Source: Streptomyces sp. 846.5 (GTDB lineage: Bacteria; Actinomycetota; Actinomycetes; Streptomycetales; Streptomycetaceae). Taken from it: a stretch of 64,000 nt of DNA. This document shows positions 1 through 64,000 of the stretch, in pieces. Position 1 is the stretch's first letter. The number at the start of each line of letters is the position of its first letter. The DNA lies in assembly GCF_004365705.1 (NCBI RefSeq), contig NZ_SOBN01000001.1:310001-374000 (forward strand). The letters run 5' to 3'. Made by a program: the position numbers and the translations under genes. The notes under the pieces were generated by a model that saw only the letters and a list, made by a program, of their open reading frames with translations, was not told where the DNA came from and ran no database searches.

Positions 1-2
1 GC

Positions 3-203
3 ATGCTCGCCGGGCCCGCGGTGATCGGGCCGATGACCCGCCTCATGCCGCTCAACATCGCCTTCCTCCTGCCCGTCGCGCTGTGCGTCGTCGCGAGCCT
101 CACCTCCCGGATCCTCAAGGACGGGAACGCGGTACCCGCCGGGCACCAGGCGGACCCGGAGCCCGCTGCGGCCGGATCAGGTACAAGCGGTCGCACACCG
201 TAG
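3..203 (+). CDS. MFS-type transporter, C-terminal end (partial)
   Basis: The reading frame is open at the left edge of the window and ends at TAG, so only the last 66 or so residues are present. It contains one hydrophobic helix (about residues 17-36) preceded by a GPAVIGPMTRL stretch, then a short polar tail rich in Ala, Pro and Gly. This layout fits the last transmembrane helix and cytoplasmic tail of a 12-14 TM major facilitator permease. The family call rests on one helix only, so substrate and subfamily cannot be given. Confidence 0.5.
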   Translation: MLAGPAVIGPMTRLMPLNIAFLLPVALCVVASLTSRILKDGNAVPAGHQADPEPAAAGSGTSGRTP

Positions 204-225
204 CTTCGAACAAAGGGAACATCAA

Positions 226-265
226 TGGTGTTTGTTAAGTTGCCTTTGGATCAGGACTGGTGTTT
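226..265. promoter_or_regulatory. Direct repeat TGGTGTTT, candidate DeoR operator
   Basis: TGGTGTTT occurs at 226-233 and again at 258-265, 32 bp apart (about three helical turns), just upstream of the DeoR-family gene. DeoR/GlpR proteins often bind spaced repeats in their own promoters, so autoregulation is the natural reading. No binding data; the repeat could be chance. Confidence 0.35.
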
Positions 266-274
266 AGTTTGACC

Positions 275-1033
275 ATGGCCGGTACCGACCGCATGAGACA
301 GATCACCGACGCGCTGCGCGAGGGCGCCGAACGGAGCGTGTCCGAGCTGGCCGCCCTGACCGGCGCCTCGGAGATGACGATCCGCCGCGACCTGGAGGTC
401 CTGGCCGACCAGGGAGTCCTGGAGCGTTACCGCGGCGGCGCCAGGGGCCTGCTTCTGCGCGGCCAGGAACCCCCGTTCGCCCTGCGGGCCCAGGACGCAC
501 TGGAGGCCAAGCGCCGGATCGCCGCTGAGGTCAGCGCCCTGATCGCCGACGGCGAGTCCGTCGTCCTCGACAGCGGCACCACCTGCCTGGAAGTAGCCCG
601 GGCGCTCCGCGACCGCCGCCTGACCGTGATGCCCCTGTCGCTGCACGCCGCCAACGAGCTCACCGGCGCGCCACAGCTCACCCTGCTGCTGCCCGGCGGC
701 CAGCCACGCCCGGGTGAACTGGCCCTGACCGGCCCCCTGACCGAGGTCTCACTGGCCGCACTGCGCTTCGACACGGCCGTCATCGGCTGCTGCGGCCTGA
801 CCGCCGCCGACGGCCTGACCGCGTACGACCTCGCCGACGCCGCCGTGAAACGCGCAGCCATCGCCTCCTCGCGCCGCGTCATCGCCGTCGCCGACGGCAG
901 CAAGCTCACCGGCAGCGCCCTCGCCCTGGTCGCCCCCGCGACCGCCCTGCACTGCGTGGTGACCGACCAGGACGCACCCGAGGGCCCCGTCCGCGAACTG
1001 ATCGCAACCGGCGTCACCGTCCACAGGGCCTGA
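275..1033 (+). CDS. DeoR/GlpR-family transcriptional regulator
   Basis: Sugar-responsive repressor of about 252 residues, the usual family size. The N-terminus holds a winged helix with the DeoR signature (SVSELAALTGASEMTIRRDL, about residues 25-45), and the C-terminal DeoRC sensor domain has the family motifs LDSGTTCLEVA and the FDTAVIGCCGL segment, followed by KRAAIASSRRVIAVADGSK. Such proteins sense phosphorylated sugars and repress sugar operons. The ATG at 275 is preferred because a GTG at 260 lies inside the repeated upstream element; ATG 293 is another option. It follows the end of a transporter gene on the same strand, which may be its target. Confidence 0.85.
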   Translation: MAGTDRMRQITDALREGAERSVSELAALTGASEMTIRRDLEVLADQGVLERYRGGARGLLLRGQEPPFALRAQDALEAKRRIAAEVSALIADGESVVLDSGTTCLEVARALRDRRLTVMPLSLHAANELTGAPQLTLLLPGGQPRPGELALTGPLTEVSLAALRFDTAVIGCCGLTAADGLTAYDLADAAVKRAAIASSRRVIAVADGSKLTGSALALVAPATALHCVVTDQDAPEGPVRELIATGVTVHRA

Positions 1034-1054
1034 GCCGCCGGGGCCCCAACGGGG

Positions 1055-1519
1055 TCAGTGGCCCAGGGTCGAGCCGGGCCGAACAATCATGATGACGGTG
1101 ACAGCTGCCCAGAGCAGGTTGAAGATCCCGACGAACATCGCCAACTGCTTGGTGTCCTTCACGGACGCCCCCGCACCGTCGGGGCCGCCCTCGATCAGCC
1201 GGGCCTGACGCGGCAGCACCAGTGCGCCCAGCACCACGGCTGCGAGCAGGGTGAGCACGATGGAGACGATCACCCAGGTCTGGCCGGTCACCTTCATCAC
1301 CCCGGCCGCGGCGAAGCCGAACAGCGGCACGGCGATCCCGACCAGCGCGTAGATCCTGCAGATGCGGTACAGCACGCCCATGGTCGCCTCGGCGTCGCCG
1401 GTGCCCGGTGAGGCCAGCGCCCGTCGGGCGACCGGCGGGAACATGCTGGCCGCCACAGCGACCGGGCCGATGGCGACGATGGCGGCGAGGATGTGCAGCG
1501 CCAGGAAGAATTTAGTCAC
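1055..1519 (-). CDS. Four-helix integral membrane protein, DUF2269-like
   Basis: 154 residues with four predicted membrane helices (about residues 4-27, 50-73, 80-101 and 128-147). The opening residues (ALHILAAIVAIGPVAVAASMFP) resemble the DUF2269 family of small actinobacterial membrane proteins of unknown function. No catalytic motif is visible. It converges on the DeoR gene with a 21-bp gap and stands alone in orientation; its upstream neighbour, the DedA gene, diverges from it. Confidence 0.6.
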   Translation of the reverse strand: MTKFFLALHILAAIVAIGPVAVAASMFPPVARRALASPGTGDAEATMGVLYRICRIYALVGIAVPLFGFAAAGVMKVTGQTWVIVSIVLTLLAAVVLGALVLPRQARLIEGGPDGAGASVKDTKQLAMFVGIFNLLWAAVTVIMIVRPGSTLGH

Positions 1520-1622
1520 CCGGGGAGTCTAGGAAACCGCTGACGACGGTCCTCCAGCGGCCCACCGGTGCACCCCGGGGCCCGGACTGTTGTTAACGTT
1601 GTCGCGTGATCGAGAACCTGCC

Positions 1623-2252
1623 GTGAGCGCGGCTCTGCTCGCGGTGAACCCCACCAGCGGGTCCTCTCTGCTGTCGTCCTTCGGGGCCCTGGCCGTGGTG
1701 GTCGTGACCTTCGCCGAGGCCGGGCTGCTGGTCGTCGGCTTCTTCGTGCCCGGGGACACCCTGCTGTTCCCGGCCGGGGTGCTCTGCGCCACCGGGGCCG
1801 GCAACGGGCCGCACCTGACGCTCTGGCAGGTCCTGCTGGGAGCCGCGGCGGGCTCGATCGCCGGCACCCAGTTCGGCTACTACCTGGGCCGTCACGGCGG
1901 CCGCCCCGCCCTGGAACGCATCGACAGCCGCAGGCTGAAGTCGGTGCTGGAGCGCAGCGAGGCCCTGCTGTCCCACTACGGCCGGCGCAAGGCCATCGTC
2001 ATCGGCCGCTTTGTGCCCATGGTGCGCACCGTGCTCGGACCCGCCGCCGGAATGCTGGAGGTCCCGGTGCGCACCTTCACCCTGTGGCAGATCATCGGCG
2101 GCCTGGCCTGGACCCAGAGCATGGTGCTGCTGGGCTTCTGGCTCGGGGCCGAGGTGCCCGGCATCGAGAACTACCTGCTGCCGCTGGTCGCCCTGGTGGT
2201 GGCGGTCTCCCTGCTCCCGCTCCTGCTGCAACGCCGACGCCCGCGTCCCTGA
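1623..2252 (+). CDS. DedA-family membrane protein
   Basis: About 209 residues from GTG 1623; an in-frame TTG at 1590 would add 11 residues but overlaps the likely promoter. The protein has the DedA (SNARE-associated) hallmarks: the re-entrant hydrophobic segment with FFVPGDTLLFPAG, the G-x-x-x-G-Y-x-x-G-R-x-x-G stretch (FGYYLGRHGG), and the conserved GRFVPMVRTVLGPAAGM motif near residues 117-133. DedA proteins are undecaprenyl-phosphate or phospholipid flippases/transporters in the cytoplasmic membrane. It diverges from the DUF2269-like gene; no operon partner downstream. Confidence 0.85.
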   Translation: MSAALLAVNPTSGSSLLSSFGALAVVVVTFAEAGLLVVGFFVPGDTLLFPAGVLCATGAGNGPHLTLWQVLLGAAAGSIAGTQFGYYLGRHGGRPALERIDSRRLKSVLERSEALLSHYGRRKAIVIGRFVPMVRTVLGPAAGMLEVPVRTFTLWQIIGGLAWTQSMVLLGFWLGAEVPGIENYLLPLVALVVAVSLLPLLLQRRRPRP

Positions 2253-2391
2253 GATCGTCCGGCGTCGTCGGGGCGCCATTGCTGCGGTCATGCCATTTTC
2301 TTCCCGTTGACGTGCAACGCGATCTGGGCTGTGAGGAGTCTGGGTGGGTGAGAGATGTGGTTCGGACTCACAAGCAAGGAAGTTCATCACA

Positions 2392-3168
2392 GTGACTCAT
2401 GTTCTCCGCAGTCGTATCGCCTCCGCCGCGGTCGTGGTGGGAATCGTCTGCGCCGGCGCCCCGGCCCTGGCCGCACCCGCAGTTGCCGCTCCCCGGCCGT
2501 CCCTGACCCAGCGTCAGACGCTCCCGGACACGGACGTCGTCTCGCGCGCGATCGAGGTCCGCTACGCCGACGCGCACTGGAACTGGACGGCCTGGAACGA
2601 CAGCACCCCGGTCGCCTTCGGGAGCGCCCAGCCCCAGTACCAGTGCGCCGAGTTCGTGGCCCGGGCGATAGCCGCCGCCGGGCTGGTTCCGGGGCTCGGC
2701 CCCGACGACCCGCAGGACGCCTACTTCCACTACACCGCGCCCAACGGCAAGGTCTACGACCTGCTGCTGATCTCCGAACTGCCGCAGTACAACAACCTCT
2801 ACGCCTACCTGAAGGACAGCGGCGTCGGCCAGGACGTCGGCGACCAGCCCGGGCAGGCACAGCCCGGCGACTTCGTGGTCACCTACCTCGGTCCCGGAGG
2901 CACCCTCAGCCATGTCGGCCTGGTCGCCCAGGCCGCCACCGACACGACCGAAGCGACCGTGGACGCCCACAACAACGCCCGGCTCGACTATGGCTACCAC
3001 TACTACTCCCCCTCGCACCTGGTCCGGTTGGTCCCCAACGCCCTGCTGGAAGTCTGGGCCTGGACCGCCGAGCAGCGGCTGCTGCACCCGGCCCCGGCGG
3101 CCCCGACCACACGCGGCCCGCAGTCCCGGCTGGCCCTGCCCACCGACCCGGCGGGCCCCCAGGTCTGA
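2392..3168 (+). CDS. Secreted amidase-domain (Amidase_6-like) protein
   Basis: Exported protein of about 258 residues. The GTG at 2392 is chosen because AAGGAAG lies nine bases upstream and the protein then starts directly with a signal peptide (about residues 1-35, ending near ALAAPAVAAP). The mature part has QCAEFVARAI (candidate Cys nucleophile), HVGLV (candidate His) and VDAHNNAR, the order seen in the putative amidase domain that resembles NlpC/P60-CHAP cysteine peptidases. It probably acts on cell-wall peptide bonds or a similar amide. Substrate unknown. An inverted-repeat terminator follows directly. Confidence 0.75.
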   Translation: MTHVLRSRIASAAVVVGIVCAGAPALAAPAVAAPRPSLTQRQTLPDTDVVSRAIEVRYADAHWNWTAWNDSTPVAFGSAQPQYQCAEFVARAIAAAGLVPGLGPDDPQDAYFHYTAPNGKVYDLLLISELPQYNNLYAYLKDSGVGQDVGDQPGQAQPGDFVVTYLGPGGTLSHVGLVAQAATDTTEATVDAHNNARLDYGYHYYSPSHLVRLVPNALLEVWAWTAEQRLLHPAPAAPTTRGPQSRLALPTDPAGPQV

Positions 3169-3175
3169 CCGTGCC

Positions 3176-3212
3176 GAGGGGGCTGCCCGGCTACAGGCCC
3201 GGCAGCCCCCTC
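3176..3212. terminator. Bidirectional inverted-repeat terminator
   Basis: GAGGGGGCTGCC (3176-3187) pairs perfectly with GGCAGCCCCCTC (3201-3212) around a 13-base loop, between two convergent genes. There is no T tract, as is common in streptomycetes. Confidence 0.7.
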
Positions 3213-3241
3213 CCACCGTGCTTCGACACACAGCACTACCG

Positions 3242-4066
3242 TCAGTCGATGACCTTGCGCAGTCGGTCGGCGAACGCGGCCGGATCTTCCATGAAGCCGC
3301 CGTGGCCGCCCGGGAACATCACGGGCTCGACCTTCAGCTCAGCGGCCAGCGCACGGGAGGTGCGATCGCAGAACTGGCCCGCCGAGGTCTCGCCGATGCC
3401 GATGACCAGGCGGGCCGTCCTAGCGCGCAGAGCGTCCAGGTCCGGCACCCAGTTGGCGGTCGAGCGCAGCTCGTGCAGGTAGAAGAACCGTTCGCTGGCG
3501 GCCTCGTCCGGGGACTTCTCTCCCCCGAACATCTGCAGGAACACCTCCTCGGGCATTACCAGGCCGGCGTTGGCCAGGAACTTGCGCACCGCGCCGAGAG
3601 TGTCCCCGCCGACGTAGGTGGCGATCGTGTCCTCGGTCGCGGCCGCCTGCTGCTCACGGTCCTCCAGCAGCTGTGCCAGCGGAGGCTCGTGGGCGATCAC
3701 GGTGCGTACGAGCCCCTGGTGCTGCGCCTGAAGTAGCGCCAGCGCGGTGACGGCCCCACCGGAGGAGCCGAGCACCACTGCGGGCCCGGCGTCCACATGG
3801 CGGATCAGCTGGGCCAGATCGTCGGCGCGCAACTCCGGGCTGGAGTCGGCGTCCGGATCGTCGAGGACGCTGCCGAAGTGCCCGCGCGGATCCATGGTCA
3901 GCACGCGGTGGTCCGCGGCCAGCAGGTCGGCCAGCGGCGCGAACGGCGCCGAGTGCATCGGCGCACCGACGATCGCCACCAGCGGACCGCTCCCGCGCAG
4001 CTCGTAGTACAGCCGGGCGCCCGGCACGGCCAGCGTGCCGGATGTGACGTCAACAGACGCGCTCAT
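3242..4066 (-). CDS. Alpha/beta hydrolase
   Basis: 274 residues with the alpha/beta-hydrolase fold signature: an oxyanion region near GAPMHS (about 34-39), DPRGHFGS (59-66), and the nucleophile elbow GSSGG with Ser102. A late His is seen in PGGHGGFMEDP, about 18 residues before the end. The set fits a small-molecule esterase, epoxide hydrolase-like or lactonase enzyme in the cytoplasm; substrate cannot be inferred. It is monocistronic, converging on the secreted amidase-like gene and diverging from the acetyltransferase. Confidence 0.85.
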   Translation of the reverse strand: MSASVDVTSGTLAVPGARLYYELRGSGPLVAIVGAPMHSAPFAPLADLLAADHRVLTMDPRGHFGSVLDDPDADSSPELRADDLAQLIRHVDAGPAVVLGSSGGAVTALALLQAQHQGLVRTVIAHEPPLAQLLEDREQQAAATEDTIATYVGGDTLGAVRKFLANAGLVMPEEVFLQMFGGEKSPDEAASERFFYLHELRSTANWVPDLDALRARTARLVIGIGETSAGQFCDRTSRALAAELKVEPVMFPGGHGGFMEDPAAFADRLRKVID

Positions 4067-4183
4067 CGATTCCTCCAGGGTCAGCGGAACTACGTCACAG
4101 CCTTGGACGCCTGCGGCCCCCGAAACTCATCGGTCCCGGTAATCCAGGTGCGGACGGTCGGCGCGGTGGTGTGTGATCGGGGG

Positions 4184-5050
4184 ATGACGATTGCGCTGGG
4201 CAGGCCGGGAGTCCACGAGTTGGGCGAGGCTGTGGGCGCCCTGCGGGAGTGGCAGGACGACGGGGCGCCGATGCAGCTGCATCCGGGAGACCTGGGCTGG
4301 TTCTGGCGGTTCGGTGCGGAGGCGACGGCCGCGGCGGTCCGGACCTGGAGCCGGGACGGAAGGATTCTCGCCGTCGGACTGCTGGACGGCCCCGAACTGC
4401 TGCGGCTGACCATCGCGCCGGACGCTCATCGGGACGACGAGCTGGCGCGGCAGATGGTCGAGGACGTGATGGATCCGGAGCGCGGCGTGCTGCCGAAGGG
4501 AAAGGCGTACCTTGAGGCGCCGATGACCGTGCTGCTCCAGGATCTGCTGCCCGAGGACGGCTGGAAGGCCGACGAGCCGTGGACACCGCTGCGCCGCGAC
4601 CTCACGGAGCCGGTGGAGGACCTGGGCGTGCGGATCGAGCTGGTCGGGCCGCAGCAGGCTCACGTCCGGGCCGCCGTGCAGCGGGCGGCATTCGACAACT
4701 CGTCGTTCACGGACGGGCAATGGCACGCGATGGCGGCCGAACTGCCTTACGCCGAAGCCCGATGCCTGGTCGCGTACGACGCCCGGGGAGACGCCGTGGC
4801 GGCGGTGACGGTGTGGTCGGCCGGCCCGGGGAAGCCCGGGCTGATCGAGCCGATGGGCGTGCACCGGGACCACCGCGGACACGGCCACGGCAAAGCGATC
4901 ACCGTCGCTGCCGCAGCCGCGCTCAGGGAGTTGGGCTCTTCGAGCGCGATCGTCTGCACCCCGACAGCCAATGCCGGCGCCGTCGCCACCTACAGGTCAG
5001 CCGGCTTCCGGCAACTCCCCGAGACCCGGGACCTGTCCCGGGACGCCTAG
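4184..5050 (+). CDS. GNAT-family N-acetyltransferase
   Basis: 288 residues from ATG 4184, which gives a compact start right after a poorly coding region; the frame is open further upstream without coding character. The C-terminal half carries the acetyl-CoA-binding motif A (VHRDHRGHGHGKAI) and motif B-like VCTPTANAGAVATYRSAGF. The N-terminal half looks like a second, degenerate GNAT lobe (RLTIAPDAHRDDELARQM). Acceptor substrate unknown. Convergent with the aldo/keto reductase gene. Confidence 0.75.
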   Translation: MTIALGRPGVHELGEAVGALREWQDDGAPMQLHPGDLGWFWRFGAEATAAAVRTWSRDGRILAVGLLDGPELLRLTIAPDAHRDDELARQMVEDVMDPERGVLPKGKAYLEAPMTVLLQDLLPEDGWKADEPWTPLRRDLTEPVEDLGVRIELVGPQQAHVRAAVQRAAFDNSSFTDGQWHAMAAELPYAEARCLVAYDARGDAVAAVTVWSAGPGKPGLIEPMGVHRDHRGHGHGKAITVAAAAALRELGSSSAIVCTPTANAGAVATYRSAGFRQLPETRDLSRDA

Positions 5051-5055
5051 GGGTG

Positions 5056-5121
5056 TCAGGCTTCGGGGATCGCCCGGCCGAAGGTCTCCAGGGTGATGGC
5101 CTCGGGCTCGGGGCCGCCGCG
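5056..5121 (-). other. In-frame 21-codon tail after the aldo/keto reductase stop
   Basis: Directly behind the TGA of the aldo/keto reductase, the same frame runs on for 21 sense codons (…EPEAITLETFGRAIPEA) to a second TGA. The peptide looks like a protein C-terminus rather than random sequence. It may be a remnant of an adjacent gene or an ancestral extension cut off by a new stop; stop-codon readthrough is less likely. Confidence 0.2.
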
Positions 5122-6108
<987 letters not shown>

Positions 6109-6139
6109 CGTGGGTGGCCGAGGGGGAACTTGCGGTCGG

Positions 6140-7174
6140 TCACGGGCGTACTGCCACCTTGAGGCTGGTGCGCTCGTTCATCGCCCGGTAGCCCTCGGCG
6201 ATGGATTCCAGAGGCAGGGTGCGGTCGAAGACGCGTCCGGGGTGGATCGAGCCGTCGAGGATGTGCGGCATCAGCTCCTCGATGTAGGCGCGGGCCGGGG
6301 CGACGCCGCCGGTGAGGGTGATGTTGCGCAGGAAGTCGCCGAAGCCGAAGGGGACCTCGGGATACTGGGGGGCGCCGACACGGCTGATGGTGCCGCCGGC
6401 CCGGACCACGCCGAAACTCTGCACGATCGCGTCCTTCAGGCCCACGCATTCCAGGACCCTGCGGGTGCCCTCCCCACCGGTCAGCTCCCTGACCCGGGCA
6501 ATGCCCTCCTCGCCGCGGTCGGCGACCACGTCGGTGGCGCCGAAGTCACGGCCGAGCTCGGTGCGCACCTGGTGGCGTCCCATCAGGATGATCTGTTCGG
6601 CGCCCAGCAGCTTCGCGGAGATCACCGCGCCCAGCCCCACGGCGCCGTCGCCGACGACGGTGACGCTGTCGCCGGGCCGGACACCGGCGGTCCGGGCCGC
6701 GTGGTAGCCGGTGCACAGGACGTCGGACAGGGTCAGCAGGTCCGGCAGCAGCTCGGAGTCCTCGCCGACCGGCAGCTTCACCAGCGTTCCGTCGGCGTGG
6801 GGAACGCGGGCGGCCTGACCCTGGCCGCCGTCGACACCGTTCACACCCCACGTGCCGCCGTGCACGCACGAGGTCTGCAGGCCTTCGCGGCAGTACGCGC
6901 AGGTGTTGTCGGAGTAGACGAACGGGGCCACCACCACATCGCCGGGCCTGAGACTGCGCACCTCGGAGCCGGTCTCCTCCACGACGCCCAGGAACTCGTG
7001 CCCCATCTGGCGGGGCTGGTCCGTGGGCGCGAGGGACTTGTAGGGCCACAGGTCACTGCCGCAGATGCAGGACAGCACGATCCGCACGACCGCGTCGGTG
7101 GGCTGGTGGATCTTCGGGTCGGCAACGTCCTCGACACGCACGTCGTCGGCCGCGTACATCAGTGTTGCTCGCAC
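6140..7174 (-). CDS. Zinc-dependent alcohol dehydrogenase
   Basis: 344-residue medium-chain dehydrogenase. Catalytic zinc ligands are seen in [10 protein letters not shown] and MGHEFLGVV; the structural-zinc lobe has three cysteines (CAYC…SC) with the usual first one replaced. The Rossmann motif [12 protein letters not shown] binds NAD(P). The family oxidises or reduces alcohols and aldehydes. First gene of the pair with the aldo/keto reductase; diverges from the XRE regulator across 230 bp that contain a 12-bp palindrome. Confidence 0.87.
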
Positions 7175-7295
7175 GAGCAGGTGCTCCTCAATAGGTCAGT
7201 GGGGGTTCAGCAGGGCGGCGCCATCCGGTCCACCGTCGCCCGCCTTCGGCGAGGCCGCCAGTCGGACTCACCCCTACCCAGTCGAGACTGCCCCA

Positions 7296-7307
7296 GTACG
7301 GCCGTAC
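7296..7307. promoter_or_regulatory. Palindrome GTACGGCCGTAC, candidate XRE operator
   Basis: A perfect 12-bp palindrome in the divergent region between the alcohol dehydrogenase operon and the XRE regulator gene. Its place suits control of both directions by the regulator. Inferred from position and symmetry only. Confidence 0.4.
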
Positions 7308-7404
7308 CAGGCAGGCCGAGATCTGCCGGGGAGCCGCCAGCGGGGGTATGACAGGGCCCCCCTCGTGGGCGTGTCGCGGTGGCGGCGGCGGGGACACTGG
7401 GTCC

Positions 7405-8295
7405 ATGGCACCCGAGCAGCACAGCAGCGGCGAGGAGCTGGGACGCTTCCTGCGCGCCCGCCGCACCCAGACCAGCCCCCAGTCCGCCGGCCTCACCCCC
7501 GGCCCCGGCGTGCGCCGCACCCCCGGGCTGCGGCGCGAGGAGCTGGCCACGCTCGCCGGGGTCAGCATCGACTACTACACGCGGCTGGAACGCGGCAAGG
7601 AGACCCGGCCCAGCCCGGCCGTGGTCGACGCCCTCGCCCGCGCCCTGCAGCTCGACGACGCCGAGCACCAGCACCTGCACGACCTGGCCGTGCGCGCAGC
7701 CCGGTACGCACCCCACCCCGCCCCGGCTCCCAGCCGCACCGTGCGCCCCCACCTGAAGCTGCTGCTGGAGGCGGTGCGCCCCAATCCCGCGTACATCGTC
7801 AGCCGCAGCATGGACCTCCTCGCCCACAACCCCGGCGGCCTCGCCCTCTACGCCGGCATGGAGGACTGGCCCGCCACCCAGCGCAACCTCGCCCGCTACC
7901 TGTTCCTGCACCCCGCCGCCCGCCGGACCTTCCCCAACTGGGAGAACCAGATCCGCGGCTGCGTCGCCCGCCTGCGCGCCCTGGCCGGCACCGACCCCGA
8001 CGCCCCGGACCTCACCCGCCTGGTCGGCGAACTGCTGCTGAAGAGCCCCGACTTCGCCGGACTGTGGGAGCGCTACGAGGTCACCGGCCGCAGGAACACC
8101 ACCAAGACCTTCCAGCACCCCCAGGTCGGCACCATCACCCTGGTCTTCCAGGGCATGGCCCTGGAGGGCACCCCCGGGCACCGCCTCGGCGTCTACACCG
8201 CCGAACCCGGCACCCCCGACCACGACGCGGTGCTCCTCCTCGACATGACCGCACCGCAGGCGACGGCCCAGCCCCGCGCGCACCACACCGCCTGA
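7405..8295 (+). CDS. XRE-family regulator with MmyB-like ligand domain
   Basis: 296 residues from ATG 7405. The N-terminal helix-turn-helix has the typical RTPGLRREELATLAGVSIDYYTRLERG signature (about residues 35-65), followed by the MmyB-like domain that ends in DxxVLLLDM-type strands (DHDAVLLLDMTA). Regulators of this class commonly sit divergently from oxidoreductase genes, as here with the alcohol dehydrogenase-aldo/keto reductase pair, and are thought to sense small hydrophobic ligands. An in-frame start 57 bp upstream has no support. Confidence 0.87.
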   Translation: MAPEQHSSGEELGRFLRARRTQTSPQSAGLTPGPGVRRTPGLRREELATLAGVSIDYYTRLERGKETRPSPAVVDALARALQLDDAEHQHLHDLAVRAARYAPHPAPAPSRTVRPHLKLLLEAVRPNPAYIVSRSMDLLAHNPGGLALYAGMEDWPATQRNLARYLFLHPAARRTFPNWENQIRGCVARLRALAGTDPDAPDLTRLVGELLLKSPDFAGLWERYEVTGRRNTTKTFQHPQVGTITLVFQGMALEGTPGHRLGVYTAEPGTPDHDAVLLLDMTAPQATAQPRAHHTA

Positions 8296-8331
8296 TCGGT
8301 GCGTCTCGGCCTTCCCCTGCCTGACTGAGGA

Positions 8332-9039
8332 TCAGGTGAGCTGGAAGGCGTCGGCGAGGATGTCGAGCTGGACGGCGAGCAGGGTGGCCGGTCGGTGGCC
8401 CATGCCGGTGAACTGACCGGCCGTCTCCAGGCTCACGGTGCCGTGGATCTGCGGCCAGGCCGTGATGGCGCCGGTCAGTGCGACGGTCGCGGCGGGATCG
8501 TCGGACGCCAGGCCGGTCCACTGCTCCACCCACGCCGCCACCTCGGCATCCTCCTTGAGCCAGCGTCCGAACTCGCCCATGAGCGGGTCCAGCGTGCGCA
8601 GTGGCCGCCCCTGGGCGAAGACCGAGAGGAAGGGCCCGATGACCGCTCGCGCCCGCGACACGGTCTCGGCCGGCGCCGTGAAGCCCGGTACCGGAGTGCC
8701 CTGGACGAGCAGGTACAGATGCGGGTGGGCGACAGCCCAGTCGCGGAAGGCCACCCCCAGGGCGTGGAGCGCCGCCCTCCCCCCGGCCGAGGCGTCGACG
8801 GCGTGGATCGCGTCGGCGGCGTCCTGGTAGGCGTCAATGACCATCTCCGCCAAAAGCTCGTCACGGCTGGCGAAGTACCGGTACAGGGCCGGACCCGACA
8901 TGCCGATGTCCTTGGCGATACGCAGCAGCGCCACGCTCCCGACCCCGCCCTCGGCGAGCTGGCGTACGGCGATCTCCTTGATCTCGGCGCGGGTCTGCTC
9001 GCGGTAGCGCTCTCGCGGGCTGCGGGTCTGGGCCGCCAT
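8332..9039 (-). CDS. TetR-family transcriptional regulator
   Basis: 235 residues from the ATG at 9039. The N-terminal helix-turn-helix (VALLRIAKDIGMSGPALYRYFASRDELLAEMV, about residues 33-65) is clear; the C-terminal part resembles the TetR_C ligand domain with WAVAHPHLYLLVQGTPVPG. The frame continues upstream but without a start or coding character. It lies just downstream of the truncated aminotransferase and may have controlled it or an unlinked target. An inverted repeat precedes it. Confidence 0.87.
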   Translation of the reverse strand: MAAQTRSPRERYREQTRAEIKEIAVRQLAEGGVGSVALLRIAKDIGMSGPALYRYFASRDELLAEMVIDAYQDAADAIHAVDASAGGRAALHALGVAFRDWAVAHPHLYLLVQGTPVPGFTAPAETVSRARAVIGPFLSVFAQGRPLRTLDPLMGEFGRWLKEDAEVAAWVEQWTGLASDDPAATVALTGAITAWPQIHGTVSLETAGQFTGMGHRPATLLAVQLDILADAFQLT

Positions 9040-9087
9040 GGGCGTGTTCCTCCTCTGCGGCCGTTCCACGAAGGCCCGGCGGGTCTC

Positions 9088-9118
9088 TAGCAAACGCTTC
9101 AGTCTATCGCGATTGCTA
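9088..9118. promoter_or_regulatory. Inverted repeat TAGCAA-N19-TTGCTA upstream of TetR gene
   Basis: Six-base arms at 9088-9093 and 9113-9118 lie 50-80 bases upstream of the TetR start and overlap the end of the aminotransferase remnant. Position fits TetR autoregulation; the arms are short. Confidence 0.3.
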
Positions 9119-9781
9119 TACCCACGCTGCCTCGGCGACCGCGATGAGGACCTCGACGGCGCGGTCGATCTCGGCCTCGGTGTTGTAGTAGTGCGGGGAG
9201 AGCCGCACCAGCGGGTGGACGTCGCGGTCCTCGGTATCGAACTGGTTCTGCACCGGGTCGGTGGTGCTGACGTTGATGCCCTGAGCAGCAAGGGCAGCCG
9301 CGACCTGGGCCGTGGCCATGCCGTCGACCTTGCAGGTCACGATCGCGCACCGCTGCGCGCCGAGGTCGTGGGTGGTGATGCCGGGCACGGCGTCCAGCCG
9401 GTCGCGCAGCCGGGCGCCGCGGGCGAGGGCGCGTCGGCCGATCTCGTCCGTGCCGAGGTCCAGGGCCTGTTGGACGGCGGCGCTCAGCCCCAGGACGTTG
9501 GCGTAGCTCAGCTCCCAGGTCTCAAAACGCCGCGCGCCGTGGTGCCAGTCGAAGCCCCGCTTGCCGTCCCAGGTGGCGGCGGCGATCTCGACCACGTGCG
9601 GCTCCAGATACCCGAGTGCCTCGGGGCGTACCCACAGGAAGCCGGTGCCGCGTGGGCCGCGCAGGAACTTGCGGCCGGTGGCGGAGAGCATGTCGCAGCC
9701 CAACTCGGCGACGTCCACGGGGAACTGGCCGACGGACTGGGTGGCGTCGAGGAGGAAGGGAACGCCCGCGGCCCGGGTGAT
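9116..9781 (-). pseudogene. Class-V aminotransferase, 5' end deleted
   Basis: Only the C-terminal two thirds of a PLP-dependent class-V aminotransferase (isopenicillin N epimerase/cysteine desulfurase type) remains. The match starts abruptly at RITRAAGVPFLLDATQSVGQ (the Asp that holds the PLP ring) and includes SATGRKFLRGPRGTGF with the Schiff-base Lys, then runs to a normal C-terminus. About 150-180 N-terminal residues and any promoter are missing. Immediately upstream, on the other strand, begins the tail of a LysR gene that lacks its own 5' end, so both were cut by one deletion. An internal ATG at 9718 exists but would give a protein without half of the cofactor site. Confidence 0.75.
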
Positions 9782-9786
9782 GCGAC

Positions 9787-9987
9787 ATGCTGGTCCACGT
9801 ACGGCTGGTCGAGCAGGGCCACGCCGTGACCTTCCTGCCCGACATGTTGCGGCTCGACCGCACCCCCGGCCTCGTCCTCGACGGCTCCGCCGGCCACACC
9901 CGCACCGTGCTCGCGACCGTACGCGCCGCAGCCGGGAAGCACCCCCGGATCCAGGCCTTCCTCACCGCGATCCGCCAACCATTCTGA
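9787..9987 (+). pseudogene. LysR-family regulator, C-terminal remnant
   Basis: 66 codons that read LVEQGHAVTFLPDM…, the typical last strand-helix part of the LysR substrate-binding domain, down to a natural stop (AFLTAIRQPF). The helix-turn-helix and most of the sensor domain (about 230 residues) are absent, and a stop codon lies in frame at 9778-9780. It abuts the deleted 5' end of the divergent aminotransferase remnant. The internal ATG at 9787 is probably fortuitous. Confidence 0.72.
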
Positions 9988-10008
9988 GCCCCGGTCACCT
10001 GACGACGC

Positions 10009-11055
10009 TCAGCGGGCCGGAGTCGGCACGATGAGCACCTTGCCAACGGCCCGTCCCGATTCGGCGAAGCGCAACGCCGCCGCTGCCTCGGCCAGCGGAT
10101 AGGTGCTCGCGATACTCGCGCTGAGCCTGCCGTCGCGCATCAACGCGAAAGCCTGCTCCATGTCCTCGCGCAGCTGCTTGCGCCAGCGGTCGAGGTGGCG
10201 CTTCTTGCCCGCCCAGAGGTTGAAGAAGTACGCGTGGCGACCGTTGGGCATCGCGTTCCACAGCATCAGCCGTCCGACAAGCGTGAGCACCGTGACGAAG
10301 CCGCTTCCCGGCTTGTCGCGAGTGGACGCGCTGCCGTAGGAGACCAGCGTTCCGCCCGGCGCGAGCATCCGCCAGGAGTCCTTGATCCCGGGCCCGCCCA
10401 CATGGTCGAACACGGCATCCACGCCCCGCGGCGCGATCCGCCGCACCTCGGCCGGGACGTCTCCGCGATAGTCGACGGGGACGGCCCCCATCGCGCGCAC
10501 GGCCTCCAGGTTCCGGTCCGAAGCAGTGCCGATGACCTCGATGCCCGCCGCCCTGGCCATCTGCACGAGCACGGAGCCGACGCCGCCGGTGGCCCCGTGC
10601 ACCACGACGGTCCCGCCGGGGCGCACCTTGGCGGTGCGGTGCAGCATGCGCCAGGCGGTGACGCCGTTGACCACCAGGGTCTCGGCGTCCACCGCACTGA
10701 CCCCCTCGGGCACCGGGACCAGGTCGGCCACGTCCAGCACGACGCGATCCGCCCAGCCGCCCACCTTGGTCAGCGCCGCGACCCGGTCGCCGACCCTGAT
10801 CCCCGCCTGCCCCCGCGCCGACCCGGAACCTCCGAACTCCTCGACGACGCCGACCAGGTCGTATCCGGGCACGAACGGGAACTTCGGCATGTCGTAGTAC
10901 TTGCCGCGCCGCATCTGCTGCTCCGCGAAGGACACCCCGCTCGCCTCCACACGCACCAGCGCCTGGCCGGGCCCGAGCGGAGGCAGCTCCCGGCTGCGCA
11001 GTTGGAGGGACTCCGGCTCACCCACGGCAGGAAGCACGATCTCTGTAGCTTGCAC
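10009..11055 (-). CDS. Quinone-oxidoreductase-like MDR enzyme
   Basis: 348 residues of the zinc-free medium-chain reductase family. Seen: VEASGVSFAEQQMRRG and the substrate-domain fold, then the NADPH-binding motif VVHGATGGVGSVLVQMA (about 150-166) and VFDHVGG. No zinc-ligand cysteines. Starts at GTG 11055, with AAGGAGA six bases upstream. Enzymes of this class reduce quinones or enones. The promoter region has three GTAGCTT repeats. Its tail faces the LysR remnant. Confidence 0.87.
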   Translation of the reverse strand: MQATEIVLPAVGEPESLQLRSRELPPLGPGQALVRVEASGVSFAEQQMRRGKYYDMPKFPFVPGYDLVGVVEEFGGSGSARGQAGIRVGDRVAALTKVGGWADRVVLDVADLVPVPEGVSAVDAETLVVNGVTAWRMLHRTAKVRPGGTVVVHGATGGVGSVLVQMARAAGIEVIGTASDRNLEAVRAMGAVPVDYRGDVPAEVRRIAPRGVDAVFDHVGGPGIKDSWRMLAPGGTLVSYGSASTRDKPGSGFVTVLTLVGRLMLWNAMPNGRHAYFFNLWAGKKRHLDRWRKQLREDMEQAFALMRDGRLSASIASTYPLAEAAAALRFAESGRAVGKVLIVPTPAR

Positions 11056-11100
11056 GGCACTCTCCTTAGCTCCAGTAGCTTCTGTTATACACCGTAGCTT
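11045..11100 (-). promoter_or_regulatory. Promoter with TATAAC -10 and three GTAGCTT repeats
   Basis: On the minus strand a TATAAC hexamer lies about 30 bases before the start of the quinone-reductase-like gene. GTAGCTT occurs at 11045, 11075 and 11094 on the plus strand, the last inside a near-palindrome (GTAGCTTAAATTAC). The AT-rich, repeated sequence stands out against the GC-rich surroundings and looks like an operator array. The regulator is not known. Confidence 0.4.
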
Positions 11101-11166
11101 AAATTACAGAGCAGTGCAGCATCTGATAGCAGGCATTTTGCGGGGGTGGACGGCTCTGGGAGGCGT

Positions 11167-11481
11167 TCAGCGCGCTGCGATGCCCTGGCCGCGGTAGATC
11201 TCGTCGTAGTAGTGGATCACCAAGGGGCGGGTGAGCATCGCCTCAAAGGTGGCGGTGAAGCCGTGTGCGGTGCGCCAGGCGAGGTAGTCGGTGTAGTTGT
11301 GCGCCTCGGTCCACTGGGTCAGGCCGGTGACGTGGTCGGCGTCGTTCTGGTCGCGCAGGATGCGGATCTCTTCGCAGCCCTCGTGTTCGAGGCTTTCGCC
11401 GAGGATGTCCAGCAGCAGTTTCGCGACTTCGTCGCCGCGGCCGGGTCGGGCGAAGAGCTCGGCGGTGACCAGTGTGCTCAC
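11167..11481 (-). CDS. Antibiotic biosynthesis monooxygenase (ABM) domain protein
   Basis: 104-residue dimeric alpha+beta-barrel protein. VTAELFARPGRGDEVAKLLLDIL at the start and the Glu-Gly-Cys segment followed by ILRDQND fit the ABM/YgiN family of cofactor-free monooxygenases and quinol monooxygenases. It is on the same strand as the quinone-reductase-like gene 111 bp downstream and could share a quinone-related role, though the promoter region between them suggests separate transcription. Confidence 0.75.
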   Translation of the reverse strand: MSTLVTAELFARPGRGDEVAKLLLDILGESLEHEGCEEIRILRDQNDADHVTGLTQWTEAHNYTDYLAWRTAHGFTATFEAMLTRPLVIHYYDEIYRGQGIAAR

Positions 11482-11601
11482 GGGGGCTCTCCTTCGATGG
11501 CGGGGGCACCGTACGGCGCCCCCGCCGAAGACATTGCGCGCTGCCGCTACAGGAGAGTCAAACGGCGGTGTTCTGGTGAACTCTCCGGCAGGGGGAGGGT
11601 T

Positions 11602-12240
11602 TCAACCACGGGACAGCCCCTGCTCGAACCGCGCGGTGTCGCCCGCCCCGTGCCGCACGATCTCCGCGTCGCCGCTGGAGAAGTCGATGACCGTGGTGGG
11701 CTCGGTGCCGCAGTCGCCCGAGTCCAGCACCGCGTCCACCACGTGGTCGAGCCGTTCCTTGATCTCCCAGCCCTGTGTCATCGGCTCCTCCTCACCGGGG
11801 AGCAGCAGGGTGCTGGAGACCAGCGGTTCGCCGAGCTCGGCGAGCAGGGCCTGGGCGACCACATGGTCGGGGATCCGCACCCCCACCGTCCGCTTCTTAG
11901 GGTGCAGCAGTTGCCGCGGCACCTCGGAGGTCGCCGGAAGGATGAAGGTGTAGCTGCCGGGCGTGGCCGCCTTGATCGCGCGGAACACCTTGTTGTCGAT
12001 GTGCACGAACTGCCCCAGCTGCGCGAAGTTCCGGCAGACCAGGGTGAAGTGGTGACGGTCGTCGAGTTCCCGGATCGACCGGATGCGGCCGATGCCGTCC
12101 CGATTGCCCAGCCGGCATCCCAGAGCGAAACACGAGTCCGTCGGGTAGGCGACGAGCGAACCGGACCGGACCAGATCCGCCACGCCGCTGATGGTGCGCG
12201 GCTGCGGATTCTCGGGATGCACGTCGAAATACTTGGCCAT
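11602..12240 (-). CDS. Sua5/YciO/YrdC-family protein
   Basis: 212 residues, the size of YciO-type proteins. The YrdC domain motifs are present: AYPTDSCFALGCRLGNRDGIGRIRSIR near residues 31-57 and TPGSYTFILPAT, plus the TVGVRIPDH stretch. The family makes threonylcarbamoyl-AMP for tRNA t6A synthesis; short YciO paralogues may have a related but distinct role. Whether this is the essential Sua5 or an extra paralogue cannot be told without the rest of the genome. Confidence 0.82.
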   Translation of the reverse strand: MAKYFDVHPENPQPRTISGVADLVRSGSLVAYPTDSCFALGCRLGNRDGIGRIRSIRELDDRHHFTLVCRNFAQLGQFVHIDNKVFRAIKAATPGSYTFILPATSEVPRQLLHPKKRTVGVRIPDHVVAQALLAELGEPLVSSTLLLPGEEEPMTQGWEIKERLDHVVDAVLDSGDCGTEPTTVIDFSSGDAEIVRHGAGDTARFEQGLSRG

Positions 12241-12299
12241 TCGCCGAGCCTACGGGATCCGCCTGCCGGATCCCCGCCGCCACGATCGCCGACCGTGGG

Positions 12300-12698
12300 T
12301 CACTGGCCCTTGCGGAGGGCGATGTAGGCGGTGCCCAGCTTGACGCAGGAGGTCTTCGGGGTGCCTGCGGGTATGGTCACGGTGGCGGCCAGGTGCTGCA
12401 TCAGGGTCAGCCGTGTCTCGTCGTTGATCTTCGCCTTCTGCAGCGCCGCCAGCACCGAGTCGACCGTGTTCACCAGGGCGGTGCCCTGCTCCGTGCAGTC
12501 GCCGGTCAGCGCCTTGAACGCCTTGGTGTAGCTGGCCTGGGCATGGGCGGTGCCGTGGACCTTCATGTCCTCGTCGCGCAGTTGCGCCGCGGGGTTCATG
12601 ATGCTTGCCGTTGCCTGGTAGGCGCATCCCGCCAGGGACAGCAGGGTCGCGACGACGGTGAGCGCACGGGCGCAAGATCGAAACATGCCGGGCAGCAT
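12300..12698 (-). CDS. Small lipoprotein of unknown function
   Basis: 132 residues with a lipoprotein signal: basic start, hydrophobic core and lipobox LAGC with Cys at about residue 25, so the mature protein is likely anchored outside the membrane. The mature part is about 108 residues, mostly helical in composition, with two further cysteines (GDCTEQG and TSCVKLG) that could form a disulfide. No family recognised. An alternative start lies four codons downstream. Confidence 0.65.
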   Translation of the reverse strand: MLPGMFRSCARALTVVATLLSLAGCAYQATASIMNPAAQLRDEDMKVHGTAHAQASYTKAFKALTGDCTEQGTALVNTVDSVLAALQKAKINDETRLTLMQHLAATVTIPAGTPKTSCVKLGTAYIALRKGQ

Positions 12699-12948
12699 GC
12701 CACAGGCGGGTGATCGCCTGTCAGCTGTTCCGGGAGGGCGGCGCGACCTTTTGAGGGACGTGCTATTCGGCGGCGGAGAGTGGTCAAGGGCGTGACAGTG
12801 TCGACAATCCCCCGAAGGCCGCCCTCGGTCGGGGAGCGCACACAGGTCGGGGCCATTGTCCTTACGAAATCATGTCCTCTCCCCTGAGCGGCTGTAAGCA
12901 CCCTGCGGGCACGGGCTATGGTCCCGATGGCAGGAAGCAGGTGCGCTC

Positions 12949-14322
12949 ATGACGACTATTCAGAACAGCCGCGCCGGTAGGCGGCAGGCAATGCGACGAA
13001 TTCGGCCACGGAGAAATCCCGCCGGGCCACTCCTCTTTCTGACCTGGGTCGGGGCCGGCCTCGTGGTCTGGCAGTGGTGGCGGGACACCCCTGCGGTCAT
13101 GCAGACAAGCTCCGACTGGCTGCAGGGCGCGGGCCGGATCACCGGACTCCTGGCCGGGTACCTGATCGCGCTGGTGGTCCTGCAGATGGCCCGGGTCCCG
13201 GCACTGGAGCGCCGCGTCGGCTCCGACCGCGTCGCCCGCTGGCACGCGATGACCGGCCGCTACTCGCTCTCGCTGCTGGCCGCGCACATCGTGCTGATCC
13301 TGCTGGGCTACGCGGCGGAAGCGCACACCGGGGTCATCAAGCAGACCCTGGACGTGGTGCTGCACGACCCCGACATGCTCAAGGCGACCTTCGGCACCAC
13401 GGCGCTGGTCCTGGTCGGCGTCGTCTCGGCGGGGGCCCTGCGCCGCAGGATGCGCTACGAGACCTGGTACTACCTGCATCTGCTCACCTACGTGGGGGTC
13501 TACCTCACCTTCTGGCACCAGCTGAGCAACGGCTCCGACTTCGCCGCGAGCCCGGTGGCCCGCTCGGCCTGGTACGTGCTCTACGGCTCGGCCGCGGCGC
13601 TGCTGGTGTGGTACCGGCTGCTGGTGCCACTGCGGCTGAACCTCCGGCACCGGATGCGGGTCGAGCGGACCGTGGAGGAGGCGCCCGGTGTGGTCTCCGT
13701 GCTGATCAGCGGAAAGCGGCTGCACCGCCTGGGCGCGGAGTCCGGACAGTTCTTCCGCTGGCGCTTCCTCACCGGCGGCCTGCGGTGGAGCGCCAACCCC
13801 TACTCGCTGTCCGCCCCGCCCCGCCCGGACCTGGTCCGGATCACCGTCAAGGCGGTCGGCGGCCACAGCAGCGCGCTCGCCGGGCTCCGCCCCGGCACCC
13901 GGGTCTGGGCCGAGGGCCCGTACGGCGCGATGACGGCGGCCCGCCGCAGCCGCGGCAAGGTGCTGCTGCTGGCCGGCGGCGTCGGGATCACACCGATGCG
14001 GTCCCTGTTCGAGACGCTGCCCGCGGCGCCGGGCGACCTGACCCTGCTCTACCGGGCCAGGGCCAGGGAGGATCTGGCCTTCTGGGACGAACTGACCGGG
14101 ATCGCCAGCGAGCGCGGAGCCAGACTGGTCCACGCCGTCAACGGCCCCGGCGGCGCCCGTCCCGAGATCACCCCGGAGACGCTGCGCGCGATGCTGCCGG
14201 ACGTGGCCCTGCACGACGTCTACCTGTGCGGGCCGCCCGGCCTCGCCGAGGAGATGTACAGCGCGCTGCGCGGGGCCGGGGTCCCGGACCGCCGCATCCA
14301 CCACGAGTCCTTCCAGTTCTGA
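12949..14322 (+). CDS. Ferric-reductase-like transmembrane flavoprotein
   Basis: 457 residues. The N-terminal half has six membrane helices with paired His residues for haem (WHAMTGRYSLSLLAAHIV and YYLHLLTYVGVYLTFWH). The C-terminal half is a ferredoxin-NADP reductase module: FAD motif NPYSLSAPP, then NAD(P) motif LLAGGVGITPMRSLF and the final YLCGPPGLAEEM. It should move electrons from NAD(P)H through FAD and haem across the membrane. The next gene encodes an exported FMN-binding protein, a frequent partner, so the pair probably forms an extracytoplasmic electron-transfer chain. Confidence 0.87.
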   Translation: MTTIQNSRAGRRQAMRRIRPRRNPAGPLLFLTWVGAGLVVWQWWRDTPAVMQTSSDWLQGAGRITGLLAGYLIALVVLQMARVPALERRVGSDRVARWHAMTGRYSLSLLAAHIVLILLGYAAEAHTGVIKQTLDVVLHDPDMLKATFGTTALVLVGVVSAGALRRRMRYETWYYLHLLTYVGVYLTFWHQLSNGSDFAASPVARSAWYVLYGSAAALLVWYRLLVPLRLNLRHRMRVERTVEEAPGVVSVLISGKRLHRLGAESGQFFRWRFLTGGLRWSANPYSLSAPPRPDLVRITVKAVGGHSSALAGLRPGTRVWAEGPYGAMTAARRSRGKVLLLAGGVGITPMRSLFETLPAAPGDLTLLYRARAREDLAFWDELTGIASERGARLVHAVNGPGGARPEITPETLRAMLPDVALHDVYLCGPPGLAEEMYSALRGAGVPDRRIHHESFQF

Positions 14323-14360
14323 CGGAGTCGTACCCGACCGCGACAGATCGAGCTGACCAC

Positions 14361-14864
14361 ATGAAGAAGAAGCACCCACTGCGCCGCATGCTGATGGCGA
14401 CGGCGTCCACGGTCTCCGGCGTCATCCTGCTGCTGGCGCTCAAGCCGACCTCGGCCCCGGCGTCCGCGGCGGCGGGGATGCCCGCGCCAGCCGCGACGTC
14501 CGCCGCGGCGAAGGGCGCGGCGTCTCCGCCGTCCACCTCGTCCACCGCTGCGGGCTCCAAGCAGACCACGGCCGCCGCCGCGGCGCAGACCCGGACGATC
14601 ACCGGTACCACGGTCCAGACGCAGTACGGCCCGGTCCAGGTCCAGATCATGGTCACCGGCAAGCGCCTCACCGGAACCACCCTGGTGCAGTACCCCAACA
14701 GCAGCGGCAGGAGCATCCAGCTCGCGGCGAGCTCGCTGCCGGTGCTCACCAAGGAGGCCGTGGCGGCGCAGAGCGCGAAGATCGACGCCGTGTCGGGCGC
14801 CAGCTACACCAGCGCGGGCTACAAGAAGTCGCTGCAGAGCGCCCTGGACATGGCCGGAATCTGA
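14361..14864 (+). CDS. Exported FMN-binding domain protein
   Basis: 167 residues: a signal or anchor helix (about 12-30), an Ala/Ser/Thr-rich linker, then an FMN_bind domain. The motif DAVSGASYTSAGYKKSLQSAL near the end contains the Ser/Thr to which ApbE-type transferases attach FMN covalently. It starts 38 bp after the ferric-reductase-like gene and likely accepts its electrons outside the membrane. No ApbE gene is in the window. Confidence 0.82.
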   Translation: MKKKHPLRRMLMATASTVSGVILLLALKPTSAPASAAAGMPAPAATSAAAKGAASPPSTSSTAAGSKQTTAAAAAQTRTITGTTVQTQYGPVQVQIMVTGKRLTGTTLVQYPNSSGRSIQLAASSLPVLTKEAVAAQSAKIDAVSGASYTSAGYKKSLQSALDMAGI

Positions 14865-14870
14865 CCCCTC

Positions 14871-14892
14871 CGACAGAGCGTCAACTCTGTCG
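14871..14892. terminator. Inverted repeat CGACAGAG-N6-CTCTGTCG
   Basis: A perfect 8-bp stem directly behind the FMN-binding gene and 45 bp before the next start. It fits a weak terminator or a processing hairpin for the two-gene redox transcript. Confidence 0.45.
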
Positions 14893-14936
14893 CCGAAGGC
14901 ACGACAGGAGCCTCCACGCTGCGGAACAATGCCGCC

Positions 14937-16205
14937 ATGACGGAACTCCTCCCCGGCGCCAATGTCCCTGTTCCCCTCGACCCGCTGACCCTGGTGGTCC
15001 GCTGGTCGAGCGGCTCGGTGCTCGACGCCTCGGCCGTGCTGGTGGGCGCGGCCGGCAAGGTCAGGACCGATGCGGACCTGGTGTTCTACAACCAGCCCGA
15101 GGCGGAGGGTGGCGCGGTGCGCCACCAGGGCGGAGCGCCGGGACGCCAGACCCTGCTGGTCCAGCCGCAGCGGCTGCCCGCGGATGTGGAACGGGTGGTG
15201 ATCGCGGCCAGCCTGGACGACGGCAGCTTCGCGGAGGTGCGCGACCTGGCGCTGGAGCTCCACGATGCCGGTGGCGCGATCACCGCAGTCTTCCCGGTGC
15301 GGACGGCGGGCAAGGAGACGTTGCTGCTGCTCGGCGAGGTCTACCGGCGCCAGGGCGGCTGGCGGCTGCGGGCCCTCGGCCAGGGCTACGACACCGGCCT
15401 GGCGGGACTGGCCGCCGACTTTGGCGTCACCGTGGACGAGCAGCCGCCGTCGACAGGGACCGCGCCTCAGTCCGCCGCCGCCCCCGCCGCCGACCCGGTC
15501 TCGCTCCGCAAGGAGATCGTGCGGGTGAATCTGGCCAAGCGGGGCGCCGCCGGAGTACGGGCCCGGATCGCCCTCGTGCTGGACCGGTCGGGGTCGATGC
15601 GCCCCCTCTACAACGGCGGCACGGTGGGCCGCCTGGTGGAACGGATGGCCCCGGTGGCCGCCGTGATGGACGACGACGGCTCCCTGGACGCCTGGATCTT
15701 CGCGGACCACTGCGCCCGGCTGCCCGCGCTGCGGATCCCCGAGATGGCCGGGTGGATCAGACGCAATGTCTACATCCGCTCGGGGCACCGTCAGCTCCCG
15801 GAGCTGCCGGGCGGCCGCCTGCGCCCCGACCACCTGGTGGACGTCTTCGGCGGCAACAACGAGCCCGAGGTGATCCGCGACATCCTGGCCTACTACGCGG
15901 AGCGGCCCGGCGACCCGGTGCTCGTGCTGTTCTTCTCCGACGGCGGCATCAACCGCAGCCGGCAGATCCAGGAGCTCCTCACCGAGGCCGCCTCCCGGCC
16001 GCTGTTCTGGCAGTTCATCGGCCTGGGCAAGTCCGAGTACGGCATCCTGGAGCAGTTCGACACGCTGCCCGGACGCGTGGTCGACAACGCCGGGTTCTTC
16101 CAGGTCGACGACTTCGACCGGATCACCGACGCGGAGCTCTACGACCGCCTGCTGAGCGAGTTCCCGCAGTGGCTGGTCGAGGCCCGTCGGCTCGGCATCG
16201 CCTGA
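14937..16205 (+). CDS. TerD-like plus vWA domain protein
   Basis: 422 residues with two parts. Residues 1-170 resemble the TerD fold (VPLDPLTLVVRWSSG, DADLVFYNQP, LDDGSFAEVRDLALEL). Residues 205-420 are a von Willebrand factor A domain with a MIDAS motif (LDRSGSM, later SDGG). Such TerD/vWA fusions belong to the tellurite/stress-response gene families of actinomycetes and are believed to bind metal and mediate protein assemblies. No other ter gene is nearby. Function in the cell is not established. Confidence 0.82.
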   Translation: MTELLPGANVPVPLDPLTLVVRWSSGSVLDASAVLVGAAGKVRTDADLVFYNQPEAEGGAVRHQGGAPGRQTLLVQPQRLPADVERVVIAASLDDGSFAEVRDLALELHDAGGAITAVFPVRTAGKETLLLLGEVYRRQGGWRLRALGQGYDTGLAGLAADFGVTVDEQPPSTGTAPQSAAAPAADPVSLRKEIVRVNLAKRGAAGVRARIALVLDRSGSMRPLYNGGTVGRLVERMAPVAAVMDDDGSLDAWIFADHCARLPALRIPEMAGWIRRNVYIRSGHRQLPELPGGRLRPDHLVDVFGGNNEPEVIRDILAYYAERPGDPVLVLFFSDGGINRSRQIQELLTEAASRPLFWQFIGLGKSEYGILEQFDTLPGRVVDNAGFFQVDDFDRITDAELYDRLLSEFPQWLVEARRLGIA

Positions 16206-16224
16206 GCCCGGTCGGGAGGGTGGG

Positions 16225-17589
16225 TCAGCCGCGCGGGCGGCGGGCGCGGCCGCGCCGTCGGTCCAGCGGACCGCGTTCCGGCGGCAGCGCGAGTCCGAAC
16301 GTGACCGAGACCCGCGCGCCGCACATCGGGCTCCGCCCGATCTCGACCGTCCCGCGCGCCGCCGCGGCGGCGCGACGGGCGATGTCCAGGCCGAGTCCGG
16401 TGGACGCCGCGCTCGCGCCGCGTACCAGGGCGTCCTCCGGGTCCGGGATGCCGGGACCGGCGTCCTCGACGGTGAGCAGCACCAGCTGGGCCGCGCGGAC
16501 CAGCCGCACCGCGAAGTCCGTACCGGGGGCTGTGTGCCGGAAGACATTGCCGACCAGGGCGTCCACCACGGCCGCGAATTCGTCCTCGGGCAGGTCGACC
16601 GGGGCCTGCTCGGCGGTCACCTCGACCAGGCAGCGGCGGTCCTGCTGTTCGGCCAGGGTCGCCCAGAAGCCGCCACGGTGCCGGACCACCTCCGGGGTCG
16701 CGCAGGGGACCGCCGTGCCGTCCGCTGGCCGGCCGGCGCCCATCCGGGCGACCGCGAGCGGGGTCCGCGCGGTGGTGATGACGACGTGCAGCTCCGACTC
16801 CAGCTGAGCGACGGCCGAGGTGATCCTGGCGGAATCCGCGGTGGGGGCCATCCGCTCGGTCGCCAGGTGCAGGGCGGTCAGCGGTGTGCGCATCCGGTGC
16901 GACAGGTCGGCGACCAACTCGCGCTCCACCGCCAGCAGTTCACCCATCCGCTCGACCATGGCGTTGAACGCCTGGCCGGCCTCGTACAGTTCGGGCGGTC
17001 CCATCGGGTCCACCCGGGTCTCCAGGTCGCCCTGGCCCAGGGCGTGGGCGGCGCGGGACAGCCCGCGCGAGGAGCGGACCACCCGGGACGCGAGCCGGTC
17101 GGACACCACGACCGATCCCAGGACCAGTCCCAGCGCGAGCAGTGCCATCACCGACAACGAGGCCGTGACACCCCGGTCGAGCGCGTCCTTGGGGACGAAC
17201 TCCTGGACCACCGCTACCCGTCGCTGTCCCAGCAGCACCGGCTGGAGGTAGACCCAGCCGCCGTCGGGGAGGTTCTGCGCCAGCGTCTCGCCCTGCTGCT
17301 GCGCCCGCTGCAGCAGGGCGGCGGGCGCGTGCGCGGTGCCGATCGACTGGCCGCCGGGCAGCTGGACGCTCAGCCGTCCGGTCGGGTCGATACCCAGGAC
17401 GACCTGGCGCAGCTGGGCCGGATCGGCGGTCAGGGTCAGCACCGGGGCAATGGCGGCGGCGCGCTGCTCGGCCGCGGTGACCGCCCGGTTGCGTGCCTCC
17501 GAGCGCACCAGCAGGGCGAGGGGTATCAGGAAGGACAGGGCCACCATCGAGGTGACGGCCAGGGCCACCCCGGCGAGCGTGCGCCTCAC
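16225..17589 (-). CDS. Two-component sensor histidine kinase
   Basis: 454 residues from GTG 17589, whose bases overlap the TGA of the response regulator gene by 4 bp. Two membrane helices (about 5-27 and 150-172) flank an extracytoplasmic sensor of 120 residues; then HAMP, the HisKA segment with phospho-His in DLSHRMRTPLTALHL, the N box (GNVFRHT), the G1 box (VEDAGPGIPD) and the G2 box (STGLGLDIARRA). The ligand is unknown. It forms an operon with the regulator gene. Confidence 0.92.
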   Translation of the reverse strand: MRRTLAGVALAVTSMVALSFLIPLALLVRSEARNRAVTAAEQRAAAIAPVLTLTADPAQLRQVVLGIDPTGRLSVQLPGGQSIGTAHAPAALLQRAQQQGETLAQNLPDGGWVYLQPVLLGQRRVAVVQEFVPKDALDRGVTASLSVMALLALGLVLGSVVVSDRLASRVVRSSRGLSRAAHALGQGDLETRVDPMGPPELYEAGQAFNAMVERMGELLAVERELVADLSHRMRTPLTALHLATERMAPTADSARITSAVAQLESELHVVITTARTPLAVARMGAGRPADGTAVPCATPEVVRHRGGFWATLAEQQDRRCLVEVTAEQAPVDLPEDEFAAVVDALVGNVFRHTAPGTDFAVRLVRAAQLVLLTVEDAGPGIPDPEDALVRGASAASTGLGLDIARRAAAAARGTVEIGRSPMCGARVSVTFGLALPPERGPLDRRRGRARRPRG

Positions 17590-18308
17590 CGGGGCGTCAC
17601 CAGCTTGATGCCGACCCCGCGCATGGTGCGCAGCAGGCCCGGGGCCGCGGCGCTCTCGCCGAGCTTGCGCCGCAGCGAGGACAGGTGCACGTCGATGGTC
17701 TGGTCCTCGACGTAGGGCTCGCGCCACACCTCGGCCAGGATGCGTCGCTTGGACACCACCAGGTCGGCGTTGGCGGCGAGGAACGACAGCAGATCGAACT
17801 CGCGCCGGGTCAGCAGGACTTCGCGTCCGTGCAGGTGGACCGTGCGGGAGCCGGGGTCGATGTGCAGCGGGCCGATCAAGACGGGTGCGCGGAGCAGCCC
17901 GGGGGCGTCCTGGAGAGCGCCGGACCGCGCTTCCGGGTCGGTGCTGCGGGTTGAGCGGCGGAGCACCGCGGTCAGCCGGGCCACGAGCTGGCCGGCCGAG
18001 AAGGGCTTGACCAGGTAGTCGTCGGCGCCCGCGTCGAGCAGCCGGATGATCTCGGCATCGTCGTCCCTGGCTGTCACGATCAGCACCGGCACCTGGGAGA
18101 TGCCGCGGATCATGCGCAGCGCGTCGCTGCCGTCGAGGTCGGGCAGGCCGAGATCGAGGATCACCGCGTCCAGCGGGTCGCGGGTCACCTCGCGCAGGCC
18201 GCCGAACCCGTCGGCGGCGCTGCGCACCGCGTGCCCGCTGCTGGTCAGGACGTCGATCAGCTCGGCACGTATACCCGGATCGTCTTCCACGACGAGGACG
18301 CTGGCCAT
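17586..18308 (-). CDS. OmpR-family response regulator
   Basis: 240 residues: receiver domain with phospho-acceptor Asp52 (DLGLPDLDG), Thr in VTARDDD and Lys in YLVKPFS, followed by a winged-helix DNA-binding domain (LTRREFDLLSFLAANADLVVSKRRILAEVW). Partner of the kinase gene that overlaps it by four bases. The neighbouring divergent gene for an exported protein is a plausible target. Confidence 0.93.
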   Translation of the reverse strand: MASVLVVEDDPGIRAELIDVLTSSGHAVRSAADGFGGLREVTRDPLDAVILDLGLPDLDGSDALRMIRGISQVPVLIVTARDDDAEIIRLLDAGADDYLVKPFSAGQLVARLTAVLRRSTRSTDPEARSGALQDAPGLLRAPVLIGPLHIDPGSRTVHLHGREVLLTRREFDLLSFLAANADLVVSKRRILAEVWREPYVEDQTIDVHLSSLRRKLGESAAAPGLLRTMRGVGIKLVTPR

Positions 18309-18392
18309 GGCGCACACCGTAGCCGATCGACAGAGAGCGGACAGGAAGCGGTCGGTGGACGGCGGTGGGGGCGGGCCCGCCATGATGGGGCG

Positions 18393-18959
18393 GTGTCCCG
18401 GTTCCTTCGCTTCTTCGTCGTCTGGCTGTGCTGCACCGCGCTCACCGCCACCGCCGTCTTCCTGACGGTGCGTTTTGTGCTCGGCTCCACGGCGCCGCTG
18501 CCGCCCAGCACCGCGGGGGTGACGACCGTGCTCGCGCTGGCCACGGCGAGTCCGGGGGCGCCAGCCTCCACCGCGATCGGCACCCCGGCGTCGACGCCGG
18601 ACGCCTCGCCCTCGGCATCGCGGCCCAAGCCTTCCCCGTCGGCGACGACCCCCTCGGCGTCGGCCGCGCAGCCGCGGCAGTCGTCCACGCCGGCCGCGGG
18701 GCGGGTGCCGACCGCGGACTGCACCGGTGGCGCCGGGGTGCACAGCTTCAGCTCCACCGGGGGGCAGGTGGTGGTCCGGTTCGGCTCGGACGCCCTGTGC
18801 CTGGTCTCCGCCGTACCGGCGCTGGGTTTCACCACCAGCACCACGCAGTCCTCCCCCGGAACCCTAACCGTCACCTTCAGCGGCGCGCACCACCGTTCGG
18901 AACTCACCGCGAGCCTGCAGCCCCAGGCGCAGGAGGTGACCCGCGAGGTCTCGTGGTGA
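18393..18959 (+). CDS. Membrane-anchored or secreted protein with Pro/Ser/Ala linker
   Basis: 188 residues from GTG 18393, the first start that places a hydrophobic segment (FVVWLCCTALTATAVFLTVRFVL) at the N-terminus. A low-complexity Pro/Ser/Thr/Ala linker of about 75 residues follows, then a small domain of about 85 residues with two cysteines (TADCTGG and ALCLVSAVPALGF) that looks beta-rich. No family recognised. It diverges from the two-component operon, so it may be under that system. Confidence 0.6.
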   Translation: MSRFLRFFVVWLCCTALTATAVFLTVRFVLGSTAPLPPSTAGVTTVLALATASPGAPASTAIGTPASTPDASPSASRPKPSPSATTPSASAAQPRQSSTPAAGRVPTADCTGGAGVHSFSSTGGQVVVRFGSDALCLVSAVPALGFTTSTTQSSPGTLTVTFSGAHHRSELTASLQPQAQEVTREVSW

Positions 18960-19105
18960 CAACGGGGACAGGGGTGAGGGAAGTGTGGAGCCTTCCTTAG
19001 CGCAACATGAAGTTGCCGCTGACCACTGCTTCTGGCGCTGTGGGCCGCCTAGGGTCGTGCCGCCGGACCACTCCGGCGAACGATCCCGACCACGAGGTGC
19101 CGCTG

Positions 19106-19933
19106 ATGAGTCCGTCCCGCCGTTCCCTCTCCCGCCACGCCGCCTCAGGGCAGCACCGGGCCGAGCGCGGTCCACGGCTGCGCTTCGCGGTGACGGGTGC
19201 CGCGGCTGTCGCCGTACTCGGCGGCGGCACCGCGTTCGCCTGCCTGGGCGTACCCCACGCCGCACCGGCTGCGAGCGCGACGGCGAAGGCGCTGGACCAC
19301 CTCGGCGCCACGGGCGTGTCCGCCCGGGCCACCGCCGCGCCGGCACCGACCACCGCCGCCCGCTCCACCCTCGTCCCTGCGGCCCGCCGCAGCCAGCCCG
19401 TACACCGCCACAGTGCGACGCCGACGCCCGCCTCCACGCCTTCACCGAGCGCACACCCGAGCGCTCCGGCGTCGGCGCCCGCCCCAGTGGCGACGCCGGC
19501 CGCGACAACCGGGACCGCCGTCCAGCAGGTGCTCGCCCTGATCAACAAGGCCCGGGCGGCCCAGGGCCTCGCCCCGTACACCCTCGACTCCGGCCTGAAC
19601 GCGAGCGCCGCCGCGCACAACTCGGTGATGGCCTCCGGCTGCGGCCTCTCCCACCAGTGTCCCGGCGAGGCGGCCTTCGGCGACCGCGAGATCGCGGCGG
19701 GGGTGCACTGGACCTCGGCCGGCGAGAACATCGGCGAGGGCGGCGGCGTCGCCGACACCGACGCGGCGAAGGCCACCAGCGCGGTCGGCCTCACCCAGAT
19801 GATGCTGGACGAGAAGGCCCCGGACGACGGCCACCGCAGAAACATCCTGAGCACCGGCTTCAGCCGAGTGGGCATAGCCGTCCTGCGCGACGCGAACGGC
19901 ACAGTCTGGCTCACCCAGGACTTCGCGAACTGA
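19106..19933 (+). CDS. Secreted CAP-domain (SCP/PR1-like) protein
   Basis: 275 residues from ATG 19106 (GAGG eight bases upstream). A signal peptide or anchor (about residues 24-50) and a Pro/Ala/Ser linker lead to a C-terminal CAP domain of about 120 residues: LINKARAAQGLAPYTLDSGL, SAAAHNSVMAS, HWTSAGENIGEG and DDGHRRNILSTGFSRVGIA with the His/Glu cavity residues. Bacterial CAP proteins are exported; suggested roles are lipid binding or wall-related. Preceded by the exported protein gene on the same strand. Confidence 0.87.
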   Translation: MSPSRRSLSRHAASGQHRAERGPRLRFAVTGAAAVAVLGGGTAFACLGVPHAAPAASATAKALDHLGATGVSARATAAPAPTTAARSTLVPAARRSQPVHRHSATPTPASTPSPSAHPSAPASAPAPVATPAATTGTAVQQVLALINKARAAQGLAPYTLDSGLNASAAAHNSVMASGCGLSHQCPGEAAFGDREIAAGVHWTSAGENIGEGGGVADTDAAKATSAVGLTQMMLDEKAPDDGHRRNILSTGFSRVGIAVLRDANGTVWLTQDFAN

Positions 19934-19970
19934 CCCCGGGCGGCAGCGATGGTCGCGTGCGCGGTGGTGT

Positions 19971-20906
19971 TCAGCGCGGGATCGCCCAGTCCGGCGTCCA
20001 GGTACCGGCGTGGTCGTGGCCGACCTTTGGGGTGGTGAGGTGGGTGCGGAGGGTGGTCAGGGCTGGGTGGGGGTTGGTGCGGTGCCAGAGGAGGGAGTGG
20101 GGGTAGACGGGGGTGGGGTCGGTTACCGGGATGCGGCGCAGGGCGTGGTCGGTGGGCCAGATCAGGCGCGTGAGTCCGCCCATGAAGGTGGCCAGGGACG
20201 GGGTGTCGGCGATGGTGTCCAGGAGGGCGTCGGAGCCGAAGTTGGGGCCGGTCGCCTCGATGGTGAGGCCGAACTCGGCGACGAGGTCGTCGTAGTAGGC
20301 GGCCCACTCGGTGCCGGGGACGATGCCGGGCATCCAGATCCGGTGGCCGACGAGTTGGGCGAGGGTTACCGAGCGGGCGCCCGCCAGGGCGTGGGCGGGG
20401 CCGGTCAGGAGCAGAAGTGGCTCGTCAACCACTCGGACGGACTCGATGTCTTCGGGGAGGGGTCGGCCGGGTGCGGCGACGGCGCGGAAGGAAGCGTCGA
20501 TCTCACCGGACCGAATAGCGGCGACGGCCGCCTCGATGTCCAGCAACATCAGCACGTCGAGCTCGATGTCGGGGTGAGCGCGGTGGAAACCGCGCAGCAG
20601 GCCCGACGCCGCGCCGCGCGAGTTGATCACGTCGACGCGCAGGGGACGGCAGTCGGTGCGTACGGACGCGGCCGCGCGTTCGGCGACGCGCAGCAGTTCG
20701 CGGGCGTGGGGCAGGAACGCCTGCCCGTCGATGGTGAGCTCGGCGCCGCGCGGGGTGCGGGTGAACAGCCGCACGCCGAGGCTGCGCTCCAGCGCGGCGA
20801 TGCGCTTGGAGACGGCCTGCTGGGTGACCGAAAGCTCGGCCGCGGCCTCCTGGAACTGCCCCGCCTCGGCGGCGGCGAGGAATGTCCGGACGGTGTCGAG
20901 GTCCAT
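19971..20906 (-). CDS. LysR-family transcriptional regulator
   Basis: 311 residues. N-terminal winged helix (LDTVRTFLAAAEAGQFQEAAAELSVTQQAVSKRIAALERSLG) is canonical; the C-terminal effector domain has the two-lobed LysR fold, with FMGGLTRLIW and a late YPHSLLWHR. It lies alone between the CAP gene (convergent) and the GntR gene (same strand, upstream), with no divergent partner, so its target is not evident. Confidence 0.87.
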   Translation of the reverse strand: MDLDTVRTFLAAAEAGQFQEAAAELSVTQQAVSKRIAALERSLGVRLFTRTPRGAELTIDGQAFLPHARELLRVAERAAASVRTDCRPLRVDVINSRGAASGLLRGFHRAHPDIELDVLMLLDIEAAVAAIRSGEIDASFRAVAAPGRPLPEDIESVRVVDEPLLLLTGPAHALAGARSVTLAQLVGHRIWMPGIVPGTEWAAYYDDLVAEFGLTIEATGPNFGSDALLDTIADTPSLATFMGGLTRLIWPTDHALRRIPVTDPTPVYPHSLLWHRTNPHPALTTLRTHLTTPKVGHDHAGTWTPDWAIPR

Positions 20907-20923
20907 GCCGACACCCTAGGGGC

Positions 20924-20938
20924 ACAACCGATAGTTGT
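20924..20938. promoter_or_regulatory. Inverted repeat ACAAC-N5-GTTGT upstream of LysR gene
   Basis: A 15-bp dyad 18-32 bases before the LysR start, within the short gap to the GntR gene. Size and place fit an autoregulatory LysR box. Confidence 0.37.
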
Positions 20939-20943
20939 AGACG

Positions 20944-21687
20944 TCAGCGGGCGAGCAGCGTCAGTTCGAAGGAGTACAGCGACGCGCGGTAGACGTGGGT
21001 GCCGTACTCGACCGGCTGGCCGAAGTGGTCGTAGGCAGTGCGCGTCATGGTGAGCAGTGCCGCGCTCCGCGTCTCGTGCAGCAGCCGGGCCTCGGTGCTG
21101 GTGGCCTTGCGTGCCCCGATCGTCTGGTCGGCAACCCGCAGTTGTACCCCGGAGTCGCGCAGCAGGTGGTAGAGCCCCTGTTCGGCCAGCCGCTCGGCGG
21201 TGATCTCGGCCATGCCGACGGGCAGGTGGTTGCGCATCAGCGCGAGCGGCTCGTCGTCCGCGTACCTGAGCCGCTCCAGGAAGATCACGTCCGAGCCGGG
21301 GGCCACCCGGAGCGCGGCTGCCACGTCCTCGGCCGCGGGTCTGGTCTCCAGCGTCAGCACCTCGGTGTGCGGGTTGCGGTGGGCGTGGTCCAGGTCCTCG
21401 TAGAGGCTGGTGAGCTCGACCCGGCGGCGGATCCTGCTGTGCACCACCTGGGTGCCGACGCCGCGCTTGCGCACCAGCAGCCCTTTTTCCACCAGGTGCT
21501 GCATGGCCTGGCGCATGGTCGGCCGGGACAGCCCCAGCTGGTCCGCGAGGGCGACCTCGTTGTCCAGGCGTGCGCCGGCGGCCAGGCCGCCGGACTCGAT
21601 GAGCGCCTCGATGCTCTGGGCGACCTGGTAGTAGAGCGGCACCGGACTGGACCGGTCGATGGTGATCATCTGGGCGAGGGAAGGCAC
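20944..21687 (-). CDS. GntR/HutC-family regulator, copy 1 (iol-linked)
   Basis: Starts at GTG 21687 (GGAG six bases upstream); this places IDRSSPVPLYYQ at the same distance from the start as in the paralogue next door, which supports the choice over ATG 21744. 247 residues: winged helix (about 12-80, LGLSRPTMRQAMQHLVEKGLL, RGVGTQV) and a UTRA ligand domain (about 95-240, ending YGTHVYRASLYSFEL). About half identical to the neighbouring GntR protein by eye, so a tandem duplication. Both probably control inositol genes; different ligands or operators are possible. Confidence 0.87.
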   Translation of the reverse strand: MPSLAQMITIDRSSPVPLYYQVAQSIEALIESGGLAAGARLDNEVALADQLGLSRPTMRQAMQHLVEKGLLVRKRGVGTQVVHSRIRRRVELTSLYEDLDHAHRNPHTEVLTLETRPAAEDVAAALRVAPGSDVIFLERLRYADDEPLALMRNHLPVGMAEITAERLAEQGLYHLLRDSGVQLRVADQTIGARKATSTEARLLHETRSAALLTMTRTAYDHFGQPVEYGTHVYRASLYSFELTLLAR

Positions 21688-21760
21688 GTCCGGCTCCACA
21701 TGCGGCTGGGTGTCGAGTCGCCACGAGGGCGCGGCATGACGCATTCTCCTATGGTCGGGA

Positions 21761-21769
21761 TGTCAGGAC
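21761..21769. promoter_or_regulatory. TGTCAGGAC element upstream of GntR copy 1
   Basis: The nine bases TGTCAGGAC also form the core of the dyad TTTGTCAGGACAAA in the iolC promoter region. Here only one arm is complete. This suggests both GntR promoters are seen by the same protein family. Confidence 0.35.
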
Positions 21770-21799
21770 CAGCGAGGTCCCCGGACTGCGGTCGGCCGT

Positions 21800-22546
21800 T
21801 CACTGCGCCGGCAGACTGAGCTGGAAAGAGTAGCGGGAGGCCCGGTAGACGTGGCTGCCGAACTCGACGGCCCGGCCCTGCTGGTCGTAGGCCGTGCGCT
21901 CCATCGTGAGCAGGGTCGCGCCCCTGGTCTCGTTCAGCATGCGTACCTCCGGAGCGGTGCCGACGCGGGCGCCGATGGTCTGGGTGGCCGCGTGCAGGTC
22001 GACCCCGGCCCCGCGCAGCAGTTCGTACAGGCCGTGCTGTTCCAGGGCCTCGTCGCCGAGCAGTTCGGCGTGCTCGACGGCGAGGTGGTTGCGCAGGCGG
22101 GCGATGGGCTCGTCCCTGGCGTAGCGCAGCCGGTCGACGACCAGCACCGGTGCGCCCTCGGGCAGCCCCAGCGCGCGGGCCGTCGCACCGTCGGCCGGCT
22201 GGACGCCGTTGTGCAGCACCGAGGTGGTCGGGTGCTGCCCGCCGGCGGCCAGATCCTCGTAGAGGCTGCTGAGCGCGACCTTGCGACGCACCAGCGGTCG
22301 GACCACCTGGGTGCCGACGCCGCGCCTGCGCACCAGCAGCCCCTTGTCCGCCAGGGACTGCATGGCGCGGCGCATGGTCGCCCTGGACAGGCGGAACTGG
22401 CCGGCGAGCTGGATCTCGTTGTCCAGCATGGTCCCGGCCGGGAGCCGGCCCGACTCGATGGCCCGCTCCAGCTCCGCGGCGACCTGGAAGTACAGCGGTA
22501 CGGGGCTGGCCCGGTCGATGCGCACAAGGCCTGGCGGCAACGACAT
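21800..22546 (-). CDS. GntR/HutC-family regulator, copy 2 (probable IolR)
   Basis: 248 residues from ATG 22546, with AGGAGAG eight bases upstream. Winged helix (FRLSRATMRRAMQSLADKGLLVRRRGVGTQV) and UTRA domain (ending FGSHVYRASRYSFQLSL). It diverges directly from iolC, with two dyads and the iolC promoter in the 200-bp gap. Actinobacterial inositol clusters are typically repressed by GntR regulators that release DNA in the presence of an inositol intermediate; the same role is inferred here. Confidence 0.88.
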   Translation of the reverse strand: MSLPPGLVRIDRASPVPLYFQVAAELERAIESGRLPAGTMLDNEIQLAGQFRLSRATMRRAMQSLADKGLLVRRRGVGTQVVRPLVRRKVALSSLYEDLAAGGQHPTTSVLHNGVQPADGATARALGLPEGAPVLVVDRLRYARDEPIARLRNHLAVEHAELLGDEALEQHGLYELLRGAGVDLHAATQTIGARVGTAPEVRMLNETRGATLLTMERTAYDQQGRAVEFGSHVYRASRYSFQLSLPAQ

Positions 22547-22597
22547 CGGGCACCTCTCCTCTTTACTGTCCGGTCTTTCCCGTCCGGCGCTCATCAG

Positions 22598-22645
22598 TAT
22601 GTCAGTACTTATGGACATAGTCTATTGCATGTTTGTCAGGACAAA
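22598..22645. promoter_or_regulatory. Two GntR-type operator dyads
   Basis: TATGTC-N10-GACATA (22598-22619) and TTTGTC-AG-GACAAA (22632-22645) both have TGTC/GACA arms, as in HutC-subfamily GntR operators. The second ends three bases before the -35 box of the iolC promoter. The two centres are about 30 bp apart, so one protein type could occupy both faces. They lie between the GntR gene and iolC. Confidence 0.58.
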
Positions 22646-22648
22646 CTG

Positions 22649-22677
22649 TTGACACGCTGTTCACCTGGGAGTTACAT
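22649..22677 (+). promoter_or_regulatory. Promoter of the iol operon
   Basis: TTGACA at 22649-22654, a 17-base spacer and TTACAT at 22672-22677 form a sigma-70 type promoter with a perfect -35 box and a moderate -10 box. Transcription should start near 22684, giving a leader of about 65 bases before iolC. The GntR dyad adjoins the -35 box. Confidence 0.55.
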
Positions 22678-22748
22678 GGTGGCCCAGAGCCGGGTCACCC
22701 CGGTTTCCCACCGCAAGTCACCAGGTCACAGGCGCTGAGGGAGTTCCG

Positions 22749-23705
22749 ATGCCGGAGATGTTCGACGTGTTGACCATGGGTCGGATCGGGGTCGACATCT
22801 ACCCGCTGCAGACCGGGGTCGGCCTGGAGGACGTCGAGACGTTCGGCAAGTACCTCGGCGGCAGCGCCACCAACGTCGCGGTCGCCGCCGCCCGCTACGG
22901 GCGGAGCACCGCGGTGGTCACCCGGACCGGGGCGGACCCGTTCGGCCGCTTCCTGCACCGGGCGCTGCTCGGCTACGGCGTCGACGACCGCTATGTGTCG
23001 GACGTCCCCGGACTGCCGACACCGGTGACCTTCTGCGAGGTCTTCCCGCCCGACGACTTCCCCATCTACTTCTACCGCTACCCCAAGGCCCCGGACCTGG
23101 AGATCCGGCCGGAGGAGCTCGACCTGGACGCGATCCGCTCGGCGGGCGTGTTCTGGGTGACGGTGACCGGCCTGTGCCAGGAACCGAGCCGATCGGCCAC
23201 CCTCGCCGCCCTGGAGGCCCGGGGCCGGGCCGGGATCACCGTGCTGGACCTGGACTACCGCCCGATGTTCTGGGAGTCCCGGGAGGAGGCGCGCCGCTGG
23301 GTGCAGACAGCCCTGCCGCACGTCACCGTGGCGGTGGGAAACCTCGACGAGTGCGACACCGCCGTCGCCGAGCGGGACCCGGTTGCCGCCGCCAAGGCGC
23401 TGCGCGACCGGGGGGTCGACCTCGCCGTCGTCAAACAGGGCCCGCGCGGCGTGCTCGCCGTCGACTCGAGCGGCAGCGTCGAGGTCCCGCCGGTCCCCGT
23501 GCAGGTGGTGAACGGCCTCGGCGCCGGCGACGCCTTCGGAGGCGCGCTCTGCCACGGCCTGCTCGCCGGCTGGGACACCACCAGGACCATGCGGTTCGCC
23601 AACGCCGCGGGCGCCATCGTCGCCTCCCGCCTCGCCTGTTCCGATGCCATGCCGACCTCCGCCGAGGTCGAGGCCAAGCTCATGGAGAACGCACATGTTC
23701 GCTGA
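22749..23705 (+). CDS. iolC: 5-dehydro-2-deoxygluconokinase
   Basis: 318-residue PfkB-family kinase that phosphorylates 2-deoxy-5-keto-gluconate in inositol breakdown. Seen: GGSATNVAVAAARYG (PfkB motif 1, residues 38-51), the substrate-lid region, and NGLGAGDAFGGAL with catalytic Asp261 (motif 2). First gene of the iol operon, 65 bp after the inferred transcription start, with a GAGGGAG ribosome site. Its 3' end overlaps the next start by 11 bp, which suggests translational coupling to the aldolase. Confidence 0.93.
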   Translation: MPEMFDVLTMGRIGVDIYPLQTGVGLEDVETFGKYLGGSATNVAVAAARYGRSTAVVTRTGADPFGRFLHRALLGYGVDDRYVSDVPGLPTPVTFCEVFPPDDFPIYFYRYPKAPDLEIRPEELDLDAIRSAGVFWVTVTGLCQEPSRSATLAALEARGRAGITVLDLDYRPMFWESREEARRWVQTALPHVTVAVGNLDECDTAVAERDPVAAAKALRDRGVDLAVVKQGPRGVLAVDSSGSVEVPPVPVQVVNGLGAGDAFGGALCHGLLAGWDTTRTMRFANAAGAIVASRLACSDAMPTSAEVEAKLMENAHVR

Positions 23706-24570
23706 CCGGTTCGCCGATATCGTGCAGGCCCGGGTGGAACGGCCGGAGGCCGTCGCCGAGGCGGCCGCCCACCGCGTCAGAGCCACCACCCGGGCGGGCG
23801 GGAGCAGCCGCCTGGTCCTGGTGGCCGCGGACCACCCGGCCCGCGGCGCACTGCGCGCCGGGGACCGGCCGCTGGCCATGGCGGACCGCTCCGACCTGCT
23901 GGAACGGCTCTGCGCGGCGCTCGCCCGGCCCGGCGTCGACGGCGTGCTCGGAACCCCGGACATCATCGAGGACCTGCTGCTGCTCGGCGCCCTCGAAGGC
24001 AAGATCGTCATCGGCTCGATGAACCGCGGCGGACTGGCCGGCACGGTCTTCGAGATCGACGACCGGTTCACCGCCTACGACGCGGAGGCGATCGCCTCCT
24101 CCGGCCTGGACGGCGGCAAGATGCTGCTCCGCATCGACCCGGAGGACCCCGCGACCGCGCCGACCATGCAGGCCTGCGCCAACGCGGTGTCCGACCTGGC
24201 CGGCCGGCGACTGATGGCCATGGTCGAGCCGTTCATCTCGCACCGGGTGGACGGCCGGGTCCGCAACGACCTGACCCCCGACGCGATGACCCGCGCCATC
24301 ACGGTCGCCTCAGGACTGGGCGCCACCTCCGCCTACACCTGGCTGAAGGTCCCCGTGGTGGACGAGATGGAGCGGGTGATGGCCGCCTCCTCGCTGCCGG
24401 CCCTGCTGCTCGGCGGCGAGGTGCCGGAGGACCCCGACGCCGCCTTCGAGAGCTGGCAGAAGGCCCTGGCCCTGCCCACCGTGAAGGGCATCGTGGCCGG
24501 CCGCTCGCTGCTCTACCCGTCCGACGACGACGTGGCCGGTGCCGTGGACACCGCCGTCGGCCTGCTCTGA
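23695..24570 (+). CDS. Cgl0158-family TIM-barrel aldolase (IolJ-like role)
   Basis: 291 residues from ATG 23695 inside the end of iolC. The sequence has a class-I-aldolase-like barrel: VLVAADHPARGAL near residue 43, LEGKIVIGSMNRGGL, MAMVEPF and AYTWLKVPVVDEMERVM with a Lys well placed for Schiff-base formation, and LLLGGEVPEDPDAAF. In actinobacterial iol clusters a gene of this family regularly follows iolC and is thought to cleave 2-deoxy-5-keto-gluconate-6-phosphate into DHAP and malonate semialdehyde; that role is inferred here since no other aldolase is present. Confidence 0.82.
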   Translation: MFADRFADIVQARVERPEAVAEAAAHRVRATTRAGGSSRLVLVAADHPARGALRAGDRPLAMADRSDLLERLCAALARPGVDGVLGTPDIIEDLLLLGALEGKIVIGSMNRGGLAGTVFEIDDRFTAYDAEAIASSGLDGGKMLLRIDPEDPATAPTMQACANAVSDLAGRRLMAMVEPFISHRVDGRVRNDLTPDAMTRAITVASGLGATSAYTWLKVPVVDEMERVMAASSLPALLLGGEVPEDPDAAFESWQKALALPTVKGIVAGRSLLYPSDDDVAGAVDTAVGLL

Positions 24571-24612
24571 GCCTCATCCGATCTGAGCCCGAATCCGAGA
24601 GGAGGACCACCT

Positions 24613-25527
24613 GTGAACGGCAAACTTCACCTCGCCGCCGGGAGCACGGCCGAGGGCCCGTACCGGCTCTCGGTCACCCCCGAGCTGGCGGGCTGGACCT
24701 ACTCCGGGCTGCGCGTCCTCACCCTGGCACCGGGTCAGCGGCACCTGCTCTCCACCGGCGAGGACGAACTGCTGGTGCTGCCGCTGGAGGGCGGCTGCAC
24801 GGTGACCTACGAGCCGGGCACCGCCGACGCGGAGGTGTTCCGGCTGGCCGGCCGGCGCGGCGTCTTCGACCGCGTCACCGACTTCGCCTACCTGCCCAGG
24901 GACGCGCGGGCGGAGCTGGTCAGCGAGCGCGGCGGCCGGTTCGCGCTCCCCTCGGCGCGCTGCGGACGCAAGCTGACGGCCCGTTACGGACCGGCCGAGC
25001 AGGTGCCCGTCGAACTGCGCGGCGCCGGAGCGTGCAGCCGCCAGGTCAACAACTTCTGCACCCCGCAGAGCTTCCAGGCCGACCGGCTGATCGCCTGCGA
25101 GGTGCTGACCCCCGGCGGCAACTGGTCCTCCTATCCCCCGCACAAGCACGACGAGGAGCGCGAGGGGGAGACCGAGCTGGAGGAGATCTACTACTTCGAG
25201 GTCCAGCCGGGCCCCGGCGGCCCCGGCCTCGCCTACCAGCGGGTCCACGGCACCGACGACCGCCCGATCGACGTGCTGGCCGAGGTGCGCAGCGAGGACG
25301 TCGTGCTCATCCCGCACGGCTGGCACGGCCCGTCCATCGCCGCCCCCGGCAACGACCTGTACTACCTGAACGTGATGGCCGGCCCCGGCGCCGAACGCGC
25401 CTGGCTGATCTGCGACGACCCGGAGCACGCCTGGATCCGGGACAGCTGGCGCGACCAGCGGACCGACCCGCGCCTCCCGCTGACCTCGGCGACACAGCCG
25501 ACCGAGCCGACCCACCAGAGAGGGTGA
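24613..25527 (+). CDS. iolB: 5-deoxy-glucuronate isomerase
   Basis: 304-residue bicupin that turns 5-deoxy-glucuronate into 2-deoxy-5-keto-gluconate. The metal site motif YPPHKHDEE (about residues 175-183) and the downstream LEEIYYFE are diagnostic. LIPHGWHGP gives the last His ligand. The start is GTG 24613 with a strong AGAGGAGGA site. It sits 42 bp after the aldolase gene and overlaps or abuts iolD. Confidence 0.94.
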   Translation: MNGKLHLAAGSTAEGPYRLSVTPELAGWTYSGLRVLTLAPGQRHLLSTGEDELLVLPLEGGCTVTYEPGTADAEVFRLAGRRGVFDRVTDFAYLPRDARAELVSERGGRFALPSARCGRKLTARYGPAEQVPVELRGAGACSRQVNNFCTPQSFQADRLIACEVLTPGGNWSSYPPHKHDEEREGETELEEIYYFEVQPGPGGPGLAYQRVHGTDDRPIDVLAEVRSEDVVLIPHGWHGPSIAAPGNDLYYLNVMAGPGAERAWLICDDPEHAWIRDSWRDQRTDPRLPLTSATQPTEPTHQRG

Positions 25528-25532
25528 CCGCT

Positions 25533-27422
<1,890 letters not shown>

Positions 27423-27448
27423 CCGAACCAGCTGTCAGGAGACACCCC

Positions 27449-28945
27449 GTGAGAACCATCGAACACTGGATCGGCGGAAGCACCACCTCCGCCGGCTCGA
27501 CCCGCACCGCCCCGGTGTGGGACCCGGCCACCGGGGAGCAGCAGGCACAGGTGCTGCTCGCCGAGCCCTCCGACGTGGACACCGCGGTCGCCGCCGCGAG
27601 CAAGGCGTTCGAGTCCTGGGGCGACGTCTCGCTGAGCCGCCGCACCCGGGTCATGTTCAGGATGCGCGAACTGCTGGAGCGTCACGAGGGCGAGCTGGCC
27701 CGGATCGTCGCCTCCGAGCACGGCAAGGTGGTCTCCGACGCCCGGGGCGAGATCATCCGGGGCCGCGAGGTGGTCGAGTACGCCTGCGGGATCTCCAGCG
27801 CGCTCAAGGGCGGCTACTCCGACCAGGTCTCCACCGACGTCGACGCCTACACCTTCCGCCAGCCGCTGGGCGTCTGCGCCGGCATCACCCCGTTCAACTT
27901 CCCGGTGATGGTGCCGCTGTGGATGCACCCGCTGGCCATCGCCTGCGGCAACACCTTCGTGCTCAAGCCCAGCGAGCGCGACCCCTCGGCCTCGCTGTTC
28001 GTGGCCCAGCTCTACGCCGACGCGGGGCTTCCCGACGGCGTCTTCAACGTCGTCAACGGCGACAAGACCGCCGTGGACGCCGTCCTGGACCACCCCGGGG
28101 TCGCGGCGGTGTCGTTCGTGGGCTCGACCCCGATCGCCCGTTACGTGCACGACCGCGCCGCTGCCTCCGGCAAGCGGGTGCAGGCGCTCGGCGGCGCCAA
28201 GAACCACGCCGTGGTTCTGCCCGACGCCGACCTGGACTACGCGGCCGACCACCTGACCGCCGCCGCCTTCGGCTCGGCCGGCCAGCGCTGCATGGCGATC
28301 TCGGTCGCGGTGGCCGTCGGCGCCGCCGGGGACGCGCTGGTGCCGCTGCTCGCCGAGAAGGCACGGGCGGTCCGGGTCGGCCCCGGCCAGGACCCGGCCA
28401 GCGAGATGGGCCCGCTGGTCACCCCGCAGGCCAGGGCGCGGGTCACCGAGGCCGTCGCGACCGGCGACGCCCAGGGCGCGGTGGTCGTCGTCGACGGCCG
28501 CGACCTGGAGGTGGCCGGTCACGCGGGCGGCTTCTTCGTCGGGCCGACGCTGCTGGACCGGGTGACCGACCGGATGGACGTCTACCGGGACGAGGTCTTC
28601 GGTCCGGTCCTGGTGGTCGTCCGGGTCGACTCGCTGGACGAGGCGCTGCGGCTGATCAACGCGAACCCGTACGGCAACGGCACGGCCATCTTCACCTCCG
28701 ACGGCGAGTCGGCCCGGCGCTTCCAGCGCCAGGTGAGGGTCGGCATGATCGGCATCAATGTGCCGATCCCGGTGCCGATGGCGCACTTCTCCTTCGGCGG
28801 CTGGAAGGACTCGCTGTTCGGGGACACCCACGTCCACGGCCCCGAGGGCGTCGTCTTCTACACCCAGGGCAAGGTCGTCACCAGCCGCTGGCCGCACGTG
28901 CAGCGCCCGCTGGAGGCGGCGTTCAACTTCCCCACCGCCCACTGA
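27449..28945 (+). CDS. iolA: CoA-acylating (methyl)malonate-semialdehyde dehydrogenase
   Basis: 498-residue aldehyde dehydrogenase that converts malonate semialdehyde to acetyl-CoA and CO2 with NAD and CoA. Seen: GITPFNFPVMVPLWMHPLA, the NAD loop FVGSTPIARYVH, QALGGAKNHAVVLPDAD, and the nucleophile in GSAGQRCMAIS (Cys281). GGWKDSLFGD and the C-terminal FYTQGKVVTSRW are typical of MmsA/IolA. GTG start with CAGGAGA upstream, 26 bp after iolD. Could equally serve valine breakdown, but the context is inositol. Confidence 0.93.
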   Translation: MRTIEHWIGGSTTSAGSTRTAPVWDPATGEQQAQVLLAEPSDVDTAVAAASKAFESWGDVSLSRRTRVMFRMRELLERHEGELARIVASEHGKVVSDARGEIIRGREVVEYACGISSALKGGYSDQVSTDVDAYTFRQPLGVCAGITPFNFPVMVPLWMHPLAIACGNTFVLKPSERDPSASLFVAQLYADAGLPDGVFNVVNGDKTAVDAVLDHPGVAAVSFVGSTPIARYVHDRAAASGKRVQALGGAKNHAVVLPDADLDYAADHLTAAAFGSAGQRCMAISVAVAVGAAGDALVPLLAEKARAVRVGPGQDPASEMGPLVTPQARARVTEAVATGDAQGAVVVVDGRDLEVAGHAGGFFVGPTLLDRVTDRMDVYRDEVFGPVLVVVRVDSLDEALRLINANPYGNGTAIFTSDGESARRFQRQVRVGMIGINVPIPVPMAHFSFGGWKDSLFGDTHVHGPEGVVFYTQGKVVTSRWPHVQRPLEAAFNFPTAH

Positions 28946-28991
28946 CCCCTACTACCTACTGACCCCACCGCTCACAAAGGAGTGACCGGCA

Positions 28992-29915
28992 ATGACGAGC
29001 ACACCCAACAAGCTCATCCTGGGCTCGGCCCCCGACTCCTGGGGCGTCTGGTTCCCCGAGGACGAGCACCAGCTGCCGTACCGGCGCTTCCTGGACGAGC
29101 TCGTCGAGGCCGGCTACGACTGGCTGGAGCTCGGCCCGTACGGCTACCTGCCGACCGATCCCGAGCAGCTCGCCGACGAGGTCGGCGGCCGGGGGCTGCG
29201 GGTCTCCGGCGGCACGGTCTTCGGCGCCCTGCACCGGGCCGACCAGTGGGACGAGATGCTCGCCACCACCCGCCGGGTCGCCGAGCTGACCGCCGCGGCC
29301 GGCGCGCACCACCTGGTCTTCATCCCGCCGCTGTTCCGCGCCGAGAAGGGCGGCGCCTTCCTGGAGCCGCCCGTGCTCGGCGACGACAGCTGGACCGTGC
29401 TCACCCGGGCCGCCGACGCGCTGGGCCGGATCATCAGCGAGGAGTACGACGTCCGGCTCTGCCTGCACCCGCACGCCGACAGCCACATCCAGACCCAGCC
29501 GGAGATCGAGCGCTTCCTGGAGGGCACCGACCCGCAGTACGTCTCGCTCTGCCTGGACACCGGGCACGTCGTGTACGGGGGCGGCGACAACCTGGACCTG
29601 ATCCGCAGGTATCCCGAGCGGATCGGCTACGTCCACATCAAGCAGATGGACCCCGACGTGCTGGCCGCCGTCGTGGCCGAGGACCTCTCCTTCGGCGAGG
29701 CGGTCAAACGCGGAGTCTGCGTCGAACCCCCCGCCGGAGTACCGGAGATCGGCCCGGTCACCGAGGCGCTGGCCGGCCTCGACGCCCCGCTGTTCGTCAT
29801 CGTCGAGCAGGACCTCTACCCCTGCGCCCCGGACGTGCCGCTGCCGATCGCGGTCCGCACCAGGAAGTTCCTGGGCGGTTGCGGACTCGGCGCGGCCGGC
29901 ACCCGGATCGGCTGA
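28992..29915 (+). CDS. Xylose-isomerase-like TIM barrel, probable inosose dehydratase (IolE-type)
   Basis: 307 residues of the AP-endonuclease-2/xylose-isomerase-like barrel. Seen: GSAPDSWGVWF at the start, DWLELGPYGYLPTDP, LCLHPHADSHIQTQPEIERF, CLDTGHVVYGGGDNLDLI and YVHIKQMDP, and a late Glu in FVIVEQDLYP, which together supply His/Asp/Glu metal ligands. Place in the operon after iolA and lack of any other dehydratase argue for the IolE step (inosose to diketone). An IolH-like isomerase role is the alternative, so the symbol is left open. Strong AAAGGAG site. Confidence 0.72.
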   Translation: MTSTPNKLILGSAPDSWGVWFPEDEHQLPYRRFLDELVEAGYDWLELGPYGYLPTDPEQLADEVGGRGLRVSGGTVFGALHRADQWDEMLATTRRVAELTAAAGAHHLVFIPPLFRAEKGGAFLEPPVLGDDSWTVLTRAADALGRIISEEYDVRLCLHPHADSHIQTQPEIERFLEGTDPQYVSLCLDTGHVVYGGGDNLDLIRRYPERIGYVHIKQMDPDVLAAVVAEDLSFGEAVKRGVCVEPPAGVPEIGPVTEALAGLDAPLFVIVEQDLYPCAPDVPLPIAVRTRKFLGGCGLGAAGTRIG

Positions 29916-29976
29916 CCCACTCCCCCACCCACCGAACCACCACAGTTCCCCTTCTCGCACAGTGAGGTGCACAGAG

Positions 29977-30984
29977 ATGAACCGTTCGCAGAGATCCACC
30001 CGCGGGACCGTCCTCGTCGCCGCAGCAGCGGCAACTGCCCTGCTGGCCGCCGGGTGCAGCAGCACCGGCGGCGCCAAGGCCACGTCGAACTCGACCGGCA
30101 TCTCCGCCGGCAAGGCCACCACCGCCCACATGACCTTCGCGATGGTCACCCACGCCGCGGCCGGCGACACCTTCTGGGACATCGTGCGCAAGGGCGCCGA
30201 GGCCGCCGCCGCCAAGGACAACGTCACCCTGCTCTACTCCAACGACCCGGTCGCCTCCAAGCAGGCCGCGCTGATCAGCAACGCCATCGCCTCCAAGGTC
30301 GACGGGATCGCGCTCACCCTGTCCACCCCCGACTCCATCATCCCGGTGGCCAAGCAGGCCGAGGCCGCGGGGATCCCGGTGGACGCCTTCAACCAGGGCG
30401 AGAACTACTGGCAGCAGGCGGGCGCGATCGGCTACTTCGGCTCGGACGAGAAGGTCGCCGGCGCCGCCCTGGGCGAGCGGCTGAACACCCTGTCCGCCAA
30501 GCACGACCTCTGCGTCATCCAGCAGCAGGGCTCCGTCGCCCTGGAGGACCGCTGCGCGGGCGTGAAGTCCACCTTCAAGGGCACCACCGACACCATCTAC
30601 GTCAACGGCGCGGACATGTCCTCGGTGCTGTCGACCCTGGAGGCCAAGCTCCGCCAGGACACCAGCATCGACCAGGTCACCGCGCTGGGCGCGCCCATCG
30701 CCCTGACCGCGCTGCAGGCGATCAGCGCCGCGAGCAGCAGCGCCAAGGTCAACACCTTCGACCTGAGCAAGGACGCGGCGGCCGACATCAAGTCCGGGAA
30801 GATCGAGTTCTCGGTCGACCAGCAGCCGTACCTGGAGGGCTACCTCGCCATCGACGCGCTGTGGCTCGACAAGGTCAACGGCAACACCATCGGCGGCGGC
30901 AAGGTGACGCTGACCGGCCCGGCGTTCGTCGACTCCACGAACATCGCCTCGGTCTACCAGTACGCGCAGAACGGTACGAGGTGA
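29977..30984 (+). CDS. Sugar/cyclitol ABC transporter, substrate-binding lipoprotein
   Basis: 335 residues. A lipoprotein signal with LLAAGCSS (Cys near 27) anchors it outside the membrane. The mature part is a ribose-binding-protein-type domain (AMVTHAAAGDTFWDIVRKGAEAAA, SNDPVASKQAALISNAIASKVDGIALTL, EGYLAIDALW). This is the CUT2 class of carbohydrate transport; with the neighbours the substrate is likely myo-inositol or another cyclitol. First of three transporter genes, 61 bp after the IolE-like gene. Confidence 0.9.
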   Translation: MNRSQRSTRGTVLVAAAAATALLAAGCSSTGGAKATSNSTGISAGKATTAHMTFAMVTHAAAGDTFWDIVRKGAEAAAAKDNVTLLYSNDPVASKQAALISNAIASKVDGIALTLSTPDSIIPVAKQAEAAGIPVDAFNQGENYWQQAGAIGYFGSDEKVAGAALGERLNTLSAKHDLCVIQQQGSVALEDRCAGVKSTFKGTTDTIYVNGADMSSVLSTLEAKLRQDTSIDQVTALGAPIALTALQAISAASSSAKVNTFDLSKDAAADIKSGKIEFSVDQQPYLEGYLAIDALWLDKVNGNTIGGGKVTLTGPAFVDSTNIASVYQYAQNGTR

Positions 30985-30991
30985 TCTGACC

Positions 30992-32059
30992 ATGACTGCC
31001 CCTGTCACCACGCCGAGCCCACCCCCGGCCGCCGCGCCGCGGGGGCTCGCCGGGCGCGACTCCCAGCGCTCGCTGCTGCACCGCTTCCTGGCCCGCCCCG
31101 AGGTCGGCGCCCTGGTCGGCGCGATCGCCGTCTACGCCTTCTTCTGGGCGGTCGCCCCCTCCTTCCGACCCGCGGGCTCGCTCTCGCTGGTGCTCTACCA
31201 GGCCTCCACCCTGGGCCTGATGGCACTGCCGGTGGGACTGCTGATGATCGGCGGAGAGTTCGACCTCTCCGCCGGCGTCGCGGTCACCACCTCGTCGCTG
31301 GCCGCGAGCATGTTCAGCTACCAGCTGACCACCAACGTCTGGGTCGGCGTCAGCCTCGCGCTGGTGCTGTCCCTGGCGATCGGGCTCTTCAACGGCGTCA
31401 TGCTGGTCAAGACGAAACTCCCGAGCTTCCTGGTCACCCTGGGCACCTTCCTGATGCTCCAGGGCCTGAACATCGCGATCACCAAGCTGATCACCGGCAA
31501 TGTGGCCACCAACGACATCTCCGACATGGCCGGCTTCAAGACGGCGCACGCCGTCTTCGCCGCCGACATCCACATCGGCGGGGTCGCGGTGAAGGTCACC
31601 GTCTTCTGGTGGCTCGGGTTCGTCGCCCTGGGCAGCTGGATGCTGCTGCGCACCAAGTTCGGCAACTGGGTCTTCGCCGTCGGCGGCCAGAAGGACAGCG
31701 CCAGGGCCGTCGGCGTCCCGGTGGCCCGCACCAAGATCATCCTCTTTATGCTGGTCGGCCTGGGCGCCTGGTTCGTCGGCATGCACAACCTCTTCCAGTT
31801 CAACTCGATCCAGTCCGGCACCGGCATCGGCAACGAACTGCTGTACATCGTCGCCGCGGTGATCGGAGGCTGCCTGCTCACCGGCGGGTTCGGCTCCGTG
31901 GTCGGCCCCGCCATCGGCGCCTTCATCTTCGGCATGGTGTCGCAGGGCATCGTCTTCGCCGGCTGGGACGCCAACTGGTTCCAGTTCTTCCTCGGCCTGA
32001 TGCTGCTGGGCGCGATGCTGCTCAACACCTGGGTCCAACGCCAAGCAGCCCGAAGGTAG
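30992..32059 (+). CDS. CUT2-type ABC transporter permease
   Basis: 355 residues with about nine or ten membrane helices and the BPD_transp_2 signature (GEFDLSAGVAV, LPSFLVTLGTFLMLQGLNIA, GGQKDSARAVGVPVARTKI with the coupling-helix region, IGGCLLTGGFGSVVGPAIGA). The 40-residue N-terminus is cytoplasmic and Pro/Ala-rich. It follows the binding protein by 7 bp and abuts the ATPase gene. Confidence 0.9.
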   Translation: MTAPVTTPSPPPAAAPRGLAGRDSQRSLLHRFLARPEVGALVGAIAVYAFFWAVAPSFRPAGSLSLVLYQASTLGLMALPVGLLMIGGEFDLSAGVAVTTSSLAASMFSYQLTTNVWVGVSLALVLSLAIGLFNGVMLVKTKLPSFLVTLGTFLMLQGLNIAITKLITGNVATNDISDMAGFKTAHAVFAADIHIGGVAVKVTVFWWLGFVALGSWMLLRTKFGNWVFAVGGQKDSARAVGVPVARTKIILFMLVGLGAWFVGMHNLFQFNSIQSGTGIGNELLYIVAAVIGGCLLTGGFGSVVGPAIGAFIFGMVSQGIVFAGWDANWFQFFLGLMLLGAMLLNTWVQRQAARR

Positions 32060-32965
32060 GTGACCACAGTGCCGAACAACTCCCAGCCCACGGCCGGGCA
32101 GCGCGAGGATGGACAGCCCATCGTCGAACTGCACGGCGTGGGGAAGCTCTACGGCAACATCCGCGCGCTGCGCGGGATCGACCTCACCGTCACCCCCGGC
32201 AAGGTGACCTGCGTCCTGGGCGACAACGGGGCCGGCAAGTCCACCCTGATCAAGGTCGTCTCCGGCCTGCACCGGCACGACGAGGGCGAGTACCTGATCG
32301 ACGGTAAGGCGGTGCACCTCGACTCGCCGCGCGAGGCCCTGGACCGGGGCATCGGCACCGTCTACCAGGACCTGGCCGTCGTCCCGCTGATGCCGGTGTG
32401 GCGGAACTTCTTCCTCGGCTCCGAGATGACGCGGCAGCGCTGGCCGGTGCGCCGGCTGGACATCGAGCGGATGAAGAAGATCGCCGACGAGGAACTGTGC
32501 GCGATGGGCATCGAGCTCAACGACCTCGACCAGCCCATCGGCACGCTCTCGGGCGGCCAGCGCCAGTGCGTGGCGATCGCCCGCGCGGTCTACTTCGGCG
32601 CCCGGGTGCTGATCCTGGACGAGCCCACCGCGGCGCTCGGCGTCAAGCAGTCCGGGGTGGTGCTGAAGTACATCGCAGCGGCCCGCGACCGCGGTCTCGG
32701 CGTCATCTTCATCACCCACAACCCGCACCACGCCTACATGGTCGGCGACCGCTTCACCGTGCTCCGTCTCGGCGCCCTGGAACTGGACGCCGACCGCAGC
32801 GAGGTGAGCCTCGAAGAACTCACCAACCACATGGCGGGCGGGGCCGAACTCGCGGCGCTCAAGCACGAGTTGGCCCAGGTCCGCGGCGTCGAGACCGAGG
32901 GGCTCCCGGAAGCCTCGGAGCTCTCCGCGCCGCTCCCGCAACTGGAGAAGGGCAGCCACGCATGA
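32060..32965 (+). CDS. CUT2-type ABC transporter ATP-binding protein
   Basis: 301 residues with one nucleotide-binding domain, half the size of RbsA-type double ATPases. Walker [10 protein letters not shown] (about 55-63), Q-loop YQDLAVVPL, signature LSGGQRQ, Walker [13 protein letters not shown] and H-loop ITHN are present. The GTG at 32060 abuts the permease stop; GTG 32069 is equally likely by its ribosome site. A 40-residue polar C-terminal tail is unusual. The end overlaps the dehydrogenase start by ATGA. Confidence 0.9.
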
Positions 32966-33966
32966 CCGTCAGGATCGGTGTCATCGGCACCGGCAACATC
33001 GGCTCCGACCACATCCGCCGGCTGACCCGGGTGTGCACCGGCGCCCGGGTCACCGCGGTCACCGACATCGACGCCGTGCGCGCCGCCGAGGTCGCCGCCG
33101 AGTACGGCGCGCACGCCCTGGCCACCGGCCGGGAGGTGGTCCGGCACGGCGAGGTCGACGCCGTGCTGGTGGCCTCCTGGGGCCCCACCCACGCCGAGTA
33201 CGTGCTCGACGCCATCGCCGCGGGCAAGCCGGTGTTCTGTGAGAAGCCCCTGGCCACCACCGCCGAGGACTGCCTGCGCATCGTCGAGGCCGAGATCGGG
33301 TACGGCGCCCGCCTGGTCCAGGTCGGCTTCATGCGCCGCTACGACGCCGGGTACCGGGCCCTGCGCCAGGCCCTGACCGCCGGCACCGTCGGCACCCCGC
33401 TGATGGCGCACTGCGTGCACCGCAACCCCGCCGTGCCCGGGAACTACACCTCGGACATGGCGATCCAGGACACCGCCGTGCACGAGATCGACGTACTGCG
33501 CTGGCTGCTGGACGACGAGATCACCTCCGCACAGGTGCTCACCCCGCGGCGCACCCGGCACGCACGCCAGGAGCTGCAGGACCCGCAGATCCTGCTCCTG
33601 GAGACCGCCGGCGGCGTCCGGATCGACGTCGAGGTATTCGTCAACTGCCGCTACGGCTACGACATCCAGTGCCAGATCGTCGGCGAGGACGGCACCGCCT
33701 CGCTGCCCGACCCGGCGCAGCCGGTGCTGCGCACCGAGGGACAGCTGCGCTCCGGGATCCTCCAAGACTGGCGGGACCGCTTCGTGAACGCCTACGACAT
33801 CGAGATCCAGGAGTGGGTGGACTCGGTGGCCGCGGGAACGGTCTCGGGCCCCACCTCCTGGGACGGCTACGCGGCGTCGGTGATCACCGACGCCGGGGTC
33901 GAGGCACTGCACTCCGGCCGGATCGTCCCGGTCTCCATCAAGGACCGTCCCGCGTTCTACGCCTGA
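32962..33966 (+). CDS. iolG: Inositol 2-dehydrogenase (Gfo/Idh/MocA family)
   Basis: 334 residues; ATG overlaps the ATPase stop (ATGA). Rossmann motif [16 protein letters not shown] (94-97) at the active site, and the catalytic pair Asp170…His174 in [15 protein letters not shown], matching known inositol dehydrogenases. Also [14 protein letters not shown] typical of actinobacterial IolG. It should oxidise myo-inositol to 2-keto-myo-inositol with NAD. Of the five family members in the window this is the best IolG candidate by motif and by its link to the transporter. Confidence 0.87.
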
Positions 33967-33981
33967 GCCCAGGAGCCAAGA

Positions 33982-35037
33982 ATGATGCATCGTCAGCTGC
34001 GGACCGCGCTCGTCGGTCTGGGCCGCATGGGCCGCATCCACGCCGGCAACCTGGCCGGCCGCTGCCCCTCGGCGCAACTGGCCTGCGTGGTCGACGCCTC
34101 GCCCGAGGCCGCCCGCCGGGTCGCCGAGGAGCTGGGCGTCCGGTGGACCACCTCCTACGAGGACGTGCTCGCCGACGGCGCCGTCGACGCGGTCGCGATC
34201 GCCACCCCCACCGGCAGCCACGCCGAGCTGAGCGTGCAGGCCGCCAAGGCCGGCAAGCACGTCTTCTGCGAGAAGCCCCTCTCACTGGACCGGCAGGCCG
34301 CCGTCGACACCATCGAGGCGGTGCGCGCCACCGGAGTGGCCTTCCAGGTCGGCTTCCACCGCCGGTTCGACCCGGACTGGGCGGCCGCCGCGGCGCGGAT
34401 GCACGCCGGCGAGCTGGGCCAGGTCCATCTGTTCCGCACCTCGCTGCGGGACATGACACCACCGAAGGCGGAGTTCCTGGGCGGCTCCGGCGGCTTCTTC
34501 GTCGACATGACCATCCACGACCTGGACACCGCCCGCTGGATGGTCGGCGAGATCGTCGAGGTGACCGCACAGGGCGCCGTGCTGACCGACCCCGCCATCG
34601 CCGAGATCGGCGACCTGGACACCGCGGTGGTGCTGCTGCGCTTCGAGAACGGCGCCCTGGGCGTCATCGACAACAGCCGCGCCGCCGGGTACGGCTACGA
34701 GTGCTCCACGGAGGTGATGGGCAGCAGGGCCACCGTCCGCATCGACAACCCGCACCACCGCAACTACGAGTGGCGCACCCCGGGGTGGAGCTCCCGCGAC
34801 CTGGTGCGCGACTTCGAGCAGCGCTACCCCTACGCCTACGCCGAGGAGCTGGAGGCATTCGCACGCTGTGCCCTGCAGGGCACACCGCCGGCGGTCGGCG
34901 GAGAGGACGCCCTGGCCGCCTTCGACCTGGCCCAGGCCGCCGACCTCTCCTGGCGCGAGGGCCGCACGGTACGGCTCACCCCGCTCCGCACCGCGGACGG
35001 CGTACGCTACGAAACGGCCACTCCTGACGGAAGATAG
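33982..35037 (+). CDS. Gfo/Idh/MocA dehydrogenase, second copy
   Basis: 351 residues. Rossmann LVGLGRMGRIHAGNL, EKPLSLD (97-103), and Asp175…His179 in GGFFVDMTIHDLDTARWM, so the catalytic residues of inositol dehydrogenases are intact. The N-terminus has a double Met start with a short AGGAG-like site. It lies 15 bp after iolG. Likely oxidises a different stereoisomer (scyllo- or D-chiro-inositol) or uses another cofactor; this is inference. Confidence 0.83.
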   Translation: MMHRQLRTALVGLGRMGRIHAGNLAGRCPSAQLACVVDASPEAARRVAEELGVRWTTSYEDVLADGAVDAVAIATPTGSHAELSVQAAKAGKHVFCEKPLSLDRQAAVDTIEAVRATGVAFQVGFHRRFDPDWAAAAARMHAGELGQVHLFRTSLRDMTPPKAEFLGGSGGFFVDMTIHDLDTARWMVGEIVEVTAQGAVLTDPAIAEIGDLDTAVVLLRFENGALGVIDNSRAAGYGYECSTEVMGSRATVRIDNPHHRNYEWRTPGWSSRDLVRDFEQRYPYAYAEELEAFARCALQGTPPAVGGEDALAAFDLAQAADLSWREGRTVRLTPLRTADGVRYETATPDGR

Positions 35038-35041
35038 ACGT

Positions 35042-35407
35042 ATGAAACCCCTGGCCGTCCACCATGTATCTGTCACTGTCACGGACCTGGACGCAGCGGT
35101 CGCCTTCTACACCGAGGTCCTCGGGCTGACGGTCCGTCCGGACCGACCGACGTCCATCGGCCCCGGGGCCTGGCTCGACGCGGGCGGCCAGCAGGTCCAC
35201 CTCATCGCGGGAACGCCCCCTCCCGCCCACGGACAGCACTTCGCCCTGCTGGTCGACGACCTGGAGGCGGCGGTCGCGCAGGTGCGCGAAGCGGGCTTCG
35301 CGGTCAGCGAACCGGTGGCGATCGGCGCCGCCTTCCAGGCCTTCCTCGTCGACCCCTCCGGCAACGCCATCGAGCTGCACGGGCTGCGCCGGAACCGCAG
35401 CAGCTGA
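35042..35407 (+). CDS. VOC-family (glyoxalase-like) protein
   Basis: 121 residues with two beta-alpha-beta-beta-beta modules: VHHVSVTVTDLDAAVAFYTEVLGLTVRPD and FALLVDDLEAAVAQVREAGF, ending in FLVDPSGNAIELHG with the late metal-ligand Glu. His7 or 8 at the start can be the first ligand. VOC members act as metal-dependent isomerases, lyases, dioxygenases or drug binders. It follows the second dehydrogenase by 4 bp and ends the operon, so a role in cyclitol or aldehyde handling is plausible. Confidence 0.77.
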   Translation: MKPLAVHHVSVTVTDLDAAVAFYTEVLGLTVRPDRPTSIGPGAWLDAGGQQVHLIAGTPPPAHGQHFALLVDDLEAAVAQVREAGFAVSEPVAIGAAFQAFLVDPSGNAIELHGLRRNRSS

Positions 35408-35421
35408 CCCATCGGGGGCTC

Positions 35422-36468
35422 TCAGTCGAGGACCGGCACGGTCGCGGCGTCCGGTGGCATGTTGAACGGCGTGACCACCTGGATCGCCGAGGGCAGCGAG
35501 GGGCCGTCGTCGGGCAGGGCCTGGTGCGCGCGCATGATGGTCTGGCAGGCCCGACGCATGTCCTGGCGCAGGTCGTGGTGGAGGACCGCGGAGAGGCGGC
35601 GTTCGCGCAGCAGGCGGGTGTTGTCGTGGTCGAGGTCGTGGGCGATGAACACCGCGCACTCCCGCCCGAGCGCCTCGAAGGCGTCGAGGGTCGCCAGGTT
35701 GCCCCCGCCCACCGAGTAGACGGCGACGATGTCCTTGTCGCGTTCGAGTGCCTCGACAACGAGGTCGTACTGGGTGGCGTCGAGGCCGTCGCTGTCGGTG
35801 ACCTCCACCAGGGAGCGTCGTGGCTCGGCAAGCCGCATGGCACTGCGGAAGCCCATCTCGCGCTCCTCCTCACCCCGGAAGGAGCCGCGGCTGACCGTGG
35901 TGAGCACATGGCCGGGCCGATCGCCGAGCCACCGCCCGAGGAGGTAGGCGGCGGTGGCGCCCGCCGCGCGGTTGTCGATGCCGACGTACGCCAGCCGCGC
36001 ACTGTGGGGCAGGTCGGTCACCAGGGTGACGACGGGGATGCCTGCCGCGACGAGCCGTCCGACGGCGGCCGCGATCTCCGGTTCGTCCGGGGCCTTGAGG
36101 ATCACGCCCTGCGAACCGCGCTTGGCGATCCTGTCCAGGATGCCGACCAGCTCACCGGGAGGGCAGGTCTCACGGAAGTGGAAGCGCGAGCGCACCAGAG
36201 CGGGGTGCAGGGAGGGCAGTTCGGCCTCGAGCGCGTCCCGCACCGCACTGGAGAACCGCTCCGGGGTCTGCATCACGATATCGATCATGAAGGTGCGGCC
36301 CCCGAGCCGGACCTGGCTCTGCTGCCGGTCCAGGTCCTTGACGGCCTCGTGCACCTCCCTGACGGTGCTCTCCGTCACGTTGCCGCGCTGATTGAGGACA
36401 CGGTCCACCGTGGCCGTGCTCAGTCCGGCCTGACGGGCGATTTCCCTGATCGTGTAGCGGTGTCGCAT
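35422..36468 (-). CDS. LacI-family repressor, first
   Basis: 348 residues. N-terminal LacI helix-turn-helix (YTIREIARQAGLSTATVDRVLNQRGNVTESTVREV, about 5-40) and a periplasmic-binding-protein-like sensor domain (GVILKAPDEPEIAAAVGRLVAAGIPVVTLVTDL, YVGIDNRAAGATAAYLLG). The variant sensor resembles those that bind sugars or cyclitols. It ends 14 bp from the VOC gene (convergent) and diverges from the oxygenase-SDR-dehydrogenase module, which it probably represses. Confidence 0.88.
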   Translation of the reverse strand: MRHRYTIREIARQAGLSTATVDRVLNQRGNVTESTVREVHEAVKDLDRQQSQVRLGGRTFMIDIVMQTPERFSSAVRDALEAELPSLHPALVRSRFHFRETCPPGELVGILDRIAKRGSQGVILKAPDEPEIAAAVGRLVAAGIPVVTLVTDLPHSARLAYVGIDNRAAGATAAYLLGRWLGDRPGHVLTTVSRGSFRGEEEREMGFRSAMRLAEPRRSLVEVTDSDGLDATQYDLVVEALERDKDIVAVYSVGGGNLATLDAFEALGRECAVFIAHDLDHDNTRLLRERRLSAVLHHDLRQDMRRACQTIMRAHQALPDDGPSLPSAIQVVTPFNMPPDAATVPVLD

Positions 36469-36487
36469 GACTGATTCCAGAATTCCG

Positions 36488-36530
36488 ATGATGGGTTTTT
36501 GATGTGGTGACAGGCATTGAATGATGGGTT
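36488..36530. promoter_or_regulatory. Direct repeat ATGATGGGTT, candidate operator
   Basis: ATGATGGGTT occurs at 36488-36497 and 36521-36530, 33 bp apart (three turns), in the 110-bp divergent region between the LacI gene and the oxygenase gene. Direct repeats are atypical for LacI proteins, so another regulator or a pair of half-sites is possible. Confidence 0.37.
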
Positions 36531-36578
36531 CGAGTTCTCAAGACTGGCAGAAATCCTCGGACTACGAAAGGGAACCGG

Positions 36579-37757
36579 ATGTCTCCCATCACTGCGGGAG
36601 CGCGAACGTGGCTGACCGAGGCGGACTGCGATCTCGACGTGTTCCGCTCACTCGTGGAACAGAGCACGGACCCCGCCGACCACCCCTCGGCCGAGCGCGT
36701 CGAACAGAACGTCCCGCTCTACGACAGCGATCGGCTCCGCTCACTGGCGACCACCTCGGAGGGCCGCCGGGGCGTGCAGGAGGAGCTGGTCCGGGCTCTG
36801 CTGGAGGGGCCCGGCATCGTGGTCCTCAAGCGCGCCTTCGTCGACAGGGCCGTCGTGGAAGCGGCCTCCGAGGCCTTCCGCGCGCTGATCGAGGAGGAGC
36901 GCGCCACCGGAGCGGCCCGCGGTGACCACTTCGCCAAGCCCGGCGCGAACGACCGCGTCTGGAACGCCCTGGACAAGGTGGCCGTGCGGGCGCCCGAGGT
37001 GTTCGCCGACTACTACGCCAACGATGTCCTGGAGCTCGTCGCGGAGGCCTGGCTCGGCCCCGCCTACCAGGTGACCTCCCAGCTCAACGTGGTCAACCCG
37101 GGCGGCGCGGCGCAGCACGTCCACCGCGACTACCACCTCGGCTTCCTCTCCCAGGAGCACGCCGCCGCCTACCCGGCGCAGGTCCACCGCCTGTCGCCGC
37201 TGCTCACCCTGCAGGGCGCGGTGGCCCACTGCGACATGCCCGTCGAGTCCGGCCCGACCCTGTACCTGCCGCACTCGCAGACGTACGAGCCCGGGTACCT
37301 GGCCTGGCGGCTGCCGCAGTTCGTCGAGTACTTCGGCACGCACCACGTCCAGCTCCCGCTGGACAAGGGCGACGCGGTCTTCTTCAACCCGGCGCTCTTC
37401 CACGCCGCCGGACACAACCGCTCGGCCGACATCAGGCGGATGGCCAATCTGCTGCAGATCTCCTCCGCCTTCGGCCGCGCGATGGAGACGGTGGACCGTG
37501 AGGCGATGGCGAACGCGCTGTTCCCGGTGCTGCTGCGGCGCAAGTCCGAGGGCGCCTCGGAGGACTGGCTGCGCCGCGTGATCGCGGCCACCGCCGAGGG
37601 CTACCCCTTCCCCACCGACCTCGATCTGGATCCGCCGGTCGAGGGGCTGGCCCCGCCCTCCCAGGCGGACACCGTCCGGCAGGCCGTCGCCGAGGACTGG
37701 GACCCCGAGCGGCTGCGCCGCGAACTGCGGGCGGCCGCCGACCGCCGCCGGCGCTGA
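36579..37757 (+). CDS. Phytanoyl-CoA-dioxygenase-family oxygenase
   Basis: 392-residue non-haem Fe(II)/2-oxoglutarate oxygenase. The metal triad is visible as His182-x-Asp184 (QHVHRDYHLGF) and a distal His in FHAAGHNRSADIRR (His275 or His279), with the Arg that should bind 2-oxoglutarate nearby. PhyH enzymes hydroxylate or oxidatively demethylate small substrates. It heads a four-gene unit with an SDR and two Gfo/Idh/MocA dehydrogenases, so the substrate is probably a cyclitol or sugar derivative. It is not part of the textbook inositol pathway. Confidence 0.82.
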   Translation: MSPITAGARTWLTEADCDLDVFRSLVEQSTDPADHPSAERVEQNVPLYDSDRLRSLATTSEGRRGVQEELVRALLEGPGIVVLKRAFVDRAVVEAASEAFRALIEEERATGAARGDHFAKPGANDRVWNALDKVAVRAPEVFADYYANDVLELVAEAWLGPAYQVTSQLNVVNPGGAAQHVHRDYHLGFLSQEHAAAYPAQVHRLSPLLTLQGAVAHCDMPVESGPTLYLPHSQTYEPGYLAWRLPQFVEYFGTHHVQLPLDKGDAVFFNPALFHAAGHNRSADIRRMANLLQISSAFGRAMETVDREAMANALFPVLLRRKSEGASEDWLRRVIAATAEGYPFPTDLDLDPPVEGLAPPSQADTVRQAVAEDWDPERLRRELRAAADRRRR

Positions 37758-37772
37758 AGGGACACAGCACTC

Positions 37773-38549
37773 ATGGGACTGCTTGAGACCCCGCTGCTCA
37801 AGGACCGGGTCGTCCTTGTCAACGGCGGCAGCCAGGGCGTCGGCGCGGGCATCGTGCGGGCGGCCGTCCGGGAGGGCGCGCCCGTCGTCTTCACCGGCCG
37901 TCGGGCCGAGGTCGGCGAGAGGCTCGCGGCCGACTCGGGCGCGCGCTTCATGCGCGCGGACCTCAGCGATCCGGCGCAGGCGCGCGAGAGCGCGGTCCGG
38001 GTCGTCGACGTCCACGGGCGTATCGACTGCCTGGTCAACGCGGCCGGGCTGACGTCGCGCGGCTCGCTGCTGGACACCACGCCGGAACTGTTCGACCAGC
38101 ACATGGCGATCAACCTGCGCGCACCGTTCTTCGCGATGCAGGCGGCAGTGGCCGACATGACGGCCCGCAGGGCGCCGGGCACCATCGTCAACATCATCTC
38201 CAACTGCGCCCACGGCGGCCCGCCCCACCTGGCGCCGTACTCCGCGGCCAAGGCCGGCCTGGCCGGTCTGACCCGCAACGCCGCCCATGCGCACCGCTGG
38301 GACCGGATCCGGATCAACGGCCTCAACATCGGCTGGACGGACACCGAGGGCGAAGACGCCATCCAGCGCGCCTTCCACGATGCGGGCGACGACTGGCGGG
38401 AGAAGGCCGCCCGGGCGCAGCCCATGGGCAGGCTCGGGCAGGTCGACGAGATCGCCGACTTCGTCGTCCTGCTGCTCTCCGACCGCAGCGGCGTGGTGAC
38501 CGGCTCGGTCATCGACTGGGACCAGAACGTACTCGGCAGCCTGGACTGA
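37773..38549 (+). CDS. SDR-family oxidoreductase
   Basis: 258 residues, classical short-chain dehydrogenase. The cofactor motif is NGGSQGVGAGI (the first Thr replaced by Asn, Ile by Val), then NAAG, the catalytic Ser region NIISNCAHGG, YSAAK, and the GWTDTEGE segment after it. It follows the oxygenase by 15 bp and precedes a Gfo/Idh/MocA gene by 31 bp. Substrate likely a hydroxylated ring or sugar acid. Confidence 0.87.
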   Translation: MGLLETPLLKDRVVLVNGGSQGVGAGIVRAAVREGAPVVFTGRRAEVGERLAADSGARFMRADLSDPAQARESAVRVVDVHGRIDCLVNAAGLTSRGSLLDTTPELFDQHMAINLRAPFFAMQAAVADMTARRAPGTIVNIISNCAHGGPPHLAPYSAAKAGLAGLTRNAAHAHRWDRIRINGLNIGWTDTEGEDAIQRAFHDAGDDWREKAARAQPMGRLGQVDEIADFVVLLLSDRSGVVTGSVIDWDQNVLGSLD

Positions 38550-38580
38550 ATCGCCCTCGGGCAGAAAGAGCAGGATTCTC

Positions 38581-39585
38581 ATGCGTATAGGCATCATGGG
38601 GCTGGGCCGCATCGGCGCCTTCCACGCCCGGACCCTCGCCGGGCTGGACGCGGTGGACTCCCTGGTGGTCACCGACCCGGTGGCCGCGGCCGTCGCCACC
38701 GCCACCGAGCGCTTCGGGGCCACCGCCGCCGACTCTCCCGAAGCCCTGCTCGCCGCCGGCGTCGACGGTGTCGTGATCGCCGCGGCGACCGACGCGCACC
38801 CCCAGCTCATCCTCGCCGCCGTGGAGGCGGGCATTCCCGTCTTCTGCGAGAAGCCCGTGGCGCGCGGGGTCGAGGAGAGTCTGGAGGTGCTGCGTGCGGT
38901 GGAGGGCAGTGGCGTCCCGGTGCACATCGGCTACAACCGGCGCTTCGACGCGGGCTGCGTGGCCGCGCGCCGGGCCGTGGTCAGCGGTGAGCTCGGCGAC
39001 CTGCACACCGTACGGTCCACCACCCTCGACCCCGCCCCGCCGCCACCCGCCTACGTGGCCGTCTCCGGCGACATCTTCCGCGACTGCAGTGTGCACGACT
39101 TCGACATCGTGCGCTGGGTGACCGGCCGCGAGGTGACCGAGGTCTACGCGACCGGAGGCAACCGGGGCGCGCAGTACATCCGTGACGCGGATGACGTCGA
39201 CACGGCCTCCGCCCTGCTCACCCTCGACGACGGCGCCATCGCCGTCATCTCCAACTCCCGCCACAACGCCCGCGGTTACGACGTGCGCCTGGAGCTGCAC
39301 GGCATGAAGGACAGCATCGCGGTCGGCCTGGAGGACAGGCTGCCGCTGCGCTCCGTCGAACCGGGCGTCACCTTCCCGGCCGGGACCCCGCACTCCTTCT
39401 TCATGGACCGCTTCGCCGACGCCTACCGCGCCGAACTCACCGCGTTCACCGAGGTCGTCGCCGGCGCCCGCCCCTCCCCCTGCACGGTCGCGGACGCCGT
39501 CGAGGCGAGCTGGATCGCCGAGGCGTGCACCCTGTCGCTGCGTGAGCACCGTCCCGTCCGACTCGACGAGGTGCGTAAGGGATGA
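38581..39585 (+). CDS. Inositol-dehydrogenase-like Gfo/Idh/MocA protein, third copy
   Basis: 334 residues. Rossmann GIMGLGRIGAFHARTL, EKPV (90-93), and Asp168…His172 in GDIFRDCSVHDFDIVRW, so catalytic residues are present. The unusual YVAVSGDIFRD and a DxAVGLEDRLPLRSVEPG region differ from IolG. It overlaps the next gene by ATGA. Part of the oxygenase module. Confidence 0.87.
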   Translation: MRIGIMGLGRIGAFHARTLAGLDAVDSLVVTDPVAAAVATATERFGATAADSPEALLAAGVDGVVIAAATDAHPQLILAAVEAGIPVFCEKPVARGVEESLEVLRAVEGSGVPVHIGYNRRFDAGCVAARRAVVSGELGDLHTVRSTTLDPAPPPPAYVAVSGDIFRDCSVHDFDIVRWVTGREVTEVYATGGNRGAQYIRDADDVDTASALLTLDDGAIAVISNSRHNARGYDVRLELHGMKDSIAVGLEDRLPLRSVEPGVTFPAGTPHSFFMDRFADAYRAELTAFTEVVAGARPSPCTVADAVEASWIAEACTLSLREHRPVRLDEVRKG

Positions 39586-40601
39586 CGGACGAGCCTTTGC
39601 GGATCGGGATCCTGGGCGCGGCCCGGATCGCCGAGCTGTCGATCGTGGGGCCGGCCCGTGCGACCGGCCACCGCCTGGTCGCGGTGGCCGCCCGCGACCG
39701 CGACCGGGCCAAGGCCTTCGCCGCCGCGCACGGCGTGGAGCGGGTGGCGGACTCCTATGCCGGCCTGGTCGCCGATCCGGAGATGGAGGTGGTCTACAAC
39801 CCGTTGGCCAACGGCCTGCACGGGCCGTGGAACCTGGCCGCGCTGCGGGCCGGCAAGCACGTCCTCACCGAGAAGCCGTCCGCGAGTAACGCGACGGAGG
39901 CGGCCGAGGTCCACCGGGCCGTCGCCGAGGCGGGCACGGTGTTCATGGAGGGCTTCCACTACCTGTTCCACCCGGTCACCCGGCGCCTGCACGAGCTGCT
40001 GGGCAGCGGGGAGTTGGGCGAGCTGCGGCACGTCGAGACCGTGATGGCCATGCCCGCGCCGCCGGACGACGACGTGCGGTGGTCGCTCCCGCTGGCGGGC
40101 GGCGCGCTGATGGACCTCGGCTGCTACAGCCTGCACGCCCAGCGCATGCTCACGCCCTGGGCAGGTGGGGAACCCCGGCTGGTCGCCGCGCGCGGCGGCG
40201 AGAAGGCGGGGGCTGCCGCGGTCGACGAGTGGCTGGACGCCGATCTGGAGTTCCCGGGCGGCGCCACCGGTACCGCCCGCTGCCACATGGCCCACCACAC
40301 CTGGCAGATGAGCTGCCGCGTGGTGGGCTCGCGCGGCGAGGCCACGGCGGTGAACTTCGTCCAGCCGCACCTGGACGACCGGGTGGTGGTACGGACGGCG
40401 GCCGGTGAGCGCACCGAGGAACTCGGCCGCCGGTCCTCGTACACCTACCAACTCGAAGCGTTCGCCGCCCACCTGCGGCACGGTGCGCCGCTGGCGCTCG
40501 ACGCCGACGACGCGCTGACCACCATGCGGCTCATCGACGACACCTACCGGGCGGCCGGGTTCCTGCTCCGGCCGCGTACGGTCCTTCCGGCCGCAGTGTG
40601 A
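39582..40601 (+). CDS. Gfo/Idh/MocA protein, dihydrodiol-dehydrogenase-like, fourth copy
   Basis: 339 residues. Rossmann GILGAARIAELS lacks the usual GxGxxG spacing, EKPS (97-100), and the catalytic region is GGALMDLGCYSLHAQRML with Tyr182 instead of His, the pattern of glucose-fructose oxidoreductase and dihydrodiol dehydrogenase relatives. It therefore likely acts on an aldose or diol rather than on inositol. Translationally coupled to the third copy; last gene of the module. Confidence 0.87.
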   Translation: MTDEPLRIGILGAARIAELSIVGPARATGHRLVAVAARDRDRAKAFAAAHGVERVADSYAGLVADPEMEVVYNPLANGLHGPWNLAALRAGKHVLTEKPSASNATEAAEVHRAVAEAGTVFMEGFHYLFHPVTRRLHELLGSGELGELRHVETVMAMPAPPDDDVRWSLPLAGGALMDLGCYSLHAQRMLTPWAGGEPRLVAARGGEKAGAAAVDEWLDADLEFPGGATGTARCHMAHHTWQMSCRVVGSRGEATAVNFVQPHLDDRVVVRTAAGERTEELGRRSSYTYQLEAFAAHLRHGAPLALDADDALTTMRLIDDTYRAAGFLLRPRTVLPAAV

Positions 40602-40628
40602 GCCGGGCCGGGCTCCGGATCCGCGGGT

Positions 40629-41654
40629 TCAGCCGGCCGTGGTCGTGGTGCCGCGGACGACCAGGTGCGGGGCGATGACGGTCTCCCCCTCGGGGTCCGG
40701 TTCGCCCTCCAGCCGGGCGACGGCCCGGCCGACCGCGATCCCGGCGAGGCGTTGGACGTCCTGGGCGACGGTGGTGAGGTCGATGTGGGCGAGGCGGGCC
40801 AGGCGGCTGTCGTCGAAGCCGACCACGGAGATCTCGGCGGGGACGCGGACACCGCAGCGCAGCAGGGTGTCCAGGACGCCGGTGGCGCAGCGGTCGTTGA
40901 AGGCGAGGACGGCGGTGGGGCGCGGCCCGGTGGTGAGCAGGGCGCGGGCGGCCGCGGCGCCGTCGTCCTCGGTCAGTCCGCCGGGCAGGACGCGGACGTG
41001 CTCGGCCAGGCCGTGGCGGGTCATCGCGGTGCGGTAGCCCCGGCGCCGGTCCGCGGCGCCGGGGGCCCTGCCGCCGTCTATGTGGGCGATGTCGCGGTGG
41101 CCGAGCCCCACCAGGTGGTCGACGGCCTGGCGGGCGCCTTCGTCGTCGGCGGTGCGGACGACGGCCACCTGACCGGCGGACGACCGCAGCCGTCGGGCGA
41201 CCGAGACCACCGGCAGCTGGCCGGCCAACTCGGCCAGTCGCGCGGCGGGGGCCTGCGGGCCGAGCAGGATCAGCGCCTCGCAGCGATCGGCCAACAGGGT
41301 TTCCACGGCTTGCTGTTCGCTGCGACTGGGGGCGACGGCGCTCAGCGCGATCTGGTAGCCGACGGGTTCGGCCGCCGCGTAGAGGCACTCCACCAGGTCG
41401 GTGTGGAACGGGTGTTGCAGGCCGAACTGGACGCCGAGCAGGCGTGACCGGTGGCTGCGCAGCAGGCGTGCACGGGCGTCGGGCCGGTAGCCGATCTCCT
41501 TGGCGGCCTGCAGGATCCGCTCGCGGGTGGCGGCGCTGGCGCCCTTGGTGTCGCGCATGACGGTGGAGACCAGCGCCGTGGACACGCCCGCGCGCGCGGC
41601 GACGTCAGCCAGGGTGGGCCGCTTCCCGCTCGTGGCCGTGGGGCTCGGTGGCAC
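40629..41654 (-). CDS. LacI-family repressor, second
   Basis: 341 residues: canonical helix-turn-helix (PTLADVAARAGVSTALVSTVMRDTKGASAATRERILQAA, about 12-50) and a LacI/PurR-type sensor domain (GLGHRDIAHIDGG, GVRVPAEISVVGFDDSRLARLAHIDLTTV). It diverges from the isomerase-dehydrogenase pair; two sites with the same core lie between and are its probable operators. Confidence 0.92.
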   Translation of the reverse strand: MPPSPTATSGKRPTLADVAARAGVSTALVSTVMRDTKGASAATRERILQAAKEIGYRPDARARLLRSHRSRLLGVQFGLQHPFHTDLVECLYAAAEPVGYQIALSAVAPSRSEQQAVETLLADRCEALILLGPQAPAARLAELAGQLPVVSVARRLRSSAGQVAVVRTADDEGARQAVDHLVGLGHRDIAHIDGGRAPGAADRRRGYRTAMTRHGLAEHVRVLPGGLTEDDGAAAARALLTTGPRPTAVLAFNDRCATGVLDTLLRCGVRVPAEISVVGFDDSRLARLAHIDLTTVAQDVQRLAGIAVGRAVARLEGEPDPEGETVIAPHLVVRGTTTTAG

Positions 41655-41731
41655 TGGTGACCTCCGTGGTCGATGTCGTCTCCGGGTCCGATGATCCCAG
41701 ACCGGCGGCGGGAGCCGTAGCCCCAGAGAAC

Positions 41732-41743
41732 TATAACGTTCTA
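41732..41743. promoter_or_regulatory. LacI operator O2, TATAACGTTCTA
   Basis: Differs at one base from the O1 core TAGAACGTTCTA. It lies 78 bases upstream of the LacI start and 76 bp, centre to centre, from O1. Suits autoregulation and perhaps a loop. Confidence 0.6.
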
Positions 41744-41805
41744 TAGCCGTTGGCGACGACCTCTTGACAGAGGAGCCCGCCGACTGGCGTACTGCAACCC
41801 TGACG

Positions 41806-41821
41806 TCTAGAACGTTCTAGA
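41806..41821. promoter_or_regulatory. LacI operator O1, TCTAGAACGTTCTAGA
   Basis: A perfect 16-bp palindrome with central CG, as LacI/PurR-type operators have, 12 bases before the GTG of the isomerase gene, where bound repressor would block initiation. Confidence 0.75.
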
Positions 41822-41833
41822 AGGTGAGGGTGA

Positions 41834-42622
41834 GTGGCGATGTACACATTGGCGGTCTGCGCCGAGATGGTCTTCCGGGACCTGCCGATCCAGGAGCGGG
41901 CCGAGCGCATCCACGAAGCGGGCTTCCAGGTGGAGATCTGGGACTGGACCCGGCACGACCTGGATGCCCTCGCCCGCACCCCGGCCCGTTTCTCGTCCAT
42001 GACCGGTTACATCCGCGGCACCCTGACCGACGAGGACGGCGCGGCCGAGCTGCTGCGCACTGCCGAGGAGTCGGTCAAGGCCGCCGAACAGCTGGGCTGC
42101 CCCCGGCTGAACCTGCACGGGACCGGCCTGGACGACCAGGGTCTGCCCGTCGTCCCGGTGACCGGCGAGGCCGACGGCCCGATGTGGGTCGCCGCGCACC
42201 GCACCCTCACCCGGATCGCCGAGCTGGGCGAGAGCGCCGGGGTCGTCTTCACCCTGGAGAACCTCAACACCGCCGTCGACCACCCCGGCGTGCCGTTCGC
42301 CAGGGCCGCCGACACGCTGGCCCTGGTCGCGGCCGTGGACCGGCCGGGCCTGCGGATGAACCTGGACCTGTACCACGCCCAGATCGGCGAGGGGAATCTC
42401 ATCGAGCTGGTCCGCAGGGCGCACGGGCTGGGCCTGATCGGCGAGATCCAGGTAGCGGACGTACCCGGCCGCTGCGAGCCGGGCACCGGGGAGATCTCCT
42501 ACCCGGCCGTCGCCCGCGCCCTCGCCGAGCTGGGCTACGACGGCACGGTCGCCATGGAGGCCTGGGCCTCCGGCGACGACGACCTCGCCCTGGAACGCTT
42601 CCGCTCCGCCTTCACCCTCTGA
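41834..42622 (+). CDS. Hydroxypyruvate-isomerase-like TIM-barrel protein
   Basis: 262 residues from GTG 41834 (ATG 41840 also possible). Barrel of the Hyi/tagatose-epimerase group: CAEMVFRDLPIQERAERI, TLENLNTAVDHPG (Glu ligand), MNLDLYHAQIGEGNL (Asp), EIQVADVPGRCEPGTGEI (His replaced by Gln) and a final Glu in VAMEAWA. It should isomerise a keto sugar or inosose. Two-gene unit with the fifth Gfo/Idh/MocA gene under the second LacI repressor. Confidence 0.82.
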   Translation: MAMYTLAVCAEMVFRDLPIQERAERIHEAGFQVEIWDWTRHDLDALARTPARFSSMTGYIRGTLTDEDGAAELLRTAEESVKAAEQLGCPRLNLHGTGLDDQGLPVVPVTGEADGPMWVAAHRTLTRIAELGESAGVVFTLENLNTAVDHPGVPFARAADTLALVAAVDRPGLRMNLDLYHAQIGEGNLIELVRRAHGLGLIGEIQVADVPGRCEPGTGEISYPAVARALAELGYDGTVAMEAWASGDDDLALERFRSAFTL

Positions 42623-42644
42623 CAACGACGTACGGAGAACCCTC

Positions 42645-43673
42645 ATGACCACCACCACGCAGCAGCCCCTCGCCGTCGGTCTCGTCGGCGCCGGACGGAT
42701 GGGCTCCTTCCACGCCGAGTCCCTCGCCCGGCGCATCCCCGGCGCCCGGCTCGCCGCCGTCGCCGACCCGGCCCCTGGTGCCGCGCAGCGCCTCGCAAAC
42801 CGGCTGGGCTGCCCCAAGGCGCTGACCGACATCGGCGCGCTGCTCGCCGACCCGGAGATCGACGCCGTGGTCATCGCCACCCCGGCCCGCACCCACGCCG
42901 ATCTCGTCGAGGCGGCGGCGCGGGCGGGCAAGGCGGTCTACTGCGAGAAGCCCATGGCGGTCACCCTCGCCGAGGCCGACCGCGCCATCAGCGCCGCCGA
43001 GGAGGCCGGCGTCGCGCTCCAGGTGGGCTTCAACCGACGTTACGACGCCGGGTTCCGCGCCGCCCACGACAAGGTCGCAGCCGGTGGCATCGGCACCCCG
43101 CAGCTGCTGCGCTCCCTCACCCGCGACCCCCGGCTGGTCGACCCGGCCCCCATCCCGCCGTGGACGATCTTCCTGGAGACCCTCATCCACGACTTCGACA
43201 CCCTGCGCTACCTCAACCCCGGCGCCGAGCCCGTCGAGGTCTTCGCCATGGCCGACGCCCTGGTCCGTCCCGACTTCCGGGACCGCGGCCTGCTGGACAC
43301 CGCCGTGGTCACCATCCGCTTCGACAACGGCGCCATGGCCACCGCGGAGGCCAACTTCCAGGCCGTGTACGGCTACGACGTACGCGGCGAGGTCTTCGGC
43401 TCGGCCGGCATGCTCACCATGGGCGACATCCGCCGCACCCACCTGACCTCCTACGGCGCGGACGGCGTCACCGCCGACTGCGTCAGCTACGACCAGGACC
43501 TATTCCACGACGCGTACGTCGCCGAACTCGCCGACTTCGCCGGCTGCGTGCGCACCGGGACCACCCCCGCCGTCACCGGCCAGGACGCCCGCGCCGCGCT
43601 GTCCATCGCCCTCGCCGCCATCCAGTCGGTCACCACCGACGGCCCGGTCCTGATCGACGACATCAAGGAGTAG
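42645..43673 (+). CDS. Inositol-dehydrogenase-like Gfo/Idh/MocA protein, fifth copy
   Basis: 342 residues. Rossmann GLVGAGRMGSFHAESL, EKPM (101-104), and TIFLETLIHDFDTLRYL, in which the catalytic Asp is replaced by Glu178 while His182 is kept. The rest matches inositol 2-dehydrogenases well (GFNRRYDAGFRAAHDKV). It lies 22 bp after the isomerase gene. Probably a dehydrogenase for a stereoisomer or a derivative; the Asp-to-Glu change may alter activity. Confidence 0.87.
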   Translation: MTTTTQQPLAVGLVGAGRMGSFHAESLARRIPGARLAAVADPAPGAAQRLANRLGCPKALTDIGALLADPEIDAVVIATPARTHADLVEAAARAGKAVYCEKPMAVTLAEADRAISAAEEAGVALQVGFNRRYDAGFRAAHDKVAAGGIGTPQLLRSLTRDPRLVDPAPIPPWTIFLETLIHDFDTLRYLNPGAEPVEVFAMADALVRPDFRDRGLLDTAVVTIRFDNGAMATAEANFQAVYGYDVRGEVFGSAGMLTMGDIRRTHLTSYGADGVTADCVSYDQDLFHDAYVAELADFAGCVRTGTTPAVTGQDARAALSIALAAIQSVTTDGPVLIDDIKE

Positions 43674-43920
43674 TGAGCCCGCTCTCTGCGGCGCTCCCGT
43701 CGACAGCGTCGGCGGCGGTCCGGTACGCCGCCGAGGCGGCCTCCCGCACCGGCAGCGCTCGGTGCGTCTCGGAGAGGATCTCCACGCCCACGATCCGCGA
43801 CCTGGGCACGGCCGCCAGGTCGGCGGGCGGGGTGCGGGCGCGCTCGGTGTGCCAGACGTCGATGATCAGGCCACCCGCAGGGTGCCCGGCGGCCTCGACG
43901 AGCCGGGGCCTGACTGCCCG
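43663..43920 (-). pseudogene. Remnant of a sugar-phosphate isomerase/epimerase
   Basis: The minus strand reads RLVEAAGHPAGGLIIDVWHTERARTPPADLAAVPRSRIVGVEI, the typical Asp-x-x-His metal-ligand strand of xylose-isomerase-like barrels, then about 35 less typical codons to a stop inside the end of the preceding gene. Upstream a TGA closes the frame and no start is found, so about two thirds of the gene is gone. A decayed isomerase next to an active cyclitol module. Confidence 0.5.
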
Positions 43921-44322
43921 TCACGTCCATCGAGACTGCGGGGCAGCGCTGGCAGGCGGACACCCAGGACTGAGCGGCGACCGGGCGGCGGTACACGGCC
44001 CGGTCGCCTATCTGTGCGTTGGCTTTGCATTGCCGGTCGTACTGGACAGCAGATGACCGGCCGTCATGGCGGCGCGGCAGCGGCGCTCTTCCCTGCCGAC
44101 ACACCTGCTGAAATGGCCTCAATACGGGGGAGTTGGATAAATCCGGCAAAACGGACTTAGCGCGCTCCGTGCCGCCTCCAAGTGACCGCCGTCACTGTCA
44201 CAGGGGCGAAAACCGGGACTACAGGGGCCGTTTGAGACTCAGGTCACGTTCAAACTGTGGCGTGTCGCACTTTCCGCCGAAAATTCTTGCTCCTTGTGTG
44301 AAGGCCGTGTGACCGTGCACGA
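43921..44322. other. Non-coding stretch upstream of the transglycosylase
   Basis: No frame here shows coding character on either strand. The part from about 44100 is relatively AT-rich and should hold the promoter of the transglycosylase gene. No repeat or tRNA is seen. Confidence 0.4.
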
Positions 44323-44525
44323 GGCAGGCGAACAGAGAGACCTGCCGGGAGCCAGGCGAACCGCGCACCGAGCGCCGGTCCATCGCCGCTGAACGGCTCC
44401 CTCGCTCGGTCGGGCCAGTCCCGAAGCCGCCGGGCGGCCCACCCCCCGCGTCGCGACGCCGCCAGGCGAGCGCGTGGACCGGTGCGCCCTCGGCCACGGG
44501 CAAATCCCGTCGACATCGGAGTTCC
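44323..44525 (+). promoter_or_regulatory. Structured leader of the transglycosylase gene, possible riboswitch
   Basis: About 200 bases without coding potential hold two perfect hairpins, GGCAGG/CCTGCC (44323-44346) and GGGAGCC/GGCTCCC (44347-44401), and then GGTCGGGCCAG followed by TCCCGAAGCCG. Long leaders with c-di-AMP (ydaO-type) riboswitches are common before actinobacterial wall-hydrolase genes, and the CCCGAA core is reminiscent, but the GACAGCTAACC part of the consensus is not seen. A divergent ydaO element or an unrelated structured leader are both possible. Confidence 0.3.
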
Positions 44526-45401
44526 ATGCGTCACCGTATCCAGCCTTCGCTTGCCCGTTTCCGCCGGCGCGTCGTCGCCATGCATCCGAACAAGCGGCTT
44601 TTCGCGGGCATCGCCGCTGCCCTTCTGGTCACCGGCGGTGCCACCGGTACCGCCGTCGCCGTCGCAGGCGGCAGCTCGGGCACGACCCACACGGCAGCGG
44701 CGGCGAGCAGCAGTCAGGCCGCCGCACGCCCGTCCACCGACGCCGCGAACCGTTCCGAGCAGCGCACGACGCTGACGGCTCCGTCCGCCGCCGCATCGCA
44801 GTCCGCTGCCGCAGCGGCCGCCAAGGCGAAGGCCGCGGCCGCCGCCCAGGCAGCTGCAAAGGCAAAGGCCCAGGCCGCAGCCCAGGCGGCCGCCAAGGCC
44901 AAGGCCCAGGCCGCGGCTGCAGCAGCTGCCAAGGCGAAGGCCGCGGCCGCCGCCCAGGCACAGGCACAGGCAGCTGCCGCGGCGAAGGCCCAGGCGGCCG
45001 CGAAGGCCGCCGCTGCCGCGAAGGCTGCCGCTGCGGCCGCTGCGGCGAAGGCCGCCGCCACGCCGACCTACGCAAACAACCTGTCCGGCTGGATCGCGGA
45101 GGCGCAGAGCATCCTCGCCGCCAACGGCGACCACGTTCCCTCTGCCGCCGCCATCACCGCCCGGGCGATGACCGAGTCCTCGGGCAACCCCAACGCCGTG
45201 AACAACTGGGACTCCAACGCGGCCGCGGGCACCCCCTCCGAAGGCCTGATGCAGGTGATCCAGCCGACCTTCAACACCTACGCGCTGTCGGGCCACACGG
45301 ACATCATGAACCCGGTCGACAACATCGTCGCCGCGGTCCGCTACGCGAACGCCACCTACGGTGCGTTCGAGAACATCGCCTACGGCAGCAGCGGTTACTG
45401 A
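44526..45401 (+). CDS. Secreted lytic transglycosylase (SLT domain)
   Basis: 291 residues from ATG 44526, with CGGAG five bases upstream. A signal peptide (about residues 20-48) is followed by about 120 residues made almost only of Ala, Lys and Gln, likely a long helix or coiled-coil stalk, and a C-terminal SLT domain: ITARAMTESSGNPNAVNN with catalytic Glu, GLMQVIQPTFNTYAL and NIVAAVRYANATYGAF. It cleaves peptidoglycan glycan strands outside the cell. Strong terminator behind it. Confidence 0.88.
   Translation: MRHRIQPSLARFRRRVVAMHPNKRLFAGIAAALLVTGGATGTAVAVAGGSSGTTHTAAAASSSQAAARPSTDAANRSEQRTTLTAPSAAASQSAAAAAAKAKAAAAAQAAAKAKAQAAAQAAAKAKAQAAAAAAAKAKAAAAAQAQAQAAAAAKAQAAAKAAAAAKAAAAAAAAKAAATPTYANNLSGWIAEAQSILAANGDHVPSAAAITARAMTESSGNPNAVNNWDSNAAAGTPSEGLMQVIQPTFNTYALSGHTDIMNPVDNIVAAVRYANATYGAFENIAYGSSGY
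44820..44960 (+). repeat. 33-bp exact direct repeat in the Ala/Lys stalk
   Basis: The same 33 bases, 11 codons for AKAKAAAAAQA, stand at 44820-44852 and 44928-44960, in frame and 108 bp apart. Shorter copies lie between. This points to stalk growth by in-frame duplication, and its length is likely variable between strains. Confidence 0.6.
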
Positions 45402-45420
45402 CCCGACCACTGACGCCCAG

Positions 45421-45468
45421 CGGCACAAGCCTGCCCACGACGAAGACGTCGTGGGCAGGCTTGTGCCG
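45421..45468. terminator. 22-bp perfect hairpin, bidirectional terminator
   Basis: CGGCACAAGCCTGCCCACGACG-type arm (45421-45442) pairs without a mismatch with 45447-45468 around a four-base loop; GTTTT follows on the plus strand. It separates the transglycosylase gene from gap, which converges on it. Confidence 0.87.
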
Positions 45469-45476
45469 GTTTTAGG

Positions 45477-46475
45477 TCAGCGGGCGGCCAGGAGTTCGAG
45501 CGTGTCGATGACGCGGTTCGAGAATCCCCACTCGTTGTCGTACCAGGCGACCACCTTGATGTGGCGGCCGTCGACGCGGGTCAGCGCCGAGTCGAAGATC
45601 GACGAGGCCGGGTTTCCGGTGATGTCCGAGGAGACCAGCGGGTCCTCCGAGTACTCCAGAACGCCGGCCAGAGGTCCCTCCGCCGCGGCGCGGTAGGCCG
45701 CCAGCACGTCCTCACGGGTCACGTCGCGGGCGACGGTGGTGTTGAGCTCGACGATGGAGCCCACCGGAACCGGCACCCGGATCGAGTCGCCGGACAGCCT
45801 GCCGGCGAGGTTCGGCAGCACCAGGCCGATGGCCTTGGCGGCGCCGGTCGTCGTCGGCACGATGTTGACGGCGGCGGCCCGCGCCCGACGGGCATCGCGA
45901 TGCGGTCCGTCCTGGAGGTTCTGCTCCTGCGTGTAGGCGTGCACGGTGGTCATGAAGCCGTGCTCGATGCCCGCGAGGTCGTCGAGCACCGAGGCCAGCG
46001 GGGCGAGCGCATTGGTGGTGCAGGAGGCGTTCGAAACGATGGTGTGCAGGGCCGGGTCGTAGGCGCCGGTGTTCACGCCGAAGGCGAGGGTCACGTCCGC
46101 GCCGTCCGAAGGCGCGCTGACCAGCACCTTCCTGGCGCCGGCGTCGAGGTGGGCGCGGGCGGCCGTGGCCGAGGTGAAGCGGCCGGTGGCCTCCAGCACG
46201 ATGTCGACGCCGAGCTCGCGCCACGGCAGCTGCGCCGGCTCCCGCTCGGCGAGCACGGTGATCCGGCGGCCGTCGACGACCAGGGTGTCCCCGTCCACGG
46301 TCACCGGGCGTCCGAGCCGGCCGGCGGTGGTGTCGTAGGCGAGCAGCCGCGCGAGGGTCGCGGGCTCGGTGAGGTCGTTGACGGCAACGACCTCCAGCTT
46401 GCTGTCCCGTTCCAGCAGGGCGCGCAGTGAGTTGCGGCCGATGCGGCCGAATCCGTTGACGGCGATACGAGTCAT
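45477..46475 (-). CDS. gap: Glyceraldehyde-3-phosphate dehydrogenase, type I
   Basis: 332 residues. NAD domain MTRIAVNGFGRIGRNSLRALL, catalytic SNASCTTNALAP with the nucleophilic Cys, NIVPTTTGAAKAIGLVLP and WYDNEWGFSNRVID at the C-terminus. It oxidises glyceraldehyde-3-phosphate in glycolysis. No pgk or tpi gene is adjacent, so this is probably a secondary copy rather than the central glycolytic gene. Its upstream neighbour on the same strand is a GlxA-type regulator. Confidence 0.93.
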   Translation of the reverse strand: MTRIAVNGFGRIGRNSLRALLERDSKLEVVAVNDLTEPATLARLLAYDTTAGRLGRPVTVDGDTLVVDGRRITVLAEREPAQLPWRELGVDIVLEATGRFTSATAARAHLDAGARKVLVSAPSDGADVTLAFGVNTGAYDPALHTIVSNASCTTNALAPLASVLDDLAGIEHGFMTTVHAYTQEQNLQDGPHRDARRARAAAVNIVPTTTGAAKAIGLVLPNLAGRLSGDSIRVPVPVGSIVELNTTVARDVTREDVLAAYRAAAEGPLAGVLEYSEDPLVSSDITGNPASSIFDSALTRVDGRHIKVVAWYDNEWGFSNRVIDTLELLAAR

Positions 46476-46582
46476 GGGTGGTGTCCCTTCCAGTCACCAC
46501 CAGGCTCGCGCGCGGCGCCGGTCCGTGGCAGGGGCGTGAGTGCCATGGTTCGAAAGGATCTCGCCACCCTGACGTGGCCGAG

Positions 46583-47539
46583 CTACTCGCCGCGCGCGAA
46601 GGTGCGCCGGTACTCGCTGGGCGTGGTGCCGAGAATCCGCTGGAAGTGCAGCCGCAGATTGGTGCCGGTGCCCAGTCCGACGTCGACGGCGATCTGCTCG
46701 ACGCTCCGCTCGGAGCGTTCGAGCAGCTCACGGGCCACGTCGAGGCGGGCGCGCATGACCCACTGCATCGGGGTGTAGCCGGTGTCCTCCACGAAGCGCC
46801 GGGAGAAGGTGCGCGGCGACACCGCCGCGTGCCGGGCGAGTATCTCCAGGGTCAGCGGTTCGCCGATGCGGTGCAGCGCCCACTCCCGGGTGGCGGCGAA
46901 GCGCTCCCCGAGCGGCTCCGGCACGCTGCGCGGCACGTACTGCGCCTGGCCGCCGCTGCGGTAGGGGGCCGCGACCAGGCGTCGGGCCGCATGGTTCGAC
47001 GCCGCCACGCCGAGGTCGCCGCGGAGGATGTGCAGGCACAGGTCGATGCCCGACGCGGCGCCGGCCGAGGTCAGCACACTGCCCTCGTCGACGAAGAGGA
47101 CGTTCTCGTCGACGCGGACCAGCGGGTACGCCGCCGCCAGCACATGGGTGTAGTGCCAGTGCGTCGTGGCGCGCCTGCCGTTCAGCAGGCCGGTGGCAGC
47201 CAGCGCGAACGCGCCCGTGGAGATGGCGGCGAGCCGCGCACCGCGGTCGTGGGCGGCTGCCAGTGCGTCGACGACGGCTGCTGGCGGTGGCTCGCGGTCG
47301 GGCGACCGGTAGCCGGGGACGAGCACGAGCTCTGCCCATGTGAGCGCTTCGAGCCCGTGGGCGACGTGGTAGGACAGGCCGTCACCGCCGGCCACCAGAC
47401 CGGGCGAGGCGCCGCAGACCCGCACCTCGTAGGGCATGCTCGCGCGGGTCGAGAAGACCTGCGCGGGGATGCCGACGTCGAGCGGCTTGGCGCCGTCGAG
47501 CACCAGGACGGCGACACGGCGCAGGGGCGAGGCGGACAC
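46583..47539 (-). CDS. GlxA-family AraC-type transcriptional regulator
   Basis: 318 residues: an N-terminal DJ-1/PfpI-like domain (VAVLVLDGAKPLDVGIPAQVF; the nucleophile position reads ISTGAFALAATGLLNGRRATTHW, with Thr in place of the usual Cys) and a C-terminal AraC helix-turn-helix pair (LTLEILARHAAVSPRTFSRRFVEDTGYTPMQWVMRARLD, IAVDVGLGTGTNLRLHFQRILGTTPSEYRRTF). Such regulators control stress or redox genes. Its target may be gap downstream. Confidence 0.9.
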   Translation of the reverse strand: MSASPLRRVAVLVLDGAKPLDVGIPAQVFSTRASMPYEVRVCGASPGLVAGGDGLSYHVAHGLEALTWAELVLVPGYRSPDREPPPAAVVDALAAAHDRGARLAAISTGAFALAATGLLNGRRATTHWHYTHVLAAAYPLVRVDENVLFVDEGSVLTSAGAASGIDLCLHILRGDLGVAASNHAARRLVAAPYRSGGQAQYVPRSVPEPLGERFAATREWALHRIGEPLTLEILARHAAVSPRTFSRRFVEDTGYTPMQWVMRARLDVARELLERSERSVEQIAVDVGLGTGTNLRLHFQRILGTTPSEYRRTFARGE

Positions 47540-47567
47540 GGGGACAGGCTAACGCTGCCTCGGGCCG

Positions 47568-48572
47568 CTACTCGTCCAGGACGCGGGGCAGGCCGAAGTG
47601 CGGTGCGGTGGTCGTGTCGAAGCGGGTGATCTCGCGGACCCGGTCACCGGCCAGTGCGACCACCTCAATGCCGCTGATGTGCAGCCGACCGGTGGTCGGG
47701 TCCCGCCGGTACTCGCCCCAGGCAGGCTGCCGGTTCGCGTACACCGGCACGATCCGTGCGATCCCGCGGCGATGTGGGTCCACGGCGGTGAAGAAGCGGC
47801 GGATCGCCTCGTGGCCGCGGTACTCGAACGGCAGCGGTGGCATCCGCACCCACGCGTCGTCGGTCATCATCGCGACGAGCGCGTCGACGTCGAGTTCGAC
47901 GAACGCCTCGACGAAGCGGTCCAGCAGCTCACGCTCGGCGGCGCTGCCCGGCTCCGGCGGCGGCGGTCCGGTGGTGTGCGCGCGGTCCAGGTTGGCCCGT
48001 GCCCGTTTGAGGGCGTTGGTCACGGTGTCCTCGGTGACCCCGAGAAGGTCGGCGGCTTCCCGGGCGCGGTAGCCGAGCACGTCGCGCAGCAGCAGGGCAG
48101 CACGCTGGTTCGGTGGCAGCAACTGGACGGCCGTCACAAACGCCAGCGAGATCGCCTCCCGCGACTCGTAGCGCGCCTCGGGACCGGGAACGTGGTCGGG
48201 CAGTTCGTCGAGCAGCAGGTCCGGGTAGGGCTGCAGCCACAGCACCTCTCCGAGACCGTACGGCTCGGGCGGAGCGACGGGCAACGGCTCGGCAGTCGGT
48301 CGGCGCCGGGTCGTCGCGCGCAGCACGTTGAGGCACCGGTTGGTGGCGATCCGGTACAGCCAGGTCCGCACCGACGAGCGCCCCTCGAACCCGCCCAGGC
48401 CCACCCACGCCGCGAGCAGCGTCTCCTGGAGCACGTCCTCGGCGTCCTGCAGCGAGCCGAGCATGCGGTAGCAGTGCACATGCAGCTCACGGCAGTGCGG
48501 CTGCACCAGTTCGGCGAACGCGTCGCGGTCGCCCGCGCAGGCCCGCGCAAGTAGCTCGGTCGAGGCCGGCAT
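47568..48572 (-). CDS. ECF sigma factor with C-terminal SnoaL-like domain
   Basis: 334 residues from ATG 48572. Region 2 (AFAELVQPHCRELHVHCYRMLGSLQDAEDVLQETLLAAW), region 4 (LPPNQRAALLLRDVLGYRAREAADLLGVTEDTVTNALKRARANL), and a C-terminal NTF2/SnoaL-like extension of about 120 residues that in related sigma factors replaces an anti-sigma factor by acting on the sigma itself. No anti-sigma gene adjoins. It diverges from an SDR gene, a possible target. Confidence 0.9.
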   Translation of the reverse strand: MPASTELLARACAGDRDAFAELVQPHCRELHVHCYRMLGSLQDAEDVLQETLLAAWVGLGGFEGRSSVRTWLYRIATNRCLNVLRATTRRRPTAEPLPVAPPEPYGLGEVLWLQPYPDLLLDELPDHVPGPEARYESREAISLAFVTAVQLLPPNQRAALLLRDVLGYRAREAADLLGVTEDTVTNALKRARANLDRAHTTGPPPPEPGSAAERELLDRFVEAFVELDVDALVAMMTDDAWVRMPPLPFEYRGHEAIRRFFTAVDPHRRGIARIVPVYANRQPAWGEYRRDPTTGRLHISGIEVVALAGDRVREITRFDTTTAPHFGLPRVLDE

Positions 48573-48726
48573 CCGATCCTCCGTGGTCGTTTCTCGTCTG
48601 GCGTCATCCTCTCGTCCGGTACTGACACCGGCGGTCCGCGGAACTGGTCGCCACCGGGTGACCAGAAAAAGGAACCGGGTGTGTCTGCCCCTTCGACAAC
48701 CGATAGACCCGACAGCGGAGGAAGCC

Positions 48727-49449
48727 ATGTCGACCCTGCCCACCCTGACCGACCGCACCGTTCTCATCACCGGTGCCAACCGCGGCATCGGCCGCGCCCT
48801 GCTCGACGAGGCCCTGGCGCGCGGCGCCAGACGCGTCTACGCAGCGACCCGTACGCCGTTCACCCACGCCGACAAGCGGGTCGCTCCGCTGCTGCTCGAC
48901 GTCACCGACGCCGCGCAGATCCAGCTGGCCGCCGAGGAGGTGGACGTGCTCGACGTCCTCATCAACAACGCGGGCCTGGCCCGTGCCGACGACCTGACCG
49001 ACCGGGGCGTGGTCGAGGAGCACCTGGCCGTCAACCTGTTCGGACCGCTCGCCCTGACGCAGGCGTTCCGGCCCCAGCTCACCCGCTCGGGCGGGCAGGT
49101 GGTCAACGTGCTCTCCGTGGCCGCGCTCGCCTCCCTGCCGTTCATCCCGGCGTACTCCGCGTCGAAGGCCGCAGCGCTGTCGATGACACAGTCGCTGCGG
49201 GCGATGCTGGCCCCACACGGCATCCGGGTGCACGCCGTCCTGACCGGTCCGGTCGACACGGAGATGTCGTGTGACCTGGAGGTGCCCAAGGCCGACCCCG
49301 TGGCGGTCGCGGCAGCGATCCTCGACGGCGTCGCCGCGGGCCAGGACGAGATCTTCCCCGACCCGATGTCCGCCGATCTCGCCCCGCGCTGGGACCAGGA
49401 CACCATCAAGACGCTCGAACGCGCCAACGCTCCCTTGCTGATCGTGTGA
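48727..49449 (+). CDS. SDR-family oxidoreductase
   Basis: 240 residues from ATG 48727 with GGAGG upstream. Cofactor motif VLITGANRGIGRALLDEAL, NNAGLA, Ser region VNVLSVAALASLP, YSASKAAALSM and PVDTEM. A classical SDR of unknown substrate. Divergent from the ECF sigma gene by 154 bp; likely under its control. Confidence 0.87.
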   Translation: MSTLPTLTDRTVLITGANRGIGRALLDEALARGARRVYAATRTPFTHADKRVAPLLLDVTDAAQIQLAAEEVDVLDVLINNAGLARADDLTDRGVVEEHLAVNLFGPLALTQAFRPQLTRSGGQVVNVLSVAALASLPFIPAYSASKAAALSMTQSLRAMLAPHGIRVHAVLTGPVDTEMSCDLEVPKADPVAVAAAILDGVAAGQDEIFPDPMSADLAPRWDQDTIKTLERANAPLLIV

Positions 49450-49474
49450 ATCCCCGCGGGGCTTCGGACTCCCC

Positions 49475-49945
49475 TCAACTGCCGCCCGGAGCAGTCGTCC
49501 CCTGATGGTCGCTCAGGATCCGGGTGAGCTGTCGAACCAGCCCGTCGCGCTCGTCGGCGGACCAGGAGGACAGCAAGCGGTCCTGGGCCTCGGCCAGAAG
49601 GGAGTTGAGCCGTTCGAAGTGGTCCATCCCGGCGGCGGTGATGGTGACGACATTGCGTCGGCCGTCGGCCGGGTCCGGACTGCGCGCGACATACCCTTGC
49701 TGGGCCAGGGAGTTCACTGCCGCCACGACGTCGCTGCGGTCGATGCCGGTGCAACGACCCAGGTCCGCCTGGCTGGACGGGCCGAACTCGGCCAGCGCCG
49801 CGAGCATGGCGTAGTGGTGGCGCCGCGAACCAGTGCCTGCCAGCGCCTGATCGGTGAGCCGATTGGCGAGGATGGCCACCTGATTGATCAGCCAGCTGGG
49901 CAGGACCCGCAGTCGGGCAGGCGTCAGGTGCTCACCGGTTTCCAT
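49475..49945 (-). CDS. MarR-family regulator
   Basis: 156 residues from ATG 49945. Winged helix with AMLAALAEFGPSSQADLGRCTGIDRSDVVAAVNSLAQQGYVARSPDPADGRRNVVTITAAG. Divergent from a second MarR-like gene, with three TTGGCG-type repeats in the gap. It probably represses its own and the divergent promoter. Confidence 0.88.
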   Translation of the reverse strand: METGEHLTPARLRVLPSWLINQVAILANRLTDQALAGTGSRRHHYAMLAALAEFGPSSQADLGRCTGIDRSDVVAAVNSLAQQGYVARSPDPADGRRNVVTITAAGMDHFERLNSLLAEAQDRLLSSWSADERDGLVRQLTRILSDHQGTTAPGGS

Positions 49946-49964
49946 GACCCGAGAATAGCAAATT

Positions 49965-50040
49965 ATTGGCGCGACCAATGTTGGCGTGACCATCAAGCCG
50001 GAGTACGCTGAGGGAAAGAACTCGTTGGCGCGACCATCAA
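49965..50040. promoter_or_regulatory. Three MarR-type operator repeats
   Basis: ATTGGCGCGACCAAT (49965-49979) is a dyad with ATTGG/CCAAT arms; TTGGCGTGACCATCAA (49981-49996) and TTGGCGCGACCATCAA (50025-50040) share its core TTGGCGYGACCA. They cover the divergent promoters between the two MarR-type genes; the last one ends 11 bases before the ribosome site of the second gene. Confidence 0.58.
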
Positions 50041-50060
50041 ATCCCTATCCGGAGGATGAC

Positions 50061-50519
50061 ATGCCCGAGAACCCGAACCCCACGCCGCGTCCCAGCTTCG
50101 GCCGCGCCCTCGGCGAGGCGGCGCGCCAGCTCACCAAGCTGCACCGGCGCGCCCTCGCCGACTGCGGAACCGACTTCCCCAGCTGGATGCTGCTCACGCT
50201 CCTCGATGAGCAGACCACGGCCATCACCGTGGACCAGGTGGCCGTCGAGCTGGACCGGCGGATGGACCTGGCCCGGCCGGACGTCATCCGCCTGCTGGAG
50301 CACACCGCCGACGCCGGCCACATCGCCTACCGACCCGAGGACGCAGTCGGCACCGTCGCCCTGACGGAAGCGGGAGCCGCTCGGTTCGCGAGCATCTACT
50401 CCCATGCCCGCACGGTCACTGACGCCGCCTCAGCCGGCATCGACCCCGACAGCCTCGACGCGGCCGTCAACGTCCTCCTTACCGTCGAGGAGCGGGCAGC
50501 ATCGCTCCTCGTGTCGTAG
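50061..50519 (+). CDS. MarR-like winged-helix protein
   Basis: 152 residues from ATG 50061 (GGAGG five bases upstream). The order of helices and FPSWMLLTLLDEQTTAITVDQVAVELDRRMDLARPDVIRLLEHTADAGHIAYRP, then a beta-wing and GTVALTEAGAARF, resembles MarR proteins, but recognition-helix similarity is low. It may be an accessory regulator or a non-DNA-binding relative. Convergent with the SnoaL-like gene. Confidence 0.62.
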   Translation: MPENPNPTPRPSFGRALGEAARQLTKLHRRALADCGTDFPSWMLLTLLDEQTTAITVDQVAVELDRRMDLARPDVIRLLEHTADAGHIAYRPEDAVGTVALTEAGAARFASIYSHARTVTDAASAGIDPDSLDAAVNVLLTVEERAASLLVS

Positions 50520-50541
50520 CGCAGCCTCTGCCGCCCGGCGC

Positions 50542-51009
50542 TCAGGGCGAACAGGGGCGGGTCTCGGTCCAGTTGACCATCAGCCGGCGCTCGGCGAAGA
50601 GCCATTCGCCGTCCTGCCTGACGAATTCGTCGAGATAGCGGATGGACGCGATCATGATCGTGCGCTCGGCATCGGTCCCATACGAGACGTGGTGGGCCAG
50701 GCAGTAGCTCTCACCGCTCGCCCGGTCGCCGTTGAGGGAGACCGTGCTCTGGCCGTTGAAGTGGGTGGTGGCCTTGTAGGTGTTGAGGTTGTCGAACACC
50801 GGGGCGAGGGCGTCCCGCCCGTGCAGTTCCTGGGTGGGCTCGGCCGCGGTCGCGTCCATGAAGACCAGGAAGCGGGTGTCCTCGGTGAACAGGGCCATCT
50901 GGCCCTTCGCGTCACGCTGGTCGGCGCAGTGCGCGTAGGCGTCGACCAGTTCGCGGATCGCCAGCCGGTCGGCCGCTTCCTGAGGTGAGATCGGGGCGTG
51001 GGAGGACAT
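50542..51009 (-). CDS. SnoaL-like (NTF2-fold) protein
   Basis: 155 residues from ATG 51009 with AGGGGAG upstream. AADRLAIRELVDAYAHCADQRDAKGQMALFTEDTRFLVFMD is typical of SnoaL_4 proteins; TIMIASIRYLDEFVRQDGEWLFAERRLMVNW completes the cone-shaped fold. Members are polyketide cyclases, isomerases, dehydratases or ligand binders. Divergent from a TetR gene, which probably represses it. Confidence 0.82.
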   Translation of the reverse strand: MSSHAPISPQEAADRLAIRELVDAYAHCADQRDAKGQMALFTEDTRFLVFMDATAAEPTQELHGRDALAPVFDNLNTYKATTHFNGQSTVSLNGDRASGESYCLAHHVSYGTDAERTIMIASIRYLDEFVRQDGEWLFAERRLMVNWTETRPCSP

Positions 51010-51035
51010 ACTGGCTCCCCTCGTGAAACTATTTG

Positions 51036-51043
51036 ACATATGT
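51036..51043. promoter_or_regulatory. ACATATGT palindrome in the SnoaL/TetR gap
   Basis: An AT-rich 8-bp palindrome, part of TTGACATATGTATAA, in the 65-bp divergent region. TTGACA may be a -35 box for the TetR gene, overlapped by the operator. Short, so tentative. Confidence 0.33.
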
Positions 51044-51074
51044 ATAAGAGCACTGGTTGTGGAGGATCGCAACC

Positions 51075-51680
51075 GTGAGCGGTCGGATCGATCCGCGTGT
51101 CACGCGGACCACGCACGCCCTGAGGCAGGCCGTCATGGACCTCGCCTCGGAGCGGCCCGCCTCCCAGATCACCGTCGCCGAGCTGGCCGAACGCGCCGGG
51201 GTCACCCGGGCGACCTTCTACAACCGCTACAGCACGCCGCTGGATCCGCTCATCGAGGCGCTCTACGCCGACCTGGAGACCGGGCACCAGCTGGAGGACC
51301 GGCGTCGCGCCGAGGGGTACCGGGGCCCGGAGCTGCTGCGTCTGGCCGTTTCGGAGGTGGCCGACCATGTCGAGCGGTTCGCGGCCGTCTACCGGCACGC
51401 CCTCGGCGATCCCGCGGACCGTGGCGTCTACGACGCGCTGGTGCGCCACTTCCACCACTACGCCCTCTCCTATATGGCGCGCGCGGCCGGCAGCAGCCTT
51501 CCCGATGTCAATCGCGAGGTGACCGCGCAGTTCCTGGCCCACGGTTTCGCCGGAGCGATCAAGGCGTGGCTCAGCGACCCGACCGTCACCGAGGAGGACC
51601 TGGTCGACGCTGCCGTGGCGTCAGCACCCGCCTGGTGGGCGGCCGCAGGAGCCGCCCCGCTCGATGGCCGGGACGGATGA
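51075..51680 (+). CDS. TetR-family transcriptional regulator
   Basis: 201 residues from GTG 51075 (GGAGG nine bases upstream). Helix-turn-helix QITVAELAERAGVTRATFYNRYSTPLDPLIEALYADL, then a TetR_C-type ligand domain (AVYRHALGDP, HYALSYMARAAG). It diverges from the SnoaL-like gene and most likely controls it. Confidence 0.85.
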   Translation: MSGRIDPRVTRTTHALRQAVMDLASERPASQITVAELAERAGVTRATFYNRYSTPLDPLIEALYADLETGHQLEDRRRAEGYRGPELLRLAVSEVADHVERFAAVYRHALGDPADRGVYDALVRHFHHYALSYMARAAGSSLPDVNREVTAQFLAHGFAGAIKAWLSDPTVTEEDLVDAAVASAPAWWAAAGAAPLDGRDG

Positions 51681-51778
51681 CCGGCAGCAACCACCCGCGA
51701 CAAAAGGGGTTGGGCGGGACGGCCACCGGTTGGTACCGTGCAGGCGGACCTTGAAGCCGTCATCAGGAGGTGAGACCC

Positions 51779-51832
51779 GTGAACGCAGTAACCCATGGGT
51801 GCTCCCCGTTTCCTTCATGGTCGGGCGGCTGA
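51779..51832 (+). CDS. Possible 17-residue leader peptide
   Basis: A GTG at 51779 lies five bases behind AGGAGGTGA (51765-51773), a full match to the 16S anti-Shine-Dalgarno and the strongest ribosome site seen in the window. The frame encodes MNAVTHGCSPFPSWSGG and stops at TGA. A hairpin and the acetyltransferase-infA genes follow. It could be a regulatory uORF or a cryptic peptide; no homologue recognised. Confidence 0.35.
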   Translation: MNAVTHGCSPFPSWSGG

Positions 51833-51846
51833 CGTAGGTGTCGCCG

Positions 51847-51871
51847 GGAGTGCCTGAACACCAGGCTCTCC
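51847..51871 (+). promoter_or_regulatory. Hairpin between uORF and acetyltransferase gene
   Basis: GGAG-T-GCCTG (51847-51856) pairs with CAGGC-T-CTCC (51862-51871), one mismatch, loop of five bases. It ends about 16 bases before the acetyltransferase start, close to its ribosome site, so it may attenuate or delay translation. Confidence 0.35.
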
Positions 51872-51887
51872 TGAAAGGCAGTCACCT

Positions 51888-52682
51888 ATGAATACTGTGC
51901 ATTTCACTGCGGGCATGAGCGAGCACCCGGTGGTGGTCACCCGGGTCGCGGAACGGCAGTGGCACGCTCTGGCCGAAGACCAGGTGGTCGGCCGCGGCCA
52001 CGTTGCGCACCGGCCCGACGGGCGGATCTTCCTCAGCATCGACTCGTGGCACAGCGCGGTCTTCGACCGACTCGCCGAGGCGATGCTGGCCGACCTGCCG
52101 CGGCCGCTGTACACCGTGGTCGACGAGGCGGACCGCGACCTGACGTCCGACTGGGAGCGGGTCGGTTTCACGCCCCGGCGCCGCGAGTGGGAGTACCTCG
52201 TGCCCACCGACCCCCGGGTCACGGGGCTCGACGCGGGCCAACTGCCGCCGGGCGTGACGATCGTGCCCGCCGGCAGGGCGGCGGAAGGCCCGCTGCGCGC
52301 GTTGGACCGCGCCGTTCGCGAGGAAGTCGAGGCCACCGTCGGCTGGCACACGATGCCGGCGGAGGTGCTGCCCCGCCCGAGCGGGACCACTCTGCTGGAC
52401 CCGTCGAAGTACGCCGTGGCAGTACGGTCCGACCAGTACGTGGGCCTGGTCAGGCTGGCGACGGTGACCCGGCAGCCACGCATCGGGCTGATCGCGGTCC
52501 GGACCGACCAGCACCGCCGCGGCACCGCCCGGGCACTGCTGGCCCACGTTCTGGGTTCGCTGCACCGCTCCGGCATCGGAACGGCATCGGCCCAAGTGGA
52601 CGAGTCCAACAAGGCGGCCACGGCGCTCTTTGACGGCGTCGGCGCGCAACGCGCGAGCAGCAACCTGGAGTTGGGCATATGA
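51888..52682 (+). CDS. GNAT-family acetyltransferase
   Basis: 264 residues. The C-terminal half has the GNAT fold with acetyl-CoA motif [21 protein letters not shown] and [26 protein letters not shown]. The N-terminal half resembles a second GNAT-like lobe ([22 protein letters not shown]). Its stop overlaps the start of infA (ATGA), which suggests translational coupling and perhaps a ribosome- or antibiotic-related function. Confidence 0.8.
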
Positions 52683-52903
52683 CGGCAACAGCAGGAGGCA
52701 TCGAGGTCGAGGGCACGGTCATCGAGTGCCTGCGCAACGCCACCTTCAGGGTGGAGCTCGAGAACGGGCACAAGGTCCTCGCGCACATCAGCGGGAAGAT
52801 ACGGAAGAACTACATCAAGATCCTGCCGTACGACCGGGTACTCGTGGAGCTCAGCCCGTACGACCTGAACCGCGGGCGGATCCTCTTCCGCTACCGGACG
52901 TAG
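52679..52903 (+). CDS. infA: Translation initiation factor IF-1
   Basis: 74 residues: [66 protein letters not shown], an OB-fold covering the whole family. IF-1 occupies the ribosomal A site at initiation. Normally infA lies in the ribosomal protein cluster with rpmJ and rpsM; here it follows an acetyltransferase, so it is likely a second copy. A 14-bp hairpin terminator follows. Confidence 0.95.
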
Positions 52904-52928
52904 CCGGGGGCGGGGGCGGGGCATGCAT

Positions 52929-52969
52929 CCTGCGGTCCTGGTCAGCGCTCGGCTCACCAGGACCGCAGG
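52929..52969 (+). terminator. 14-bp perfect inverted repeat behind infA
   Basis: CCTGCGGTCCTGGT (52929-52942) pairs with ACCAGGACCGCAGG (52956-52969), loop of 13 bases, followed by a short T-rich stretch. Ends the acetyltransferase-infA transcript. Confidence 0.77.
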
Positions 52970-52985
52970 ACGGGCTTGTTTTCGC

Positions 52986-53029
52986 CGATAACAATATTCT
53001 GGTTGCATCGATACGCTGCTGTGTTATCG
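52986..53029. promoter_or_regulatory. Inverted repeat CGATAACA-N28-TGTTATCG
   Basis: Two perfect 8-base arms flank the AT-rich promoter region of the TetR gene, the second ending nine bases before its start. Centre distance of 36 bp suits two bound dimers. Likely TetR autoregulation. Confidence 0.43.
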
Positions 53030-53037
53030 TTGATGTC

Positions 53038-53736
53038 ATGAGTACGAGATCGCTGATAATAGAGGCGACTGCGGCCCTGCTGGCGCAGTCACCGAACGGT
53101 GACGTGTCGACCCGTGCGGTGTGCGAGGCGGCCGGGGTGCAGCAGCCGGTGCTCTACCGGCTGTTCGGCGACAAGGACGGCCTTCTGTCGGCCACCGTCG
53201 ACTACGTCTGGGACCAGTACCTGGAAAGCAAAAGGGCCGCCAAGGAGTCCGAGGACCCGCTGCAGGATCTCAGGGCGGGCTGGGACAGTCACACGGCCTT
53301 CGCAGTCGCGCACCCCAACGCATACAAGCTGATGTTCGCCCCGGCGCTGCGCTCCATGCCCGAGGCCGCGGAGGAGGCCATGCGGATCCTCCGCGGGGTC
53401 CTGGAACGCCTCGCCGTCCAGGGCCGACTGCGGGTCACTCCCGACGTTGCAGCGCGCATGGTCATGACGGCCAACACCGGCGTCGCACTCGCCCTGATCA
53501 CCCGCCCCGCGCTCTATCCGGACCTGAGCCTGTCCACTCTGGTCAGGGATGCGATCCACCAGGCCATCCTGGTCGATTCCGATCCGGGCGCCCCGGCTCA
53601 GGACGCACGCATCGTGGCCGCCACCACCCTGCTGTCCGCGTTGAACGAACTCACCCCGCAGCCCTTCACGACCGTCGAGGCAGCACTGCTCGGGCAGTGG
53701 CTGGCGCAGGTCATCGCGTCCACCGGCTCGCAGTGA
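53038..53736 (+). CDS. TetR-family transcriptional regulator
   Basis: 232 residues from ATG 53038. Helix-turn-helix DVSTRAVCEAAGVQQPVLYRLFGDKDGLLSATVDYVW; the C-terminal domain has HTAFAVAHPNAYKLMFAPALRSMPEAAEEAM. It is followed on the same strand by two SDR genes (65 and 62 bp gaps) and probably controls them. Confidence 0.85.
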   Translation: MSTRSLIIEATAALLAQSPNGDVSTRAVCEAAGVQQPVLYRLFGDKDGLLSATVDYVWDQYLESKRAAKESEDPLQDLRAGWDSHTAFAVAHPNAYKLMFAPALRSMPEAAEEAMRILRGVLERLAVQGRLRVTPDVAARMVMTANTGVALALITRPALYPDLSLSTLVRDAIHQAILVDSDPGAPAQDARIVAATTLLSALNELTPQPFTTVEAALLGQWLAQVIASTGSQ

Positions 53737-53801
53737 AGGCGTCCAGCCCGGACCTTTCCCGCCTGATCCCCCACTTCTCACCCACCTTCTAAGGACCTGA
53801 C

Positions 53802-54539
53802 ATGTCTGACACCATCTCGCGCGTGGCCCTGATCACCGGCGGCTCCGGCGGCATCGGCCGCGCGGTCGCGGAGCGCCTCGCCAAGGACGGCATCGCGATC
53901 GGCGTGCACTACGCCGGGAACAAGGCCAAGGCCGAGGAGACCGTCGCCGCGATCACCGCAGCCGGCGGCAGGGCGATCGCGGTCGGCGGCGACGTCGCCG
54001 ACGAGATCGAGATGTCCGCTGCTTTCGACGCCGTGGAGCAGGAGTTCGGCGGCCTGGACGTGGTCGTCAACACGGCCGGCATCATGCTGCTGTCGCCGAT
54101 CGCGACGCTGAACCTGGACGACCTCGACCGGATGCACCGTACGAACATCCGCGGCACGTTCGTGGTCTCCCAGCAGGCCGCCCGCCGGGTCCGCCCCGGC
54201 GGCGCGATCATCAACTTCTCCACCTCGGTCACCCGCCTGCAGTTCCCGACCTACGGCGCCTACGCCGCCAGCAAGAGCGCCGTCGAGGGCATGACCCTGG
54301 TGCTGGCCCGCGAACTGCGCGGCAAGGACATCACCGTCAACGCCGTGGCTCCCGGCCCGACCGCGACTGCGCTGTTCCTCGACGGCAAGGACCGGACCAC
54401 CATCGACAACCTGTCCAAGGCCGCCCCGCTCGAACGCCTGGGCACCCCCGAGGACATCGCCGAGTCCGTCGCCTTCCTGGCGGGTCCGGCGCGGTGGATC
54501 AACGGTCAGGTGCTGTTCGCCAACGGCGGTCTCGCCTGA
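53802..54539 (+). CDS. SDR-family oxidoreductase (FabG-like)
   Basis: 245 residues, AAGGACC ribosome site. ALITGGSGGIGRAVAERLAKDG, NTAGIM, Ser region INFSTSVTRLQF, YAASKSAVEGM and PGPTATALF, all catalytic residues in place, and GPARWINGQVLFANGGLA at the end. Substrate unknown; genes of this type often reduce keto groups of ketones or quinones. Second gene after TetR. Confidence 0.9.
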   Translation: MSDTISRVALITGGSGGIGRAVAERLAKDGIAIGVHYAGNKAKAEETVAAITAAGGRAIAVGGDVADEIEMSAAFDAVEQEFGGLDVVVNTAGIMLLSPIATLNLDDLDRMHRTNIRGTFVVSQQAARRVRPGGAIINFSTSVTRLQFPTYGAYAASKSAVEGMTLVLARELRGKDITVNAVAPGPTATALFLDGKDRTTIDNLSKAAPLERLGTPEDIAESVAFLAGPARWINGQVLFANGGLA

Positions 54540-54601
54540 CCGCCGCCTCCCCCATTCGGCTATTCGGGGCCCTCGACACCACCACACGCAGGGAGACAGC
54601 A

Positions 54602-55504
54602 ATGTGCAACATCGTCGTGATCACCGGCGCCTCCAGCGGCTTCGGCGCTCTCACCGCCCGTGCCCTCGCAGACGCGGGCAACACCGTCTACGCGGGCATG
54701 CGGCAGACCGCCACCCGCAACGCGCCCCAGGTCCAGGCCGCCGACGACTACAGCAAGGAGCACGACGTCGAGCTGCGTCCGATCGAACTGGACGTCAACT
54801 CCCAGGAGTCCGTCACCGGTGCGATCAATCAGGTCATCGCCGAGCACGGCCGCGTCGACGTCCTCATCCACAACGCCGGCCACATGGTCACCGGCCCCGC
54901 CGAGGCGTTCACCCCCGAGCAGCTCGCCGAGCTCTACGACGTGAACGTGCTCTCGACCCAGCGGGTCAACCGTGCCGCGCTGCCCCACCTGCGCACGGCG
55001 GGCAAGGGGCTGGTGATCTGGGTGTCCAGCTCAAGCGTCAAGGGCGGAACCCCGCCGTACCTGGCTCCCTATTTCGCCGCCAAGGCCGCCATGGACTCCC
55101 TGGCCGTCAGCTACGCCGCCGAGCTGGCCCGCTGGGGCGTCGAGACATCGATCGTGGTGCCCGGCTCGTTCACCAGCGGCACCAACCACTTCGCCCACTC
55201 CGGTCGCCCCGACGACGACGCCGTCGAGGCGCAGTACGAGACGAAGTACGCCGGCCTGATGGGCCAGATCGCCGAGAAGCTCGCCGCGCTGGCCCCCGAG
55301 GGTGCGGACGCCTCCCTGGTCTCCGACGAGATCACCCGCATCGTCGCGCTTCCCGTCGGGGAGCGTCCGTACCGGGTGCACATAGATCCGGCCGACGACG
55401 GCTCGCAGGAGGTCTCGAACGTCGCCGACCGCATCCGCCGCGAGTTCCTCACCCGCGTCGACCTCGCCGACCTGCTGTCCGTGCAACCGGCGATCGCATC
55501 GTAG
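54602..55504 (+). CDS. SDR-family oxidoreductase
   Basis: 300 residues from ATG 54602. VVITGASSGFGALTARALADAG, HNAGHMV, Ser region VIWVSSSSVKGG, and YFAAKAAMDSL with the Tyr shifted to fit the Y-x-x-x-K pattern; long C-terminal extension with ITRIVALPVGERPYRVHIDP. Last gene after TetR; its 3' end overlaps the convergent exporter gene by 56 bp. Confidence 0.88.
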   Translation: MCNIVVITGASSGFGALTARALADAGNTVYAGMRQTATRNAPQVQAADDYSKEHDVELRPIELDVNSQESVTGAINQVIAEHGRVDVLIHNAGHMVTGPAEAFTPEQLAELYDVNVLSTQRVNRAALPHLRTAGKGLVIWVSSSSVKGGTPPYLAPYFAAKAAMDSLAVSYAAELARWGVETSIVVPGSFTSGTNHFAHSGRPDDDAVEAQYETKYAGLMGQIAEKLAALAPEGADASLVSDEITRIVALPVGERPYRVHIDPADDGSQEVSNVADRIRREFLTRVDLADLLSVQPAIAS

Positions 55505-56366
55505 CGCTGGTGGCGTTGGCGGCCACGATGGCCGTGATGGCGAGCCAGTCGGTGACCGGCAGGCGCTGGCCCAGGATGATCCAGCCGATGAGGGCGGCCA
55601 TCACCGGGTGGGCGCTCATGAACACCCCGAAGAGGTGGGCCGGGACCTTCCGGAGAGCGAGCATGTCGACCAGGAAGGGCACCGCCGACGAGAGCACACC
55701 GGCGGCCGCGGCGCAGGCCAGTGCCTTGAGGGTCAGCGGGTGGTGGGTGAGGACCAGCACGCCCACCGGTATGTAGAGGAGACCGGACAGCGCCGCCGCG
55801 GCGGCCGGCCCCTCGGTTCCGGGCAGGCGGGTGCCGATGATGCGGTTGAGCAGGATGTACGCCGCCCAGCAGGAAGCGGCGGCGAGGCCGAGCCCCAGAC
55901 CGAGGTAGTCCGAGGTGGGCTTGGGACGGAGCAGCGCCAACACAGCTGCTCCTGCGACCACGGCGCATCCCAGGTCGACCGCGCGGCGGGAGGCGGCCAG
56001 GGCTATGGTCAGCGGGCCGAGGAATTCCAGCGTGACGGCGAGGCCGAGTCCGACGCGGCTGATGGCCGTGTACAGCGTCAGATTCATGGTCGCGAAGACG
56101 AGTGCCAGCAGGATGACGGGCCACCACTGCTGCCAGGTGAACCTGCGGAAGGCCGGGCGCCCTGACGCCACGAGCACGACCGCGGCCACCCACTGGCGCA
56201 CCGCCACCACGCCCACCGGTCCGATCGTGGGAAACGCCAGGGCCCCGGTGGCAGCCCCCAGCTGGTTGGACAGCGCGCTGCCGAGCATCATCGCGATGCC
56301 CGACAGCGGGAGCCGTCCCGCCGGTCGCTCAACGGCTGCCTGTTCCGTGGGCAGGGAGGTCGTCAT
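55449..56366 (-). CDS. EamA/RhtA-type DMT-superfamily exporter
   Basis: 305 residues from ATG 56366, an in-frame ATG 42 bases further up is possible. About ten membrane helices in two EamA repeats (MNLTLYTAISRVGLGLAVTLEFLGPL; PFLVDMLALRKVPAHLFGVFMSAHPVMAALIGWIILGQRL). RhtA-like members export amino acids such as threonine or homoserine. Diverges from a LysR gene that likely controls it. Confidence 0.87.
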   Translation of the reverse strand: MTTSLPTEQAAVERPAGRLPLSGIAMMLGSALSNQLGAATGALAFPTIGPVGVVAVRQWVAAVVLVASGRPAFRRFTWQQWWPVILLALVFATMNLTLYTAISRVGLGLAVTLEFLGPLTIALAASRRAVDLGCAVVAGAAVLALLRPKPTSDYLGLGLGLAAASCWAAYILLNRIIGTRLPGTEGPAAAAALSGLLYIPVGVLVLTHHPLTLKALACAAAAGVLSSAVPFLVDMLALRKVPAHLFGVFMSAHPVMAALIGWIILGQRLPVTDWLAITAIVAANATSATMRSPVARTAGRRGRRG

Positions 56367-56435
56367 AGTCCGCAGGATGCTCCCGCCCACGGAATACGCA
56401 AAATGCATGAAGGTGAGCAGCTATACGCTGAAGGT

Positions 56436-57314
56436 ATGGATGTGGAACTGCGGCAGCTCCGCTGCCTTGTGGCGATCGTCGACACGGGCAGCTTCACCGA
56501 CGCCGCCCTGGAGCTGGGCGTTTCGCAGGCTGCCGTCTCCCGCACTCTGGCCGCTCTGGAGAGCGTCCTCGGCACGCGGCTGCTCCACCGCAGCAGCCGG
56601 AGCATCGCCCTGACGCCTGCCGGCGCCCTGGTCCTGGGGCGGGCCCGTCACCTGCTCGCGGAGGTGGACGACCTGGTCCGGGAGGCCGCCAGTGGGCACA
56701 CCAGGCTGCGGATCGGCCACGCCTGGTCGGCGCTGGGGCACCACACCGCCGCCTTCCAACGCCGCTGGGCCGCCGCCCACCCGGAGATCGAGATGCAGCT
56801 GATCCGCACCAACACCTCCACCGGAGGGCTGGCGGAGGGCGTGTGCGACCTGGCGGTCGTCCGCGGGGCGTTCGACGCCCAGCGCTTCGCCAGCACCGTC
56901 GTCGGACTCGAACGCCGGGTGGTCGCCGTCGCCGCGGACGACCCATGGGCCAGGCGCCGCTCGATCGGCCTGGACGAGACCCGCGAGCGCACCGTGGTCA
57001 TCGACCGCCGCACCGGGACCACCACCCCCGAACTGTGGCCCACCGGTGCCCGCCCACCACTGGAGTACACCAAGGACATCGACGACTGGCTCGCCGCGAT
57101 CACGACCGGCCGCTGCATCGGCATCACTCCGGAGAGCACCGCCACCCAGTACCGGCGCGAGGGGATCGCCTTCCGTCCCCTCCGGGGCACCGCACCCGTC
57201 CCCGTCCACCTCGTCTGGCACCGCCACGACCCGCACCCGGCCACCGCCAACGCCGTCGCCCTGATCGCCGAGCTGTACGCGGGGGCGACCACCGCGACGT
57301 CAGGACGCGGCTGA
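56436..57314 (+). CDS. LysR-family transcriptional regulator
   Basis: 292 residues from ATG 56436. Winged helix LRQLRCLVAIVDTGSFTDAALELGVSQAAVSRTLAALESVLGTRLLHRSSR; effector domain with LRIGHAWSALGHH and LAEGVCDLAVVRG. Divergent from the EamA exporter, the standard arrangement for a LysR regulator and its target. The next gene starts 6 bp behind it. Confidence 0.88.
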   Translation: MDVELRQLRCLVAIVDTGSFTDAALELGVSQAAVSRTLAALESVLGTRLLHRSSRSIALTPAGALVLGRARHLLAEVDDLVREAASGHTRLRIGHAWSALGHHTAAFQRRWAAAHPEIEMQLIRTNTSTGGLAEGVCDLAVVRGAFDAQRFASTVVGLERRVVAVAADDPWARRRSIGLDETRERTVVIDRRTGTTTPELWPTGARPPLEYTKDIDDWLAAITTGRCIGITPESTATQYRREGIAFRPLRGTAPVPVHLVWHRHDPHPATANAVALIAELYAGATTATSGRG

Positions 57315-57320
57315 TGGGGC

Positions 57321-57632
57321 ATGAGCGTTGTGAAGATCAATGTGCTGACCGTTCCCGCCGAGCAGCGGGAGGAGTTGGAGAAGCGCTTCGGCGCCCGGGC
57401 CGGGGCGGTGGAGTCCTCGGAGGGCTTCGAGTGGTTCGAGCTGCTGCGGCCGGTGGAGGGCACGGACAACTACCTCGTCTACACCCGCTGGCGCAGCGAG
57501 GAGGACTTCCAGGCGTGGATGTCCGGCTCGATGCAGGCCGCACACCGCGGCGGCGGCCAGCGCCCGGCGTCCACCGACTCCTCGCTGTGGTCCTTCGAGG
57601 TGGCCCAGCAGGCGGCACCGAAGGCACTCTGA
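57321..57632 (+). CDS. ABM-domain monooxygenase-like protein
   Basis: 103 residues: KINVLTVPAEQREELEKRFGARAGAVESSEGFEWFELLRPVEGTDNYLVYTRWRSEEDFQAWM is the pattern of MhuD/IsdG-like and ABM ferredoxin-like barrels, but the haem-degrading Asn/Trp pair cannot be confirmed. It is 6 bp behind the LysR gene, so co-transcribed. Cofactor-free monooxygenase or a non-catalytic relative. Confidence 0.75.
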   Translation: MSVVKINVLTVPAEQREELEKRFGARAGAVESSEGFEWFELLRPVEGTDNYLVYTRWRSEEDFQAWMSGSMQAAHRGGGQRPASTDSSLWSFEVAQQAAPKAL

Positions 57633-57662
57633 CCGGGTCCCGATCAAAGCCGGTCGGCCCGC

Positions 57663-58112
57663 TCAGGTGCTCGGTGGCCCGACTGTGGGGTCGCTCAGCA
57701 GTTCGCCGGCCGACCGGTGGATTTTCGCCAGCGCCCCCATCAGATGCTCGCGTTCGGTCTCGGTGAGGTCTGCGGTCACCTTCTCCTCGATCAACCGCCG
57801 TTCCGCCTCGACCGGCTGCTGCAGCGCACGCCCCGCATCGGTGAGCCAGAGCCGGACGAGGCGGTTGTCCCGGTCGTCGCGGCGACGGTTGAGCAGCCCG
57901 GCAATGGTCATCCGGTCGGCCATCTTGACCACGGTGGGCGTCGTGACGTTCAGCGCTGCGGCGATCTCGCCCGGCGTGCTGCCGTCGCGCTCCCACAGGA
58001 CTGCGAGCAGGTAGTTCTGTCCCAGGTGCAGGCCGTGACGCCGCATGGCCCCGTCGGCCACGGCTCGGAGCACCTTCGACGTTCTGCCGTGCAGGTCCAG
58101 GAACTCAGACAT
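57663..58112 (-). CDS. MarR-family regulator
   Basis: 149 residues. Winged helix NYLLAVLWERDGSTPGEIAAALNVTTPTVVKMADRMTIAGLLNRRRDDRDNRLVRLWLTDAG and a dimer helix LTETEREHLMGALAKIHRSAGELL. It diverges from the NmrA-like gene, its probable target, and converges on the ABM gene. Confidence 0.9.
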   Translation of the reverse strand: MSEFLDLHGRTSKVLRAVADGAMRRHGLHLGQNYLLAVLWERDGSTPGEIAAALNVTTPTVVKMADRMTIAGLLNRRRDDRDNRLVRLWLTDAGRALQQPVEAERRLIEEKVTADLTETEREHLMGALAKIHRSAGELLSDPTVGPPST

Positions 58113-58202
58113 GGCGGCCTTTCGGTGTTGTACGGGGCTGGCCGATCGGCCCGCCGACAGGTCAATTGACGGCTAATCATGAACCGGCTAACGTCTCCCC
58201 CG

Positions 58203-58226
58203 AAATCGCTAGACGGCAATCGATTT
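58203..58226. promoter_or_regulatory. Inverted repeat AAATCG-N12-CGATTT
   Basis: Six-base arms at 58203-58208 and 58221-58226, just before the AAGGGAG ribosome site of the NmrA-like gene. A GGCTAA direct repeat lies further up. The site fits the divergent MarR regulator. Confidence 0.38.
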
Positions 58227-58239
58227 TAAGGGAGCCCCG

Positions 58240-59103
58240 ATGATACTGGTCACCGCAGCCACCGGGAACATCGGCCGCGAGCTCACCCGGGAACTCGACG
58301 CGAATGGCGCCAAATTCCGCATCCTGGTCCGCGACCCCGCCCGCGCCGCCGGACTGTCCGAGCGCGCCGAGCGCGCGGTCGGTGACCTGGGTGATCCTGC
58401 GACACTGACGCCCGCCTTCGACGGTGTCGACAAGCTGTTCCTGCTCACGCAGGGCATCGGCACCCACCACACCACCCTCGCGATCGCCGCCGCCGAGGCC
58501 GCTGGGGTGAGCCACATCGTGCACCTGTCCTCTTTCAACGTCCTCGGCGACCCGATGCCCGCCATGGGCCGCTGGCACCACCAGCGGGAGGAGATCATCC
58601 GCGCCTGCGGCATACCCGCCACCTTCCTGCGGCCCGGCGGCTTCATGACCAACGCCCTCGACTGGCTACCCACCATCCGTGAGGGAGGTTTCGTCCTCGA
58701 CCCGGTCGGCCCGGGCCGCTACGCGCCGATCGACCCGGTGGACATCGCCGCGGTCGCCGCCCTCGCCCTGACCGAAGACGGCCACCAGGACACGGAGTAC
58801 GTTCTCACCGGCGACGAGTTGTTCACCGTCGCGGAGCAGGTCCGGATCATCGCCAGGACGATCGGCCGCGACATCGAGGTCCGCGAAGCAGCCACACCCG
58901 CCGACGCCGTCCGGTCCCGTTTTCCCAACGGCGCGCCACAGGCACTCGCCGACGCCATCACCGAGGGGTTCACCCTCATGCGCGCCGACACCGTCGGATT
59001 CCGAACGGACACCGTGGAACGACTGCTCGGCCGCCGACCGCGAACCTTCGCGGACTGGTGCGCGCGCAACGCCGACCTGTTCCGACTGCCCGCAACAGCA
59101 TGA
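58240..59103 (+). CDS. NmrA-like NAD(P)-binding protein
   Basis: 287 residues. Rossmann motif ILVTAATGNIGRELTREL, then FRILVRDPARA, VGDLGDPATL, LFLLTQGIG, VSHIVHLSSFNV and the GRWHHQREEIIRACGIPATFLRPGGFMTNAL region of NmrA/QorB-type redox sensors or quinone reductases. The MarR gene facing it points to stress-induced expression. Confidence 0.9.
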   Translation: MILVTAATGNIGRELTRELDANGAKFRILVRDPARAAGLSERAERAVGDLGDPATLTPAFDGVDKLFLLTQGIGTHHTTLAIAAAEAAGVSHIVHLSSFNVLGDPMPAMGRWHHQREEIIRACGIPATFLRPGGFMTNALDWLPTIREGGFVLDPVGPGRYAPIDPVDIAAVAALALTEDGHQDTEYVLTGDELFTVAEQVRIIARTIGRDIEVREAATPADAVRSRFPNGAPQALADAITEGFTLMRADTVGFRTDTVERLLGRRPRTFADWCARNADLFRLPATA

Positions 59104-59236
59104 GTCCAGGCTGGTTACGAGGTGACGCCCGCAACGGCGGCTGCAGCACGGTGGTAGAAGCCCGTTGTGGACAAGACTCTGGACTTCCCCGTTCTGCCGC
59201 AACTGTCAGCAGCCCGGGTGGCTGTCGGTCGTGGCC

Positions 59237-59704
59237 TCAGTGCTGGACCAGGCCGCCGATCGGGGCGGCAGCGACATGCCCGGTTGCCGGAACGGTCCGC
59301 GCCAGGGCGAGGCCGATGTCGACCAGCGACGACCGGCACAGACAAACGACGTCGGGGACTGGAGTCCAGACCGACTCGGCGGTCTCGCCGTTCGGCTCAG
59401 GCCGGAGCTGCCCGCCGGTGATGCGGACCTGGTAGAAGATGCCGACATTCTGGTGCTCGACTCCCGCACGCGCGGCGGCCGCGGGGATCACCCTTGAGTC
59501 CACGCCCAGCAGGCGTTCGACGACCACGTCGCAGCCGGTCTCCTCAGCGACCTCCCGGATCACCGCATCGAACGGATCCTCCGCGTGCTCGACCCCACCG
59601 CCCGGAAGCGTCCAGTTGGATTCGCCCTCGGGTGGTTCGTAACGCGCGAGCAGCACCCGCCCGTCCTCGATGCACACGGCGTACACCGCCAGCCGGGAAC
59701 TCAT
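59237..59704 (-). CDS. Nudix hydrolase
   Basis: 155 residues with a complete Nudix box, G-x5-E-x7-REVAEETG, at residues 36-58 (GGGVEHAEDPFDAVIREVAEETGC). It hydrolyses nucleoside-diphosphate-linked compounds; the target is not evident. It lies alone; the convergent NmrA-like gene ends 130 bp away. Confidence 0.9.
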   Translation of the reverse strand: MSSRLAVYAVCIEDGRVLLARYEPPEGESNWTLPGGGVEHAEDPFDAVIREVAEETGCDVVVERLLGVDSRVIPAAAARAGVEHQNVGIFYQVRITGGQLRPEPNGETAESVWTPVPDVVCLCRSSLVDIGLALARTVPATGHVAAAPIGGLVQH

Positions 59705-59788
59705 CCCGCATCCCTCCCTCCGGGCACGGCGCGCCGGCCATCTCGACCAGGCGCGAACCGGCCAACAATCGCAAGGGGCAAGTTGCCC

Positions 59789-60307
59789 TCAGCTCTTGAC
59801 GGCCTCTGCGATCCGCTGGGCGGCCTGGGCGGGCGTGAGGTGTGGGGTGTCGATGACCTCGGCGTCGCTGTGCAGCCAGGTACGGGCCGCCTCGGCGTAC
59901 GGCTCAAGGTACTTGAGACGGAACGGGGAGGGGACGGGAGTGGCCCTCTCGATGCGCCTGCGGAGAGTGTCCTGGTCCGCGTGCAGGACGAAGTGCCGTA
60001 CCGGAATGGCATATTGGGCGAGGCCCGTGCTGATCTCGCGCCAGTACTCCTCGACCAGGACGGTCATGGGCATCACCAGAGTGCCGCCGGTGTAGTCGAG
60101 TACCCGGCGCGCGGTCTCGACCACGAGCGGGCGCCACGGCGGCCAGTGCTGGAAGTTGTCCGCATCCGGCAGCCCTGGCCTGATGTCCATGAGCGTCTCG
60201 CCGACCTTCTCTGCGTCAAACACCAGCGAATCCGGGATCAGCTGCTGCACGAGTGCACTGGTCGTCGTCTTGCCTGCGCCGTGGGTGCCGTTGAGCCATA
60301 CGATCAT
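59789..60307 (-). CDS. P-loop ATPase, TmrB-like
   Basis: 172 residues from ATG 60307: IVWLNGTHGAGKTTTSALV (Walker A GTHGAGKT), FDAEKVGETLMDI and the helical lid. The pattern matches TmrB-type small ATPases known from tunicamycin resistance and AAA kinases. Substrate unknown. It diverges from the SOS-box gene, so the box could serve both. Confidence 0.78.
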   Translation of the reverse strand: MIVWLNGTHGAGKTTTSALVQQLIPDSLVFDAEKVGETLMDIRPGLPDADNFQHWPPWRPLVVETARRVLDYTGGTLVMPMTVLVEEYWREISTGLAQYAIPVRHFVLHADQDTLRRRIERATPVPSPFRLKYLEPYAEAARTWLHSDAEVIDTPHLTPAQAAQRIAEAVKS

Positions 60308-60402
60308 GGACCCAACGCTAGCGCCGTGCGGGTCGCGGGTTCGGGTACAGCAGAAATCCGATACGGCTTCGGCAATTCCTCGGGCGGTGTCGATCCAGCA
60401 AA

Positions 60403-60416
60403 CGAACACATGTTCG
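60403..60416. promoter_or_regulatory. LexA/SOS box CGAACACATGTTCG
   Basis: CGAAC-N4-GTTCG is the established actinobacterial SOS box. It lies 16 bases before the GTG of the small gene and 95 bases before the ATG of the divergent ATPase gene. Confidence 0.72.
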
Positions 60417-60431
60417 ATGTATGGTGGCGGT

Positions 60432-60776
60432 GTGCCTGCCGATGTCTCCCCGCCCCATGACCTGGTCGCCCTCGAAATCGAGCGCCGCCGGGCCTACCGG
60501 GAGCTGCTGACCTTCAGCGACAGCACCGCCGCCCAGCGGCTGCGCGAGTTCCCCGACCCCGAGCAGTGGTTCGAACGCCAGCAGTGGCCGGCCGAGCTCG
60601 GAGCCCGGCTGGAGGAACTGCGCGAAGCCGAGCGCGAAGCCGCGCTGGCTGTCCACCGCCACCCCGCGATCGCCGAGGCCCTGGCCGAGCACCGCTACCG
60701 CCAGCTGCGCGAAGCCCTGCAGCAGGCAGCAGACCTCCGCGAGGCCGGCGCCAACTCCGAGGGCGAGCGGACGTAG
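60432..60776 (+). CDS. Small hypothetical protein under LexA control
   Basis: 114 residues, rich in Glu, Arg, Leu and Ala, almost all helical (FERQQWPAELGARLEELREAEREAALAVHRHPAIAEALAEHRYRQLREALQQAADL), so a coiled coil or helical bundle. The GTG is chosen because TATGGT (60420-60425) is a -10 box six bases before it, which suggests a leaderless mRNA; ATG 60417 would lie on the promoter. No family recognised. The SOS box makes it DNA-damage inducible by inference. Confidence 0.65.
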   Translation: MPADVSPPHDLVALEIERRRAYRELLTFSDSTAAQRLREFPDPEQWFERQQWPAELGARLEELREAEREAALAVHRHPAIAEALAEHRYRQLREALQQAADLREAGANSEGERT

Positions 60777-60886
60777 GCACACCCCCATCACTGTCCGCGG
60801 TCCAACCGATCGAGCGGTCACACGGCAACACGCCCATCCGGGCACGCTCCCCCGCCGGCCCGCACCCGGTCGGCATCCTGGTAACC

Positions 60887-61120
60887 ATGACTCGAAGACG
60901 GCGACGCACCGACCGACAGCCGCGCCCCCTGCCGACCCCCGCCGTCCACGAGGACCGCGCCCCCGACCCCGGGGACGAGGACCACGGGACTGCGCCGCTG
61001 ACCGCGGTGGTCCTGGATCCCCAGTGCTGCCAGGTCGAGCGCCAACGACGGCTGGAGGGCACCTCCATCCTCGTCCTGACCACGCATCAGACCGGCTGCC
61101 CCGTCTGGACCGCCCGCTGA
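60887..61120 (+). CDS. Small hypothetical protein
   Basis: 77 residues; Arg-rich start, then DPGDEDHGTAPLTAVVLDPQCCQVERQRRLEGTSILVL, with two adjacent Cys. No family recognised and no clear ribosome site. It may be a real small actinomycete protein or a chance frame. Confidence 0.35.
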   Translation: MTRRRRRTDRQPRPLPTPAVHEDRAPDPGDEDHGTAPLTAVVLDPQCCQVERQRRLEGTSILVLTTHQTGCPVWTAR

Positions 61121-61191
61121 TCTTGCTGGTCCTGCTCGTGGCTGCGGCCGGGGGTGGCGGGCGAGGGGCGCCCCCCGGGGCTGAGCGGGGG

Positions 61192-62154
61192 TCAGGAGGC
61201 GACGCTGAGGACGAGCTTGCCGCGGGTGCGGCCGCTCTCGCCGCGGGCGTGGGCCTCGGCGGCCTGTTCCAGAGGGAAGACCTTCTCGACCTCCACGCTC
61301 ACCTCGCCGGCGTCGATGAGTCCGGCGATCCGGGTCAGGGCCGGACTGTCCGGCTCGACCAGGAAGGCGCTGGTGCGCAGCCCCCGGGACCGGGCCGCCT
61401 CGTGCAGTTCGGGCGAGACGCCGGCGGGGATGGCGACGATCAGTCCGCCGGGACGCAGCACGTCGAGCGAGCGGGTGCTGGTGTTGTCGTGCGCCTCGCC
61501 GACCAGGTCGATGACCACGTCGATGTCCTTGGTGGCGTCCTCGAAGCGGACTGCGCTGTAGTCGATCAGCTCGTCGGCGCCCAGGGCGGTGAGCCACTCG
61601 TGACGCGGGCTGCTGGCGGTTCCGGTGACGTGGGCGCCCAGGTGCTTGGCGAACTGGACGGCGAAGTGTCCGACGCCTCCGGCTGCGGCGCGGACCAGCA
61701 CACGCTGGCCGCGACCGACGTCGGCGGTGTCGACCAGGGCCTGCCAAGCGGTGAGGGCCGCGAGCGGTACGGCGGCGGCCTGCTCGTGGCTGATGCTCCG
61801 CGGCTTGCGGGCGAACTGGCGGGCGGGGGCGGTGACGTACTCGGCATATCCGCCGGCCGTGCGGGGGAACCACGGCATCCCGTAGACCTCGTCGCCGGGC
61901 TTGAGGGTGGTGACGCCGAAGCCGACCTCCTCCACGACGCCGGAGACGTCCCACCCCAGGGTGAACGGGGGCTCGCCGAGCACCTGGGCCATGCCACCAC
62001 CGCTCCGGGTCTTCCAGTCGACCGGGTTGATCCCGGCGGCACGCACCCGAACCAGCACCTCGGTCGGCAGCGGCACGGGCCGGGGCACCTCCGCCACCTG
62101 CAGAACGTCGGGGCCGCCGAACGAGTGCTGCACCACCGCGCGCATCGACAACAT
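61192..62154 (-). CDS. Zinc-free quinone-oxidoreductase-like MDR enzyme
   Basis: 320 residues from ATG 62154 (GGGAGA site). AAGINPVDWKTRSGG and LGWDVSGVVEEVG, NADPH motif VRAAAGGVGHFAVQFAKHLGA and VIDLVGE. No zinc-binding lobe. Reduces quinones or enones with NADPH. It diverges from an HxlR regulator, a regular pairing for redox-sensing quinone detoxification. Confidence 0.9.
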   Translation of the reverse strand: MLSMRAVVQHSFGGPDVLQVAEVPRPVPLPTEVLVRVRAAGINPVDWKTRSGGGMAQVLGEPPFTLGWDVSGVVEEVGFGVTTLKPGDEVYGMPWFPRTAGGYAEYVTAPARQFARKPRSISHEQAAAVPLAALTAWQALVDTADVGRGQRVLVRAAAGGVGHFAVQFAKHLGAHVTGTASSPRHEWLTALGADELIDYSAVRFEDATKDIDVVIDLVGEAHDNTSTRSLDVLRPGGLIVAIPAGVSPELHEAARSRGLRTSAFLVEPDSPALTRIAGLIDAGEVSVEVEKVFPLEQAAEAHARGESGRTRGKLVLSVAS

Positions 62155-62250
62155 GGGCCGTCTCCCTTGAAGCAAATATGCCGAAAAGCCGCTTACCGGC
62201 CCTCGGTCCAACGGGTTTGACCGTAGCCCCGGCGGGGTGGTTACCATCAA

Positions 62251-62273
62251 GGGAACCTACTTCCCATCGGGAA
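62251..62273. promoter_or_regulatory. GGGAA/TTCCC dyads, candidate HxlR operator
   Basis: GGGAA-N5-TTCCC (62251-62265) overlaps TTCCC-N3-GGGAA (62261-62273), between the quinone-reductase gene and the HxlR gene. Overlapping dyads suit regulation of both promoters. Confidence 0.42.
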
Positions 62274-62296
62274 GCATGCAGCTGAGGAGCGCCCTG

Positions 62297-62695
62297 GTGA
62301 CCACCGACTGCCCGACCGGCCAGCACGCCCATCACGACGTCTACTCGGCCCAGTGCCCCTGCCGCGCCATGCTGGACCTGCTGGCGAACAAATGGTCCGC
62401 CCTGGCCATCGGTGCCCTGGACGACGGCCCGCTGCGCTTCGGCGCGCTGCAACGACTCCTGCAGGGCGTCAGCCCCAAGGTGCTCACCCAGACCCTGCGA
62501 CGCCTGGAGGACGCGGGGCTCGTCGACCGCACCGTCTACCCCGCAGTACCCCTGCACGTGGAGTACGCCCTGACCGCCCTCGGCCACAGCGCAGCCGTAC
62601 CCCTGCGCCTCCTACAAACCTGGGTCGAGGAACACATCGACAACGCCACGAACGTGCCGGGCCACCGGGAGACAGCGCCGTCGGCGGCGAAGTAA
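62297..62695 (+). CDS. HxlR-family regulator
   Basis: 132 residues from GTG 62297 (AGGAG seven bases upstream; ATG 62276 lies in the operator region). DUF24 winged helix: CPCRAMLDLLANKWSALAIGALDDGPLRFGALQRLLQGVSPKVLTQTLRRLEDAGLVDRTVYP. Cys pair at the N-terminus (TTDCPTGQ and SAQCPCRA) could be a redox switch. Divergent from the quinone-reductase gene. Confidence 0.9.
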   Translation: MTTDCPTGQHAHHDVYSAQCPCRAMLDLLANKWSALAIGALDDGPLRFGALQRLLQGVSPKVLTQTLRRLEDAGLVDRTVYPAVPLHVEYALTALGHSAAVPLRLLQTWVEEHIDNATNVPGHRETAPSAAK

Positions 62696-63159
62696 CCGCC
62701 GGTGGGGCCGCTGAGGCCGGCCACGGCCAGATGCACGATCACGACAGTAGTTCACCCTGCGCGGCTCTTCGGGAGCAGCTCAGGATCGCGATGGGGCCGA
62801 TCAGTCAGGCCGTTGCCCTGCCGTCCTCACCAATCGGGGCAGGCAGGGATCGCAGCCGCTCGGACAGGCTCCGCGCTGCCGCCGTGTCCGAGCCCGCGAG
62901 CCATCGGTCGAGCCGGGCCAACCGACCTCGAGCGGTGGCCCGCAGTCGCGCGGCCGGGATGCGGTCCAGGACGTCCAGGGCCCCACTGACACACATCGAA
63001 CCATCAGGCCCGGCACCCGAACGGAAGGGGCGCCGGGTCTTCGCGCACCGGGCAGATGCGTCAGAGTGAATCCCGCGCCAATACCCACCCCGGAGGCTGA
63101 CAGCGGGGCTACGGTGTCCACTCCTGGACACTCGCCCCTGCGACCTCTGGAGGACTCGG
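62696..63159. other. Stretch without a convincing intact gene
   Basis: No full gene is supported. On the minus strand about 65 codons ending at 62805 (LDVLDRIPAARLRATARGRL…) have coding-like composition and a natural-looking C-terminus, but the frame before them is not plausible, so this may be the tail of a lost gene. No repeat or tRNA seen. Confidence 0.25.
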
Positions 63160-63820
63160 ATGCCCCGCGCGTCACAGACGGTCGACGAGTACTGGGACAC
63201 CTACAAGCCCACCGCGGAGGTGAAGCCTCTGCCCCGGACGTGACGCTCTTCGAGTGGACACAGCACGGCCACAGCCCGGGCGCCGAATGGCTGGGCAGAC
63301 CGGCGACTGCCCTGGAGCTTGGTGCCGCGGAGTGCAGGGAAGCAGTTCACCTGGCGCGGCTCGGCGTCCACGTCACTGCCCTGGACTTCTCCACCGCGCA
63401 GGTCGAAAGGGCCCGTGCCTGGTGGGAGGGCACCCCGAACCTGGACATCGTGCGGGCCGAGGCCTGCTGGTACCTGGAACGGGCCGAGCAGCGCTGGGAC
63501 GCGATCTACTCCGTATGGGGTGCGGCCTGGTTCACCGACCCCGAACAGCTCTTCCCCCTCGTCCACCGGAGTCTCAACCCCGGCGGCGTCTTCGCCTTCG
63601 CCCACGCCGAGCCCCTGGAAGGCCTCTACGGCCCCGAGGGCATGTACGGCAACGGCTTCAACGGCCGAAAGCTCACCGTCATGCGCTGGTCCCACTCCCC
63701 CGCACAGTGGGCCGACCTCCTCAAACGCCACGGCTTCACCGGCATCGCGACATCCTCGACGCCCCCGACCCCCGCGACGTCGGCACCCTCATGGTCCGCG
63801 CCTACGCGCCGACCCAGTAG
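63160..63820 (+). pseudogene. SAM-dependent methyltransferase broken by two frameshifts
   Basis: Three frames together give one class-I methyltransferase of about 220 residues. Frame A from ATG 63160 gives MPRASQTVDEYWDTYKPTAE and would stop at 63243; frame B takes over near 63225 (APDVTLFEW) and contains the SAM motif ATALELGAAECREAVHLARLGVHVTALDFS, SVWGAAWFTDPEQLFPLV and LKRHGFTGI; frame C takes over near 63750 and gives the natural end DILDAPDPRDVGTLMVRAYAPTQ. Two indels are needed, so it is a recent pseudogene or has assembly errors. Confidence 0.72.
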
Positions 63821-63871
63821 TCACATCGGTCATGTGACGCTCCCACCGCCGCGCGGCACGGTCTCTTGAGG

Positions 63872-64000
63872 TCAGAAGCCGAAGTCCGTCAGGCCCGGGT
63901 GGTCGTCGGGGCGACGCCCCAAGGGCCAGTGGTACTTGCGCTCCGACTCCTGGATCGGCAGGTCGTTGATGCTCGCGTGCCGTGCTCGCATCAGGCCCTG
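63872..64000 (-). CDS. Unknown protein, C-terminal 42 residues (partial)
   Basis: The frame enters from the right edge and ends with [41 protein letters not shown]. It looks like a conserved protein C-terminus, with coding-like codon use, but the family is not recognised. Confidence 0.5.

Follow-up and report, generated by a model that had tools for sequence, protein, structure and literature searches.

Why should a gene for an iron- and 2-oxoglutarate-dependent oxygenase stand next to the genes for inositol breakdown, a pathway that in its classical form is not known to include an oxygenase step? The question is raised by the window, a 64,000-nucleotide stretch of DNA from Streptomyces sp. 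846.5, in which the open reading frames of PhyH, an SDR and two Gfo/Idh/MocA enzymes (Gfo3 and Gfo4) lie exactly where an earlier, sequence-only reading had placed them (Table 1).

Layout of the unit

The PhyH and SDR genes are separated by 15 bp and the SDR and Gfo3 genes by 31 bp, while Gfo3 and Gfo4 overlap by 4 bp, a spacing that makes a single transcription unit likely. The four genes thus likely form one operon, with LacI1 divergent from it; iol genes and an ABC importer of the inositol type lie alongside. Coordinates, spacing and the divergent regulator bear out the claim of an oxygenase–SDR–dehydrogenase unit with its own LacI protein.

The downstream genes are those of the classical pathway (IolG/E/D/B/C/A). 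They had been described as complete, which holds for iolB, iolC, iolD and iolA, all above their cut-offs, but less so for IolE, whose divergence sets the window apart from the classical pathway, and for the aldolase, which is DeoC-like and gave no NCBIfam match at E ≤ 1e-20. Homologues of the importer adjoin iol genes in relatives, and homologues of TIM2 (54–63% identity) occur in four other PhyH loci (L161, L196, L199 and L200). The window yielded no C1 genes.

Table 1. Features of the window around the PhyH unit, with the evidence for each assignment.
Feature	Position	Strand	Evidence
iolC	22749..23705	+	384.8 bits, cut-off 300
Aldolase, iolJ/DeoC-like	23644..24570	+	homologue in L033 annotated deoxyribose-phosphate aldolase
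iolB	24613..25527	+	296.7 bits, cut-off 205
iolD	25557..27422	+	942 bits, cut-off 715
iolA, methylmalonate-semialdehyde dehydrogenase (start approximate)	27437..28945	+	717.6 bits, cut-off 448.5
Divergent iolE-like dehydratase	28992..29915	+	141.6 bits, below cut-off 290
Sugar/inositol-type ABC importer (binding protein, permease, ATPase)	29962..32965	+	named by eye from sequence
Gfo1, inositol 2-/D-chiro-inositol dehydrogenase-like (start approximate)	32950..33966	+	NF052679 492 bits, cut-off 540
Gfo2, inositol 2-dehydrogenase	33982..35037	+	TIGR04380 363 bits, cut-off 355
LacI1, divergent regulator, LacI HTH and Peripla_BP_4 effector domain	35422..36468	-	profiles; conserved in loci
Predicted LacI1 operator, 11-bp phased direct repeats	36489..36532	+	units at 36489, 36500, 36522; none clear at 36511
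PhyH-type Fe(II)/2-oxoglutarate oxygenase, core enzyme	36579..37757	+	PF05721 profile, motifs, fold
SDR dehydrogenase (PRK06198 subfamily), YSAAK motif	37773..38549	+	NCBIfam profile, motif
Gfo3, inositol-dehydrogenase-like Gfo/Idh/MocA, Asp/His type	38581..39585	+	profile, motif
Gfo4, Tyr-type Gfo/Idh/MocA	39582..40601	+	motif, nearest solved proteins by sequence
LacI2, canonical LacI, divergent to TIM2-Gfo5	40629..41654	-	profile search
TIM2, xylose-isomerase-like TIM barrel, candidate inosose isomerase	41834..42622	+	profile search
Gfo5, inositol-dehydrogenase-like	42645..43673	+	TIGR04380 333 bits, cut-off 355

The oxygenase and the dehydrogenases

PhyH scores 125.8 bits against the PF05721 profile (gathering score 22) and has the double-stranded beta-helix fold of the family. 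His182, Asp184, His275 and Arg287 are invariant in an alignment of 10 diverse rows, as well as in one of 46 rows that are nearly all actinobacterial; we take the first three to be the HxD...H metal triad and the last to be the 2-oxoglutarate-binding arginine. The enzyme probably catalyses a 2-oxoglutarate-dependent oxidation of its substrate. Its structural matches, at 10–22% identity among those listed, include the orthosomycin oxygenases EvdO1/AviO1 (13–16% among the matches listed) and KanJ (15% over 253 aligned residues), which act on sugars or aminocyclitols. EvdO1/AviO1 use the PhyH fold on sugar units in antibiotic tailoring; KanJ is the Fe/2OG enzyme that, with the reductase KanK, serves the biosynthesis of kanamycin as kanamycin B dioxygenase. 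KanJ was absent from the sequence search with PhyH up to E 10 and is not the nearest fold either.

Two other substrate classes were considered and rejected. Phytanoyl-CoA hydroxylation was set aside because the unit holds no acyl-CoA gene and such genes occur near PhyH only as single cases (an acyl-CoA dehydrogenase in L087, an AMP-binding enzyme in L091, and an AMP-binding enzyme with a thiolase in L151). A glycoside or ester substrate was set aside because the carbohydrate-active genes near three unlinked loci show no common theme (CBM domains in L072, a CE2-type esterase in L076, GH3/GH30 in L077).

The SDR reaches 379 bits against the NCBIfam PRK06198 subfamily (cut-off 240). Gfo3 carries the usual Asp168-x3-His172 and scores 329.7 bits against TIGR04380, the inositol 2-dehydrogenase family, just below the cut-off of 355; it is IolG-like but is not filed as IolG. 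Because of this resemblance, the earlier statement that none of the unit's steps is needed for myo-inositol itself was too strong as worded. The Tyr-type active site proposed for Gfo4, by contrast, is confirmed by its Asp178-x3-Tyr182 motif, which is accompanied by Lys98; its nearest solved proteins by sequence are a sugar 3-ketoreductase, a plant oxidoreductase, a dihydrodiol dehydrogenase and an anhydrofructose reductase.

The regulator and its predicted operator

LacI1 matches PF00356 (41.8 bits) and PF13407 (89.3 bits) and has an ATVDRVLN helix, but lacks the YRPxxxAR hinge that is present in LacI2. Its predicted operator is atypical, consisting of TGAKG direct repeats in 11-bp phase, and has a single match in the 9.03-Mb genome when at most one mismatch is allowed. 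For 118 predicted sites, which were themselves chosen by the direct-repeat pattern, the direct reading scores 6.69/9 and the best inverted reading 4.30/9; the LacI motifs of a published survey are palindromes (PMC4052901). Within L196–L201 the strict pattern matched only in L199 and L200, while L196, L197 and L198 show more degenerate 11-bp repeats by eye and L201 shows none.

Recurrence and linkage to inositol genes

Across 80 named loci, homologues at 45% identity or more were found for LacI1 in 75, the SDR in 71, Gfo3 in 69 and Gfo4 in 40. The commonest core is LacI1 with PhyH; the SDR is common, a few PhyH genes stand nearly alone, and homologues of Gfo3 and Gfo4 at this level (at least 45%) turned up only in actinobacterial loci. 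Genes for iol enzymes or an inositol importer lie within 10 kb on either side in 51 of the 80 loci, and in 38 of the 48 with full flanks (the other 10 have no such neighbours). A gene counts as linked here if it is of a type present in the window and at least 45% identical, which leaves annotated iol genes on plasmid loci such as L151, L152 and L161 scored as absent. The clustering of ORFs used a crude GC-position caller, which misses genes.

Under the same definition, 19 of 22 relatives in the window's own PhyH clade lack linked iol genes across the flanks compared, some of which are incomplete, and we therefore rejected linkage of the whole operon to iol genes as a rule. The outcome that the sequence-only reading had named as speaking against it, a module mostly away from iol genes, is thus seen locally in this clade but not over the 80 loci. 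Nor does the four-gene unit always travel with iol genes, as that reading had proposed to survey: the unit recurs and is mostly linked, but it is not always composed of four genes. A scan of the genes neighbouring unlinked units revealed no common theme.

Among 26 plasmid loci, annotated iol genes are found in six; L158, L160 and L164 offer only a weak iolE-like match (26%), and in L154 iolG lies further off. Sixteen have no iol genes in the stretch; two of these, L032 and L165, do carry an ABC importer along with Gfo genes. Annotated iol neighbours, differently arranged, occur in Tsukamurella, Shinella, Paracoccus, Marinovum and Thioclava, and Pantoea At-9b has iolG only.

At the level of whole genomes, iolD above its cut-off is present in all 29 Streptomycetaceae with a PhyH match versus 90 of 171 without one, an association confounded by one PhyH-rich genus that has iolD in nearly every genome. 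Samples within the genus and across the phylum are better tests. Of 14 genomes in the window's genus, two have both genes (one of them with a partial PhyH match) and 12 have neither. In other Actinomycetota, iolD occurs in six of six PhyH-positive genomes versus two of the 13 negatives, these being the ones listed outside the family and not a random draw; in five of the positives it lies 11–15 kb from PhyH.

Rhizobial relatives and MocDEF

In a published Ensifer table, a PhyH gene, OV14_RS14055, is among nine core down-regulated genes, six others of which are inositol/rhizopine or ABC genes. If this PhyH is the orthologue, it moves with myo-inositol genes, and inositol itself may act as the inducer.

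The closest functional parallel is the rhizopine oxygenase complex MocDEF of Rhizobium and Sinorhizobium, for which the published model has an oxygenase step by which a modified cyclitol bearing an O-methyl group enters the iol pathway. MocDEF likewise adjoins Gfo/Idh/MocA, TIM-barrel and sugar ABC importer genes, but MocD is annotated as desaturase-type and works with the ferredoxin MocE and an FAD reductase, whereas here there is a single Fe/2OG PhyH with its own LacI1. The best match to MocD in the window's genome was only 22 bits, to one MocD homologue, which does not amount to a MocDEF-type system.

Peteryoungia (L154) has both systems in one region: next to the unit lies an island that carries MocDEF, purU, part of folD, a PanB-like gene and iolG. 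In a comparison with the window and the loci, its purU and folD found no match outside L154. The idea that PhyH replaces MocDEF there was dropped, since MocDEF lies on the other side of the same locus. Two relatives have the island but no PhyH in the stretch examined, and with MocDEF already present PhyH is an addition there that may act on another substrate. Separately, the 15 kb examined in L169 contain an iol operon together with a gene related to the Peteryoungia Gfo, and no PhyH.

Methylated inositols are widespread in legumes (PMC8730688), and among the components measured in a Mimosa root exudate pinitol had the highest concentration (PMC5789663). Pinitol-rich exudate induced mocDEF homologues in R. 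mesoamericanum; the main text of that paper names no phytanoyl gene. We found no 2-oxoglutarate oxygenase assigned to methylated-inositol breakdown in the open-access literature searched, which holds few subscription journals.

Proposed function and alternatives

Gene neighbourhoods in several phyla, joint presence in genomes, a dedicated regulator with a single predicted site and a published table of co-regulation give good support to the view that the unit is a cyclitol entry module feeding the iol pathway. This part of the sequence-only reading stands, whereas its O-methyl substrate is a plausible candidate. Our leading reading, held at somewhat less than even confidence, is an entry module for modified cyclitols in which PhyH most likely O-demethylates O-methyl inositols. 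LacI1 would repress one divergent promoter through the 11-bp-phased direct repeats and release it in the presence of a cyclitol or an inosose derived from one. With Fe(II), O2 and 2-oxoglutarate, PhyH would then hydroxylate the modified cyclitol, most likely at the O-methyl group of pinitol, ononitol or a similar compound, giving a hemiacetal that would break down to formaldehyde and free inositol. The SDR, Gfo3 and, where present, Gfo4 would oxidise or epimerise the inositol or its keto form to an inosose for IolE and IolD.

On this reading the oxygenase probably trims plant inositols that carry modifications such as methyl groups, which could then be consumed as ordinary inositol. More tentatively, the cross-phylum, hitherto unassigned Fe/2OG family with the HRDYHLGF signature could be a catabolic O-methyl-inositol O-demethylase, a single-protein functional counterpart of MocDEF, under a LacI subgroup that lacks the canonical hinge and binds helically phased 11-bp direct repeats and not a palindrome. 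In Streptomyces, Sinorhizobium, Agrobacterium and Pantoea the module supplies a set of genes on which these ideas can be tested. It also suggests what a gene family so far annotated solely as phytanoyl-CoA dioxygenase may do, and it draws attention to a subgroup of LacI proteins whose predicted operator is unusual.

The first alternative, which we regard as unlikely, is that PhyH hydroxylates a ring C–H of a deoxy-cyclitol (quercitol, viburnitol) to an inositol that Gfo3 or the SDR then oxidises. The iol neighbourhood serves it equally, C–H hydroxylation is the commonest PhyH chemistry, the validamycin hydroxylase VldW provides a precedent among cyclitols, and C1 genes would be unnecessary, in keeping with the window; yet it leaves the association with C1 genes in Peteryoungia unexplained. 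Somewhat less probable is a side branch of plain inositol metabolism (inosose, scyllo- or chiro-inositol, or a damaged intermediate), with no modified plant cyclitol involved. The joint down-regulation in Ensifer and the unlinked units that have no importer in the stretches examined agree with such a role, but dehydrogenases and isomerases suffice for plain inositols, and more than half of the Streptomycetaceae genomes that have no PhyH match carry iolD all the same. We give least weight to oxidative deamination of an amino-cyclitol of the scyllo-inosamine type to an inosose and ammonia, with the Gfo enzymes acting on the ketone: KanJ/KanK act likewise on kanamycin, but KanJ is remote from PhyH in the searches above, the plasmid records read show no aminotransferase annotation beside PhyH, and an amine-annotated ABC importer seen there lies about 10 kb off (L034).

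Composition of the unit

The sequence-only reading had proposed four genes under a LacI regulator of their own, and open reading frames and domain profiles confirm all four and the divergent regulator at the places given. By ORF coordinates packing is tight, with gaps of 15 bp between PhyH and SDR and 31 bp between SDR and Gfo3 and a 4-bp overlap of Gfo3 and Gfo4. PhyH has a predicted PhyH-type double-stranded beta-helix fold; its relatives of solved structure are all remote by sequence (best E 0.005), and residues H182, D184, H275 and R287 are invariant in a 10-row cross-phylum alignment and also in 46 rows. Gfo3 is inositol-dehydrogenase-like (329.7 bits versus a cut-off of 355), inositol dehydrogenases being among its nearest solved chains, while Gfo4 groups with Tyr-type sugar and diol oxidoreductases, its nearest solved relatives.

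The inositol set of the window comprises iolC, a DeoC-like aldolase, iolB, iolD, iolA, a divergent iolE-like gene, an ABC importer and Gfo1/Gfo2. The iolE-like gene scores 141.6 bits against an IolE cut-off of 290, and its product may use a different inosose. A second iol set in the same genome, at C1:480 kb (L167), matches iolC, the aldolase, iolB, iolD, a distant iolE, Gfo1 and LacI2, with no PhyH match there; the window copy is the sole PhyH match in the genome at E <= 0.001.

Coordinates of the features discussed (in the window unless a locus is named)
Feature	Position	Strand
LacI1	35422..36468	-
PhyH	36579..37757	+
SDR	37773..38549	+
Gfo3	38581..39585	+
Gfo4	39582..40601	+
iolE-like gene	28992-29915	
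LacI2/TIM2-Gfo5 unit	40629-43673	
Second iol set (L167)	G000:C1:468001-487900	
Rhizobial island	L171:5380-17694	
Rhizobial island	L170:7765-21255	
Rhizobial island	L168:344-12080	
Ciceribacter LacI1	L146:7851-8908	

Association with inositol genes

A contig scan found at least 587 PhyH relatives. In the best 80 of these, partners at 45% identity or more, at any position in the fetched stretch, were LacI1 in 75, SDR in 71, Gfo3 in 69 and Gfo4 in 40. Whether the unit always accompanies iol genes had been posed as a survey question; it often does, with iol or importer genes within the stretch at 51 of these 80 loci and none at 29. Among those of the best 80 with at least 9 kb on each side (n = 48), 38 were linked and 10 unlinked.

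In a tree built from 107 PhyH proteins, scored with incomplete flanks as unlinked and the ATPase excluded from the linkage rule, most of the window's clade (23 rows including the window) lacks linkage (19 no, 3 yes), and most of a neighboring clade of 51 shows it (43 yes, 8 no). Linkage must have changed 11 times or more on this tree, and well supported branches force 6 of those changes. Because linked and unlinked loci mix in this way, the unit's behavior is that of an independent cassette, brought beside iol genes more than once. One PhyH on a metagenome-assembled contig titled Deltaproteobacteria (L089), 73% identical to that of the window, falls among Streptomyces rows, either by transfer or by mis-binning. 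In four Streptomyces loci (L072, L075, L076 and L077), PhyH is 82–85% identical to the window's and no SDR, Gfo3 or Gfo4 neighbor was detected, LacI1 being kept in L076; PhyH may function alone there.

At genome level, PhyH occurs at E <= 1e-60 in 11 of 396 Actinomycetota genomes. Outside Streptomycetaceae, iolD exceeds its cut-off in 6/6 PhyH-positive Actinomycetota versus 2 of the 13 PhyH-negatives listed (Fisher p 0.001), this and the following p-values being guides only, since the genomes sampled are related; in five of the six, iolD and PhyH share a contig and are 11–15 kb apart. One genus (g19) has iolD in both PhyH genomes and in none of three others. PhyH matches 29 of 200 Streptomycetaceae genomes (G002 and G060 only partially), and iolD is over the cut-off in all 29 versus 90 of the 171 others (p 6e-8, confounded by genus). 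Within the window's genus (n = 14), two genomes carry both genes and twelve neither (p 0.011; one of the two, G002, is a partial PhyH match).

A protein search of plasmid records gave 48 matches, and the 26 loci examined most often share a LacI1/PhyH core, frequently with SDR added. Annotated iol genes lie within six stretches (Tsukamurella, Shinella, Paracoccus, Marinovum, Thioclava, and Pantoea At-9b with iolG only); L158, L160 and L164 each show a weak iolE-like match (26%), and L154 has iolG at greater distance. The other 16 stretches lack iol genes, though some may have been missed, since several records among the 26 lack gene annotation; two of these loci (L032, L165) hold ABC importer and Gfo genes. 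In Ciceribacter (L146), the LacI1 adjoining PhyH is annotated as two ORFs and may be broken.

LacI1 and its predicted operator

Of 118 distinct intergenic regions between LacI1 and PhyH, 110 contain TGAKG twice at short spacing and the other eight near variants; the spacing is 6 bases in 129 of 135 pairs. Halves shifted by 11 bp agree at 6.69 of 9 positions versus 4.30 of 9 for the best inverted halves, a comparison biased toward the direct repeat, by whose pattern the 118 sites were chosen. Independently of that choice, the TGAKGG match in 100 actinobacterial regions rises at offsets 22 and 33 as well (4.5 and 4.6 of 6, versus 2.0 when shuffled); 16 plasmid regions show no such rise beyond the two chosen repeat units.

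A search of the window's genome for TGAKGNNTTTTTGAKG, tolerating up to one mismatch, gave a single site. Exact sites, 23 in total, were found in 22 of 28 genomes of PhyH-matching relatives, six having none; 21 are no more than about 150 bp from the start of a PhyH match and two lie elsewhere (G040:C30, G157:C36), and a reversed control pattern gave zero sites in the same 28. The single genomic match and the position of most relatives' sites beside PhyH make it probable that LacI1 regulates one target. The motifs described in a survey of LacI regulators are palindromic (PMC4052901). LacI1 has the motif ATVDRVLN and lacks the YRPxxxAR hinge present in LacI2. CytR, a LacI member, tolerates direct repeats, and the predicted operator is therefore unusual and not unique. 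In L197, LacI1 stands between PhyH and SDR, and each of these two genes is preceded by visible 11-bp direct repeats.

Possible reaction

Expression data from Ensifer adhaerens OV14 on plant roots independently support an inositol role. Nine genes were down-regulated at every time point between day 1 and day 7: two phage genes, six rhizopine/inositol or ABC transporter genes and a PhyH gene, OV14_RS14055, whose table row is the sole occurrence of "phytanoyl" in the main text (PMC6637203). Its reported identities of 86% to S. meliloti and 78% to A. tumefaciens (PMC6637203) fit the LacI1-linked family, whose members from those two species are 76% alike, making it a candidate orthologue.

A Peteryoungia island contains iolG, a PanB-like gene, genes for the rhizopine oxygenase complex MocDEF, LacI, a TIM barrel, an ABC importer, purU, a folD piece and Gfo, with the PhyH unit at its end; no PhyH stands beside the same island in the stretches shown of Rhizobium SL42 and R. 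rosettiformans. FolD and PurU being enzymes of one-carbon disposal, the island looks, from its gene content, like one for O- or N-methyl cyclitol use to which PhyH was added, and this context favors methylated cyclitols as candidate PhyH substrates. O-demethylation of O-methyl inositols is a tentative assignment, a little short of an even chance; its rivals are hydroxylation, deamination and a side branch for plain inositol. Mimosa exudate as supplied to cultures held 145 uM pinitol and 0.73 uM inositol, and with it mocDEF homologues and iol genes rose in R. mesoamericanum, the main text naming no phytanoyl gene (PMC5789663), a response in favor of MocDEF as one route in that organism.

The rhizobial island, as present at L168, L170 and L171, carries MocDEF, PanB-like, LacI, TIM barrel, ABC importer, purU and folD genes (PanB-like cut at the L168 edge, folD a piece in L170), with Gfo in L168 and L170 and iolG in L170 and L171, and looks like an O-methyl cyclitol locus equipped for one-carbon disposal of its own. 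The LacI2/TIM2-Gfo5 genes of the window form a second regulated unit, with homologues that also adjoin the PhyH unit at L196; at L161, L199 and L200 it is TIM2 homologues that stand beside it.
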